Counted from the stretch's first letter, positions 1-54,256 are shown. The stretch is 54,256 bases of DNA from Patescibacteria group bacterium (GCA_018823885.1 JAHJHG010000007.1:1-54256); one strand, 5' to 3'. A program made the numbers and translations. Notes: generated by a model not told the origin, from the letters alone.

Positions 1-1256
1 GCAAGGCTGTTCTGAGCAGAAACCGAAACATCATCTGGTACGCACTTTAGTACTTCTAAATTGTCCGTCATCCAAGATTCATGTCGATAAAAAGCTCTTT
101 TGAACAAGCTATTTATCGGGGCATGCAAGAAGTAATCTTCTGCAACAATTAATCCTACTATTATTATTGCAATTAGAGACCCTGCAAAATAGGCTTTTTT
201 CTTAAATCTTTTCTGCAAATTATTAAAGCCATAGATACTTCCCCAAGCCATTATCGTTGCCATAGGCAAAGAATAGGCAAAATAAGGGGTCCAGCGAATT
301 GTTTTCGCATAATCAAGAAATCGGCTGGCAAATTGCTCAAAAACCAAGATCAAAGTAGAAGGCGCAAATATGGGCAAGAATCCCCATGGCCAAAAGGCAG
401 TGAACATTGTATTAATTTTTACGGGAGAATCAATAAAGGCTCTTACTAAAACCAGAGGGTTTTTAAGCACATTAAGTATTACTTCAAATGGTGTTTCACC
501 TAAAATTCCAAACCCAGAGTGCCTATAGGTCCCGTCGCCTATTGCCGGCATTATTAATCCAACCAGAAAAGCTGTTGCCCCTAGACCAAAAACAATAGAT
601 AGTATTGCTTGTTTCCATCTTTTTCTATCATTCAAAAGCGCCCACAGTCCAAAAGCGGCTAAAAGCAAGCCGATTTCCTCTTTAACTAGCAATGCCAATA
701 AAAATGATAGCCAGTAAAACTTTTGATTTTTTGTTTCCCAAAAATACATAACTGCCCCCAGTGTTAAGGGCAAAAAGGCAAGCTCGTGAAACCCGGAAAA
801 AGTGTGCCACTGTAAAGAGTAGAACAAAAGGTACCCAATAATTACGACCAAACTAAACAAGCGATGCTTGGTTATTTTTTTACTTAAATAATAAAGCGGA
901 GCAGCACCAAGAGCAGTAACAACAGCCTGTACAGAAACGAGTAATTTTACGCTAGGCCATATCCAATACAAAGGAACAATTGTAATCAAAATTATATGGA
1001 AATGATCGGCCAACCAAGGAAGATCATGGAAAGACGAATATGGAATCTTGAACAAGGACCATTGCCAAATACCATGATCGAAAACACCTAAATCCCAGCC
1101 ATAGGTCTCAAAAAGCCTGTGCTTATTAATGGACATAAAACAATAAATTCCGGCAAAAAGAAAGACAAGAAACCATGCAAAATAGTCTTCATATTTTAAT
1201 ATTTTCCCTTTTTCTTTACCCTGAAGAATCTTTTTGACTGTTGTAACTAAATGCAT
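1..1256 (-). CDS. DUF2079-type polytopic membrane protein (C-terminal part runs off the left edge)
   Basis: Not in the ORF track. The reverse complement from the ATG at 1256 is open to the window edge: MHLVTTVKKILQGKEKGKILKYEDYFAWFLVFLFAGIYCFMSINKHRLFETYGWDLGVFDHGIWQW...HDLPWLADHFHIILI; it ends ...VPDDVSVSAQNSL. The 'DLGxFDxxxW' and 'VPxDxSVSAQN' motifs are typical of DUF2079. Start overlaps the upstream stop (TGATG). Confidence 0.75.
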   Translation of the reverse strand, partial: MHLVTTVKKILQGKEKGKILKYEDYFAWFLVFLFAGIYCFMSINKHRLFETYGWDLGVFDHGIWQWSLFKIPYSSFHDLPWLADHFHIILITIVPLYWIWPSVKLLVSVQAVVTALGAAPLYYLSKKITKHRLFSLVVIIGYLLFYSLQWHTFSGFHELAFLPLTLGAVMYFWETKNQKFYWLSFLLALLVKEEIGLLLAAFGLWALLNDRKRWKQAILSIVFGLGATAFLVGLIMPAIGDGTYRHSGFGILGETPFEVILNVLKNPLVLVRAFIDSPVKINTMFTAFWPWGFLPIFAPSTLILVFEQFASRFLDYAKTIRWTPYFAYSLPMATIMAWGSIYGFNNLQKRFKKKAYFAGSLIAIIIVGLIVAEDYFLHAPINSLFKRAFYRHESWMTDNLEVLKCVPDDVSVSAQNSL

Positions 1257-2098
1257 CAATATCCAACCTTGCCCTGCCAAACCCTTCTTTTAAGCATTCT
1301 AAGTGGGGTTTGAATCAATGCTTTAACATAATAATCTCTATCCATATTGCCCCAAGTAGATAATATAACATTGGGCCTAGGTTTAAAGAACACTTCTGGA
1401 TAGTGGAAATCCAGAGGAAAGCTTTTTCCAATTTCTATCTTTTGCTTTATTTTCCTTTTAGGAACATCCAAATCTTTTTCGAGTGTCGATGATCGGATCA
1501 TATGAGTAAAATGCATAAAATGGGCATTAATAAACTTCCTAAATTTCTGGGGTCTTTTTTGAATGAGCCTCCCTTTTCCATCAAAAAATCCTTGTGTACC
1601 ATGAGGTTTGTCTAAATGAAGTCCGGAAATTTTCCTATTCATGGCTCTTATCGTATAGTGTCCTACTTTCCCATCAATTCCATATCTTCCGGCCCTTTTT
1701 TCTTGATAGTGATAGATATCTCCCACGATGTTGTAGTAGGGATTAACAATTGTTTCAAGCTTGTCTCCTTGTTTATGAATTGTATCTACTACTTTTCTGA
1801 TTGAATCACTCCACCACACCTCGTCCCCATCAAGAATCAGGACCCAATCTGATTTTGTTTCATCCAGCATTTGTTGTCTTACGAAAGTAAACTCATCAAT
1901 ATTAACTTCTCCTATTTCTTTAAATATAATTTTATGAGGATATTTATTTTGAAGTTTTTTTATAATCTCAACCGTTTTGTCCGTACTGCCCGTATCCCAA
2001 ATAAGTATTTTGTTTACATAATTAATAACACTCATGATCGCATACCAAAGATATCTTTCCTCATTTTTGACTAATGTGTGTGCCCAAATCTTTTTCAT
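1256..2098 (-). CDS. Glycosyltransferase family 2
   Basis: N-terminal HTLVKNEERYLWYAIMSV...ILIWDTGSTDKTVEII and VLILDGDEVW (DxD-like): GT-A/GT2 signature. Confidence 0.85.
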   Translation of the reverse strand: MKKIWAHTLVKNEERYLWYAIMSVINYVNKILIWDTGSTDKTVEIIKKLQNKYPHKIIFKEIGEVNIDEFTFVRQQMLDETKSDWVLILDGDEVWWSDSIRKVVDTIHKQGDKLETIVNPYYNIVGDIYHYQEKRAGRYGIDGKVGHYTIRAMNRKISGLHLDKPHGTQGFFDGKGRLIQKRPQKFRKFINAHFMHFTHMIRSSTLEKDLDVPKRKIKQKIEIGKSFPLDFHYPEVFFKPRPNVILSTWGNMDRDYYVKALIQTPLRMLKRRVWQGKVGY

Positions 2099-2844
2099 AT
2101 CAATTTTCTGTGTTTATATCCTTTCCCTCGCCTTAGCATAAATTTTAAAATTGCTTTGTAAATATAGTAAGGATTGTCCAAAAACAGCAAAGCCTTTCCT
2201 CTTTTTATTAAATTTTTGTGTTTTTGCAAATAGCCTTCATATTCATCTATGAGTTCATGAATATTGAGGCTATTCTTTGCCATATAATCAATTTCTTCCT
2301 CCCAGTAATATCGCGTTTCATTCTCGCCTAGCCAGTCTACTATATGAAACTTAGGAGTATATAGAACTGGATAATTCTTTGGAATAATCTGTAACTTTTT
2401 TTTCTTTTTAGTAAAAAACCACTTATGATGCGCATTGCCCGGCACCCTTCTTGGCCCTGTAAGCCAGTTGGTAATATCAAAATGAGAAAACTCCATATCC
2501 TTTCCCATCGAAGGTGTCGCAATATAACCCCTTTTTGCCACCCTAGACATCTCATCTAATACTAAAAACGGCTGCGACAAATCTTCAAGGGTGTGAGTAC
2601 ATAGACAAAAATCGAACTCATTGTTCTTAAATGGAAGCCTCTCTCTTGTAATGTCAAGCCTGATAAAATTGTCTGCCTCTAGCTTGGAAGAGCCATAAGG
2701 TGCTTCTTCGGGATGAATAATGTCAACCAACGTATGTATTTTAATTTCTTCGTGTTGCTTCATACTCCCCCCAATGTCTAAAACTTTTTCTTTTGAAGAT
2801 ATTCTGAATTTTTTGATAATATGCTTATCTGACAAAGTATTCAT
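2095..2844 (-). CDS. Class I SAM-dependent methyltransferase
   Basis: EKVLDIGGSMKQHEE... and LPFKNNEFDFCLCTHTLEDLSQPFLVLDEMSRVAKRGYIATPS. 4-nt overlap with the downstream GT2. Confidence 0.75.
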   Translation of the reverse strand: MNTLSDKHIIKKFRISSKEKVLDIGGSMKQHEEIKIHTLVDIIHPEEAPYGSSKLEADNFIRLDITRERLPFKNNEFDFCLCTHTLEDLSQPFLVLDEMSRVAKRGYIATPSMGKDMEFSHFDITNWLTGPRRVPGNAHHKWFFTKKKKKLQIIPKNYPVLYTPKFHIVDWLGENETRYYWEEEIDYMAKNSLNIHELIDEYEGYLQKHKNLIKRGKALLFLDNPYYIYKAILKFMLRRGKGYKHRKLI

Positions 2845-4127
2845 GTTTTGGGGCTAGTCCGATAATACCTAATAACTATTGTCCACACATAAACTGCCAA
2901 TATTGTATTAACTAAACCAAACGCTACAGTTGGGGCATAAACGCCAATTTTGGGAATAAGAATCAGATTGATTATGAAAACTGTGAATATCTGGAAAAAC
3001 GAAAAAACTCCAATATAAATCGGTTTTTTCATTGCATAAATTATCGCGGGGACTGCAGGAGCGGTAAGAAGAAAAGGAATCATAGATGCAGCTAGTGCCC
3101 TAAATACTGGAACAGAGGGTAGATATTTTTGTCCGAAAAGTATTGCGATAAAAGGCTCTGCAATAGCAATCCAAAGAATCACGCCGAAAATTACAGGAAC
3201 TATTGCCAATGATGCTTTCTTAATATAAGTTTTTTCGCTCTCTTTGTTTCCGAAGGAGGCCAGTCTGGGAGCCAATACAGCTGAAAAACTTGATGTAAGC
3301 AGCACAATAAACATGGCTAGCCTAGAAGAAATAGAGTAAAAACCCGTCATTGTCGCCCCTGCCATGGCTGCGAGCATCTGAACATCTAGGCGTCCAGATA
3401 CTGAAGAAATCACCCTGTTTACACCCAGCCAACCAGAAAAACGAAGAAGCTTTGAGTAAACATCTTTTTCGACCCTAACAAGCAAAAAGCTCGTTCCCAA
3501 AAAAGCAAAACCCGCCAATATTACAAAAAAAGTACTTAGCGTAAATGCGACAAATGCTTTCGTTAATGTGAGTCCACCTAACATAAAAAAACCAAAAGCT
3601 AACAACAATCTTCCTCCTGCCAAAGACAAATCAACCACGACCGATTGCAAAAAGCGCTTTTGTGCTTGAAGTATCGAAGGGAAAAGAGCCCAAAATAGAA
3701 ATGCTAGAGATAGTCCGCCCACCCAATAGGCTACCGTCGCGTCTCTTGTAGCAAGAAAACTATTAGAAATAAATGGTGCAAAAAGGACAGTAATTAAAAC
3801 CAAAACAGAAAGTGCAATCAACCTCACAACAAGCGATGCTTTCATATACTTCTGGGCCTTTAAAACATCTCCTTTGCGCGAAGCTTTTGCTATAAAGCTA
3901 ATTAGTCCAGACGAAATACCGAGATCAGACAAAGAAGCAATGATCGTGACCAAGTTTACAGCTGCGGAGAATACCCCAAAGTCTGAAACTGATAGTCCTC
4001 TAGCGATTAGAAGAGTAAAAAGAAAACTAAAAAAAGCAGATACTAAATTTCCAATAAATAAAACGTATGTATCTCTCGCGGTCGCGGAAGTAGCCAGTGT
4101 TGCTATCCTCTTATATTGTCTTTTCAC
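2841..4127 (-). CDS. Oligosaccharide flippase (Wzx / polysaccharide biosynthesis protein, MOP superfamily)
   Basis: FIGNLVSAFFSFLFTLLIARGLSVSDFGVFSAAVNLVTIIASLSDLGIS: N-terminal signature of PST/Wzx flippases; multiple TM helices. Confidence 0.88.
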   Translation of the reverse strand: MKRQYKRIATLATSATARDTYVLFIGNLVSAFFSFLFTLLIARGLSVSDFGVFSAAVNLVTIIASLSDLGISSGLISFIAKASRKGDVLKAQKYMKASLVVRLIALSVLVLITVLFAPFISNSFLATRDATVAYWVGGLSLAFLFWALFPSILQAQKRFLQSVVVDLSLAGGRLLLAFGFFMLGGLTLTKAFVAFTLSTFFVILAGFAFLGTSFLLVRVEKDVYSKLLRFSGWLGVNRVISSVSGRLDVQMLAAMAGATMTGFYSISSRLAMFIVLLTSSFSAVLAPRLASFGNKESEKTYIKKASLAIVPVIFGVILWIAIAEPFIAILFGQKYLPSVPVFRALAASMIPFLLTAPAVPAIIYAMKKPIYIGVFSFFQIFTVFIINLILIPKIGVYAPTVAFGLVNTILAVYVWTIVIRYYRTSPKT

Positions 4128-4144
4128 TAGCTAAAATTGTAGCC

Positions 4145-5818
4145 TTAATGCTCCTTCCTCACAAGAAGGACTGCCCTTGCATCTTGTCTTTCATAAGTTT
4201 CTTCTGCTGATACTTGATAAACATCTTTTAGTTCAAAATTGTCAGCAATAAATTCATTTTCCAGATTTTCGGGATTATAAAATATCTGCCTCCATTCTTC
4301 TCCCATATAATAATTTTCATCATCTATAAGATAACTTGTGAGATATATTGCATCAAAAGGAATTTCTTTATCATCTTTAAGGTTTAACTGCTCTGGTTTT
4401 AATGGAAACCAAATCGTTTTTCTTTCTCCATACCAACTTCCCCAGGTATCAAGATTTGTAATAACCACATCATCTAAGCCTGTATTGTCTCGAAGTAGCC
4501 ACGACAATCGAACGTAAGCAGGAGGTTTTCCTTTATTTGTTCTTGCAACCTTAAACCTTGAATCTAGAAAAATCACCCCCAGAGTTTGCCCCACTACAAA
4601 GAAAAATATCAAGAAAGTAGATATCCCTGTAGTTAAGTGCCCTTTTTTTAACCCAGAATATGTTTTTTTTAGATAGCTGAAAATTGACACTTTTGAGTCA
4701 ATCATTTTTTCGACTATCCAAACCAGAGTTGCTACCGCAAAAATATAAACAAAAGGAACAGTTGGATGAAGATATCGGTAAAAAGGAATTGTAATTGCAT
4801 TAACAATAAAGACAATTGCAACCATAAATAAAACCGTTAGTTTTGAAGAATTAATAAGCCTGTTTTTATTGCTTTTGAAAAGACCAATGATAAATAATGC
4901 CCAAAGATATGGAGATGCGATTTCAGGAAGAAGTTTATAAAAATTATACATATTATAAAGAAATTTTTTGATCATGATTCCAATATTGGCCAAAAATAAG
5001 GCTCGTGGATCAATAAGTGTTTCTCTCAAGGCCACATTGGATGGAGCTATTGTTGAATAATGGAGAGATGAAATAAGTCCCCTGTTAAATATTGATACCA
5101 GAAACAATTTATCTCCAAATAATCTGGCAGCAATTTCGTAAATAAGAATAGTTGAAACAACAATAAAAACAATTTTCAAATAAATATAGCGATTGTCCTT
5201 TAGATTTAGATAAAGAAAAAATGCCAAGAGAACAATTAAATATATTGGAGCATGGGGCCTTGCAAGATAAATAGGTATGAAACTTAAAAAACCGAATAGG
5301 TTGGTCCATTTATTATTTAAAATAAAAAGATAAAAAACCAATAACAATCCAAATACAAAAAGCGTTTCGGTTGCTCCAGTTGTCGCATAGTCCAGAAAGT
5401 TAACATTAGCTGCAACTGCCACCGCACTCAAAAACCCGACAAGTCTTCCAAAAAGCTTATTTCCAATTAAATAAACCATTGTTACAATACCTAAATAAAA
5501 AATAGATGAAGTAGTAATTACCGATAAATCTGAGATTCCCAGTGCTTTAAACGACGCTAGAAAAGCAAAAGACATCAGAGGCGACATCCAATATGCAGAA
5601 AAAAGATTGTCTTTTGTTAAATTTAATAAGGCATTTGAAAATGTAGAATAACTAACTCCATAACCTCTACCAGTAGCAATGTTTCTTGCCAAATCTGCGT
5701 ACTTTGCACTGTCAGAAAATGTTAAATACGGAGTTTGAGTAAGTTTGTTGAAGAAACAAAGGAACAAAATACTAAGAAGTAGTAACATAATTACTGAAAA
5801 GTATTTTCTTAGTAGCAT
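4145..5818 (-). CDS. GT39/PMT-like GT-C membrane glycosyltransferase
   Basis: Polytopic; early acidic loop FSDSAKYADLARNIATGRGYGVSY, a DAxxY..A..i..GxG type loop of ArnT/PMT-like enzymes; C-terminal periplasmic domain. Confidence 0.7.
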   Translation of the reverse strand: MLLRKYFSVIMLLLLSILFLCFFNKLTQTPYLTFSDSAKYADLARNIATGRGYGVSYSTFSNALLNLTKDNLFSAYWMSPLMSFAFLASFKALGISDLSVITTSSIFYLGIVTMVYLIGNKLFGRLVGFLSAVAVAANVNFLDYATTGATETLFVFGLLLVFYLFILNNKWTNLFGFLSFIPIYLARPHAPIYLIVLLAFFLYLNLKDNRYIYLKIVFIVVSTILIYEIAARLFGDKLFLVSIFNRGLISSLHYSTIAPSNVALRETLIDPRALFLANIGIMIKKFLYNMYNFYKLLPEIASPYLWALFIIGLFKSNKNRLINSSKLTVLFMVAIVFIVNAITIPFYRYLHPTVPFVYIFAVATLVWIVEKMIDSKVSIFSYLKKTYSGLKKGHLTTGISTFLIFFFVVGQTLGVIFLDSRFKVARTNKGKPPAYVRLSWLLRDNTGLDDVVITNLDTWGSWYGERKTIWFPLKPEQLNLKDDKEIPFDAIYLTSYLIDDENYYMGEEWRQIFYNPENLENEFIADNFELKDVYQVSAEETYERQDARAVLLVRKEH

Positions 5819-5842
5819 GATCTGATTATATCAGCATTGTAT

Positions 5843-6535
5843 TCATCCTTTATAATAAACAGCGAACAAATCAGGAGAAAACAGTGGCACCCACAAGTGC
5901 TTTAATAATCTAAGTCTTCCAGCACAATCAATTCTTTCTCGCTTAAAACCCGCTCTGGAAAAGACTAAGTCTAAAGAGTGCAGTGCAAAGAACCTTATGT
6001 GTTCATCACAGACACCAGGAATTACCCCATGTGTTGGTGCTGTTTCGGGGAAATTACCTAACATTAGATTAATTCTGTGAGGCAACCAGGCCACATTCGG
6101 CACTTCAACCACCACTCTTCCGCCTTTTCCAACAATTTTCGATAGTTTTGTTAATAATTCCAGCGGCCAAGAAATGTGCTCTAATATTGCCAACATGTAA
6201 ACTGTATCAAATTTTTGTTTTTTTAATATTGCTTTTTGTACAAAAGTATCTATGTCGCTGATAATATACTCTGTGTTGTCATTGGCTTTCTTCTTGGCTT
6301 TCTTAATCAAACCTGGAGCCAAATCAACACCAATAAGTTTTTTGTATTTTTTGTGTAAAAATCTATTTATCAACTCCCCATCACCGCAAGCAACGTCTAA
6401 ACAGGCTTGTCCAGACAATCCAAGCTCTACTGCAACTTCCTCTCTGGAATAATTTTTAACAAAGCGGTCTAAAAAAACACCCCACCATGGTTGCTTGACT
6501 TTCATGGGGTTAGAATAATACTCTTCAAGACACAT
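5843..6535 (-). CDS. Class I SAM-dependent methyltransferase
   Basis: LSGQACLDVACGDGELINRFLHKKYKKLIGVDLAPGLIKKA...DTVYMLAILEHISWPLELLTKLSKIVGKGGRVVVEVPN. Confidence 0.85.
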   Translation of the reverse strand: MCLEEYYSNPMKVKQPWWGVFLDRFVKNYSREEVAVELGLSGQACLDVACGDGELINRFLHKKYKKLIGVDLAPGLIKKAKKKANDNTEYIISDIDTFVQKAILKKQKFDTVYMLAILEHISWPLELLTKLSKIVGKGGRVVVEVPNVAWLPHRINLMLGNFPETAPTHGVIPGVCDEHIRFFALHSLDLVFSRAGFKRERIDCAGRLRLLKHLWVPLFSPDLFAVYYKG

Positions 6536-6556
6536 ATAATTAAGCTTATAATTTAA

Positions 6557-7141
6557 CTAAAGATCTTTCAGCATCCAGATAGAATGCTCTACTGCTCTGT
6601 CTATCTGGCTTAAGCTCTTAATGACCTTAATAATTGAACCTTTCAAGCCATCATTTCTTAACACTTCTCTAAAAGCAATAAGGTAGCGATCATAAAAAGC
6701 TACTTCGATTTTTTTAAAACCCACCACCTCATATAATTTAATAGCTCTTGAGTTACTTTCATACACATTCAGTAAAATCTTATTAATTCCTTCTTTTTTG
6801 CACTGGTCAAAAAGTTGATTTGTAAATCCTTTTGCCAGCCCTTTTCCTCGAAACTCTTCTGAAATTACTATTCCGAAATATCCTTTCATTGGAAATAGTG
6901 GAAATCTACTAACAAAAGCGTACCCGGCTATTTTTCTTTTTTTTCTGCTCGACAAGAATATTCTTACATCTTTCTTGTCTGCAAATAATTTTTTCAGAAA
7001 TTCCTCGCTGAAAGGATGAGGATGAAATAGCTTTATGGTTTGAGGAATAAGAGATTTAAAAAAATTTGCCAAAATTTTAGCATGAGAAGCTTTAATTCTT
7101 ACTATCAAATATTCCTTCGGTTTCTTATCGCTAATATGCAT
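6557..7141 (-). CDS. GNAT-family N-acetyltransferase
   Basis: YFGIVISEEFRGKGLAKGFTNQLFDQCKKEGINKILLNVYESNSRAIKLYEVVGFKK: acetyl-CoA binding RGKGLAKG and N..AI.LYE..GF. Confidence 0.88.
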   Translation of the reverse strand: MHISDKKPKEYLIVRIKASHAKILANFFKSLIPQTIKLFHPHPFSEEFLKKLFADKKDVRIFLSSRKKRKIAGYAFVSRFPLFPMKGYFGIVISEEFRGKGLAKGFTNQLFDQCKKEGINKILLNVYESNSRAIKLYEVVGFKKIEVAFYDRYLIAFREVLRNDGLKGSIIKVIKSLSQIDRAVEHSIWMLKDL

Positions 7142-7145
7142 TTTC

Positions 7146-8249
7146 TTAACTAAGTATGTTCATAACAGTTCTAGCTACGTACAAAGCCTCTTTTTCAGTA
7201 AGAGTAACACCAGAAGGTAAATTCAAACCATTGGAGGCCAAATAATCAACTACTGGGAGTCTAATTTTATGATTTATGTATGGCAATTTGTATATTGGAT
7301 AGAAAAATGGGCGAGTTTCTATGTTTGCTTCCGAAAGTCTATGTATTAATCTATCTCTTGAGGCCTTACTTTTATCAGTTAAAACGATTGAAGACATCCA
7401 ATAGGTGCTTCTAGCCCATTTCTCTTCGGGGGAGAATTCAATTTTATCAAAACCCTTAAAGGTTTTCTTGTAAATTTCAGCGATCTTTCTTTTTCTCGAA
7501 ATAAATTTATTTATTCTTTCAAGTTGAGCCAACCCTACCGCTGCTTGAAGATTTGTTAGGGCATAATTGTAGCCAAGTTGGGCATGATAATATAAGCTCA
7601 CCGCTCTATCTCTCGCACCATCTCTTAAATATTTCACTTTTTCTGCAAGCTTCTTGTCGTTGGTTACAACCATTCCACCTTCACCAGTTGTTATAGTTTT
7701 ATTCCCAAAGAAACTAAAACAAGACATCTCTCCAAAACTTCCCACTTTTTTTCCATTAACTAATGCTCCGTGCGCTTCTGCTGCATCTTCGATCACAAAA
7801 ATTTTATATTTCCTGGCTATTTTCATAATTGCTGGCATGTTTACAGGATGTCCATATAAATGCACAGGGATAATTGCTTTGGTTCTTTTGCTAATCTTTT
7901 TTTCAATACCCTTGGGATCTAAACACCAATTGAACCTGTCCACTTCAAGAAAAACAGGTTTCGCACCTACATAAAGCACTGCGTTTGCTGTAGCAGCAAA
8001 AGTTAAACCAGGAATCAAAACTTCATCACCAGGGCCTATGTCAAACGCCAACAGCGCTAAGTGCAATGCTACTGTTCCATTTGAAACGGGAATGCCATGT
8101 TTCACTCCACAATACTTAGCAAATTTTTCACCAAATTCAGGAACATATGAACCGTTTGAAGAAATCCAATTTGTCCTTATACATTTGGTAACGTATTTCA
8201 GTTCGTTACCTTTTAAGTCTGGTTCAGCAATAGGTATTTTCTTTCGCAT
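7146..8249 (-). CDS. DegT/DnrJ/EryC1/StrS family PLP aminotransferase, perosamine-synthase-like
   Basis: PIAEPDLKGNELKYVTKCIRTNWISSNGSYVPEFGEKFAKYCGVKHGIPVSNGTVALHLALLAFDIGPGDEVLIPGLTFAATANAVLYVGAKPVF; catalytic-Lys motif SFFGNKTITTGEGGMVVT. Confidence 0.93.
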   Translation of the reverse strand: MRKKIPIAEPDLKGNELKYVTKCIRTNWISSNGSYVPEFGEKFAKYCGVKHGIPVSNGTVALHLALLAFDIGPGDEVLIPGLTFAATANAVLYVGAKPVFLEVDRFNWCLDPKGIEKKISKRTKAIIPVHLYGHPVNMPAIMKIARKYKIFVIEDAAEAHGALVNGKKVGSFGEMSCFSFFGNKTITTGEGGMVVTNDKKLAEKVKYLRDGARDRAVSLYYHAQLGYNYALTNLQAAVGLAQLERINKFISRKRKIAEIYKKTFKGFDKIEFSPEEKWARSTYWMSSIVLTDKSKASRDRLIHRLSEANIETRPFFYPIYKLPYINHKIRLPVVDYLASNGLNLPSGVTLTEKEALYVARTVMNILS

Positions 8250-8317
8250 ATTTAATCCTTCACCTCTTTTGTAGTTTTATCTATCCGTCTGTAAGCAGAA
8301 TTCCAAATAGATATATT

Positions 8318-9508
8318 TTATTCATTTGCTACTTTTCTAATATTCGTATAAAACCTTTCGGCAACCGATTCCCAAGAAAACTTGTCAATTACTATCTTTC
8401 TTCCTCTTTTGCCCATGTCCATTCTTAGGGATTTATTGCTAAGCAATTCTATCACCTTTTCTGCCAATTTCGTTTCATTCTTCGGATCTACAAGAAAACC
8501 CGCTTCACCATCCTTAAACTGTTCTTTTCCTTCCGGGCTCGTAATTACTGGCGTTTCACAAGCCATGGCCTCTTTTACAGACATGCTCATACTCTGCATA
8601 ATACTAGGCTGAACAGCAATTTCCGCTAAACCAGCATATAAAGGCAAGTCGTCATATTTCACAAAACCCAGATATTTTATATTTTTGGTCACTCTCAATT
8701 CTTTCGCCAATAGCTCCATTCTCTCTTTCTCTTCTTTATTATCTATCGTGTATGAAATTAGAAGTAGCAATTTGGGAATTTCTTTTACTATATAGGGCAG
8801 GGCTTTGATAAGGAATGAAGTACCTTTAATCCCAGTAAAATCCGTACTATGGAATACTATTTTTCTATCTTTGTATTTGCTTTTTAGAAAATTTACCTTT
8901 ACTGGTTTAAAAAAATCTGTATTTACCCCTTCGTAAACAACGTTTACATCTTTTCTTCCATAAACTTTCGCTATCCACTTTTTATTAAAGTTGCTTAAAG
9001 TCAAAACTTTTGTTGACTTAATTGTTTGGTTCTTGTCTAAATTATTGTAAAAGGGTTTTATAATTTTTACAAACAATTTTCTTAAAGAAGATAATCCTGC
9101 AATAAAATTCGGATCGTGGAAAAAGGCAAATGGTTCATAACACAGCTGTATCGTTTTGTCTGATAAGCGATTTGCTAAGACATTCAGGGGAAACATGCTT
9201 GAAATAACAACGTCTGAATTTGTTGCTTCCTGTCTGAGATACCATTTCTCTATACGAAGAAAAAACGGAATCAACAGCCAATAAAAAGGATTGTTTGTTG
9301 AAAATCCGAGAAATGTTTTAAATTTTATTCCAGCTTCTGTAAACTCATTCCTAGCAAAACTAGACATCGCCCCTGAGTACAAAACCGTATCGCAATTATA
9401 TTTACTTCCCAGCCTTCTTATTACCTCATAAATATATCTATGGCCACCCATCCAATTTAAAAAATGGGGATGCAACCATAATACTTTATACTTTTTCCTT
9501 TTTTCCAT
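8318..9508 (-). CDS. Glycosyltransferase family 4 (GT-B)
   Basis: N-terminal HPHFLNWMGGHRYIYEVIRRL; C-terminal KYLGFVKYDDLPLYAGLAEIAVQPSIMQSMSMSVKEAMACETPVITSPEGKEQFKDGEAGFLVDP. Confidence 0.9.
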   Translation of the reverse strand: MEKRKKYKVLWLHPHFLNWMGGHRYIYEVIRRLGSKYNCDTVLYSGAMSSFARNEFTEAGIKFKTFLGFSTNNPFYWLLIPFFLRIEKWYLRQEATNSDVVISSMFPLNVLANRLSDKTIQLCYEPFAFFHDPNFIAGLSSLRKLFVKIIKPFYNNLDKNQTIKSTKVLTLSNFNKKWIAKVYGRKDVNVVYEGVNTDFFKPVKVNFLKSKYKDRKIVFHSTDFTGIKGTSFLIKALPYIVKEIPKLLLLISYTIDNKEEKERMELLAKELRVTKNIKYLGFVKYDDLPLYAGLAEIAVQPSIMQSMSMSVKEAMACETPVITSPEGKEQFKDGEAGFLVDPKNETKLAEKVIELLSNKSLRMDMGKRGRKIVIDKFSWESVAERFYTNIRKVANE

Positions 9509-9518
9509 TTTTATTACT

Positions 9519-10865
9519 TCAATAAAATTCCGTTTGTTCGCGTTTAAATATAGTGTTTCCTAAAACTAAACCAATATAATAAATCATCAATGGAAGAAAA
9601 AATATAGACATTCTTCTGGCAGAACCCGGTATTTTCTTCCATTCTACGTTAGTAATACTAAATGCATATGTACCCACAAACAATAGCAACAGATTTACAA
9701 TAATAATTAATAAAAGCACCAAATGCCCCTTTTTGTGTCGATTCTTGATGTCAATAAAGGCAGCGATTAAAAAGAAAAAAAACATTGGGCCCCACGTTAA
9801 AATGATGTTCTGATAAATATATCCTACGACTTCGATAACTCTGTTTAAACTAGCTCCGCTTAATAAAATCTTACTAGCCGAAGATATCTGTCCAGAAGTC
9901 GACATTGTATCTCCAAAAAAGCGACTTAGATGCACTTTCCAAGGCTGCTGAATAATTAAAAATCCTGGAAGATATGTCAATATTGGAAAGATGCTTTTCT
10001 TGTAAATCGAATAAAGCAAAACAACCACGATTCCAGTCAACCAAAATGGTTCTGTGGCCCTAGTCCAAGTACTTAGTCCAATCAGAAGGGAAGATAATAA
10101 TAGATAGTTGTTACTTTTATTAATCACTGCCAAATAAAGGTACAAAGTGCCAGTAACATAAAATACAGTATATGGAAGATTTGTGTAGGCTATTACCGAC
10201 TGCTCAAACAATGTGGGGGTACTTACTAAAACAAACGTGAAAAATATAGCAACGGATATATTTGTATGCCTTCTAAGCACACCATAAAAAATTAAACCAA
10301 AAGACAAATAAAATAGAAAATAGGTGAATTTAGGATTTGAACCTCCGGCCACATATACAATTGTATGAGTCAGGGATGTTAATAGCGGGTAATGAGCAAA
10401 GTAATCAAATTGCTTGGCTACTTGAACGAAATAACCAGTCTGGGCAATAATTTTTGCTCGAAAATCATATAAGGCCAATGCATCCCATACATATACTGGG
10501 TAATATGCATTTATCAATAAACTTATGAAAAATATAAGGCATATCCCAACGCAAATAATTTTTTCATACCTTTTGAGAAATTTAAACTCCTTTAACATGT
10601 TCGGAATTTTAATTTCAATTTTTCTTTTTAGGAAATGGCAAATATATCGAACAAGAACAATGAGTGTTAAAAGTAATATCACTATGCTTCCTAGTGTAAT
10701 TTTGACACCAATCCAGGAATAGAAAAACATCATTAGCGTTGTAAGGCCAAGCCCTAAAATATAGGATAAGCCCAATTTTTCCAAGAAAGGCAAGCCTTCT
10801 TTGATCAAGGATGAAAATATTAAACCGAAATATATAATTAGTATAAAAGTCAATAAGACGAACAT
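9519..10865 (-). CDS. GT-C-type membrane glycosyltransferase (GT39-like), copy B of a duplicated two-gene module
   Basis: Polytopic; YVWDALALYDFRAKIIAQ, SVIAYTNLPYTVFYV, LSTWTRATEPFWL, all shared with the ORF at 11904..13241. Confidence 0.7.
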   Translation of the reverse strand: MFVLLTFILIIYFGLIFSSLIKEGLPFLEKLGLSYILGLGLTTLMMFFYSWIGVKITLGSIVILLLTLIVLVRYICHFLKRKIEIKIPNMLKEFKFLKRYEKIICVGICLIFFISLLINAYYPVYVWDALALYDFRAKIIAQTGYFVQVAKQFDYFAHYPLLTSLTHTIVYVAGGSNPKFTYFLFYLSFGLIFYGVLRRHTNISVAIFFTFVLVSTPTLFEQSVIAYTNLPYTVFYVTGTLYLYLAVINKSNNYLLLSSLLIGLSTWTRATEPFWLTGIVVVLLYSIYKKSIFPILTYLPGFLIIQQPWKVHLSRFFGDTMSTSGQISSASKILLSGASLNRVIEVVGYIYQNIILTWGPMFFFFLIAAFIDIKNRHKKGHLVLLLIIIVNLLLLFVGTYAFSITNVEWKKIPGSARRMSIFFLPLMIYYIGLVLGNTIFKREQTEFY

Positions 10866-10867
10866 AG

Positions 10868-11878
10868 TTATTTTGTAATTTTAATAACTCCCCATAACTC
10901 TTTGTCTTTTACTGCTTCGTAAACATAATTTCCCATTACTTTATCTTTGTCTTTCTCATTTGTTATATAAATTATTTCTTCGGCGGCGACATCAAACTTG
11001 GGCCAACCATGAGTATAGTCGTATTCTGTCCCAATGGTCTCCCCCCAAGCTATTAACACATAATCTATGTCATTCTTTGTGTAATTAGCTCCAGGTAAAT
11101 ATTCTTCGCCATTCAACACTTTTCTTGGATAAAGAAAATAGCGTAAATATGCAGAATTCCCTGTTTGTGGCCAAGGATATCCTTGTGGGGGTATAAGTAT
11201 TGTAGATTCTTCAGGTACGTTTGTTTTTATAAAGCTTGTATATTCATAAAACAAAGGAGTCACCTTCTCGCTCATTTTTAAATCATAAGAAGCAAGGGGA
11301 TTACTCAACATAAAGGAAATATCTTTTTCAATCATCGAGCTTATTCCGATCAAATTATCAGCCGACACCATTAATGCCAATGTGATAATAATCATTTCCG
11401 GTCTAATTTTCTTAATTATATTTTTATTATTCACTATCGTATGAAATCCACGGCGGCTTAGGGCATAACTTATTAGTACAACAAAAAGTGGCCACTTAAG
11501 CTCTGCTGGATGAACATGTAATTTTGAAAAAACAAAGTTTGAATAGTTTAACTTCTCTAGATTCATCAGTGATAAATACAGTAGCCCAAATAAGAAAGCT
11601 AAGCTTAAATTTATCTTGTTCAATTTTTCACTCAAAACACTTTTTTTATACTTTGGATCATATTTTGAAAACAGGCAAGCTGCAATTAATATAAAATAAA
11701 CCCATAGAGGATTTATCAATAGATATTTCTTTGTCACACCTGGATACAACAATGCCTCTCCGATACTGACCAATAATGCAGATGCCCAAATTAGAGGAAA
11801 AATTGAGTAACACAAACTTCTCACTTGTTTTAACAAAACTAGCAGATTTGTTTTATTGTATTTCTGTATATTTTGCAT
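10868..11878 (-). CDS. Membrane protein with C-terminal extracytoplasmic domain (PPQGxxWPxxGN family), copy B partner
   Basis: Several TM segments then VPEESTILIPPQGYPWPQTGNSAYLRYFLYPRKVL; same motif as ORF 13238..14197. Confidence 0.6.
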   Translation of the reverse strand: MQNIQKYNKTNLLVLLKQVRSLCYSIFPLIWASALLVSIGEALLYPGVTKKYLLINPLWVYFILIAACLFSKYDPKYKKSVLSEKLNKINLSLAFLFGLLYLSLMNLEKLNYSNFVFSKLHVHPAELKWPLFVVLISYALSRRGFHTIVNNKNIIKKIRPEMIIITLALMVSADNLIGISSMIEKDISFMLSNPLASYDLKMSEKVTPLFYEYTSFIKTNVPEESTILIPPQGYPWPQTGNSAYLRYFLYPRKVLNGEEYLPGANYTKNDIDYVLIAWGETIGTEYDYTHGWPKFDVAAEEIIYITNEKDKDKVMGNYVYEAVKDKELWGVIKITK

Positions 11879-11903
11879 GTTATTTGTTTATTAACCAAAA
11901 AAC

Positions 11904-13241
11904 TTAGGATCGGACAAACGCGCGCTTAATAATCTCTGAAAAACCAATCTTTCTTTTACCAAGGCCTGTTCTGGTTTCACCAAGGATAATCTTGACATTT
12001 TTAAGAAGCAAATAAGCACTAATAGGCAACAGATAGGTCGAAGATCTCATCAACGATTCCCCCATCTCTACCCACCAATCATACTCTAGAGAAATTAAAT
12101 ATAAACTACCCCAATAGAAAAGTATGCTAAATATTATTACCCATCCAGCGAATATGTCTGCCAACTTCTTTCTTCTGCCAATATTTATGAGGGAAACTAA
12201 ATAGACCAACAAAGTTAAACCCCATGATCGGATTAGGTATAAGGTAACTTTAAATAAGCCTCCTGTAAATATCCCCAAAATTCCCTCAATTATCGTTATG
12301 TGTGAGAAATCAAATATTTGAGGGTTGTCAGCAATGGAACCGACAAAGAATTGCCAAGAATAATATTGCAGAGCACAAAATACAAACAATACTACTATCG
12401 ACAAGGAAATGGTTTTATTTTTTCGCTTAACTAGTGCCGTGAGAAAAAAAGCTATGACTACAGCGATCCATATGGGCTCTAGAAACCTAATAAATTGAGA
12501 CGTTCCAATAAGAACCGTTCCAAAAAACAAAGACCACTTCTCTTTAGACTCAATAAAATGAAGGATTAAGAAAAAACCAAAAATTATATAAAGGGTAAAT
12601 GGCAAGTTCGTATACTCTATTATTGAAGTATAAAAAATATTGGTATTTGCAATCGATAAAAACATTAATAAAGCAGCAAAAAGCACGCCTAAACGTTCTT
12701 TTGTTAGTAAAAATATTCCTAAGCCAAGCAGAATCAGATTAAGTGAATAATAAAAACTTATTGGCGCAATTGAGACGTGTTCATGCCAAAAGCGATGGAC
12801 TATTGATGTGTATGGCGGATAAAGTAGATAGTAATATTGATTCTTGTCATCAAATTTAGAAAGGGATACCATCTCCGAGAAATTCATCCCCTGACTTAAA
12901 AATTTTGCACGAGCATCATAAAGAGCAATAGCATCCCATTCAATAGCACCTTTAGATAGATTCACATAGCTTGAAATAATAATTACTACTAACGAAATTG
13001 CAAATAGGAAAATAGTAATTTTTGCATCTCTCTTGCCTTTTTTATTTGGCACCACAATCCTCCGTTTTTTTTCAAACATGAAAAATATAATCCCACCCAT
13101 AAATAACAGTGAATATGAAATTATATCAATAGTCCCCACAACACTTGTTGCATATGCGGGCTCAAGCTTAAAAAAGTAAAGCTTTACCAAAAACATCAAA
13201 GAAATAAAAATAATGGCAATAGTAAATTTAGTAATCCTCAT
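11904..13241 (-). CDS. GT-C-type membrane glycosyltransferase (GT39-like), copy A of the duplicated two-gene module
   Basis: IEWDAIALYDARAKFLSQ, SIIEYTNLPFTLYII, GTSQFIRFLEPIWI align with ORF 9519..10865. Confidence 0.7.
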   Translation of the reverse strand: MRITKFTIAIIFISLMFLVKLYFFKLEPAYATSVVGTIDIISYSLLFMGGIIFFMFEKKRRIVVPNKKGKRDAKITIFLFAISLVVIIISSYVNLSKGAIEWDAIALYDARAKFLSQGMNFSEMVSLSKFDDKNQYYYLLYPPYTSIVHRFWHEHVSIAPISFYYSLNLILLGLGIFLLTKERLGVLFAALLMFLSIANTNIFYTSIIEYTNLPFTLYIIFGFFLILHFIESKEKWSLFFGTVLIGTSQFIRFLEPIWIAVVIAFFLTALVKRKNKTISLSIVVLFVFCALQYYSWQFFVGSIADNPQIFDFSHITIIEGILGIFTGGLFKVTLYLIRSWGLTLLVYLVSLINIGRRKKLADIFAGWVIIFSILFYWGSLYLISLEYDWWVEMGESLMRSSTYLLPISAYLLLKNVKIILGETRTGLGKRKIGFSEIIKRAFVRS

Positions 13242-14197
13242 TTAAATATAATTTTGTATATTACTATATCGACTTTGTCAGAGATCGTCTCAAGTTCTTC
13301 ATATGTAACTTTATCTTCTTCATTAAAAATAATTGTTTTTTTTGCTCTATTAATCTCGGGCCAGGGCGGTTCTGTAACATATGGAAAATAGGCTTCACCA
13401 ATTTCTTCTACAAAAGCTTGATCATTAATAAGAGCACCACTAATTAAAATTCGCGGAAAAAGAAAATATCTTATAATCGGTTGGTTCCCCACTTCCGGCC
13501 ATTTTGAACCCTGAGGAGGATGAATAATTTTTGCATCCTCGGGAACAATATTCGATAAACTTTCTATATATACATAGCGCCACCCTATTTTGGTTTCATA
13601 ATCTCCTTTGGGAATCCGCAATAATGTTCGTATATTCGAAAAGGGATACAAAGATAGAAGTAACAAAATTACTATACCCAAAGTCGTTAAAACAATGTTT
13701 ATATCTGTTATCCATACACCAGCAATTCCCTTTTTTAAAGTTCTGCTAACCACTACAAATATCAACCCCGCAATTAATCCAAAAACAATGTAATTTGCGG
13801 TGCTTATAAATCTGAGGTCTTCCGGCCGCACACCATAAGTCGAGTACAGGTAATTCGGATAGTAATAAATATCAAAATCCAGAAGCCATCCTGCAATAAA
13901 ATTAACAATAGCCGAGGTTAAAGCTACGACAATTAGGGCTACCGTATGTTCCCGCGACACTTTTTCATCAATAAATCTTTTTATCCACGCCACTATAATG
14001 ACTAGAGAAAACAAAAGAAAAATCGGTTTATAAACTTTATAAGAAAAGGACAATAACAACGCCACAGGGTTATAGATACTAGAAACGTGGGTCATATAAT
14101 TATATTTAAGAACACCTACAAGGGGGTACAACAAAAACATCATCCATGGCACGATAAACGCGAAGGGATTGTAAATATAATTTTTTAATTTTTTCAT
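13238..14197 (-). CDS. Membrane protein with C-terminal extracytoplasmic domain (PPQGxxWPxxGN family), copy A partner
   Basis: VPEDAKIIHPPQGSKWPEVGNQPIIRYFLFPRILI; 4-nt overlap with the downstream GT-C gene. Confidence 0.6.
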   Translation of the reverse strand: MKKLKNYIYNPFAFIVPWMMFLLYPLVGVLKYNYMTHVSSIYNPVALLLSFSYKVYKPIFLLFSLVIIVAWIKRFIDEKVSREHTVALIVVALTSAIVNFIAGWLLDFDIYYYPNYLYSTYGVRPEDLRFISTANYIVFGLIAGLIFVVVSRTLKKGIAGVWITDINIVLTTLGIVILLLLSLYPFSNIRTLLRIPKGDYETKIGWRYVYIESLSNIVPEDAKIIHPPQGSKWPEVGNQPIIRYFLFPRILISGALINDQAFVEEIGEAYFPYVTEPPWPEINRAKKTIIFNEEDKVTYEELETISDKVDIVIYKIIFK

Positions 14198-15804
14198 TCC
14201 AGTTGCCTAATTTCCCAGTAGTAGTTAAAGCTGTCTTCCTTTAGTGGTGGTTCAGAAAGTGTTTTGATGGGCCTTAGGGGAAATTTTTCTCTAAATACAA
14301 GAGGGTCAATTTGTTTAATTTCATAACTCTTACTTTTTATAATTTTGTAGTTTAATTTAATCAACTCCGGTTCTTCGATTGCCAATTCAAACGGTATTCG
14401 GGTAAAAAGATAGCCCGTATTGGGCAAATCACCTTTAAGCCTTTGAGTCCTTACGTCTTTGTTATATAAATATTTTAAGTGTAGTGGAATCTCATAAAGA
14501 ACTTCCCACGTGCCTAGACTGTCCGTCGCATTTATATATAATGTCTCGTTCTCAAGGGCTGAGATTGCCATTACCTGATCTGCCCCAAACTCCAAACATT
14601 GACTATACCAATTTTTATAGTTTATAGTTTTTGCAAGGTTTACGGGGAAACCAACGAAAAATAAATTCGTAAAGATAATTACCAATACTAAAGTGATTAT
14701 TATTTTATACATCGCGGTTTTCCCCCATCTGAAAATTGAAGCCATCAAGTAATCAGCAATTTTTGAAAATAGCACTCCAGTGATAATAGAAAAACAAAAA
14801 ATCGGAACTAAGATATATCTGTCGAGCACAAATCGCCAGGGCAACAATATCGCCGTACTTAGAAAAAAAGCTAGAACCCAGAATAAAAATTGTTCATTTA
14901 TTATCTCTTTTCTCAATTTTTTTGAAAAAAACACTACGGGAAACGTTAGTCCAACAAGTTTTAAAAAGGGTGAAGTCATGTTGCTAATATGTAGCGTGTA
15001 AGCCAAACCATTGCCAAAAAACCTTTCAAAATTAATCTGAAAATTTTCAGCGTAAGCCAGAGTCTCGTTTTGTGGCCTAGCTAGCAATTTCCCTGCAACT
15101 ACAAATAAAACAACAAAGATTGCCAATTTCACAGAAAGCTTCTTGTCACTTTCCTTTTTTATATATAAAAAGCTTATAAACAAAGGGGCAAACACAATAA
15201 CAAACGAGGGTTCTTTAACCGTAATTGCTGCTAGCAACATAAAGACTAAAAGAGAAGTAAAAGCCCGTGGATAAGACTTAATCCTTTTTACACCAGATCT
15301 AGACAAATATATCAGTGAAAAAAACCCAATGAGTAAAATCTGGTACGGCTCTTGAGGACCCAACCTTATTATGTTTTCAGAAAAAGAAAACGAGGAAACA
15401 AATATACCAGACGACAGAATAACCGATAAAGGACCGCCTCCTGCTTGAATAGCTGAAGCCATCAAAAGAAGCAAGAGTAGGTAGCCGACAATATATACCC
15501 TAAATTGATGGTGCAGGATGGGATTTATCCCTAACACTTTGTACAAAATATGTTGTATGCCCCAATATCCAGGCCTGAACCTACCGGATTGCTTTTCAAT
15601 TAAAATCTCCTTAAGGGGAGCACATTCACCGGAATTAAAACATTCATCAAACAAATATGAATTGTGGACAGATTGGCCATCATCTATAAGGGAAAAGTGT
15701 TTGTATGAATGCGGAGAAAGAACAAAAAATGCATAAAGAAAATAAAGCAAAGAAACTATAAATACAACTAACCAATACTTTCTAATTACTTCTTTAATTC
15801 TCAT
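14194..15804 (-). CDS. Polytopic membrane protein, probable GT-C-type glycosyltransferase (TMTC/GT39-like)
   Basis: IDDGQSVHNSYLF...SGRFRPGYWGIQHILYKVLGINPILHHQFRVYIVGYLL; multi-TM with C-terminal soluble domain. Confidence 0.55.
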   Translation of the reverse strand: MRIKEVIRKYWLVVFIVSLLYFLYAFFVLSPHSYKHFSLIDDGQSVHNSYLFDECFNSGECAPLKEILIEKQSGRFRPGYWGIQHILYKVLGINPILHHQFRVYIVGYLLLLLLMASAIQAGGGPLSVILSSGIFVSSFSFSENIIRLGPQEPYQILLIGFFSLIYLSRSGVKRIKSYPRAFTSLLVFMLLAAITVKEPSFVIVFAPLFISFLYIKKESDKKLSVKLAIFVVLFVVAGKLLARPQNETLAYAENFQINFERFFGNGLAYTLHISNMTSPFLKLVGLTFPVVFFSKKLRKEIINEQFLFWVLAFFLSTAILLPWRFVLDRYILVPIFCFSIITGVLFSKIADYLMASIFRWGKTAMYKIIITLVLVIIFTNLFFVGFPVNLAKTINYKNWYSQCLEFGADQVMAISALENETLYINATDSLGTWEVLYEIPLHLKYLYNKDVRTQRLKGDLPNTGYLFTRIPFELAIEEPELIKLNYKIIKSKSYEIKQIDPLVFREKFPLRPIKTLSEPPLKEDSFNYYWEIRQLE

Positions 15805-16571
15805 TGTTTCTTCATTCGTATTTGCACTGAGCCCCCAAGGTATTTCACAATAGGCAGTTTACCAAATAGTGAAAATACTTTGTCAATTCTTATTAACAAG
15901 GGTAAGCTGAACACCTTAAGGGGCCAAATAAACTCAGTCATTGAAACATTAACTTCAAAGGGGGCAAAATAGCCACCAAGCGTTAAGGGATTAATTGCCC
16001 ATTCATCTTTTGAATCTCCTGCCTTTTTCTTTAAATACGGGGTTGATTTAATAAGATAGACCACAGGATTTAAAATATTTGGTTCATAAAAAAAAGCAAT
16101 GCCTCCTGGCTTTAATACCCTCGCAATTTCTATATTTATCTTAGTCAGATAGAGATGGTGTAATACGTAATACCCACAAACCACATCAAAGGTTCCCTTC
16201 TTAAAACCAGTAGAATAAGCGTTTTTTGTGATAAATGATACGTTATCAAGTTCTGCACATTTCCTTCGAGCCACCTTAATAATTTTTTCAGAAATGTCTA
16301 ATGCGACAACGCTTGACTGTGGCAAACGTGATGCTATTGCTTTTGTATACTCACCCGTACCGCATCCAATTTCCAATATTCTTAAACTCTTTTTTCCATA
16401 CTTCGCTGTAACAAAATTAACAAATTCTGTGCATTTTTTATTTATTTTATATTCTGTAAATTTATCTTTATATCCATAATTCTTGTCATAAGTCAAAGCA
16501 ATCCTATTAAAATACTTTCTTTCTTCTACCTCTCTTTTTGTCGATCTTTTTTTGTATATATCTTTTTTCAC
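15801..16571 (-). CDS. Class I SAM-dependent methyltransferase
   Basis: LRILEIGCGTGEYTKAIASRLPQSSVVALDISEKIIKVARRKC...FDVVCGYYVLHHLYLTKINIEIARVLKPGGIAFFYEPN. Confidence 0.9.
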   Translation of the reverse strand: MKKDIYKKRSTKREVEERKYFNRIALTYDKNYGYKDKFTEYKINKKCTEFVNFVTAKYGKKSLRILEIGCGTGEYTKAIASRLPQSSVVALDISEKIIKVARRKCAELDNVSFITKNAYSTGFKKGTFDVVCGYYVLHHLYLTKINIEIARVLKPGGIAFFYEPNILNPVVYLIKSTPYLKKKAGDSKDEWAINPLTLGGYFAPFEVNVSMTEFIWPLKVFSLPLLIRIDKVFSLFGKLPIVKYLGGSVQIRMKKQ

Positions 16572-16573
16572 AA

Positions 16574-17257
16574 TTATCTTTTTAATGCCGCATATAATTT
16601 TATTAGATCGGCAGGTGTTTGAAATATTCTATTTGAAAATCTCGGGGACCTTCTCTCAATAATCTCAACAGGAAGCTCTAAAATATCCAGGCCCGCCCTC
16701 TGTGATCGAATTACTAACTCCGAATCAAAAATTCCCGTTTCGGTTCTACATCTATTTATAATCGGTAGAAGGATGTTTCTTCTAAAAGCTTTAATCCCGT
16801 GAGTATCTGTTCCTTTAAATCCAAAGAAAATCTTTAAAAATAGATTAAAAAAGAATGTGATTAGTTTTCTGTTTAGAGACCTATTGTCCTTAGATGAAGA
16901 AAGTAACTTTGAACCCGTAACTAAATCGTATCCCAATAAGTCAGCGTTTATCAAATCAATAAATTTCTTATCCCAAAAATCAACATTAAATATTACAATA
17001 TATCGCCCCCTTGCTTTTTTAATTCCGCGGATTAGTGCTTTCCCATATGCAGGTTCGAGCAAGCATTCAACCTTAATTCTAAAATTTTTTCGAGCACATG
17101 CTTTTGCGATTTCTAATGTATTATCGCTACTTCCATTTTCAACAACTACAACTTCATAAGTTAATCTGGCTACGTCCAGATAGCTAGTAATATCTTTTAG
17201 AACTGTTGATAACAACCCCTCCTCGTCCTTTGCTGGTAAAATAACGCTTAATTTCAT
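16574..17257 (-). CDS. Glycosyltransferase family 2, DPM1-like (polyprenyl-phosphate-sugar synthase-like)
   Basis: MKLSVILPAKDEEGLLSTVLKDITSYLD...VVVENGSSDNTLEIAKA...GKALIRGIKKARGRYIVIFNVDFWD; no strong C-terminal TM. Confidence 0.83.
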   Translation of the reverse strand: MKLSVILPAKDEEGLLSTVLKDITSYLDVARLTYEVVVVENGSSDNTLEIAKACARKNFRIKVECLLEPAYGKALIRGIKKARGRYIVIFNVDFWDKKFIDLINADLLGYDLVTGSKLLSSSKDNRSLNRKLITFFFNLFLKIFFGFKGTDTHGIKAFRRNILLPIINRCRTETGIFDSELVIRSQRAGLDILELPVEIIERRSPRFSNRIFQTPADLIKLYAALKR

Positions 17258-17274
17258 ATTTTTAACGATAACAT

Positions 17275-17280
17275 ATTATA
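17275..17280 (-). promoter_or_regulatory. Putative -10 box (TATAAT) for the leftward operon starting at 17257
   Basis: Plus-strand ATTATA = TATAAT on minus, 17 nt upstream of the ATG at 17257. A TTGACG lies further upstream but with a non-ideal 22-nt spacer. Confidence 0.45.
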
Positions 17281-17361
17281 CTTAAACACTACGGCAATTA
17301 CTCGTCAAATTTGCTAATTATTATATAGTTGATACATGCGCTACTTGGCGATTATCAAAAT

Positions 17362-17370
17362 TGATATAAT
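17362..17370 (+). promoter_or_regulatory. Putative extended -10 promoter (TGATATAAT) for the plus-strand gene at 17389
   Basis: TGnTATAAT perfect extended -10, 18 nt upstream of the ATG; no good -35. Confidence 0.5.
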
Positions 17371-17388
17371 CTGAATATTTCTAAAGAG

Positions 17389-19035
17389 ATGAAAAATTCA
17401 CTCAACTTAGTTGAAAACAACTTAAGAAAAATAATTAAACTTTATTTTAACGGTTTGAGAAAGGCAGGAAAAGTTTGGGGTTCACACATAGAAACATTTC
17501 TAAAAAACTCATATATTCACCCCATTCTTTTCTCTGCTTATCCAATATTGTTTTTTTACTCTTACAACATTACGGAACTTTTTCCTAGGGTGCTCTTGTT
17601 CCCGATTACTGTTTCTGTCCTTATGACAGTATTCTTGTGGGGCCTATTATATTTCATTTTTAAAAATATTTACAAATCTGCCTTAATAACGTCGGTATTT
17701 ATTTTATTATTCTTTTCCTTTACTCACCTTTATCAACTATTTATAAATCGTTTTCAAATTGGGGTCACCACACACCACGCGCTTGTCTTTTGTCTCGCTC
17801 TTTTAATACTAGTGGCGGTACTTCTTAAAAGAACGAAAAATGAACCCAAGACACTTACTCAGTTATTTAATATCATTTCACTCGCTTTATTCATCTCTGC
17901 TTCAATCAACATTGTATCGTACGAAGTTGGAATCAGAAATCAATTAGAGTCGGAAAGTATCTCGCAGGGAGATGCAGTAACTCAAGGAAATCAGGAACCT
18001 GTCGAAAACAGAGATATATACTATATTATTCTTGATGCTTATGGACGACAAGATATTCTTAACAAAAGTTATAATTATGACAATACAACATTTATCCAAT
18101 ATCTAGAAAAAAGGGGCTTCTACGTTGCCTCAGAAAGTAACAGTAATTACGCCTATACACATCTATCTCTCCCTTCAACTTTCAATTTTAAATATCTAAA
18201 TTATTTAACTGATCAATTTGGAAAAGAAAGGCGGACGATGGATCCGGTACTTGCCAAAATGCTTCATGAAAATGAGGTAAGTCGGCTTCTAAAATCCCAT
18301 GGGTACCAATTTATAAACTTTGGCTCAGGCTGGTTAACAACTGAAAATATATCTACGGCCGATGTCAACATTCGTGAAGGAAAATTCTTTTCTCTCTTTG
18401 GAAAAACCCTCATTATAAATGATTTTTACTCTGTATTATTGAATACAACAGCCTTGTCTCCATTTGTTAAAGAAAAACTGTCCAATGCAGCAAGGGAAAA
18501 AATGTTATATAACTTTTCTGAACTTGCAGAGATGCCTTATTTGAGAGAAACAAAGTTTATTTTGGCTCATTTTCTACTCCCTCACCCCCCTTATCTTTTC
18601 GACAAAAATGGAGAACCAGTACCTGAGGATAAAGCAGGTGGGTATGATAAAAAACTGGACATTGAGCAATTACAGTTCACCAATAAAAAAATTATAGAAA
18701 CAGTTGACAAAATATTATCTAGATCCAATCCGAAACCTATTATAATTATTGCTTCGGATCACGGACCTCTCTTTCCAGGACTCGAAGATTGGCCAAAAAC
18801 GCCATCTGAGGAGGTGGTAAAAAAGCGAATGAGTATCTTCAATGCCTACTATTTCCCTGAAGGTGGAAGCGATTTATTATACGATTCGATTACTCCGGTG
18901 AATACTTTCAGAATATTATTCAACTATTATTTTGGAACCAAATACGAACTATTAGAGGACAAAAGTTACTTTTCGTGGGCTAATGCCTATTACGAATTTT
19001 ATGATGTAACCGACCAAATAAAAATCAACGAATAA
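17389..19035 (+). CDS. Membrane-anchored sulfatase-like / alkaline phosphatase superfamily protein (possible phospho- or sulfo-group transferase/hydrolase)
   Basis: N-terminal TM helices, then DIYYIILDAYGRQDILNKSYNYDNTTFIQYLEKRGFYVASESNSNYAYTHLSLPSTFN and IIIIASDHGPLFPG (metal-binding D and DHG motifs). Only gene on the plus strand. Confidence 0.82.
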   Translation: MKNSLNLVENNLRKIIKLYFNGLRKAGKVWGSHIETFLKNSYIHPILFSAYPILFFYSYNITELFPRVLLFPITVSVLMTVFLWGLLYFIFKNIYKSALITSVFILLFFSFTHLYQLFINRFQIGVTTHHALVFCLALLILVAVLLKRTKNEPKTLTQLFNIISLALFISASINIVSYEVGIRNQLESESISQGDAVTQGNQEPVENRDIYYIILDAYGRQDILNKSYNYDNTTFIQYLEKRGFYVASESNSNYAYTHLSLPSTFNFKYLNYLTDQFGKERRTMDPVLAKMLHENEVSRLLKSHGYQFINFGSGWLTTENISTADVNIREGKFFSLFGKTLIINDFYSVLLNTTALSPFVKEKLSNAAREKMLYNFSELAEMPYLRETKFILAHFLLPHPPYLFDKNGEPVPEDKAGGYDKKLDIEQLQFTNKKIIETVDKILSRSNPKPIIIIASDHGPLFPGLEDWPKTPSEEVVKKRMSIFNAYYFPEGGSDLLYDSITPVNTFRILFNYYFGTKYELLEDKSYFSWANAYYEFYDVTDQIKINE

Positions 19036-19099
19036 TGCAAAAGGTCTTCTTTTCTTTATAGAAAACTTACATTATATTTATAATCGTAGCTAGGGTTTT

Positions 19100-20488
19100 T
19101 TATAAAGCTTTCATCAGATAGCAAGTGCGCAAGGATCCAGCAACGGGGGCTTTTTTGAGTATTTTAAATTTTTTTGAAAATGATTTTTCAAAATCTTTTT
19201 GGGTATAGTTATTAAAAATATCTTCACGAGTCATCAGGAGCTTTTTTACTTGAGAATCTTTTTTTGGCACAAACTCAATAATTAAGAATGTGCCAATTTT
19301 GTGACAAAAGTCCGCAATATTATTAAAGGGAAGATTATTAGAAATGGCCAGATGGTGGATAAGTGCTAAGGCCATCACGAGATCAACAGGACCCCGTTCA
19401 ATTAACGATTGACGCTCAGTATTTGCCCAACCAATTGCTGAGCTGGGATTGATAATGTCGATAATGAGAGGTAAAATATTTTTTTCTTGATTATTTTTAA
19501 CATGCAAATAGTTTTTTTCAACGGCAATAGGATCGAGATCTGCAGCAACAGTGAAAATTTTTTGCTGACTAGCAATACGACTAAACTCACCGGTGTTGGC
19601 GCCAATATCCCAAATTGTTTTTGGTTTAGCAATCTGTATATATTTTTCAACTAGTTTTTTCTTCTGCGTAAACGCCTTGTCTGAATAGTTAGTAAAAGTA
19701 TAGTATTCACCCCACTCTGTACTTTTCTTTCGATATAATAGTTTTGAAATAGTAGTTTTTAAGTTATCGACAATCCCCAGCAAAGCTACTTTGCTAAGTG
19801 AACGCGTCATTCGGTTTATACCCTGACTATTGGCAAACCGTTGCTGCTTATTGGCATGGAAATGAATATGCGAAGCAATAGAAAACGAAAGGCGTGTCCG
19901 TTTTGGGAGCAACTTACTGACTAAATCCAAGGGAATTCCGTCAAGGTGAATTCTCAATAATTGATTTAGTCGAATATCAACAAGGCTCATTAATAACAAC
20001 GGCCCCAGGAAGTGTTGACAAAATTGTTTGTATGCCACCCAAGGTTTACCTGCTTTGTACTGTTGGAATGATAGTAAATCAATTAAGATGGGTTTCCCAT
20101 CCAAAAATTGGATATTATAGCAACTAGCATCCTTAAGAGACATTCCATGTTGTAGGGCTATTTCCTGAATTCGGAGAGTTAACAAGGCTGCATCCTTAAG
20201 TTGACTGAAGGTCCATTCGTAGGGATACGAAACAAAAGGAATCATGTCAGTACTTAAAGTGGCATAGACACTTTGAGAAGTAGAATGATTTTTTGCTAAT
20301 CGAGTATGAGGAAGTAAATGGCATTGTTGCACCAAAGCTTTATATAACCCAGAATCAAATAAGAGATCAAAGTCCTTTTTATACGAACGGTTAACTTGAC
20401 GAAAAACTGTTTTACCGCGGTAATACACACATCCACTAGGGTCACGAAAAGAGCTGGGTTCGCACTTAATTTTTTGGCTCCTGATCAT
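19100..20488 (-). CDS. NoeA-like large SAM-dependent methyltransferase
   Basis: SSFRDPSGCVYYRGKTVFRQVNRSYKKDFDLLFDSGLYKAL N-terminal block, then TIWDIGANTGEFSRIASQQKIFTVAADLDPIAVEKNY...DLVMALALIHHLAISNNLPF. Confidence 0.8.
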   Translation of the reverse strand: MIRSQKIKCEPSSFRDPSGCVYYRGKTVFRQVNRSYKKDFDLLFDSGLYKALVQQCHLLPHTRLAKNHSTSQSVYATLSTDMIPFVSYPYEWTFSQLKDAALLTLRIQEIALQHGMSLKDASCYNIQFLDGKPILIDLLSFQQYKAGKPWVAYKQFCQHFLGPLLLMSLVDIRLNQLLRIHLDGIPLDLVSKLLPKRTRLSFSIASHIHFHANKQQRFANSQGINRMTRSLSKVALLGIVDNLKTTISKLLYRKKSTEWGEYYTFTNYSDKAFTQKKKLVEKYIQIAKPKTIWDIGANTGEFSRIASQQKIFTVAADLDPIAVEKNYLHVKNNQEKNILPLIIDIINPSSAIGWANTERQSLIERGPVDLVMALALIHHLAISNNLPFNNIADFCHKIGTFLIIEFVPKKDSQVKKLLMTREDIFNNYTQKDFEKSFSKKFKILKKAPVAGSLRTCYLMKAL

Positions 20489-20687
20489 CTCTGTTCTTTC
20501 GTTGAAAAAGGGCGCTGAAGAAAGATATGAGTTGTCGTAAGTACCTTTTCCCTATATAAACTCCTCCTACCAAGAAGCCAATTGCTATTTGGGTAAGGTA
20601 ACTACCAGTACCTGGATCAAGATACGCTTCAATATTCGTTGGCAAAACTATTAAGTAAAAAGTTAGCAAGAAAATGACTTCAATCAC
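20466..20687 (-). CDS. Small membrane protein of the 'AYLDPGTGSYLxQ' type
   Basis: 73 aa from a GTG start: MIEVIFLLTFYLIVLPTNIEAYLDPGTGSYLTQIAIGFLVGGVYIGKRYLRQL; signal/TM, then DPGTGS, then a second TM. Overlaps the methyltransferase start by 23 nt. Confidence 0.72.
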   Translation of the reverse strand: MIEVIFLLTFYLIVLPTNIEAYLDPGTGSYLTQIAIGFLVGGVYIGKRYLRQLISFFSALFQRKNRDDQEPKN

Positions 20688-20818
20688 GTAGATAGTGTAT
20701 CAAACTTTGTCTAAATATACATCTGCTTTATCCAGATAGACTGATCATATTAAACTACTATGCATTTGAGTTAATATACTCTTGTTAGCCAAAGAAAACG
20801 AGAATGGCTCATAAATTT

Positions 20819-21607
20819 TTACACTAACTTTGCAATTCGTACCGTCAATACCCTTCCCAAATTATGAAGCCTGTGTAAAAAAAGTAAAATCTGGTTGGCC
20901 GTATGCTTCTTGGCAATCTCTAAATCTCTTCTTAAAACACTCATATATTGTGTTGATGAAATGTTGCTTGCCATTAACCTAAAATCTGAAATGTGGTCGT
21001 TCAGAACTTTTGGCATCTCTGTCTTCCCCAACTTTAACCACAAATCATATTCCATTACCACCCCACCAATTCCACTAAATACTCCATTCTTTTCGTAAGC
21101 AGACCTGCTCACGAAAACCGAGGGCTGCATGAGGTAGTTCACAATAAGTAACAAGGGATAATAGTTAATTGTTAAAAGGATATTTTTGTAAAAAGTTACT
21201 ATTCGTGAAATTTCTTTACCTTCCGAATCAATTACCTTCCCTCTTCCTGCAATCCAAAAAGTTTCTGGATTCTCTTGAAAATATTTACCAACTATTAGTA
21301 ACGCCCCTCTTTTATAAACGTCATCTGCGTTAATATATGTAATTATTTCACCCGTTGCTTTTTCCAAACCTCTGTTAATTGCGTCTACTTGTCCTCTGTC
21401 TTTCTTTGAAATCCAATTAATTATTTTAGGATATTTCTTTGCAAACCCCTTAACAATTCCAACCGTTTCATCTGTAGAGGCTCCATCTTGAATAATTACT
21501 TCCAAGTTAGGATACCTCTGGGAAACAATTGATTCTAAGGTTTCTTGGATATATTCCCCCTTGTTATACGAAGGTATAACAATGGAGATTTTTGGAAGAG
21601 ATTTCAT
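20819..21607 (-). CDS. Glycosyltransferase family 2
   Basis: KISIVIPSYNKGEYIQETLESIVSQRYPNLEVIIQDGASTDETVGIV...ITYINADDVYKRGAL. Confidence 0.93.
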   Translation of the reverse strand: MKSLPKISIVIPSYNKGEYIQETLESIVSQRYPNLEVIIQDGASTDETVGIVKGFAKKYPKIINWISKKDRGQVDAINRGLEKATGEIITYINADDVYKRGALLIVGKYFQENPETFWIAGRGKVIDSEGKEISRIVTFYKNILLTINYYPLLLIVNYLMQPSVFVSRSAYEKNGVFSGIGGVVMEYDLWLKLGKTEMPKVLNDHISDFRLMASNISSTQYMSVLRRDLEIAKKHTANQILLFLHRLHNLGRVLTVRIAKLV

Positions 21608-21948
21608 TTTTTACTTTTCTTTTCAACATCCTTCAGTGATTCTCGCCTTACATAATCTTCAAGTTTTTTTTCCATCCGTTTTGTGCTTACATAAGTTCTT
21701 GTGACCATCCCAATTACTAATACAAAACCGCCTACAATCATTAAGTCAAAAAGTCTTGTGATAAAGAAGGTTTTCGCAAAAGTTCGTAATATTTCTGGAA
21801 ATATTACGATAAATATCGTCACTGCCCATATGGTTACCCAAGAAATGATTTCTGTTCTATCAAGCTCCCCTCTTCTGCGATGTAAAATAGCAAAATAAAT
21901 CATCAAAAAGGCAAAAATAATAGCTATAATTTGTAATCCTAAGATCAT
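21604..21948 (-). CDS. DUF2304 family small membrane protein
   Basis: 114 aa, three predicted TM: LQIIAIIFAFLMIYFAILHRRRGELDRTEIISWVTIWAVTIFIVIFPEIL...; ATGA overlaps with GT2 genes on both sides. Confidence 0.82.
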   Translation of the reverse strand: MILGLQIIAIIFAFLMIYFAILHRRRGELDRTEIISWVTIWAVTIFIVIFPEILRTFAKTFFITRLFDLMIVGGFVLVIGMVTRTYVSTKRMEKKLEDYVRRESLKDVEKKSKK

Positions 21949-22604
21949 AGTCGTATTCTCCAGCGCAAAACATCAAAGAGGATGCTGATGGCATCCAAAA
22001 TGGTCACGCCTTTTACTTCATCATAGTATACGGTCTCAACTGGTGCCTCGCAATATTTTAGTCCTGACTTTGCCGTTCTTGCTGCCATTTCCGTTTCAAC
22101 TCCATATCCTTTTGATTCCCAATATATTTTCTCAAAACCTTTCTTGCTTAAACCTCTATAGCCACAAAGTAAATCTGATACATAAATCCCAAACAACAAT
22201 GACACCAACAACGAAGCAAATTTGTTCCCCATATATCTCACAAATGGAACGCCATGATTTAAATTCCTTGAACCAAAAATAACATCAAATTTATCTTTTT
22301 CTAATGCGTCTGTAAAATGAGGCAAATCCTTTACTTTATGTTGTCCATCGGAATCCATAAAAACAACAGCATCGGCTCCCATCCGAAAAGCTGCTTCTGC
22401 GCCTGTTTTCATGGCCGCCCCTTTTCCTAAATTTACTTTGTGGCGGAGTACTGTAATCTTGTATTTACTTGCAACATTAAAGGTCTCGTCTTTTGATCCA
22501 TCATCAACAACAATAATTGGAAAATTTGTTTTTATTACGTCCTTAATAACGTTTCCAATTCTTTCTTCTTCTTGATGTGCTGGAATAACAATAAATATAT
22601 TCAT
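21945..22604 (-). CDS. Glycosyltransferase family 2, DPM1/polyprenyl-phosphate-sugar synthase-like
   Basis: NIFIVIPAHQEEERIGNVIKDV...IIVVDDGSKDETFNVASKYKITVLRHKVNLGKGAAMKTGAEAAFRMGADAVVFMDSDGQHKVKDLPHF. Confidence 0.92.
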   Translation of the reverse strand: MNIFIVIPAHQEEERIGNVIKDVIKTNFPIIVVDDGSKDETFNVASKYKITVLRHKVNLGKGAAMKTGAEAAFRMGADAVVFMDSDGQHKVKDLPHFTDALEKDKFDVIFGSRNLNHGVPFVRYMGNKFASLLVSLLFGIYVSDLLCGYRGLSKKGFEKIYWESKGYGVETEMAARTAKSGLKYCEAPVETVYYDEVKGVTILDAISILFDVLRWRIRL

Positions 22605-22636
22605 AGTTCATGCCAATTGTATGGGCTTTATGCTTC

Positions 22637-23788
22637 CTACGCAACCCAAAAGCCTCGAGTAAACAAAGAGGTCGCAACCAAAAGCCCGAGGATAAGAATC
22701 GAGAAAATAATTACCTTAACCCATTTCTTGCGCTTAGAAAGCCAAATAGCCGATAAAATGAAGGCAGGAAAAAGAATAAGAACGTAGCGGTGAAAAGAAG
22801 AAAAGCTTCCAGAGAGAGTGGGAATAATATAACCAACGGCTAAATAAAATGCATAACTCAACCTAAGCCTGAAAAAACTTGCTATCGTCAAGACCAAAAA
22901 CATAAGAGCTGTAACAATTTCCAAATAAGTCACAAAAACAATTGGGAAATATGAATAACTAATGTTTGGCAATATTTTAAAGAAATAGCGATAAAAAACC
23001 TGCGGCAATAACACCAGACTCGATGACCGTTGCTGTCCAAAAATACTAACATTGTGAAAAAACTCTAAAGGATCTCCGGTTACCTTGTTTAAGTAGATCA
23101 TATAAGCAAAAATCCCAAAAACTGAAAGCAATATTCCTAATGCCACAAGATAAAGATTTGATTTTTTCTTTTCTTTTCTCTGTAAATATGCCTCTACGAG
23201 CAAAACTGGTACTATGGCAAGACCAACCACCCTCGTTGCTGTCAATAAAACGCCCAATGTGCCTGCAGCAATCCACTTCCTTTTTCTTGCACAATAAAAA
23301 CTCCAAACCGCAAGAGCTAAAAACAAACTCTCTGTATATATGCTCCCAAAATAAAAAGATGTTGGAAAAACAAGAAGTAAAAGAATTGTCAAGCGAGCGA
23401 TATCTTTTTTGTAATCAAGTTCTATGAGCTTCCATAATCCAACTAAGGCAACAAAAAAGCTAATATTTGATATCAGTAGGCCAGAAACGGCCAAAGACGC
23501 AAAGCTTTCACCTAAAAATTTAGCAATGAAAGCAATTGTTAGTGGATAAACAGGAAAAAAGAAGTAAGTTAGGGGCTGATATCCTTGATAAGCAATTGAA
23601 AGATAGTGCTCTCCATCAAAATTGCCCCAGGCCCACAAAAAGGGTTGCTTTAAGTAACTAAACAATCCTCCCCCCAAAAAATTTTGTTGCAATGGCACTG
23701 ACCCTAATGCAAGAAACAGAAAGAGGAAAAGGATTATTCTCCAGAAAATAAATGATTTTAATATAAATTTTTTGTTTTCAAGTTTCAT
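22637..23788 (-). CDS. PIG-V-like (GT76-type) polytopic mannosyltransferase-family protein
   Basis: WAWGNFDGEHYLSIAYQGYQPLTYFFFPVYPLTI...FPTSFYFGSIYTESLFLALAVWSFYCARKRKWIAAGTLGVLLTATRVVGLAIVP: characteristic PIG-V motif order. Confidence 0.83.
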   Translation of the reverse strand: MKLENKKFILKSFIFWRIILFLFLFLALGSVPLQQNFLGGGLFSYLKQPFLWAWGNFDGEHYLSIAYQGYQPLTYFFFPVYPLTIAFIAKFLGESFASLAVSGLLISNISFFVALVGLWKLIELDYKKDIARLTILLLLVFPTSFYFGSIYTESLFLALAVWSFYCARKRKWIAAGTLGVLLTATRVVGLAIVPVLLVEAYLQRKEKKKSNLYLVALGILLSVFGIFAYMIYLNKVTGDPLEFFHNVSIFGQQRSSSLVLLPQVFYRYFFKILPNISYSYFPIVFVTYLEIVTALMFLVLTIASFFRLRLSYAFYLAVGYIIPTLSGSFSSFHRYVLILFPAFILSAIWLSKRKKWVKVIIFSILILGLLVATSLFTRGFWVA

Positions 23789-23792
23789 GCTA

Positions 23793-25253
23793 TTAATAGT
23801 TTAATAAATCTCTTGCCTTAACTCTAATAATATCTTCCTCTGATTGACCAACTCCCTCTTGCAATAATTCGAACTTATCTTCAAAAAAGACCTGAAAGAA
23901 ATTGTTTTGTGATAGAACTACTTTTACTAACTCGCTTGGACTCCAAGGTAATTCTTCATCTTCATTTGTATCATAAAAATCAACAAACATCTTTTTTTCT
24001 CCTGCCTCATATTCATTGAAATATGTGTGTGCATTTTTAGCCACTTCAGCACCTTGGCTAATCCAGTGAGTCTCTTTCGTATGATGCAACGTATATATGG
24101 ACAAAATTACCCACACCGATACAAAAACTAGTTTAAAAATATCAGTTACATTCGCCTTCTCTACTAAATACGAAATAGCAAGCATTACACCGATAAGGGG
24201 TAGGGTTAAATAATAAGTAAACTTGTGGAGAGGAAGAAACAATACTGGTAATAAAGTCAAAACAAACCAAATCAAAGAAAATATTATTATCTGAAAATCC
24301 TTTTTCTTTAGTTTTTTCCTAACTTTTAATGCCAAATACAGAATGGATGTCATTATTCCCCCAAAGAATAGAAATATCGGTATTATTTCTTTGGACCAAA
24401 ATCTGAAAAGATTTGGATTAAATTTCAACCCAGGTCCCATAAAATCCACAAGCATCTCAGGCAAGTTAAATGACCAGAGCCCATACCAGAAAAGCGTATT
24501 AACAAATCTTGGCGAAAAATCCCAAATGTAACTCTCTCCCTGGGCCAAACCGTAAAGGAAGAAATGGAAATACAGATAAATTAAAAGAATAATTACAAAA
24601 CCAGACAATGCCAATATAAATTTCCTAACCGGAATCACCCTATCTTTTCTTAGTTTCAAATAACCATAAACTAAAATCAATATACCTGGAATTACTATTG
24701 CAGTTTCCTTTGAAAGTAGTGCTAAAATATAAGTAATAACGGACAGGAAGTAATATTTCAAATCTCCTTTCCTGGCAAATTTAATAAAAAGCATAACCGC
24801 CAGTAAACAAAAAACAGCCAGTCCTAATTCTTGATAAGTTGCCAGATAATAAAGATGTCCATAATGAGTTGCGGAAGTCGCGTACAAAAACGCGGCGAAT
24901 AAGGCTATTGAATCATTTTTTGTTATCATGTTTACCAATTTATAAACAAGGTATATAACCAAAAAGAAAGTAATGAATGAGATTACATGAAGAGCAAAAG
25001 GATTAAGATTAAAAACTGAATTGCTCAAAAAATAGAATGCCTGAGTGGTTAATGGACGATACACACCTAGCCCTTCTGGTCCTTGAGTGAAATTGAAAAA
25101 ATTATAAAATTCTGCCAAAGAATTTGCCTTTGATATTTTTAAAAGAAAAAAATCATCATGGGTATAAAAAGTAAAAAGCGAAGGGAAATATATGATAAAG
25201 GAAATGAGAAAAACGAAAAGAAGTTTTGTGTTTAAGAACAATTTTCGTATCAT
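23793..25253 (-). CDS. GT-C-type membrane protein (TMTC/GT39-like)
   Basis: LFTFYTHDDFFLLKI...GLGVYRPLTTQAFYFLSNSVFNLNPFALHVISFITFFLVIYLVYKL: DD loop plus YRPL as in TMTC-like proteins. Confidence 0.65.
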   Translation of the reverse strand: MIRKLFLNTKLLFVFLISFIIYFPSLFTFYTHDDFFLLKISKANSLAEFYNFFNFTQGPEGLGVYRPLTTQAFYFLSNSVFNLNPFALHVISFITFFLVIYLVYKLVNMITKNDSIALFAAFLYATSATHYGHLYYLATYQELGLAVFCLLAVMLFIKFARKGDLKYYFLSVITYILALLSKETAIVIPGILILVYGYLKLRKDRVIPVRKFILALSGFVIILLIYLYFHFFLYGLAQGESYIWDFSPRFVNTLFWYGLWSFNLPEMLVDFMGPGLKFNPNLFRFWSKEIIPIFLFFGGIMTSILYLALKVRKKLKKKDFQIIIFSLIWFVLTLLPVLFLPLHKFTYYLTLPLIGVMLAISYLVEKANVTDIFKLVFVSVWVILSIYTLHHTKETHWISQGAEVAKNAHTYFNEYEAGEKKMFVDFYDTNEDEELPWSPSELVKVVLSQNNFFQVFFEDKFELLQEGVGQSEEDIIRVKARDLLNY

Positions 25254-26302
25254 TTTCCTAAAACCCCAGAATATAACTTCGCAGTTTGTTTTGCGGCTTT
25301 ATCCCAAGAAAACTTATCTACTCTCTCTTTGCCCTTCTTTGACAACAAAGCCCTTATTTCAGAACTATTAGCTAACTTCAAAATCTTCTCTGCAATATCT
25401 TTAGTATCTTTGGGATTAACTGTAACAGCAGCGTCCTCTGCAACCTCAACCAAAGCTTGTGTTTTTGATATTAAAACAGGAGTTCCGCAAGCAAATGCTT
25501 CTAACACGGGAAGACCAAATCCTTCGTAAAGGGAGGGTTGACAGTAAAGAGTAGCTAAATTATATATAGCTTTCAATTCTTCATCAGGAACATATCCTAA
25601 TCGCAATATTTCCGAGTCTTCAGCATATTTCTCAAAAAATTTTGCAAATTCCCTATTTTCTGGATGCTCTTTGTCAAAATCTTCACTTGCCACTTGTTTC
25701 CCTACCATGACTAATGAAATTTTAGCCAGCTTACAAGCATCGGCCAATCTCAATATATTTTTATTGTAATTAACATCTCCAACATATAGTACAAATTTAT
25801 CTGGTAGTTTATATTTCTTAGCAATTTCCTTTAATTCTTCCGCCTCTTTCGGGATAGGACTATATATTTTCTTAGAACCCTCATAAATGACTCTGATCTT
25901 TTCTTGAGGAATGTTTAAAAACCTCACAATGTCTTTTTTAGATGTTTCTGACACGGCAATAATGACGTCGACTTTTTTAATAAGCCACTTTTGGATAATA
26001 AATCTTAATTTCCCTTTAATTCCTGAAGGGTACTGCTTGGGATAAATTAGCGGAATGAGATCGTGAATTGTAACAAAGGTTGTTATTTTTTTAAAAAAGG
26101 GAAGAGTAATAAAAAATGGGTGAAAATATGGATAGTGAACAATATCGTATTTGGAAAGATTTGTTTTTTTAAAATCCACCGTCTCCACGCTCAAGCCCTT
26201 TATCTTTCTTAAATACTTAACTAAAAAGGCAGTGTAAGTTCCCACTCCCCTTATCGCGTGACCTCCAGTTAATGGACCTGAATCTATGGCTACCTTAATC
26301 AT
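25250..26302 (-). CDS. Glycosyltransferase family 4
   Basis: MIKVAIDSGPLTGGHAIRGVGTYTAFLVKYL...KFVLYVGDVNYNKNILRLADACKLAKISLVMVGKQ...YCQPSLYEGFGLPVLEAFACGTPVLIS. ATG at 26302 chosen over the ORF-track start (26323) because it gives an ATGA overlap. Confidence 0.92.
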   Translation of the reverse strand: MIKVAIDSGPLTGGHAIRGVGTYTAFLVKYLRKIKGLSVETVDFKKTNLSKYDIVHYPYFHPFFITLPFFKKITTFVTIHDLIPLIYPKQYPSGIKGKLRFIIQKWLIKKVDVIIAVSETSKKDIVRFLNIPQEKIRVIYEGSKKIYSPIPKEAEELKEIAKKYKLPDKFVLYVGDVNYNKNILRLADACKLAKISLVMVGKQVASEDFDKEHPENREFAKFFEKYAEDSEILRLGYVPDEELKAIYNLATLYCQPSLYEGFGLPVLEAFACGTPVLISKTQALVEVAEDAAVTVNPKDTKDIAEKILKLANSSEIRALLSKKGKERVDKFSWDKAAKQTAKLYSGVLGK

Positions 26303-27177
26303 CTTTTTACTAAATATCGCCAATATGCTCTAGGAAACCTCAAGGCTGAGAAAAAAGAAAAAACAATTCCCTGAAAACCATCCAGTATTCCTTTGTGTCT
26401 TATCTGTGTCACGAAAAACCACCCAATAGACTTAATAAAATAATATTCGATAAATTTAATAGGGTTTTTCCCCACTTTATCTCTCTTTAACCCATCCGCT
26501 ATCAAATCAATATATTTACTATTTCGCTTTAAATATCTTTCAAAGGTTGGGTCAGCCATATGAATTAGATCATTTTGCAACCAACCCACCTTACCGTTCA
26601 CAACCATTAGTTCATGAACATCTTTGGCTGGGAAATACGCCTTACCATTCTTTACCAACCTGATTACCCCATCGGGATAAACTCCACCATACTTTAAATA
26701 TTTTCCAAGAAAATAATTCAATCTGGGAACAAAAAAGCCAGCATACGGTTCATTATCTTTACCAATTGTTCCATCCCTTTCGTCCAGTAATCTTTTGTGC
26801 TTATTAAATAATTTTTGTTTCTTTTCTGAAAATGATTTTTGGTACATGCCTATTTCCTCATCAGACATCTCAATTACTTTTATTATTTCTTTCGCTAAAG
26901 ATTTACTTAATCTTTCATCAGCATCAATCTGCAATATCCAATCATACTTAGCAGCAACTAATACTTTTTGCTTATTGATATGAAATATTCTTGGATTAGT
27001 GGTTTTTATCACTCTCGCCCCAAATTCTTTGGCTATTTCTCTGGTTCTATCGGTCGAACTACCATCAACAACAACTATTTCATCAGCAATATCTTTCACC
27101 GATTCCAGACAATCACCGACATTCTTTTCCTCATTGTAGGTTGATAAAACTACCGATAATTTGTTTTGTTTCGTCAT
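26299..27177 (-). CDS. Glycosyltransferase family 2 (WaaE/LpcC-like)
   Basis: KLSVVLSTYNEEKNVGDCLESVKDIADEIVVVDGSSTDRTREIAKEFGARVI...WILQIDADERL...VHELMVV. Start moved from 27213 to the ATG at 27177. Confidence 0.9.
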   Translation of the reverse strand: MTKQNKLSVVLSTYNEEKNVGDCLESVKDIADEIVVVDGSSTDRTREIAKEFGARVIKTTNPRIFHINKQKVLVAAKYDWILQIDADERLSKSLAKEIIKVIEMSDEEIGMYQKSFSEKKQKLFNKHKRLLDERDGTIGKDNEPYAGFFVPRLNYFLGKYLKYGGVYPDGVIRLVKNGKAYFPAKDVHELMVVNGKVGWLQNDLIHMADPTFERYLKRNSKYIDLIADGLKRDKVGKNPIKFIEYYFIKSIGWFFVTQIRHKGILDGFQGIVFSFFSALRFPRAYWRYLVKR

Positions 27178-27178
27178 A

Positions 27179-28831
27179 TTAATTAGCCACAATTTCAAAT
27201 GCAGGCTCTCCATTCGGAGAGTATATCGTTTTGACTATATTTGCGTGCTCTGGTATCTCGTCATCCGTTCCTATAATTAAACTTCTCGGACTATTTGGTG
27301 CTTCTTGGTCGTAGTCTATTGGTCTGAAGTAATATTTGTCAAAATTATCAACTGTCGAAAACCCATATTTGTCCCTCCCAGATAAAACATGATTCTCCTG
27401 AAACTGTGCTGGAGGATACTTCAAGTAAAAAAGCAGCAACATATATGGCTGATCATACCTAGTTGTAATTATCACCTCATCATATTTGCTTTCCTCTTCT
27501 TTTATATACGCTGTAAGTTCTTTTAGTCCATATTGAGACGAATATGGATATTCTTTGGCCATGTGGACCCAATACATATGTAGATATCTTGCAAACTGCC
27601 AGGAAATAATCAAAAAGAATAATACAAAAATTGAATTAAGTAATGCTTTTTTATGGACAATCTTGCGCAACCATTTCGAAAGAGATATCAATCCATAAGC
27701 CGATATGACCACCAAAGGAATTACCATACTCTGGGCTCGAAGCGCATGAGGTGATTGAAAAGTTAGGGCCGCCGCAAAAGGAGCAATAACAAGCCAAAGT
27801 ATAATTGGCGACCAACCTTTCGGTTTCTTAGCAATAAAAACCAAACCAGCCACAACAAACAAAATATCAAAAAGATACATCAATCCTGTTTCGGGCACCC
27901 TATTTCTTTGAATCTCATCACTGGACAAAAATAAAAACTCTCCCCAAAAGTGCCTTGCCCAGTTATCGGCAAACGCTAGGCTATAATTTACCGCTTTATT
28001 GTGAAGTATCCTTGTCGGTAGTGATTGAAAATCAGCATGTTCACCCCTAAGTTCATTTATTCTGGCAAGCGGCCCCGGATCAGCGAAAAGGCCTACTCCT
28101 GCCACCCTAGATGTAACCGCAGGTCCGGCGAAATCTATCATTAGCGGCGTAAGCACAACTAAACCGATAATTCCGGCGATTACGGCTCCCTTAATATTCC
28201 CAATTATTTTCTTTCTATATATTATTGCCAACCCAATGACAAGAAGTGGGACAACAATACGTGCTGCGTGGTATGTGTAAAGAGAAAAAACAAAAAACAA
28301 TGAAGAAAGAATCAGCAGTTTTGGTTTTTTAAAAGATCTTATAAATAACCAAACACCAATAGTCATAAAAAAGGTAGCCGCGTTTACTTCCCACCCGCCG
28401 CGGGAAAAATGAATGTGCCAGGAAGAAATAGCTAGAAAAAAACTCGATACTAGAGCCAGTGTATCGTCTTTAAACAGCTCTTTAACCAACAAATATAGTA
28501 TCAATACTGTGGCCACCCCCAGAAGTGCCCCAGGGATTCTTACTGCCCACTCTGTTAGTCCCAAGAGTTTAACAAATGGCAAAACGAGATAGAAATAACC
28601 TCCTGGCTTAAAATCATTGAAAGATTGAAAATGGACTGGCCAGGGATTGCTATGTTCGTCCAATCCAGTTTCGATTAGGGAATAGGCGTTATATGCAATG
28701 GCGGCCTCATCGGCATTCAGAGCTGGATAATCGGCCAAACGATAAAACCTTAAGAGAAATGCCAAGGCAATAATTGATATCAAGACTATCTTCTTGTACT
28801 TATATATATTTATCTTTTTAAATCTTTTCAT
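27179..28831 (-). CDS. GT39/PMT-family GT-C glycosyltransferase (array paralog 1)
   Basis: LNADEAAIAYNAYSLIETGLDEHSNPWPVHFQSFNDFKPGGYFYL; SSWHIHFSRGGWEVNAATFFMTIG; C-terminal NGEPAFEI. Confidence 0.88.
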   Translation of the reverse strand: MKRFKKINIYKYKKIVLISIIALAFLLRFYRLADYPALNADEAAIAYNAYSLIETGLDEHSNPWPVHFQSFNDFKPGGYFYLVLPFVKLLGLTEWAVRIPGALLGVATVLILYLLVKELFKDDTLALVSSFFLAISSWHIHFSRGGWEVNAATFFMTIGVWLFIRSFKKPKLLILSSLFFVFSLYTYHAARIVVPLLVIGLAIIYRKKIIGNIKGAVIAGIIGLVVLTPLMIDFAGPAVTSRVAGVGLFADPGPLARINELRGEHADFQSLPTRILHNKAVNYSLAFADNWARHFWGEFLFLSSDEIQRNRVPETGLMYLFDILFVVAGLVFIAKKPKGWSPIILWLVIAPFAAALTFQSPHALRAQSMVIPLVVISAYGLISLSKWLRKIVHKKALLNSIFVLFFLIISWQFARYLHMYWVHMAKEYPYSSQYGLKELTAYIKEEESKYDEVIITTRYDQPYMLLLFYLKYPPAQFQENHVLSGRDKYGFSTVDNFDKYYFRPIDYDQEAPNSPRSLIIGTDDEIPEHANIVKTIYSPNGEPAFEIVAN

Positions 28832-30477
28832 AATGGCTCTATTATTCTAAAAGCCGGGTTAGTATTCAAATAGTTAATTTCCTTAATTAATTTAAACTGC
28901 TCCGGATCACTGGAATCTTCAACCGGAATCCTTATTGTGTCGGCAACAAATAAACTTCCTTTTTCACCCCGATTAACTGACCAGTCAATCGGCGCAAAAT
29001 ATATATTATCTAATCTTTCTACTTGCCCCACATCTCCTACCGCACTTTCTTTGAGTTTTGCTTGAGCCTGATACTTTGCTGGACTGTATTTTTGATAAAA
29101 CAGGAAATAAATATATGGTTGAGCATAGGATTGCTGCACCTTAATAGTTTCATAATTAGATTGAATAGGAGTAACTGTTCCTACAATTTGTTTGTAACCA
29201 TACTCCCAACATTTTGAATCATGTTTTGACAGATGGACAAAATATGCGTCTAGATAATAAACATAATTGAGCAAATATATTACCGCCAATCCTCCCAAAA
29301 TAATTTTTTTGTGTTTCACAATTTTGTTAAATAGAAAAAGTAATCCAAACGAAGACATTAGCACCAAGGGAATTACCATGTTGTAACTTCTTACTGCATG
29401 TACCTGATCTCTAGATAAAGCGGCAGGAAGAGGAGCAAGCAACAACCATAGAAAGATAAATATCGATTCTTTTGACCTGGAACGAACCAGAACAATAAAC
29501 CCAGAAATAATCAAAAGCAAATCTGTGAATATAAACATGCCTGTATAGGGAGCCGAATGTCTTGGATTTTGCCAATCGCCCTCAAAGAATAAGAATCTAC
29601 CAGTAAAGTGATTAAACCATCGACCCAAAACTCCCCTTGTAAAATTTACTCCTTCGGAATGAAACAAGTAATAGCTTAAGCCCCCTATTTTTTCCTCACC
29701 CTGATCAAGAAACTGTTGAATATAATCAGTGGGCCTTGGATATGAGAAAACACTGAAAACCTCAAGTCTTCCTGTTTTGCCTTGGAAAAAACCAAGCAAT
29801 ATTGGAAGTGATACCAACAATCCTATTAAAAAAGCAGTTGCTAGCGTTTTCTTCTCGAATTTAATCACGTCTTTAAAATATATTATTCCCAAAACAACCA
29901 ACACTATTGCCGTTGAAAGCTTCGCCCCCTGATATGTAATAAGTGTTAGAGCAAAGAAAAAGGCCGAATAAAATAAATGTTTTTGTTTTTCAATTGCTTT
30001 TACAAAAAAGTAGATACCAAGAAGGGTGAGGGTTAGAGAAACATTAATTTCCCATGCGCCCCTAGAAAAGTGGATATGCCAGGGATTAATTGCAAGCAAA
30101 AAACTTGAGACAAGGGCTATTTTTTTGTCTTTAAAAAACTGCAAACCAATCATATACATCAAAAATACAGCCAATATTCCAAATGCAGCACTAGGCAGTC
30201 TTACAGCAAATTCTGTCAGTCCTAAAACAGCCACAGCGGGTACGGTCAAATAGACATAAAGACCGGGCTTAAAATCACCAAAGGATTTAAAGATAATCGG
30301 CATAATCTTTCCGTATTCATCTTTACCCGTTTTTAAAATAGAGTAGGCGTTATAACCCAAAGAAGCCTCATCGGGTGCAAGATGAGGAGGAGTACTCCCC
30401 AAATTCCACAATCTCAACACCGACGCCAAAAGCAAAATAACAAAAATTATGTTCTTCTTATTTAATAGTTTTTTCAT
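28828..30477 (-). CDS. GT39/PMT-family GT-C glycosyltransferase (array paralog 2)
   Basis: LAPDEASLGYNAYSILKTGKDEYGKIMPIIFKSFGDFKPGLYVYL; NPWHIHFSRGAWEINV; C-terminal TNPAFRI. Internal ATG at 30477 (MKKLLNKKNIIF) preferred to the 30501 start. Confidence 0.88.
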   Translation of the reverse strand: MKKLLNKKNIIFVILLLASVLRLWNLGSTPPHLAPDEASLGYNAYSILKTGKDEYGKIMPIIFKSFGDFKPGLYVYLTVPAVAVLGLTEFAVRLPSAAFGILAVFLMYMIGLQFFKDKKIALVSSFLLAINPWHIHFSRGAWEINVSLTLTLLGIYFFVKAIEKQKHLFYSAFFFALTLITYQGAKLSTAIVLVVLGIIYFKDVIKFEKKTLATAFLIGLLVSLPILLGFFQGKTGRLEVFSVFSYPRPTDYIQQFLDQGEEKIGGLSYYLFHSEGVNFTRGVLGRWFNHFTGRFLFFEGDWQNPRHSAPYTGMFIFTDLLLIISGFIVLVRSRSKESIFIFLWLLLAPLPAALSRDQVHAVRSYNMVIPLVLMSSFGLLFLFNKIVKHKKIILGGLAVIYLLNYVYYLDAYFVHLSKHDSKCWEYGYKQIVGTVTPIQSNYETIKVQQSYAQPYIYFLFYQKYSPAKYQAQAKLKESAVGDVGQVERLDNIYFAPIDWSVNRGEKGSLFVADTIRIPVEDSSDPEQFKLIKEINYLNTNPAFRIIEPL

Positions 30478-32137
30478 ATATTTCAAAGGCTGGTACATCA
30501 TTTAAGAACTTTATAGTATCAAGCTTATCCCATCCATAAGGATAATTCCCAGGACTGGTAATTAATAAGCAACTAGAATCATTACAATCAATTTCCTTCT
30601 TACTTTCCAATACAAAAGTTGCGCCTTCGCTTGGCATCTCCCAATCGTTTACAAAATATAACTTATCAAATGCATCAACCCAGTACCAATCCGTTTGATG
30701 AAACCGAATAAGATTTTCATCATTTCGATAATCACTTGGATTCCATGGCCAAAAATATAAGAAAAATTCGTGTGGCTCTCCGTATTTTTTAGTTACAATA
30801 ACTTTATCGTACTGATCATAATTCTGCTTAACATAGGAAACAGCTTGTTCATATCCATACTGCCATGACCACGAATAATCCTTTCTATAATCTCCGAAAT
30901 ATTCAAAAAGATAATTCCTTGCGAAAGCGGCAAGAATAATGATGTAGGCAACAATCAATAAGCTTCTATATTTCTTATCAAACCACTCAATAAGAGCAAT
31001 AAATCCCGATGCGCTAATTATCATAGGAATTGGGAGCATTGTTATCGCTCTCAATACATGAGGCGCTTCCCTTGTTAAACTTGATGGAATTGGTGCCAAG
31101 AAAAGCCAAGTTAATAACAAAAGAGAACCTTTGTTTGGTTTTTTGATAAGCACAACCAGTCCTATCAGGAAAAAGAGTAGATTGACAATGTATATTAGCC
31201 CATGACGAGGAACGCTAAATTGATAATGACTTCCTCCTTCATAAAACAAAAATTCTGGAGAAAAATGAGAAAACCAATTCGAGGTAAATTGAGTTACAAA
31301 GTAAGTGCCTTTGTTATAAACCGCTCTTGCCAACAAAGGAGATAGTTCAGAAAGGTTCCTTCCCTCATTTATTTTCGTAATCGCACCTTCATCGATAATA
31401 GCCACCCAGCCATACCTTGCTTGGCCCGTGGGGTTTAGCAATTGAGAGAACATCGGCACAAAAATGATCAAGGCAAGAATAGTACTGAGAACAACAAACT
31501 TGCTCTTCTTTTTCCAAACCGCCAACAATTCTTTCTTATATATAAATTTCAAAGCTACAAGAAGAAGTGGGACGAAAACACGCGCAGAATTATATGTCCA
31601 CACCGACAATCCCAAAAGAATTACTGAAATCGGTAGCCATTTTGTTTTTTTAATTCCAATAATAAAAAGGTAAATTCCAGAGACGATGAAAAAAAGCGAC
31701 AGGTTTGCCTCAAAGGCTCCCCTAGACAAAAACAAGCTCCATGGTTCAATAGCGACAAGAAAAGCTGAAATAAGAGCTACTTTTTTATTGATTAACTCTT
31801 TAGCAAGAAGGTAGGTAAAGATAACCACTCCAATGCCCGCAAGAATTGAAGGAAGTCTCACCGCTAATACACTTAGGCCCAAGAAAAACTCGGAAACACT
31901 TGTTAAGTAAATGTACACAGGAAGCTTGTAGTCTCCATATGCCCTAAAAATCGCAGGAAAACTTACCCCCCACTCATCTTTTCCCGTTTTTAATATCGAA
32001 TAGGCATTATATCCATGAGAAATTTCATCCCAGTTCAAAGAAGGGGGCACTTTTGAAATAGCCATAAACCTGAGAACAACGGCCACAAGAAGAATAAGGA
32101 AAAACAAACCATACTTTTTTACTAACTTATTTAGCAT
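30458..32137 (-). CDS. GT39/PMT-family GT-C glycosyltransferase (array paralog 3)
   Basis: LNWDEISHGYNAYSILKTGKDEWGVSFPAIFRAYGDYKLPVYIYL; EPWSLFLSRGAFEANL; C-terminal DVPAFEIYE. Confidence 0.88.
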   Translation of the reverse strand: MLNKLVKKYGLFFLILLVAVVLRFMAISKVPPSLNWDEISHGYNAYSILKTGKDEWGVSFPAIFRAYGDYKLPVYIYLTSVSEFFLGLSVLAVRLPSILAGIGVVIFTYLLAKELINKKVALISAFLVAIEPWSLFLSRGAFEANLSLFFIVSGIYLFIIGIKKTKWLPISVILLGLSVWTYNSARVFVPLLLVALKFIYKKELLAVWKKKSKFVVLSTILALIIFVPMFSQLLNPTGQARYGWVAIIDEGAITKINEGRNLSELSPLLARAVYNKGTYFVTQFTSNWFSHFSPEFLFYEGGSHYQFSVPRHGLIYIVNLLFFLIGLVVLIKKPNKGSLLLLTWLFLAPIPSSLTREAPHVLRAITMLPIPMIISASGFIALIEWFDKKYRSLLIVAYIIILAAFARNYLFEYFGDYRKDYSWSWQYGYEQAVSYVKQNYDQYDKVIVTKKYGEPHEFFLYFWPWNPSDYRNDENLIRFHQTDWYWVDAFDKLYFVNDWEMPSEGATFVLESKKEIDCNDSSCLLITSPGNYPYGWDKLDTIKFLNDVPAFEIYEKTIK

Positions 32138-33776
32138 TTCCTTTACTTGTATCTACAAAAATGAATCCCAGTTCCCCACTCTTAAAATATATCTTTTTAA
32201 CAATCATTTCCTCTGGAACCTCCTCGATAGGGAAATCCCAGGGAGCGGCAATAAATAGCGAATTTGGATATTCATATCTATCTTGCTTCCAATACGGTCT
32301 TTTAATCCGAATATTCTCTGTTGTTCTTGTATCAAGATACTCCACAGGATCATATTTACAATAAAAAAGGACATATAGATGAGGGAGTCCAGTGATATCA
32401 GACTTAACCCCAAAAGACTCTGAAATAAATACGTTGTCATATTTATCCTTGTTCTCACATGCGTGAATGGCAATATCTTTATATCCATACTGCCAATATT
32501 CAGAAAAGAAGCGAGGTGAATGATTGGTATATATGTCAAAGAAATAAACAAAATTAATAAACAAAACCACTACATATAAGGCTAGCATTTTTGGCCTTTT
32601 TAGTTTCGCTGCAATAAATTCAAATCCACTTGCCATCAAAAGAGCAAAAAACGGAAACCACACTAAGGCCCTCAAAGGATGCTGTTCGTTCATCGTCAAG
32701 GAGGCCGGCAAAGGTCCAGCAAAAAACCAGAAGAGTGCAAGCTTCCTTATTTCTTTGTTTCTAGATCGAATTAAAGAATAGATACCCATTAATATAATCG
32801 GAAGATCCACAAGGAAAAGAAAACCTAGTCCAGAATATCCCGGAGGAGTAAATTGCATCCCCTTCCAAAACCAAAGCCGTAAATCAAAATAATTAAAATA
32901 TTTGCCCAACCAGTGTCTAAATATTAAATAAGCATTGTTATCAAAAATCAACTCTTTAACATTTTCGTATCCTTCGATGTGTAAAATCCCCGTCAAAGAT
33001 TGTTCTCTGATTATCGAGGTTGATATCGCTCTTTCTTTTATTGCAGGGGTGAAAAATGTTAAATTCAAAAACGGTATGGCGAAAACCAAAACCACTAAGG
33101 CAAAATATACAATATGTTTTTTCGTTTCAGGCTTTGTGAATTTTATTCGGTCTTTATAAATATAAAATAATACCAAAACCAATAATGGGACAAATACCCG
33201 CTCTGCATGATAACCCCATACCGCTACGCTAAAAGCTATTGCGCTACCAATTAATTGAAGTTTATTTTTATCCTTCGTCCATTTAATAAATAGCCAAACC
33301 CCAAGTGTTGTTAATATCATGGCTGTCAAGCCAGCAAAACTTCCTCTTGAAAAATGAACCCCCCATGATACTAAGGCAACCCACAAGCCCGTCATTATTG
33401 CCGATAACCAAGATAATCGCATAGAGCGGATAAAGAAAATAAACAAAATACTCGAAAGCGCAGCAATAAGGGCAACATGGAAGCGCACAGCAAATTCATT
33501 CAGACCAAATAAAGCAATTGAAGGAACAGTCAAGTAAATATCAACAGGAGGTTTGTAATCCCCAACTGATTTAAATGCGAGAGGCAACAATTCTCCAAAC
33601 TCATCACGTCCTGTTTTTAGAATTGAGTAGGCATTATATCCCACAGAAACCTCGTCCATAGAAAGACTGACTGGATACTGTGACAGTTTCCAAAATCTCA
33701 CAATAAGAGCAATAACAAAAACGACAATTATTGCTCCCAGTATTTTTATATTTTTCTTTTTTAACAAGTTAGCCAT
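32127..33776 (-). CDS. GT39/PMT-family GT-C glycosyltransferase (array paralog 4)
   Basis: LSMDEVSVGYNAYSILKTGRDEFGELLPLAFKSVGDYKPPVDIYL; VSWGVHFSRGSFAGLT; C-terminal SGELGFIFV. Confidence 0.88.
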   Translation of the reverse strand: MANLLKKKNIKILGAIIVVFVIALIVRFWKLSQYPVSLSMDEVSVGYNAYSILKTGRDEFGELLPLAFKSVGDYKPPVDIYLTVPSIALFGLNEFAVRFHVALIAALSSILFIFFIRSMRLSWLSAIMTGLWVALVSWGVHFSRGSFAGLTAMILTTLGVWLFIKWTKDKNKLQLIGSAIAFSVAVWGYHAERVFVPLLVLVLFYIYKDRIKFTKPETKKHIVYFALVVLVFAIPFLNLTFFTPAIKERAISTSIIREQSLTGILHIEGYENVKELIFDNNAYLIFRHWLGKYFNYFDLRLWFWKGMQFTPPGYSGLGFLFLVDLPIILMGIYSLIRSRNKEIRKLALFWFFAGPLPASLTMNEQHPLRALVWFPFFALLMASGFEFIAAKLKRPKMLALYVVVLFINFVYFFDIYTNHSPRFFSEYWQYGYKDIAIHACENKDKYDNVFISESFGVKSDITGLPHLYVLFYCKYDPVEYLDTRTTENIRIKRPYWKQDRYEYPNSLFIAAPWDFPIEEVPEEMIVKKIYFKSGELGFIFVDTSKGNAK

Positions 33777-34408
33777 AATGCCCTACTTATGATAAACACA
33801 CCATATATGATTAGTAATCCGATTATTAAATTCCTTTTCTTGCATTCATTAATAAGAAGCTCTATCCCCTGCGAAGCAATATAAATATAAAGCAATAGGA
33901 CTGGAAAAAGAAAAACAAGATTCCTTGCCCCAGCCAAAAACCCAAAAAGAGGAAAAGCTAATAATAAGAAAAGTGGCTTAAATTCTTTTTGTTTCGCCAG
34001 TTTAATCAATCCAAAAACCCAAAAAACAAACGCAAAAAAGGGTACTGGTTCAACTCCTGGAGGTGAAAATTCTGTACCATCACCAGCTTGAAAATATATC
34101 CTTGGCGACAAGAGAGAAAGGTATTCAAAAGAGTTGTCAACCAAAACCATTGCTTTGTTGTAATATAGTCGGGAAATTAATTCTTCCTTTTCTTCGCTAA
34201 AAGCATTCCATCTCATCTCCTCAACGTATCTCAGCTTCTCATCTGAAAATATCGAAGTAACTTTGCGTTTGACATTAATAGGAAAATTTACCAGCTCTAT
34301 CGAAGCGTTAATTGGTTGAAAAATTACCCACCAAAACCCTGGAGACAAAAGTAATAAAAGAAAAAAATATATTCTCTTGTGAAGGATTTCACTTATTTTT
34401 ATGTGCAT
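33761..34408 (-). CDS. Truncated GT39-like membrane protein (mid-domain only; lacks N-terminal catalytic loop and C-terminal domain)
   Basis: RLYYNKAMVLVDNSFEYLSLLSPRIYFQAGDGTEFSPPGVEPVPFFAFVFWVFGLIKL matches the middle of neighbours (e.g. RLMHNKVLFVARRFMSNYLLYFSPQFLFTHGPAEATYGMIPGRGMLYWFELPFLAWFVYSL). No DE loop or HFSRG motif. Confidence 0.65.
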   Translation of the reverse strand: MHIKISEILHKRIYFFLLLLLSPGFWWVIFQPINASIELVNFPINVKRKVTSIFSDEKLRYVEEMRWNAFSEEKEELISRLYYNKAMVLVDNSFEYLSLLSPRIYFQAGDGTEFSPPGVEPVPFFAFVFWVFGLIKLAKQKEFKPLFLLLAFPLFGFLAGARNLVFLFPVLLLYIYIASQGIELLINECKKRNLIIGLLIIYGVFIISRALWLTC

Positions 34409-36110
34409 AAAGCTTTGTAACCGTATCTACTATATATATTGATGGTTCGTCATCTGGATAATAAAATACCATCAACGGATCTGTTACGCCGGGGAAATCC
34501 TCTGGTTTTCCAACAAAAACAGCTACCTCCTCCCTATCGGTTTCCCAATAGAAATTTTTGAAAGTGTAATTCCCCAAACTATATTCAGGAAGCTGATCGA
34601 CCCAAAGCAAATTATTTTCCTTATATAACCAACCTTTCGTTGCCTCTTGATAATCAAGAGGGTCCCACTTGTTGGCATAAGCAACAAATATTTGCGGCTC
34701 TGACAATTTCTTACTTACAATTATTTTTCTATCAGGAGCAACATTTTCTGCCAGCCACTGGGTCGCCTCAAAATGGCCATATAACATTGCCTGGGCCGTC
34801 TTTTTCGGAGATTGGACAACCCAGTCTTCAATAAACATGGCAAAGAAGATTAAAACTATTGCTACATACCCTATCGTCAATTTCTTTAGTATTTCTTTGC
34901 CATACTTTTGTCTAACGGCATCATATAAGCTGATTGCTCCAAAAGCTAAAATAATCTGTATGGCTGGCAGCATAATCACCGCCCGATTACCTGCATAGCC
35001 TGGGCCTGTAGCCAAAGCTGCCGGGATTGGAGCGAGAAACAACCAAATAAGGATTATTGATAGAAACTTTTTCTCCTTAAATTTAGAAAGTGAATAGACA
35101 AACCAAGCCAGAAATGGTAATTCAAACCAATAAAGCATGCCTCGTCCGGGAATCATTCCATACGTTGCCTCGGCTGGCCCATGAGTAAATAAAAACTGCG
35201 GGGAAAAATACAGTAAATAATTACTCATAAAGCGCCTGGCTACAAACAAAACCTTGTTGTGCATAAGCCTAGCAAGGATCGGGTTCATGCCAGATAAAAC
35301 GGCTGTCACTCTTTCTATTCCTGCCGCTTCCATAGCTCCCTTAAAAAGGCTAATATCTTTTACTCTCTCGCCTGCTCCTTGCAAAAAGGTATAAGACATT
35401 AAACCAAGAAAAATTCCCATTATTCCCAGTGGAATTAATAATTCTTTTTTCTTTAACTTCAATAATTCTTTTCTGAAGAAATACACCAACACCACAATCA
35501 TTATTGGCGTAACAAGCTTGGCGGAATGATAAGAGAAAAGATTTAGACCTAAAATAATAGCTGACCAAATTAATTTTTTCGGTTGTTTTATCCCTTTAAT
35601 GAAAAGGTATATCCCCAGTGGCATTAGTAATGTTGTTAAACTTGCTTGAAAGGCTCCTCTACTCATAAAAATATGCCAAGGAGAAATCGCCAAAAGAAAA
35701 CTTGCTACAAGCGCTAATCTTTTGTCTTTTGATTTTGTTCTTTTCTTGTTTAATTTTTTAAGCTCTTTAATTAACAAATAGACAACATAGACCGCAGCCG
35801 TACCAGCAAGAGCATTGGGAAGTCGAATGGCTACTTTAGTAAGGCCCAAAGTCGCAATGAAGGGAGTGGCTATGTAGGCATACAGAGGAGGCTTATAATC
35901 ACCAAAGGATTCAAGAACGAGGGGGAGAGTATGTCCCCACTGATCTTTTCCTGTTTGAATCAATGAATAAGCATCATAACCGTCAGAAGCTTCGTCCGGC
36001 GTAAAACCATAGGGGTATGTAGACAAAGAAACTACCCTCAAGAAAAACGCCAGGGCAAGAATTATAAAAATATAATACTTTTTATTCAGTAATCGGCCAA
36101 TAACTTTCAT
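34389..36110 (-). CDS. GT39/PMT-family GT-C glycosyltransferase (array paralog 5)
   Basis: FTPDEASDGYDAYSLIQTGKDQWGHTLPLVLESFGDYKPPLYAYI; SPWHIFMSRGAFQASL; C-terminal DDEPSIYIV. Confidence 0.88.
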   Translation of the reverse strand: MKVIGRLLNKKYYIFIILALAFFLRVVSLSTYPYGFTPDEASDGYDAYSLIQTGKDQWGHTLPLVLESFGDYKPPLYAYIATPFIATLGLTKVAIRLPNALAGTAAVYVVYLLIKELKKLNKKRTKSKDKRLALVASFLLAISPWHIFMSRGAFQASLTTLLMPLGIYLFIKGIKQPKKLIWSAIILGLNLFSYHSAKLVTPIMIVVLVYFFRKELLKLKKKELLIPLGIMGIFLGLMSYTFLQGAGERVKDISLFKGAMEAAGIERVTAVLSGMNPILARLMHNKVLFVARRFMSNYLLYFSPQFLFTHGPAEATYGMIPGRGMLYWFELPFLAWFVYSLSKFKEKKFLSIILIWLFLAPIPAALATGPGYAGNRAVIMLPAIQIILAFGAISLYDAVRQKYGKEILKKLTIGYVAIVLIFFAMFIEDWVVQSPKKTAQAMLYGHFEATQWLAENVAPDRKIIVSKKLSEPQIFVAYANKWDPLDYQEATKGWLYKENNLLWVDQLPEYSLGNYTFKNFYWETDREEVAVFVGKPEDFPGVTDPLMVFYYPDDEPSIYIVDTVTKLYAHKNK

Positions 36111-37806
36111 ATGTATTTGGTAGCAATCCTTCCTTAAATCTTAAATCTACATCCTTATTGTATTCTAATCTTTCTGGCAAGGCCATTAATATATCTCTTT
36201 CAATTAAAGGGAGAAACTCTACAAGGATGATGGCTGGCTGTTCATCCCTAAACCTAATCACTTCCACAACATTGGCATTCTTAGGCACCTGGTAACCAAA
36301 ACAAACATAAAGGGTGTCTTCCTTTCCTGCAGGGGGGCACTCATAAGGCATATTAAAAATAATCTTGTCGAATTTCGTCACTCTTACCCCATTCGCAAGA
36401 GCCTGAGGAGCAAAATCTGATTTCTCTATAAACTCTTCTGGATGAACTTTGTTGTAAAAAAGGTAGGGAATATAATGACCGCCAGACATCACTATATTTG
36501 AGTAATCATCATAATTATTGTTCACTACCTCAACCATTTCTTTTAATCCCACGTCGCTATACCATGGGTGGTGATATTTCTTATGCACCAAATATTGATG
36601 AGAGAAATATAGAAAATTGAAAAAGTAGGCAACCAAAACTAGGGGTAACGCATACTTTCCCCATTTCTTTATATTGGAAATGGAATATATCCCTAAAGCA
36701 ATAATAAGTGCGTATGCATAAACAAGAATAATCGCCCTTGTTGTACTTCTAGATTCAATCACCAAAGAAGCAGCAACTGGCCCAGTCAAAAGCAAAACTA
36801 AAGGAATAAGTTTCTTTTCTTTTTTAAGTAATAGAAATATAGAAAGTAATCCCAAAAGAAACAGGGGTGCTTCTATTAAATACAACAGTCCTACATCCGG
36901 AATCGAATGCCTTTCCGTTCCCGAAGTCGTTTGGACAAAAAGAAACTCGGGATCAAAATATGAGGTATATCTAGAAAAAAAACCAAGTCCAGCTGAAACA
37001 ATTTTATTATGAAACGCTCTAGTTACAATCAGAGGGGTACCAGCCCTATTGTCCTCTGTAAATTGCTCTATCAACTTTGGTTTATTAAATAAAAGAGAAA
37101 AGTCTTGGGATCTTGCTCTGCTTTTGGGAGACACCAGAGACAGGGCCACCACTACTATTGATAAAACTACCAATAACAGGGCCCTAAAGCGTTGTTTCTC
37201 GGGAATCTTTTTGTACAAGACCAGAGACAAAAGAATATATACAATTGGCATATATACCCTGTATGCCTGGTATGAAAGAATCGCTAAGACATAAAATACT
37301 AAGGTTAAAATAGTGTTTTTCCTGCCTCCTTTTCTTAACCACCGCATTAGATAAATAATTGAAGTAATGGCAAAAAGCGCCCCTAAGACGTTGTTGTAGG
37401 CCACTCTTGAAAAATGAATATGTGTTGGAGCTACTGCCAAAACAAAAGCACAAAGAAGAGCAAATTTTTTCTTCTTTAAGATTTCCAAAGCCAAAAAGTA
37501 AATAGCAATAACCGACAACGCACCTGCTAGCGCCGCTACAATTCTTGTTGAAAAAGGATTTAAACCTAAAATACCAACTGGTATTGCCGCAAAATAAGAA
37601 TAAAGACCGTATTTAAAGTCCCCTGCTGACTCAAAATATAAAGGGAATTTATTCCCATATTCATCGGATTGATTAACGAGAAGAGAATATCCGTAGTAAC
37701 CAAGCGCCATTTCATCCTCATCAATAGCTTCCGGAACTTGTGCCAAATTCCAAACACGAAGAAAGAGTGCTAAAACGAAGATTAAACCCAAAATCCAGCG
37801 CTTCAT
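36082..37806 (-). CDS. GT39/PMT-family GT-C glycosyltransferase (array paralog 6)
   Basis: IDEDEMALGYYGYSLLVNQSDEYGNKFPLYFESAGDFKYGLYSYF; APTHIHFSRVAYNNVL; C-terminal DEQPAIILV. Confidence 0.87.
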   Translation of the reverse strand: MKRWILGLIFVLALFLRVWNLAQVPEAIDEDEMALGYYGYSLLVNQSDEYGNKFPLYFESAGDFKYGLYSYFAAIPVGILGLNPFSTRIVAALAGALSVIAIYFLALEILKKKKFALLCAFVLAVAPTHIHFSRVAYNNVLGALFAITSIIYLMRWLRKGGRKNTILTLVFYVLAILSYQAYRVYMPIVYILLSLVLYKKIPEKQRFRALLLVVLSIVVVALSLVSPKSRARSQDFSLLFNKPKLIEQFTEDNRAGTPLIVTRAFHNKIVSAGLGFFSRYTSYFDPEFLFVQTTSGTERHSIPDVGLLYLIEAPLFLLGLLSIFLLLKKEKKLIPLVLLLTGPVAASLVIESRSTTRAIILVYAYALIIALGIYSISNIKKWGKYALPLVLVAYFFNFLYFSHQYLVHKKYHHPWYSDVGLKEMVEVVNNNYDDYSNIVMSGGHYIPYLFYNKVHPEEFIEKSDFAPQALANGVRVTKFDKIIFNMPYECPPAGKEDTLYVCFGYQVPKNANVVEVIRFRDEQPAIILVEFLPLIERDILMALPERLEYNKDVDLRFKEGLLPNTYESYWPITE

Positions 37807-37814
37807 TCTCTTGA

Positions 37815-39083
37815 TTATAGCTTTGCGGGCTTAAAAAGTCGAAGAAACCGAGCATAGAAGTTTACGAATAAACCAAAGTTTACAAAACCCAATATTCTTG
37901 GCAATAGCCTGTCGTTGGCGGAAAGCAAATTGATTAACCACTTTATATTTGGTATCCACCAGAAATGATATAGATTAACCAAACTTAACCCTGAAACAGC
38001 CCAATACAGAGGTAGTAATTTTTTATCCATTACTACCAGTATTGTAAAAACAGGGAAAAGTGGATAAAGATATCGTTCGTGCATGTTTGTCAGTAACATA
38101 AAAGAAGAGAATGAAATAATTGCTAAAGCCCAAAAAACAGACTTATGATCTTGTTTCTTGAAAACTAGATAAATAGGATAAATTAGTGAAATACCAAATA
38201 TTATTAGTCCCCACACTTGGTATGTGAGGGGTCCCCACATCAATGTGTGCGGCTGTTCATGAATTCCAGTTATAGCCGCCCAAATATTAAACGCATTAGC
38301 AGTGATTACTTGTAATTGTTCTATAAAAACCTTTTTATTATAAATCCCAATAAGCCACCCAAAAGGTTCTCCCCTGGAAAAAGGTAGGGTTAATGTCCCA
38401 ATTATCAAAAGTGGTATTGCCAAAGATTTAGCAATTTCTGTCAGTTTATATTTTTGCCGCAAGGCAATAATGGCAAAAACCGGCGCAAAAATGAGAAGCG
38501 AGGCTTTTATATAAAATGACATAAGCAATGCCAATACTGCCCACATTAGTTTTTTCTCAAGAAGCAGGACGAATGCTAGTAGGGCGAAAAAATTAATAAT
38601 TGCATCTGTCTGGCCCCAAACAGCTGAGTTATACCAAATAATAGGATTAAAAAGAAAAAGAGTTGCTCCAAAAATTCCAAGCTTTACTTTCTTCTTTTTT
38701 TTGAACATCCAGTAAATTAAATATGCTATTCCTAAATCTGCCAAAATTGCTGGGAGTTGAAGTAATGCTTGATATCCCCGTTCTTCAAGAAAAGTAACAA
38801 TGTTTGAAGGAAATAGTGGAATACTTATATTGATTTTCCAGAAAAATGCAAAGATAGCTTGATACAACTTATATATGCCGGCAAAAATATATGCGGTTCC
38901 AGGGGGCTGATTGGGCCAAGTGAAACTCCAAACATTGGCTGTATAAAACTTCGCAGGGCCATAATCCCAAAAACGAATTCCCCAATCAACGTGATTATTA
39001 AGATCAGGATGCCAAGTTATAAACGCCAAAACAAATCTGAAAATAAATGCTAAAAGTAAAATCTTGATAATTTTTTTCTTCAT
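37815..39083 (-). CDS. GT-C membrane glycosyltransferase of the 'HERYLYP' type (GT87/ALG6-8-like), paralog of 44065..45339
   Basis: TWHPDLNNHVDWGIRFWDYG; FFWKINISIPLFPSNIVTFLEERGYQALLQLPAILADLGIAYLIYW; AVWGQTDAIINFFALLAFVLLLEKK; NMHERYLYPLFPVF. Confidence 0.75.
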   Translation of the reverse strand: MKKKIIKILLLAFIFRFVLAFITWHPDLNNHVDWGIRFWDYGPAKFYTANVWSFTWPNQPPGTAYIFAGIYKLYQAIFAFFWKINISIPLFPSNIVTFLEERGYQALLQLPAILADLGIAYLIYWMFKKKKKVKLGIFGATLFLFNPIIWYNSAVWGQTDAIINFFALLAFVLLLEKKLMWAVLALLMSFYIKASLLIFAPVFAIIALRQKYKLTEIAKSLAIPLLIIGTLTLPFSRGEPFGWLIGIYNKKVFIEQLQVITANAFNIWAAITGIHEQPHTLMWGPLTYQVWGLIIFGISLIYPIYLVFKKQDHKSVFWALAIISFSSFMLLTNMHERYLYPLFPVFTILVVMDKKLLPLYWAVSGLSLVNLYHFWWIPNIKWLINLLSANDRLLPRILGFVNFGLFVNFYARFLRLFKPAKL

Positions 39084-41521
39084 TTATTCTTCTTTCTCTC
39101 TGTAGTAATTTGCGAAACTACTAACAAGGATACCATTATTATGAATGAAGTCGCACCAATTATTAAGCCGTATTTAAATGAATTCGGCTCATACCTTATC
39201 TCCAAATGATGTTCTCCGGCACCAATTGGAACAGCCATAAAGGCATAGTTCGCTCGATAAAGGGTTACTTTTTTGCCATCAACATAAGCCTTCCATCCCG
39301 GAAAGTGAGTCTGGGAAATAACAAGCAAGCTGTTTTCTTCACTTACAACGTCTGCTTTTGTTATTAGCGGGCTAAAGCTGATGCTATTAATATCAACCTC
39401 CGTAGTTAAAGGAACAATGTCGGGAACAGTTTCAAGAATCACTGTTTTCGATAAATCAGTGGAAAGTAATAAGTTTTCAAATTCTTCATCTGTTTTTGCT
39501 AAAACAAAATTCTCTACGGGGTACATCCGAGGAAAAGCTTCGGGGTTTTTTAATACCATTGTTCTTTCAAATTCAAAGAGTTTTTCCAAGTTAGACTCTT
39601 CAAATCTCCAGCTTAGATCACCATCATATTCGGGAGAAGCATTTTTCCATTTAATAACCACAATGTTTTCTATTCCGAGAAAGTCATATAAAGAAGAACT
39701 TATGTTTTCAATTTCTACATATCGACTAAAAGGGACCAGCCCTCGCCCATTCAGGAGGCTCATAAACTTGTTGTATCTTATTGGATGAATTGCATCCTGG
39801 CCAGTTGCCGAATAGACTTGATAAGGCATCCACATATTAGGAGGCAATATCGGTCCCCTCTCACGATCAAATTTCACTGAGTCTTGTTTTTGCAAATATT
39901 CAGTTAGAGGAGTGTCCGGATACAAAAGCTCAGGAGAAGAGAAAGAATTATATTTGGAGGAAAATCGGTAAAGATCAAAGAGGGTTAAGGAAAATATACC
40001 TATCAATATTAAGGTTTTCATTTCCTTGTGTTTTTTAAAAACCGTAACCAAAACAACAACACCGACAATTGAAGCAATCACCATAAATGCAGGCAGAACC
40101 AAATTTCGTAAGCTCACTTGATAACCAATGGCGGTTTGAAAAGCATATAAAGAATCTTCATTAAAAAGAGTAAGTTTTGACAGAAAATCTTTCAATGGTG
40201 TTAAAAATAAGCTGGAAATAAGAATAGGGACAATGATCAGACCAATGAGAATAATAACAGGATACTTAAGTGACTTTTTTTGTACCCTGCCTTTAATTAT
40301 TCTTTCAAGAGAAATACTTGCACCCACAGCGATTGAAAAAGTTGTTATTAAAGCCAATCGCCCCATAACCGACGAAGATATTAAAACAATATTGCTATCC
40401 CCTATAAATTTAGCGATCGGATTTTTAAAGGAAAGCAGTAGGGAAATAAAAAATCCAACCCAGGAAAAAATAAGAAGCTTGTCTTTCTTTTTTCCTTTCA
40501 GCCAAAAACTTATCAAAAAAAGAAAAAGACTTGTCGCTCCTACAAAAATAACGAAATTATCATAAGAGCCAACTGTGGGCCAATAATTACGAGTAGAAGG
40601 ATTGCCAAAATAATCAGGGGCAATGAAAGTAATTAAATTCTGAAGGGGTATGTATTTTACATTCGCTGCGGCTGCCACCTGGTCAACCTGTCGTATCGAC
40701 AATCTTGATGCTTCAGCACCTGGCAAAAGAAGGGGTGACGCCAAGGTAACACCTAAAATAATTGAGCCAACCATATATTTAAAATCACTCGTTTTTAAAA
40801 TTCTTGTTATCCAAACATATATCAGCGAGAATCCTAAAATATAAGTAGTTATTTGCGGATAGCCTGCATAAAAAGACAAAGCCAAACAAAGTGAATAAAG
40901 CAAATAATATATTCTATTCTTTGATGCTTTTTTGAGTGCAAAAAGCATTAAAGGAAAATATAATGCCGAATGAATAAGAGTATTATATTCAACCCAAGTC
41001 ATCATAAATCCAGAAAATCCCCACACCAAGCTTCCATACATCGATGCTTGGCGAGACAGTTTGTGTTCCCGCAAGAAAAGAAACATGAATATTGCCGCTA
41101 ATAAAGGCTGTGCAATGACCTGTAAAGACCAGCCTATATAAAAATCGTTAACCAGCCAATAAATTATATTCAAAGGATATAGGGCGGCTGATTGAAAGTT
41201 TGCCAACAAAGATGTCCCAGAAAGAATATATGGATTCCATAAAGGCCACTCTCCACTCTTCATCAAGTTAACTGCCAACTCCCTCCAAGGATAAATGATC
41301 GAGACAATATCGGAGAAGATAGGATTTTTCACCGGAACACCAGCTGGGAACGAAGTAAGATTTAAATCCAACCATGGATAATATGTTCCAGAGATAATGT
41401 CTGCGGGGATTGGCAGCAACCCCTTAACAAAGAACTTCCAGAAAAATATAAAGGTGATGAATAAAAAAATAGCAAAAGGATAAATTTGGCCTATTTTCAA
41501 TCTTCGCCAATTATTTTTCAT
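39080..41521 (-). CDS. YfhO-family large membrane protein
   Basis: 813 aa; ISGTYYPWLDL...IYPWRELAVNLMKSGEWPLWNPYILSGTSLLANFQSAALYPLNIIYWL; C-terminal LVISQTHFPGWKAYVDGKKVTLYRANYAFMAVPIGAGEHHLEIRYEPNSFKYG, typical YfhO ends. Confidence 0.9.
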   Translation of the reverse strand: MKNNWRRLKIGQIYPFAIFLFITFIFFWKFFVKGLLPIPADIISGTYYPWLDLNLTSFPAGVPVKNPIFSDIVSIIYPWRELAVNLMKSGEWPLWNPYILSGTSLLANFQSAALYPLNIIYWLVNDFYIGWSLQVIAQPLLAAIFMFLFLREHKLSRQASMYGSLVWGFSGFMMTWVEYNTLIHSALYFPLMLFALKKASKNRIYYLLYSLCLALSFYAGYPQITTYILGFSLIYVWITRILKTSDFKYMVGSIILGVTLASPLLLPGAEASRLSIRQVDQVAAAANVKYIPLQNLITFIAPDYFGNPSTRNYWPTVGSYDNFVIFVGATSLFLFLISFWLKGKKKDKLLIFSWVGFFISLLLSFKNPIAKFIGDSNIVLISSSVMGRLALITTFSIAVGASISLERIIKGRVQKKSLKYPVIILIGLIIVPILISSLFLTPLKDFLSKLTLFNEDSLYAFQTAIGYQVSLRNLVLPAFMVIASIVGVVVLVTVFKKHKEMKTLILIGIFSLTLFDLYRFSSKYNSFSSPELLYPDTPLTEYLQKQDSVKFDRERGPILPPNMWMPYQVYSATGQDAIHPIRYNKFMSLLNGRGLVPFSRYVEIENISSSLYDFLGIENIVVIKWKNASPEYDGDLSWRFEESNLEKLFEFERTMVLKNPEAFPRMYPVENFVLAKTDEEFENLLLSTDLSKTVILETVPDIVPLTTEVDINSISFSPLITKADVVSEENSLLVISQTHFPGWKAYVDGKKVTLYRANYAFMAVPIGAGEHHLEIRYEPNSFKYGLIIGATSFIIMVSLLVVSQITTERKKNK

Positions 41522-43251
41522 TCTTTTGCAAACAAGTAGAATGCAGGTTCCCCAGAAGGATAAGGAATTGCCTTGATTAATTTTAATCCTGCAGGGCCCT
41601 TGCCCGGCTCTATAATTAAATTCTCTCCTATCTCAGATGCGACTGCCAAATATAGAGTTTTATCATCAATATACTGCGGCAGAGCAAATATTCCCCCGTC
41701 TTCTTCTCTAACACCAGCAAAATAATACTTATCAATAAAAGAAAGACCACCAAATCCATCTAAGTATGACTCCTCAAAAGGAAAACCTTCATGCCACTGG
41801 CTAGGAGGATATTCGTACCATCCAGCAAAAAATATCCAAACCGGTTCATTGGCCATTGATAAAATCACTTTATCGTAATCTTTATCTATTTCTTTAATGA
41901 CTCCAATCGATTCCTCAAATCCCGAATGCCACCATCTTTCAGAATCCCAAGGATTATGGACCCAATATTCATGCTGATATGCTGCAAAACCAAGCACTAA
42001 TAGTCCAAAGTAGCCAAGAAGGAAAAGTTTCTTAATATTTCCTTTCAACATCCTTGCTGCTTCAGCAAGTCCATAGGAAATCATAAGAACCAGAGGGGGC
42101 AATATTAATATTAAGCGAGTGGCATGCTTTCCACCGTCACGAGTAATAGCAGCCGGCAATACTCCTAGTAATAGCCAAAGGGCCACGAAGGTCTTAACTC
42201 TCTTGTCTTTGTATCTTGAAAAGAAAAACAAAAGACCAAGAAGCATCGTAATAAATTCTATACGGTAAAACTGTCCCACACCGTCGATTGAATGACGAAG
42301 ATTTAGGTCACCTTTAATAAAAAGGAAATCTGTTGAAAATGACTGCAATATATTTCTAGATATATTCTCGCTCCAAAAAGTAACCTTGTTGTGGAAAAGA
42401 CGATCGAAAATATTGGGACTCAGTCCATATCCAGTCTCGCCTCTCATCCGAACATCTCTTAACCGAGCTGTCCCCACTTCGGTCGGTATTGTTGGGTCAG
42501 AAAAAACGCTAATATAACCAAACCTCTGACCGCCTCCGCTAAATAGAGTAGCATAAGCTGTTATACCACCCAGCACAGCCAATGTTAGTAGTGCCTTGGT
42601 TAGCGTCTCTTTAGGGAGTTTGAAAATGTCCTTTCTCCAAAGAATCAACAAAACCAGTAAAATCGCTGGTGTAAATAATTTGGCAGTACTATATATAAGA
42701 GGCGTTGTTACTAATAAGGCTGAGGCTGCCCAAAGCCATTTACCATCTTTTGGTCCTTCCTCGCCAATAGACAATGACTTAAAGAAGAAGTAGAGCCCAA
42801 AAAGCAAAAATGTCAATAGCATAGTCACTTCAAAAGCTGCCCGACTATATTGAATGTGCCATGGTGATATGGTCAATACAAAAGCGGATAATAATGCTAA
42901 TCGTTTATTTTTTGTAAGTTGTTTTACCAAAAGGTATAAGCCCAATACACCCAATATGCCGAAAAATGCAGCCGGAAGACGAACTCCCAACGGACTAATT
43001 CCATAGATTGCCACTGTCGGAACAACAGAATACAGATAAAGAGGGGTTCTCCATTCTGCCAAAGACTGGAAATGTAAAGGTAAAAAATTTCCAGAGTAGT
43101 CTTTACCTGTCTTTAAAATAGAGTAAGCATGATAACCAACATCAAGTTCGTCGCCAAAAAGCGAAACGGGAACTTCAGCGAGTTTCCATAAACGAAGAAA
43201 AGAGGCCACAAGCAAAATCGCAATTAGCAAGATTTTAAACTTGTTTTTCAT
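41518..43251 (-). CDS. GT39/PMT-family GT-C glycosyltransferase (paralog of the 27-38 kb array)
   Basis: LFGDELDVGYHAYSILKTGKDYSGNFLPLHFQSLAEWRTPLYLYS; SPWHIQYSRAAFEVTM; C-terminal SGEPAFYLF. Confidence 0.88.
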   Translation of the reverse strand: MKNKFKILLIAILLVASFLRLWKLAEVPVSLFGDELDVGYHAYSILKTGKDYSGNFLPLHFQSLAEWRTPLYLYSVVPTVAIYGISPLGVRLPAAFFGILGVLGLYLLVKQLTKNKRLALLSAFVLTISPWHIQYSRAAFEVTMLLTFLLFGLYFFFKSLSIGEEGPKDGKWLWAASALLVTTPLIYSTAKLFTPAILLVLLILWRKDIFKLPKETLTKALLTLAVLGGITAYATLFSGGGQRFGYISVFSDPTIPTEVGTARLRDVRMRGETGYGLSPNIFDRLFHNKVTFWSENISRNILQSFSTDFLFIKGDLNLRHSIDGVGQFYRIEFITMLLGLLFFFSRYKDKRVKTFVALWLLLGVLPAAITRDGGKHATRLILILPPLVLMISYGLAEAARMLKGNIKKLFLLGYFGLLVLGFAAYQHEYWVHNPWDSERWWHSGFEESIGVIKEIDKDYDKVILSMANEPVWIFFAGWYEYPPSQWHEGFPFEESYLDGFGGLSFIDKYYFAGVREEDGGIFALPQYIDDKTLYLAVASEIGENLIIEPGKGPAGLKLIKAIPYPSGEPAFYLFAKE

Positions 43252-43255
43252 GTTC

Positions 43256-44068
43256 TTATTTTACTAGCTTTTGCCATTTTTGTCCCAACCAGAGAATAGC
43301 TGTTAAAACATAGTGCTTCAATGTTCCGTGATAAATCTTGCTTGAGGGAATTAATCTTCGCCATTGATTGGCGCTATCGGCAAGCTTTTTACCGCTTACC
43401 CCATGATAATGCAGCACCCTTACTTCCGGTAAATAGTAAACTTTAAGTCCCTTTGCCCAGACTCTGCGACAATAATCAACATCCTCAAAGTACATAAAAT
43501 ATCTCTCATCCAACAAACCCACCTCTCGTAATGCCTTAGGGGTTATTAGAAATGCTGCCCCGACAAGAGCCTCAACTTCAATTGGATCTTTTCCCTTTGG
43601 GGCATATTTATCAAAAAGACCCTTCTGGCCTAGCCAGTACTCTCTTATTGCATTTTTAATAGTCGGAAAATGAAAACACGAATCTTGTAAGCTTCCATCA
43701 GGATTTAACAATCTTGCACCAACAACACCCGCATCTTCTTTTTTCTCAGCAAAAGCAATAAGTTTTTTAAACGAGAATCTCTTAATTACTGTGTCTGAAT
43801 TGAGAAGAAGTATATATTCGCCGCTTGCTTCCCTCGCACCTTGGTTATTTGCTCTGGAAAAACCTGAGTTTTCTTTATTCTCAATAAGTTTTAGGTTCTT
43901 ATATCTTCTCCAAAGCTTCTTAAGCTCAACGACCGAACCATCTTTTGAGTTATTATCAACAACGATTACTTCAAGATCAAGACTCGAACCCTCATTTATA
44001 ACCGACTCAATACAAGTCTTGGTTAAATTTTTCGTATTAAAATTTACGATAATGACAGATAACTTCAT
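43256..44068 (-). CDS. Glycosyltransferase family 2 (rhamnosyltransferase-like)
   Basis: KLSVIIVNFNTKNLTKTCIESVINEGSSLDLEVIVVDNNSKDGSV...ILLLNSDTVI...LDERYFMYFEDVDYCRRVWAKGLKVYYLPEVRVLHYHGVSGKK. Confidence 0.93.
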   Translation of the reverse strand: MKLSVIIVNFNTKNLTKTCIESVINEGSSLDLEVIVVDNNSKDGSVVELKKLWRRYKNLKLIENKENSGFSRANNQGAREASGEYILLLNSDTVIKRFSFKKLIAFAEKKEDAGVVGARLLNPDGSLQDSCFHFPTIKNAIREYWLGQKGLFDKYAPKGKDPIEVEALVGAAFLITPKALREVGLLDERYFMYFEDVDYCRRVWAKGLKVYYLPEVRVLHYHGVSGKKLADSANQWRRLIPSSKIYHGTLKHYVLTAILWLGQKWQKLVK

Positions 44069-45339
44069 GTCTTCCTAAGATAAATATTAAACAAATATCC
44101 AAAAATTGCCAAATTCATAAAACACAGACCTCTTTCAACTATTTCAAAATCAAATAAAATAGCCAGAAACTCAATCCGCGGCATCCACCACCAATGATAA
44201 AGATTTATAAAAAAGATAACACTCAAAATAATAAATATTTTTATCAACCTAGGAAATTTAATTAGTATTAATGGGAAAAATACAAATATCGGATATAGAT
44301 ATCTCTCGTGCACTCTAGGTAAAAACATAAAAGCTGCAAAATAGGTCATAAGGAGTGAAAAAAATATTCCTCTACCTTTCCAAAACTTATAAAAAATTAT
44401 TACAAAAAAGGGCGTTGTTATAAACCATGCCCACATAGATAATGGAATCCTCCAGTAAATAGTTGTATCCCCAAGTCGCTCTAGTCCAAAAATTAATCCC
44501 CAGAAATTAAAAGCATTTAGGTTTATATAAGGCAAGGTGACTGCACCTGGAACAAATTTTTTCCAATATGTCACTACTGTCCAGACAATCGGCTCCTTGT
44601 CTATATATAGTTGGCCAATAACAAACAAATATGTCACAAATATCACTGAAAGAATAAATATCTTTTTAACAGATATTTTGTTTTTTATGCTTTGGATAAC
44701 AAGAATAGGAGTGGCAGCTGCCATTGTCACTTTTATCATCAACGAAACAAAGAAGTTGGTTAATCCGGAAAAATACTTCTTATTCAACAAAGCTATCGCT
44801 GCCATAAGTCCAAAAAATGTGACCACCGAATCCAGTTGACCCCAGGAAGCAGAAAGATATATCACCGGTATGTTAAACAAAAACAGCGAAGAGGCTATCT
44901 TTGCCTTAATTTGCCCATGCTTCTCTTTGATAAAAACATATATCAGATAGCCTATGCCTATGTCGGCGAAGATACCTGGAAGTTTAAGCAGTAACAAGTA
45001 CCCTGAGGTTTCAAGCCAGGGAATAAATTTAGAGGGGAACAAACCAATTGTTATATTTATTTTCCAAAATATGCTGAAAAGAAGTTCCCACACCCATCTT
45101 ACTGCTGAAAATAATATCATCGCCAACGGAGGATAATCCGGTCTTGCATAATTTCCAAAATTCAGCCAATCATAGAAACCCCTTAAGCCGAATTCTCTTG
45201 CATATATTCCCCATATCGCGTTGTTATTAAGATCACTATGAAAAGAAAGCGGAGACAAAATAAGCCTTAATAAAAGCGCGAACATCAAAATCTTAACTAT
45301 GCTTATTTTTTTGAATTTACTGTTTAGGTGTGCGAGCAT
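44065..45339 (-). CDS. GT-C membrane glycosyltransferase of the 'HERYLYP' type, paralog of 37815..39083
   Basis: SFHSDLNNNAIWGIYAREFG; IFWKINITIGLFPSKFIPWLETSGYLLLLKLPGIFADIGIGYLIYVF; ASWGQLDSVVTFFGLMAAIALLNKK; RVHERYLYPIFVFF. Confidence 0.75.
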   Translation of the reverse strand: MLAHLNSKFKKISIVKILMFALLLRLILSPLSFHSDLNNNAIWGIYAREFGLRGFYDWLNFGNYARPDYPPLAMILFSAVRWVWELLFSIFWKINITIGLFPSKFIPWLETSGYLLLLKLPGIFADIGIGYLIYVFIKEKHGQIKAKIASSLFLFNIPVIYLSASWGQLDSVVTFFGLMAAIALLNKKYFSGLTNFFVSLMIKVTMAAATPILVIQSIKNKISVKKIFILSVIFVTYLFVIGQLYIDKEPIVWTVVTYWKKFVPGAVTLPYINLNAFNFWGLIFGLERLGDTTIYWRIPLSMWAWFITTPFFVIIFYKFWKGRGIFFSLLMTYFAAFMFLPRVHERYLYPIFVFFPLILIKFPRLIKIFIILSVIFFINLYHWWWMPRIEFLAILFDFEIVERGLCFMNLAIFGYLFNIYLRKT

Positions 45340-45356
45340 TCAATAAATAGTGGCGG

Positions 45357-46250
45357 TCAAAACCTTGCAAAAATTGCCTCATCCGAAACCTTGCAATCCT
45401 TTTTTTCCTTCTTTCTTGCTCTTAAAATCCATCTAATCTTAGAAAGCGCCATCATAACTATCCTTACATACCCTGGGTGCCTTAAAGTTCTCTTCGAAAG
45501 TCCAATAATGTGTTTTCTTATTAGTGTTGGACTTGTTATATTCTTCCAAATGAATATAAGCTGATTTCTTTCCCTTATCCTCCCTACGTATTTTTTAGGC
45601 AACAATCCTATTGTTGACTCATGTTTATGCAATACTCTCGCATCGGGATCCCAAAGCAGCTTATAACCACGCTTAAGCGCTCTATAAGATAAATCTAAGT
45701 CCTCCCAATAGAAAGGAGAAAGTAATTTTTCATCCATTCCTCCCAAGCTCATCCAATAGTTTCTTCGAAATACCCCACTACCTCCACTGACCCAAAAAGT
45801 ATCGTGAACTTTCTTTGTCTTAATACCTGCCCCATGTTCAACAAACCCGTTTTTAAATTCTCCTTTCGCCCAACTATAATCTTTCTCGCTAAGTGATATG
45901 GCAAATACGTTATTGTCTTTAAAAAGCGGAAGAGTAGAAACTAAAAAATCTCTTTCGGGTATAACGTCTGTATTTAGCAACACCAGCAAATCTCCTTTTG
46001 AAGTTCTCGCACCGGTGTTCACTGAGGAGGAAAATCCTCTATTTATTTTGTGTTGTACTACCTTCACTTCGGGGAACTTCTTTTTTAGCAAACCAACGCT
46101 TCCATCGGGCGAAGCATCATCAACAACAATAATCTCTATAATATTATTTTTCTCGTTTTTCTGAGCACTCAAAACATGGGGTATATTTTTTTCTAATAAC
46201 CATTCTGTATTGTAGCTAGGAATTATTATTGATACTTTCGTTTTTGTCAT
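45357..46250 (-). CDS. Glycosyltransferase family 2
   Basis: KVSIIIPSYNTEWLLEKNIPHVL...EIIVVDDASPDGSVGLLKKKFPEVKVVQHKINRGFSSSVNTGARTSKGDLLVLLNTDV...SPFYWEDLDLSYRALKRGYKLLWDPDARVLHKHE. Confidence 0.93.
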   Translation of the reverse strand: MTKTKVSIIIPSYNTEWLLEKNIPHVLSAQKNEKNNIIEIIVVDDASPDGSVGLLKKKFPEVKVVQHKINRGFSSSVNTGARTSKGDLLVLLNTDVIPERDFLVSTLPLFKDNNVFAISLSEKDYSWAKGEFKNGFVEHGAGIKTKKVHDTFWVSGGSGVFRRNYWMSLGGMDEKLLSPFYWEDLDLSYRALKRGYKLLWDPDARVLHKHESTIGLLPKKYVGRIRERNQLIFIWKNITSPTLIRKHIIGLSKRTLRHPGYVRIVMMALSKIRWILRARKKEKKDCKVSDEAIFARF

Positions 46251-46252
46251 GT

Positions 46253-46909
46253 TTATTTCTTTCTCACCTTAACAGCATGCAACATACCCAAAATAAACTT
46301 CTTATCCTTCATTATCTCAAACCCCGCCTCTTTACACATCTTTGGTAAAGCGTTATCTCTGTATGTTTGAATGTGTGTACCATCCCAAACCCAACCCCGA
46401 GGATAAAAATGAAGCCAGAGAAACCAAATAATCCTAAATAAAAGATTATCTGATGGAACAAGAAAAACACCATATCCGCCTTTTTTCATAACTCTTCTAA
46501 ATTCTTTCAACACTTTTTCAGGTTGATAAACGTGTTCCAACACCTCAAGACAAAAAACAGCATCAAATGTATTCGTCTCATACTTAAGATCTTCTGCATC
46601 TCCAACCATAAATTTCATTCTCTTGTTTCTCTTCCAGTGTTTTTTTGCCCAATCAACAGAAGTTTTTACAACATCTATACCAATAAGCTTGCTCGCTTTC
46701 GATTTATCAAGAATTACTTTGGAAAACATACCATCTGCACTACCCACATCTAAAACAATTCCTTTAACCGGGTCTATTAATTTCCCAATTTCCTTAAATC
46801 TTTTTTTATGCCAATAGCGCTGAAGAGGGTCAACTTTTAACGATTCGTAGTACCAATTAGGCGGAACATTTTCGTGCAAATCGGTGGCTTTTTTTAGATT
46901 TTTGTTCAT
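46253..46909 (-). CDS. Class I SAM-dependent methyltransferase
   Basis: KGIVLDVGSADGMFSKVILDKSKASKLIGIDVVKTSVDWAKKHW...YETNTFDAVFCLEVLEHVYQPEKVLKEFRRVMKKGGYGVFLVPSD. Confidence 0.9.
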   Translation of the reverse strand: MNKNLKKATDLHENVPPNWYYESLKVDPLQRYWHKKRFKEIGKLIDPVKGIVLDVGSADGMFSKVILDKSKASKLIGIDVVKTSVDWAKKHWKRNKRMKFMVGDAEDLKYETNTFDAVFCLEVLEHVYQPEKVLKEFRRVMKKGGYGVFLVPSDNLLFRIIWFLWLHFYPRGWVWDGTHIQTYRDNALPKMCKEAGFEIMKDKKFILGMLHAVKVRKK

Positions 46910-46918
46910 CGTACCTAG

Positions 46919-47944
46919 TTAAACTAAATTCTGAATCTCCTTTTCAAATCTTTCATATTCGTATATTCGACTGTCCTCTTTTGCTTTCTTAGAAACTTTA
47001 CTAAATATTCCTTTACCCTCAATAATATTCCTGGTATTTTTCAACAATTGCCTTGTATTTTCCCACAAAAATCCATTCTCGCCATTGGCGATAATTTCTT
47101 TGTGTCCTCCAGCCGAAAAAACAATTGGAACAGTACCCGAAGCCATGGCCTCGACAGTTACAATCCCAAAATGTTCTACTTTTTCTGGCTCTTTACTCTC
47201 ATCAGCCCCAAAACCAGCTGCGGACCAAAATATTTTTGCCTTACCATATAATTCTTTTATTTGACTAAAGCTTGGGCTTTCCAAAATTCTAATAGAATAT
47301 CCTTTTGCTAATTTTCTTAACTTTTTTACATAATCATCAACGCCGACTTCTGTTCCCCCCGCCAATACAAACTCCCAATCATCAAATCCAGAATCAGAAA
47401 ACCTTTTAAAAGCTTTTATTAAAACGTCTTGTCTCTTTGCCTGCTTTAATTGAGAAAATCGACCTACGGAAACAATTAGATTTTCTTTTCTTTTTGGTTT
47501 AAAGTCACCAACGTCGACTGGTGGATAGACAACAATGCTTTCCACTCCATACTCTTTATCTATTACTTTCTTTGTAAAATATGAGTTACATATAATTTTC
47601 TCGATTCTGAAAAATTTCATTCTATTCAGTAATGTTTTACCACTTCCATCATGAAAAGGGACTTGAAAGTGTAAAAAGTTTTTGCGTGCCCGAAGTATCG
47701 GAATGGAGCCATCGGAAACCCAAAAACAAACATCATACCCATCCCCTCGACCAACATCCTCAATAAAATCAACACCTTCAAGATCAATATTAAATCGCTT
47801 TTCTAATTTTTCCTTTATTAGCGGATCCTTCCACTCAACATCTACGCTGTATTCCTTACTAACTAATGCTCGCGCGACGCCCATCGTGTAGCGTTCACCG
47901 CCACCTAGTGTATCTAAATATGGATTTACAATTGCTGCCTTCAT
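46919..47944 (-). CDS. Glycosyltransferase family 4
   Basis: MKAAIVNPYLDTLGGGERYTMGVARALVSKEYSV...NLIVSVGRFSQLKQAKRQDVLIKAFKRF...EPEKVEHFGIVTVEAMASGTVPIVFSAGGHKEIIANGENGFLW. Confidence 0.92.
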   Translation of the reverse strand: MKAAIVNPYLDTLGGGERYTMGVARALVSKEYSVDVEWKDPLIKEKLEKRFNIDLEGVDFIEDVGRGDGYDVCFWVSDGSIPILRARKNFLHFQVPFHDGSGKTLLNRMKFFRIEKIICNSYFTKKVIDKEYGVESIVVYPPVDVGDFKPKRKENLIVSVGRFSQLKQAKRQDVLIKAFKRFSDSGFDDWEFVLAGGTEVGVDDYVKKLRKLAKGYSIRILESPSFSQIKELYGKAKIFWSAAGFGADESKEPEKVEHFGIVTVEAMASGTVPIVFSAGGHKEIIANGENGFLWENTRQLLKNTRNIIEGKGIFSKVSKKAKEDSRIYEYERFEKEIQNLV

Positions 47945-48705
47945 TTTTTCTTCCTATTTAGTTGCATTTCCCAAAGTTTGCCATAGGTAACAAATTTACT
48001 CCACATCTGATAAATTGCATATACCACACCTTCTGTGCCATCCAAGAAACCCTTAAGCTTAATTAATCTATACCATAATTCTGTTGCCATTATTCTAAAA
48101 AATCTCCACCCAGCCATTTTGGGATGGCCTGATTTAAGTAAAAGCTTTGCTTCAATCTCAGACCATTTATTTGTTTTTTCAACCATTTCTGATAATTTCG
48201 TGTGTTTTAAATGAACAAGTGGGTTTACAAGGTGTCCAAGTTCGCCTTTAACAACGGGGTTCTCATGCAAATCTCCTTCCCACTTAACAAGGGCTTCTTT
48301 CTTCATCAGCCTTTTGACATGATCCGGCCACCAACCTCCATGCTTCATCTCTTTCCCTAAAATAATATTCCTTCTGGGAATTGCATAAAGAACAATATCT
48401 GTAGGACTATTTATTACCTTTAATATTTCTTTACGAAGAAGGGGAGTTACTCGTTCGTCTGCATCAACATATAAAAGCCAATCACTCTTTGCCTCTATCG
48501 CTCCCTGGTTTCTCCAATCGCTAAATCCCCCTTTCGCAAAAGAGATTACTATTGCCTTTCTTTTCGTGGCAATCTGGATAGTTTTATCGTCTGATCCTGT
48601 ATCAATAACCAATACTTCATCCGCCCAAGAGAGAGAATCCAAACATTCGCCGATTTTTTCCTCTTCATTCTTCGTAATAACTATTGCTGATATATTATTT
48701 TTCAT
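47941..48705 (-). CDS. Glycosyltransferase family 2 (WaaE/LpcC-like)
   Basis: MKNNISAIVITKNEEEKIGECLDSLSWADEVLVIDTGSDDKTIQIATKRKAIV...WLLYVDADERV...GGWWPDHVKRLMKKE. Start moved from 48765 to the ATG at 48705, giving an ATGA overlap with the upstream stop at 48702. Confidence 0.92.
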   Translation of the reverse strand: MKNNISAIVITKNEEEKIGECLDSLSWADEVLVIDTGSDDKTIQIATKRKAIVISFAKGGFSDWRNQGAIEAKSDWLLYVDADERVTPLLRKEILKVINSPTDIVLYAIPRRNIILGKEMKHGGWWPDHVKRLMKKEALVKWEGDLHENPVVKGELGHLVNPLVHLKHTKLSEMVEKTNKWSEIEAKLLLKSGHPKMAGWRFFRIMATELWYRLIKLKGFLDGTEGVVYAIYQMWSKFVTYGKLWEMQLNRKKK

Positions 48706-49631
48706 TTCCAAGAACCTTTCCCGAATCGACCTAAATAAAAATCTCTGGCCCCAATCTTTTGCCACTTCCTCCCGATTAAAAGGTGTTTGAGGCTTTCCCT
48801 AATTAATGCAAATTTAGTTCTTAAAGACACATAGCGAATACCGAAAAGCAGTCTGTTGCGAGTTGTAAAATAATCATTCAGACCACTTCCAATTCCAGAG
48901 CTTTGAGCCACTTTATGCCAAAGATGTGCAAAAGGATAATACACAACCTTCCAACCGGCCTTCCTCGCCCTTTGTGATAAGTCAGAGTCCTCGTAATAAG
49001 CAAAATATCTCTTGTCGAGTAACCCTATCTTGTCTAAAACTTCTCTTCTAATTAAAATACAGCACCCTGTTGCAAAATCAGTTTCCTTCGTTTTGTCATA
49101 TTGTCCTTCATCTACTTCATCAACACCATGATTCGAGCCGTAAACATTGTTCCAATCTATGTCCCCTCCTGCATACCAAAATACTTTTCCCAAATCCTTA
49201 TCTTTATATCTAGCTTTATGAAACTCAAATCCTTTTGCGAAATATATTTTTGGCGATATTAGCCCAATATCTTTATGCTTGTTCGCATACCCAACAAGAT
49301 TAGATATACAATCTTGTTCCACTATCGTATCGTTATTAAGAAGAATGATGTAGTCTGCCCCAGTATCAAGCGCGTATTTAATCCCAACATTATTGCCCTT
49401 AACGAAGCCTGTATTTTCTTCTAGTTCAATTAATTTCCATCTTCTGTTACCTACCTTCTTTGCTTCTTTTATGTATCTGGCTACGGTCTGTTGTGACCCA
49501 TCAGTTGATCCATTGTCCACAACAATAATCTCTAACTCAAAATCTTTAATCCTCGATTCTTTCAAGGATTTCATGCATGATAAAGTGTCTTCTTTCCTGT
49601 TCCAATTTAAAATGATAATGGAAACCTTCAT
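48702..49631 (-). CDS. Glycosyltransferase family 2 (rhamnosyltransferase-like)
   Basis: KVSIIILNWNRKEDTLSCMKSLKESRIKDFELEIIVVDNGSTDGSQQTV...YIILLNNDTIVEQDCI...LDKRYFAYYEDSDLSQRARKAGWKVVYYPFAHLWHK. Confidence 0.93.
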   Translation of the reverse strand: MKVSIIILNWNRKEDTLSCMKSLKESRIKDFELEIIVVDNGSTDGSQQTVARYIKEAKKVGNRRWKLIELEENTGFVKGNNVGIKYALDTGADYIILLNNDTIVEQDCISNLVGYANKHKDIGLISPKIYFAKGFEFHKARYKDKDLGKVFWYAGGDIDWNNVYGSNHGVDEVDEGQYDKTKETDFATGCCILIRREVLDKIGLLDKRYFAYYEDSDLSQRARKAGWKVVYYPFAHLWHKVAQSSGIGSGLNDYFTTRNRLLFGIRYVSLRTKFALIRESLKHLLIGRKWQKIGARDFYLGRFGKGSWK

Positions 49632-49641
49632 ATATATTTAA

Positions 49642-50541
49642 TCAAGAAATCTTAAGCTTCCTTTTTATTTTTTGAAGAACTCCTCCACCACCTTTAAGAA
49701 GAGTGTCCGCCTGCCAATAGTGAAGGTCGGACTCTTGCTTTTTCATTGTCTTAATAACCCTCTCTACACTAATTTCTTTCTCTTCAAATTTTTCACTTTG
49801 CCAAACCTTAAGATAAAGAGTTAGTTCTGAGAATGCCTGAAGCAGAGCCAAAGCAAGACCATGAATACCGTCTTTGTACCCTTCTCCTGCAAAGTATCGG
49901 CTCAAAAATTCAGAAGTGGGCTTTACTATCACATCTTTCCAAGAAAACTTATAACCATCATCAACTAACCCTTTCGCTTGAAGTGTGGTATATCTATTCA
50001 TTCTCTCAATGTACTGCTCAATGGATTCGTAATTATTGTGAATAATTGCCAAATCCTCTCTCGCTGGAAGATCTAATCCTTTTCCTTGAGTCATGGGAAC
50101 CGAATGAATTATTTCACTCCAAGAAACAAATTCTTTTTGAAAAAAACGAATATTGTGATCCGGCCACCAACGTGAATGCTTCACCCATTTCCCAAAAATT
50201 AAATTCTTTCTAGGAAGTCTGTAATAATTGGCACTTGGGTTTTTGACGATTTCTTTTAACTTCTTTGCCAGGTTTTTGGGAAGCTGTTCATCTGCATCTA
50301 TAATAAGTATCCATTTCCCCGTCGCCTTTCCTATCGCAAAATTTCTAGCCGGTTCTACATATCCCATCCTTTTGTATTCATATACCTTTGCCCCTGCTTT
50401 TTTTGCAATATCAACAGTACTGTCGTCCGATTTCATATCAACCACTATTATTTCATCGGCGAACTTTTTTACTGAAGCAAGCGCTCGAGGCAGATTATTC
50501 TCTTCATTAAGCGTATTTATGACTACTGATATCTTTGTCAC
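49642..50541 (-). CDS. Glycosyltransferase family 2 (WaaE/LpcC-like)
   Basis: KISVVINTLNEENNLPRALASVKKFADEIIVVDMKSDDSTVDIAKKAGAKVYEY...WILIIDADEQLPKNLAKKL...HSRWWPDHNIRFFQKE. Confidence 0.92.
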   Translation of the reverse strand: MTKISVVINTLNEENNLPRALASVKKFADEIIVVDMKSDDSTVDIAKKAGAKVYEYKRMGYVEPARNFAIGKATGKWILIIDADEQLPKNLAKKLKEIVKNPSANYYRLPRKNLIFGKWVKHSRWWPDHNIRFFQKEFVSWSEIIHSVPMTQGKGLDLPAREDLAIIHNNYESIEQYIERMNRYTTLQAKGLVDDGYKFSWKDVIVKPTSEFLSRYFAGEGYKDGIHGLALALLQAFSELTLYLKVWQSEKFEEKEISVERVIKTMKKQESDLHYWQADTLLKGGGGVLQKIKRKLKIS

Positions 50542-50593
50542 GCCTAAATTTTACCATTTAATTGGGAGTTATTCACACGAAGACCTAATACTA

Positions 50594-52312
50594 TTAATTA
50601 TTGACTGCAAAAATGTCGACTTCGCTATTTTCAAAAATTTTCGTTATCCCAAGCTGACTTTCTCCTAATATTGCCCGTTGGCCTATGATCCAATAAATAT
50701 ATGAAATGTTGTTTTCCTCCAAAAAGCTTCTTGCCTCTTCCTGATTGGGTATCTTTAAGAATAACTCAACTTTTTCGCGTCGTCCTCTCCAATCATATCC
50801 CGTTATATCCAAATTTACCTCATCCTCTAAATAAACGATTTTTTCGCTAAAAGCTGAAACATATGCTGTCGATTCATATAAATATAGTGGCCTAGGAGGA
50901 TTAGCTAAAGCTTGCTTCGCAGCTTCTCTATCAAAAGGATAGGTCAAAACAATGCCGTCTGACTGCTTTGATAGAAAACTAAGCGCTTCAAGCTCTTCGT
51001 TAGAAATTTTAGCGGGCGGGCGAGAGGGTAAATAATGTTTAAGTGTCGCAACCGTGGTTGGAATACTCAAAATAATAATGATGATTCCTAAAATATTTAT
51101 TGATCTTTGCCCCTTCCTTTCGAGCCACTCTCCAAAAACGACTCCCGCGAAAATACCCGAGAACGTAAGGGAATAGTAGAAAAATTGAATTGTATTCCAT
51201 GGGGTTCCTTTCTGAAGAAAAAACATTGGAAATATAATTCCAAAAAATATCACCACGGCGAAAAATATTTCAATGAAAGATAGTTTTTTGTATTTTCTAA
51301 ACCATTGAACCATTAGAGGAGCTTTAATAATCCTTATCCCCATATTCCCAACTACGAAAATTAGAAAAGCGATAAAATATGCTGGAATTGCCTTGTACCA
51401 AATATTTCCTAAGCGATAATTTACCATTGCTTCAGCAAATCTCGGCCAATAAAACCTATCTGATAGACCCATCATTGTTTCCAAAAACCAAAAAGGGCGA
51501 AATACAATTAGACCAACAGCGTTCTGATTTAAGGGAAAAAAGAAAAGTGCGGCAAAGATACTTGATATAACAAACACTTTAATTAATGTTGTTTTCTTTC
51601 TTTTAATGAATTCGTAAAGGCCGGCAATAAAAAGTCCACCTAAAGATAAAATTCCTGCATATACTTTTATTTGAGCGAGAATTCCGAAAATCAATGATAT
51701 CGCCAAAAGACACCAAATTGTTGAAGATTTCTTTAGCTTAAGTAGGCCTATTAAACCTAAAAGTATTAAAACCACAGAGAGTGCGAAAGGTGGGTTTATA
51801 AGGGTTGAGATAGCTTGTTGTGACCAAAACAGAGATTCGCCACCAATTTGACCCTCTCTTGCCAATGAGATCACCCAACCAAAGCTTCCTGCAAAATATA
51901 TAAAAAATGTTGCCCAGAAGGCTTGAATTTTTGATTTCTTCCAGAGATAAACAAATTTATAAGTAAGAAAACCTGTTAAAAATGCAATTATTGGAGGAAT
52001 TATCTGAAAATATAATGTCTCGGCAGGAATTGTCGTAATTCTGTGGAGAATGGCTAGCAACAAGTCATAGCCAACATGATAATTTCTGAGTGTTTCGCCA
52101 GCAAAAACCGGCATTTGCCAGTTACCATTTGCAAGATGATTAATTAAAGCAATATGCCATACCCCATCATGCCCATTTGGCCCCCAAAACCCCTTTCCAA
52201 AAGAGTAAATCAAACCACTTTTAATCATAACCAAAGACCAGGTAACAGTTCCAATAATTATTAGCAATTTTATTGCACTATTATTTATCTTTAGTTTGGC
52301 TTTTGTCCCCAT
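50594..52312 (-). CDS. Polytopic membrane protein, possible GT-C glycosyltransferase
   Basis: GPNGHDGVWHIALINHLANGNWQMPVFAGETLRNYHVGYDLLLAILHRI; many TM helices, C-terminal soluble region (SDGIVLTYPFDREAAKQALANPPRPLYLYESTAYVSAFSEK). Confidence 0.55.
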   Translation of the reverse strand: MGTKAKLKINNSAIKLLIIIGTVTWSLVMIKSGLIYSFGKGFWGPNGHDGVWHIALINHLANGNWQMPVFAGETLRNYHVGYDLLLAILHRITTIPAETLYFQIIPPIIAFLTGFLTYKFVYLWKKSKIQAFWATFFIYFAGSFGWVISLAREGQIGGESLFWSQQAISTLINPPFALSVVLILLGLIGLLKLKKSSTIWCLLAISLIFGILAQIKVYAGILSLGGLFIAGLYEFIKRKKTTLIKVFVISSIFAALFFFPLNQNAVGLIVFRPFWFLETMMGLSDRFYWPRFAEAMVNYRLGNIWYKAIPAYFIAFLIFVVGNMGIRIIKAPLMVQWFRKYKKLSFIEIFFAVVIFFGIIFPMFFLQKGTPWNTIQFFYYSLTFSGIFAGVVFGEWLERKGQRSINILGIIIIILSIPTTVATLKHYLPSRPPAKISNEELEALSFLSKQSDGIVLTYPFDREAAKQALANPPRPLYLYESTAYVSAFSEKIVYLEDEVNLDITGYDWRGRREKVELFLKIPNQEEARSFLEENNISYIYWIIGQRAILGESQLGITKIFENSEVDIFAVNN

Positions 52313-53157
52313 GCTTCAAGTTCTCCTGTAAATGCCTTAAAAGAAATATTTCTAAAAGGCGTATTTTTAAGAATTTTCAACATAAAGTCAAAGAAAGTAG
52401 GAGCATAGTACCTTAGTCTGTTCATTATATATTCAAGGCTTAATATGTGATATGTTTTTGCTGTTTTAATATCAGTAAATCCCGCATTTTTCAGTGCGCG
52501 CCTCATTGTTTCCTGAGAGAAATACATAACATGCTCAACTGGTTTATAGTGATACCAAAAAGGACCCAATAGTTTTGACCATAATCCTCCCACATCTGGA
52601 GTTACAAGATAAACTATACCTCCCGGCTTTAATATTCCCTTTACTCTCTTAAGTTCCTGAACAGGATCTGTGACATGCTCAATAACATCTTGATATAAAA
52701 CAATATCAAAACTATCTTTGGCGTATGTATTGTTCCCTAGGACACCTTCCTTAACTTTCAATCCTCGTTTTTTCGCAAATTTATATGCATAGGCAGAAAT
52801 CTCCAAACCTTCCGCCTCTTTCCATCCAAGTCTTTTTGCTTCTACTAAACAATCGCCCAGCGCACAACCAACGTCAAGAAGTTTGCCTTTTCCAAATCTC
52901 TTTTCAATCTTCTTAAGACGATTCGAAAAGGTCTTTTTATTGACGGCCATCCCATCAAAATAATTTGCGTACCCTCCTTTAGGATTTTCATTTATAAAAT
53001 ACCTTTTATCATATTGAGCTAAAAGATTATCGGGGGGAAAGAAATCCCAAACCATTTTGCAATTTTTGCATCGAGCTAATCTGTATCCAGACATGGCCCA
53101 GAATTTTTCCTCCTTGCTTTTTTTGCAAACAGGGCAAAATAATTTTTTAGATTTCAT
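52291..53157 (-). CDS. SAM-dependent methyltransferase with N-terminal zinc ribbon
   Basis: CPVCKKSKEEKFWAMSGYRLARCKNCKMVW (two CxxC) then GKLLDVGCALGDCLVEAKRLGWKEAEGLEISAYAYKFAKKRG...DIVLYQDVIEHVTDPVQELKRVKGILKPGGIVYLVTPD. Confidence 0.9.
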   Translation of the reverse strand: MKSKKLFCPVCKKSKEEKFWAMSGYRLARCKNCKMVWDFFPPDNLLAQYDKRYFINENPKGGYANYFDGMAVNKKTFSNRLKKIEKRFGKGKLLDVGCALGDCLVEAKRLGWKEAEGLEISAYAYKFAKKRGLKVKEGVLGNNTYAKDSFDIVLYQDVIEHVTDPVQELKRVKGILKPGGIVYLVTPDVGGLWSKLLGPFWYHYKPVEHVMYFSQETMRRALKNAGFTDIKTAKTYHILSLEYIMNRLRYYAPTFFDFMLKILKNTPFRNISFKAFTGELEAWGQKPN

Positions 53158-54256
53158 ACTTATATATCCACCTATTACAAAAGGTTTCTGTATCCATTTT
53201 TTCTAACATATAATCTGAAACAACATGCTCTCTGCGCCAAGGAGAAAGAGCCATATTTCTGCAAAGATTATCATTTAATATACTAAATTGAAATCCTGCA
53301 TCTTTTTGATCTTGTATTACCAATACTTCACCCTTTTCTGGCAGGTCGCAATTAAGCCTTGAGTCGAATATTACAATCTCCCCCTCTTTGTAATTATCAC
53401 ACCCGCTCCTAAAGATAATGTTGTCGATTGTGTGTTCCTTGCTCCTTAGTTGCGGTGTGTCAACCTGCTGGCCATTGAAATATATAAGATATTGGTGATA
53501 CATAGCATAAGGAGATGTTGTAATAACTATTATGTTTTCATCGGTATTTTCTCTTGCTCTAGATATATAATTTGACACAACACGACCACTTAAAAAATGA
53601 TTCTCTTGTTGTTTTATTGGATATCTGAAAAAGAAAAATACCAGAAAGTTTACAAATAGTGTCAAATATAAAACTGCTGTGACACCAATGGCAACCTTTT
53701 TGTGTTTCTTGCTCAACTCCTGATAAAGAAAGGTTACACCACAAGCAATCAGAACAATTAAGGCAGGAATGAGCAAAAATCCCCTAAAAAAATATGAATC
53801 ACCTATTTTACTTACAGCTGAAGGTAAGGGGGCCACAATAAATAGTGCGGCAAGTAAAAATATAAAGCCATTTTTGTTTTTGTGGACTTTTAACCTGGCC
53901 AATCCGAACACCCCCAATAGAATGAAAAATATGTCTAGAAGATATATAACACCGTGTTCTCCAAACCTATAGATAGAGGGACTATCGCCACCAAAAAGCA
54001 GGTGGTCTGGCGATAGCCAGCCAATATATTTAGCAAACACCTCCTTCGCGAGAGATGTGCCTTTATTATAAAAAAGATTTGTTGCGGGAAAAGTTATTGA
54101 TGCCCTTCTTTGTTCGTTTATCTGAGTTGAAAACCTATCAAGATTCATAAAAACAAGCTCTCTGTCACTTCGCAAGGAAAGCGTATTTTCACCTGACAAA
54201 AGGCTTAAAGAAATAAAGTAACTTCCAATAAGTGCTAAAAATGTAAATAAATATAA
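53147..54256 (-). CDS. GT39-like GT-C glycosyltransferase, C-terminal part (N-terminus off the right edge)
   Basis: The ORF-track start (54199, TTG) is internal; the frame stays open to 54256 (LYLFTFLALIGSYFISLSLLSGEN...). Middle motif YNKGTSLAKEVFAKYIGWLSPDHLLFGGDSPSIYRFGEHGVIYLLDIFFILLGVFGL matches the array paralogs. Confidence 0.72.
   Translation of the reverse strand, partial: LYLFTFLALIGSYFISLSLLSGENTLSLRSDRELVFMNLDRFSTQINEQRRASITFPATNLFYNKGTSLAKEVFAKYIGWLSPDHLLFGGDSPSIYRFGEHGVIYLLDIFFILLGVFGLARLKVHKNKNGFIFLLAALFIVAPLPSAVSKIGDSYFFRGFLLIPALIVLIACGVTFLYQELSKKHKKVAIGVTAVLYLTLFVNFLVFFFFRYPIKQQENHFLSGRVVSNYISRARENTDENIIVITTSPYAMYHQYLIYFNGQQVDTPQLRSKEHTIDNIIFRSGCDNYKEGEIVIFDSRLNCDLPEKGEVLVIQDQKDAGFQFSILNDNLCRNMALSPWRREHVVSDYMLEKMDTETFCNRWIYKYEI

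Follow-up and report, generated by a model that had tools for sequence, protein, structure and literature searches.

Surface glycans and many protein glycans are built by GT-C enzymes, and those of bacteria are, to our knowledge, single chains or dimers of whole enzymes. The locus studied here raises the question whether one GT-C can be made of two chains. The window, a stretch of 54,256 nt on one contig of a Patescibacteria genome (756 kb, 98% complete), carries two gene pairs on its minus strand, each consisting of a partner gene (B) followed by a gene for a GT-C membrane subunit (A). In pair 1, B1 (336 aa; 10868-11878) and A1 (448 aa; 9519-10865) are spaced by 2 nt, and in pair 2, B2 (319 aa; 13238-14197) and A2 (445 aa; 11904-13241) overlap by 4 nt (ATGA). 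These genes belong to a minus-strand run in the order GT2, methyltransferase, C, B2, A2, B1, A1. The GT2 (16574-17257, PF00535) is likely a polyprenyl-phosphate-sugar synthase supplying the donor, and the methyltransferase (15801-16571) was recognized by Pfam. Protein C (14194-15804) is GT-C-like and single-chain, with a C-terminal domain of its own; it overlaps B2 by ATGA and has homologues directly upstream of B-A in loci L021, L022, L025, and L058. A1 is followed by a GT4, a DegT aminotransferase, a GNAT protein, a methyltransferase, a GT-C, and a Polysacc_synt flippase. The run with both pairs is a surface glycan cluster, and the nearest named relatives with the module are Candidatus Woesebacteria.

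A sequence-only reading had described the four ORFs as a two-gene module duplicated in tandem. The two pairs are indeed homologous, with 26% identity between A1 and A2 over 400 aa (E 1e-18) and 28% between B1 and B2 over 217 aa (E 3e-16), but the duplication is not recent. In trees, pair 1 and pair 2 fall into separate, well supported deep clades with other genera, and for this reason a recent tandem duplication was rejected. The well supported clades are common to the A and partner-domain trees, among them one uniting window pair 1 with genomes G028, G044, and G017 and another uniting window pair 2 with G044, G017, and G155. Both pairs are thus present in two other genera besides the window genome, which indicates that they are paralogues of long standing whose tandem arrangement has been maintained in at least three genera. 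An independent, more recent tandem duplication of the partner and GT-C unit is found in L063 (G340). Across 31 pairs, the distance matrices of A and B are correlated (r=0.75; 0/2000 permutations reach that value). As judged from these distances, A and B are co-inherited; the correlation does not speak of contact.

The motifs named earlier for A are real and conserved far outside the window. W127, D128, Y133, and D134 are invariant in 13 A sequences and, when 24 sequences are aligned, D128 is still invariant and D134 is conserved in at least 90%. In A1, these residues lie in the extracytoplasmic loop motif WDALALYDFRAK (10452-10487, minus strand), in which the invariant alignment columns make D128 the candidate catalytic Asp. 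The corresponding motif of A2, WDAIALYDARAK (12903-12938, minus strand), was located by A1/A2 homology and the A-family alignment. The alignments thus point to a conserved acidic residue in the extracytoplasmic loop of A, as the GT-C class requires, and by analogy D128 would be the catalytic base. An AlphaFold2 model of A1, made with a 24-sequence alignment, has a pLDDT of 92 and a pTM of 0.93. When this model was compared with the PDB using Foldseek, the top 20 matches were all GT-C enzymes or OST complexes, including ArnT with bound undecaprenyl phosphate (TM 0.47), with probabilities of 0.77-1.00 and E-values of only 0.02-0.5, so that the fold assignment leans on match probability and on the uniform class of the top matches. 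A is therefore predicted to have a GT-C membrane fold. By the PMT_2 profile (PF13231), A1 scores 24 bits against a cut-off of 26.1 and A2 has no match, and the relative in L085 passes with 27.9 bits. Profile searches of A and of B against the PDB gave no meaningful matches.

Partner B is a modular protein. Its YPR motif, also named earlier, is conserved outside the window, with P251 and R252 present in at least 90% of 28-30 partners. The remark that the partner fits no named family holds as well, as B has no match above cut-off in Pfam or NCBIfam, and hence no assignment to an unrelated family there. A search of 382 genomes of the class with a B profile returned full-length B together with proteins that have its N-terminal half only or its C-terminal half only. 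B as a whole was rejected as the conserved partner, the constant part being the C-terminal half only. This half consists of one TM and ∼110-150 aa outside the membrane, with the motif FIKxNTPExAxIxxPP...YFLYPR. As delimited by partner alignments, it comprises in B1 the last TM and a predicted extracytoplasmic α/β domain (10868-11401, minus strand) with the motif VPEESTILIPPQGYPWPQTGNSAYLRYFLYPR (11123-11218, minus strand); the motif of B2 is VPEDAKIIHPPQGSKWPEVGNQPIIRYFLFPR (13451-13546, minus strand), placed by B1/B2 homology and the partner alignment. Minimal partners measure 141-208 aa and comprise a single TM and a tail of 115-154 aa; those from an Aenigmatarchaeon, Bacteroidales, Anaerolineales, Bacteroidetes, and Calditrichaeota have 142-208 aa, and a GT-C follows every one of them. 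Because the partner is minimal in other phyla and the GT-C always follows, the constant unit is the partner domain plus the GT-C.

The remaining part of B1 (11402-11878, minus strand) is an optional N-terminal TM module (NYxNYVFSxxHxxP), missing from minimal partners and present in other proteins. Other proteins have it without an A-family GT-C, namely membrane proteins carrying a GEEISWGQR motif (L067, L068, L071, L072, and L074) and an LtaS-like sulfatase protein (L070, PF00884). In L027 (9339-11393) and L028 (8280-10340), it is joined to a C-like protein, and the fusion comes directly before a B-A pair. By its distribution in these sequences, this module is a separate unnamed domain. A Foldseek search of the PDB with the B1 model (pLDDT 88) gave no significant match; the best of the PDB, chain F of yeast OST, was rejected as a structural match of B (E 0.24, rmsd 16).

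How strict the pairing is was assessed on 35 distinct A-family GT-C genes, counted at E < 1e-18 in the context loci (a 36th listed A row represents the second half of one GT-C that is split between two frames). An HMM-detected partner lies immediately upstream of 33 of the 35, a count biased upward in that most of these loci were fetched through B. The two genes mostly overlap or are separated by no more than 10 nt, and two further pairs are found in L054 and at a contig end in L083. In the less biased view given by A-profile searches, all strong A matches are paired except L132, an A relative of 349 aa without a partner, and L097, in which the 346-aa upstream neighbour has a terminal domain with LLRYLVYP missed by the partner HMM. 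The latter locus (8802-9842, G550) holds a distant A-like GT-C; the protein encoded ahead of it combines a signal-like N-terminus, a TM, and this C-terminal domain, and pairing may thus reach past HMM detection. Conversely, all 35 partner domains seen, in Patescibacteria, Bacteroidota, Calditrichaeota, Chloroflexota, and an Aenigmatarchaeon, stand immediately upstream of an A-family GT-C, in line with the co-occurrence expected by the sequence-only reading. Among partner homologues, only the optional N-terminal TM half of B was found without an A-family GT-C.

Outside the class, the module is sporadic, with 2/297 Bacteroidota and 1/251 Chloroflexota genomes, one per set being the seed. Together with adjacency in the same order over phyla, this sporadic presence argues that the pair travels as a unit. 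The search of contigs used a closer 5-row subset of the 13-row alignment. No chain with a direct A-to-B fusion was seen, and a search of plasmids with B1 gave no match. In the Aenigmatarchaeota pair (L082, 6524-7911), the GT-C is read from two frames that overlap, apparently because the record contains a frameshift.

The proposal that these genes encode a GT-C split from its extracytoplasmic domain gains support from single-chain relatives, since the A HMM stops one TM short of their end. In the single-chain GT-C of L123 (551 aa), which is related to the PMT_2-matching L119 and L128, the A HMM spans residues 8-408 and the remainder consists of one TM and a 114-aa tail. A itself ends 9-24 residues past its own last TM. 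Hence, A stops where single-chain relatives add a TM and a tail, and the minimal partner has precisely those, which argues for a split enzyme; in predicted topology, A and B together equal a single-chain relative. No partner genes were seen in the flanks examined of the single-chain relatives L119-L130 (mostly 500-560 aa). Sequence comparison points the same way. In single-chain proteins of 620-660 aa, the partner-domain HMM picks out the region of the last TM and tail, with E 5.7e-6 per genome for the 620-aa protein of G018 and weaker matches in G096 (E 3.5e-4) and G015 (E 0.003); these proteins have no Pfam GT-C label. Against single-chain C-tails of the PMT_2 type, the partner profile aligns in the expected register but weakly (hhalign probability 8.5%; score 24.4, versus 12.9 ± 2.3 for shuffled columns), and the tails of the window-type 550-aa GT-Cs gave no match to it. 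Homology of the partner domain to single-chain C-terminal tails is therefore suggestive, and the topological complement is the stronger argument for a split. Because the C-terminal piece is encoded before the N-terminal one, simple fission does not account for the split; this order would be explained if a single-chain gene had been duplicated in tandem and the copies had then undergone reciprocal loss.

The genes around the module bear on topology and donor supply. GtrB-type sll0501, dolichol-P-mannose synthase, and ArnC are among the best PDB matches of the GT2 in the window run. L021, L025, and L028 each have a close homologue of this GT2 shortly before the module, and in L106 another GT2 directly follows the pair. 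The L021 homologue (12080-13537) is a 485-aa protein joining GT2 and methyltransferase, which are separate adjacent genes in the window. This GT2 linkage is circumstantial evidence that a polyprenyl-phosphate sugar is the donor for A. In a Bacteroides plasmid of human stool origin (8.3 kb, mobilizable; L131, NZ_CP143868.1), a GT2-partner fusion is followed by a GT-C (2200-5001). The two genes amount to a plasmid-borne surface glycosylation cassette, and L131 is the only plasmid of its sort found in PLSDB. The GT2 of the fusion resembles polyprenyl-phosphate-sugar synthases and has one in-frame stop in its record. GT2 enzymes act in the cytoplasm and a single TM follows the GT2 in this fusion, so the partner domain lies outside the membrane; the fusion also ties the partner to donor supply. 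In most minimal partners, the flank N-terminal to the TM is positively charged.

Given this pairing, co-inheritance, and complementary topology, we consider it probable that each pair is one polyprenyl-phosphate-sugar-dependent GT-C in two chains, with the partner as its outer C-terminal domain. A would form the membrane bundle that carries out catalysis, its outer loop WDxxxLYDxRAK bearing the Asp. B would provide what single-chain relatives have on one polypeptide, namely the last TM helix and the C-terminal domain outside the membrane; in the window genome, B also has the optional additional TM module at its N-terminus. We infer that B, translated just ahead of A and inserted with its domain outside, would dock on A in a physical complex and complete or cap the acceptor side of the active site. 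The GT2 of the gene run would load undecaprenyl phosphate with sugar, a flippase would turn the Und-P-sugar over, and A+B would catalyze passage of the sugar to an acceptor in a surface glycan outside the membrane. The two pairs and protein C would then make three different additions.

Alternatively, B might be an accessory subunit of independent origin that stabilizes or activates an otherwise complete GT-C, as PIG-X/Pbn1 does for PIG-M/Gpi14. Eukaryotes do share the layout, in that a catalytic GT-C is joined by a partner with one TM and a large luminal domain and both proteins are essential, and in sequence the partner domain shows modest homology to the C-tails of single chains. However, A lacks exactly the TM and tail that the minimal partner has, the partner HMM matches the terminal TM-tail of single-chain proteins, and the TM, which is C-terminal in PIG-X, here comes ahead of the domain, an order shared with single-chain GT-Cs; every minimal partner that was scored has its TM N-terminal to the domain, rather than following an N-terminal luminal domain. 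We therefore regard an accessory origin as unlikely. B as a specificity or scaffold subunit, which would bind or present the acceptor or recruit cluster enzymes to a catalytically complete A, appears still more doubtful. Its variable N-terminal modules, including the fused GT2 of L131, resemble docking units, and other GT-C enzymes have added glycan-binding domains (PMC11127046), yet the constant domain is small and motif-conserved, and it goes with a single GT-C family, not with changing partners; moreover, such a role is compatible with a split enzyme and not exclusive of it. That A and B are unrelated membrane proteins of glycan clusters, kept together through operon inheritance, is already disfavoured and seems very improbable. 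Both do occur in glycan clusters, where genes shuffle, but the same order recurs, if sporadically, across several bacterial phyla and an archaeon, the genes overlap, and the A and B trees are congruent.

Among known systems, the nearest analogue of a GT-C in two chains, and the precedent for two subunits, would be the eukaryotic PIG-M/PIG-X (Gpi14/Pbn1), GPI mannosyltransferase I, in which a GT-C has an essential single-TM partner with a luminal domain (PMC9306709, PMC12653191). The likeness is one of layout, i.e. a GT-C catalytic subunit, a single-TM partner with an extracytoplasmic domain, and a lipid-phosphate-sugar donor. In the eukaryotic partner, however, the TM is C-terminal and the domain is a large β structure, whereas in the module the TM precedes a small α/β domain. 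Single-chain PMT_2-type GT-Cs (PF13231) from related genomes and ArnT share the GT-C fold, and their membrane part aligns end to end with A; they differ in that their one chain also includes the last TM and outer tail and no partner gene accompanies it, and the window A proteins are under the PMT_2 cut-off. Three-component systems combine a polyprenyl-P-sugar synthase and a flippase with a GT-C that acts outside the membrane (PMC8035078, PMC11127046). As in these systems (GtrA/GtrB/Gtr, CsbB-GtcA-YfhO, and GT136), a GT2 precedes the window module, but their GT-C is one polypeptide and the module has two. DUF6798 (PF20604) matches the FIKxNTPExAxIxxPP stretch below threshold in two partners (L085 and L084, 18.3 and 16.4 bits against a cut-off of 26.9, over 61 residues only) and in the three single-chain proteins matched by the partner HMM; it has no match in the window proteins.

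A literature search, with most subscription journals outside its scope, found no paper on a split or two-subunit bacterial GT-C, and the pairing seems undescribed so far. With little more than even confidence, we propose that it represents an ancient, widespread prokaryotic class of GT-C in several bacterial phyla and archaea, an obligate heterodimer whose outer domain would come from a separate upstream gene, the partner gene having repeatedly gained modules, including a donor-making enzyme. A split GT-C would account for a class of "hypothetical" genes and, if this reading is true, annotators should be warned that A-type GT-C genes are incomplete without the upstream gene. In eukaryotic GPI synthesis, what the non-catalytic partner of a GT-C does is regarded as an open question (PMC9306709). 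With a small bacterial GT-C that is split by nature, partner roles could be tested by mixing and swapping subunits.

Two further features of the window concern its other glycosylation genes. At 20819-22604, a small DUF2304 membrane protein (21604-21948) is encoded between two GT2 genes, with a 4-nt overlap on either side, and may be a GtrA-like donor flippase unit. In addition, seven proteins of 549-577 aa with the look of single-chain GT-Cs are encoded in a cluster at 27179-43251, several by overlapping genes, an unusual number for a 756-kb genome.
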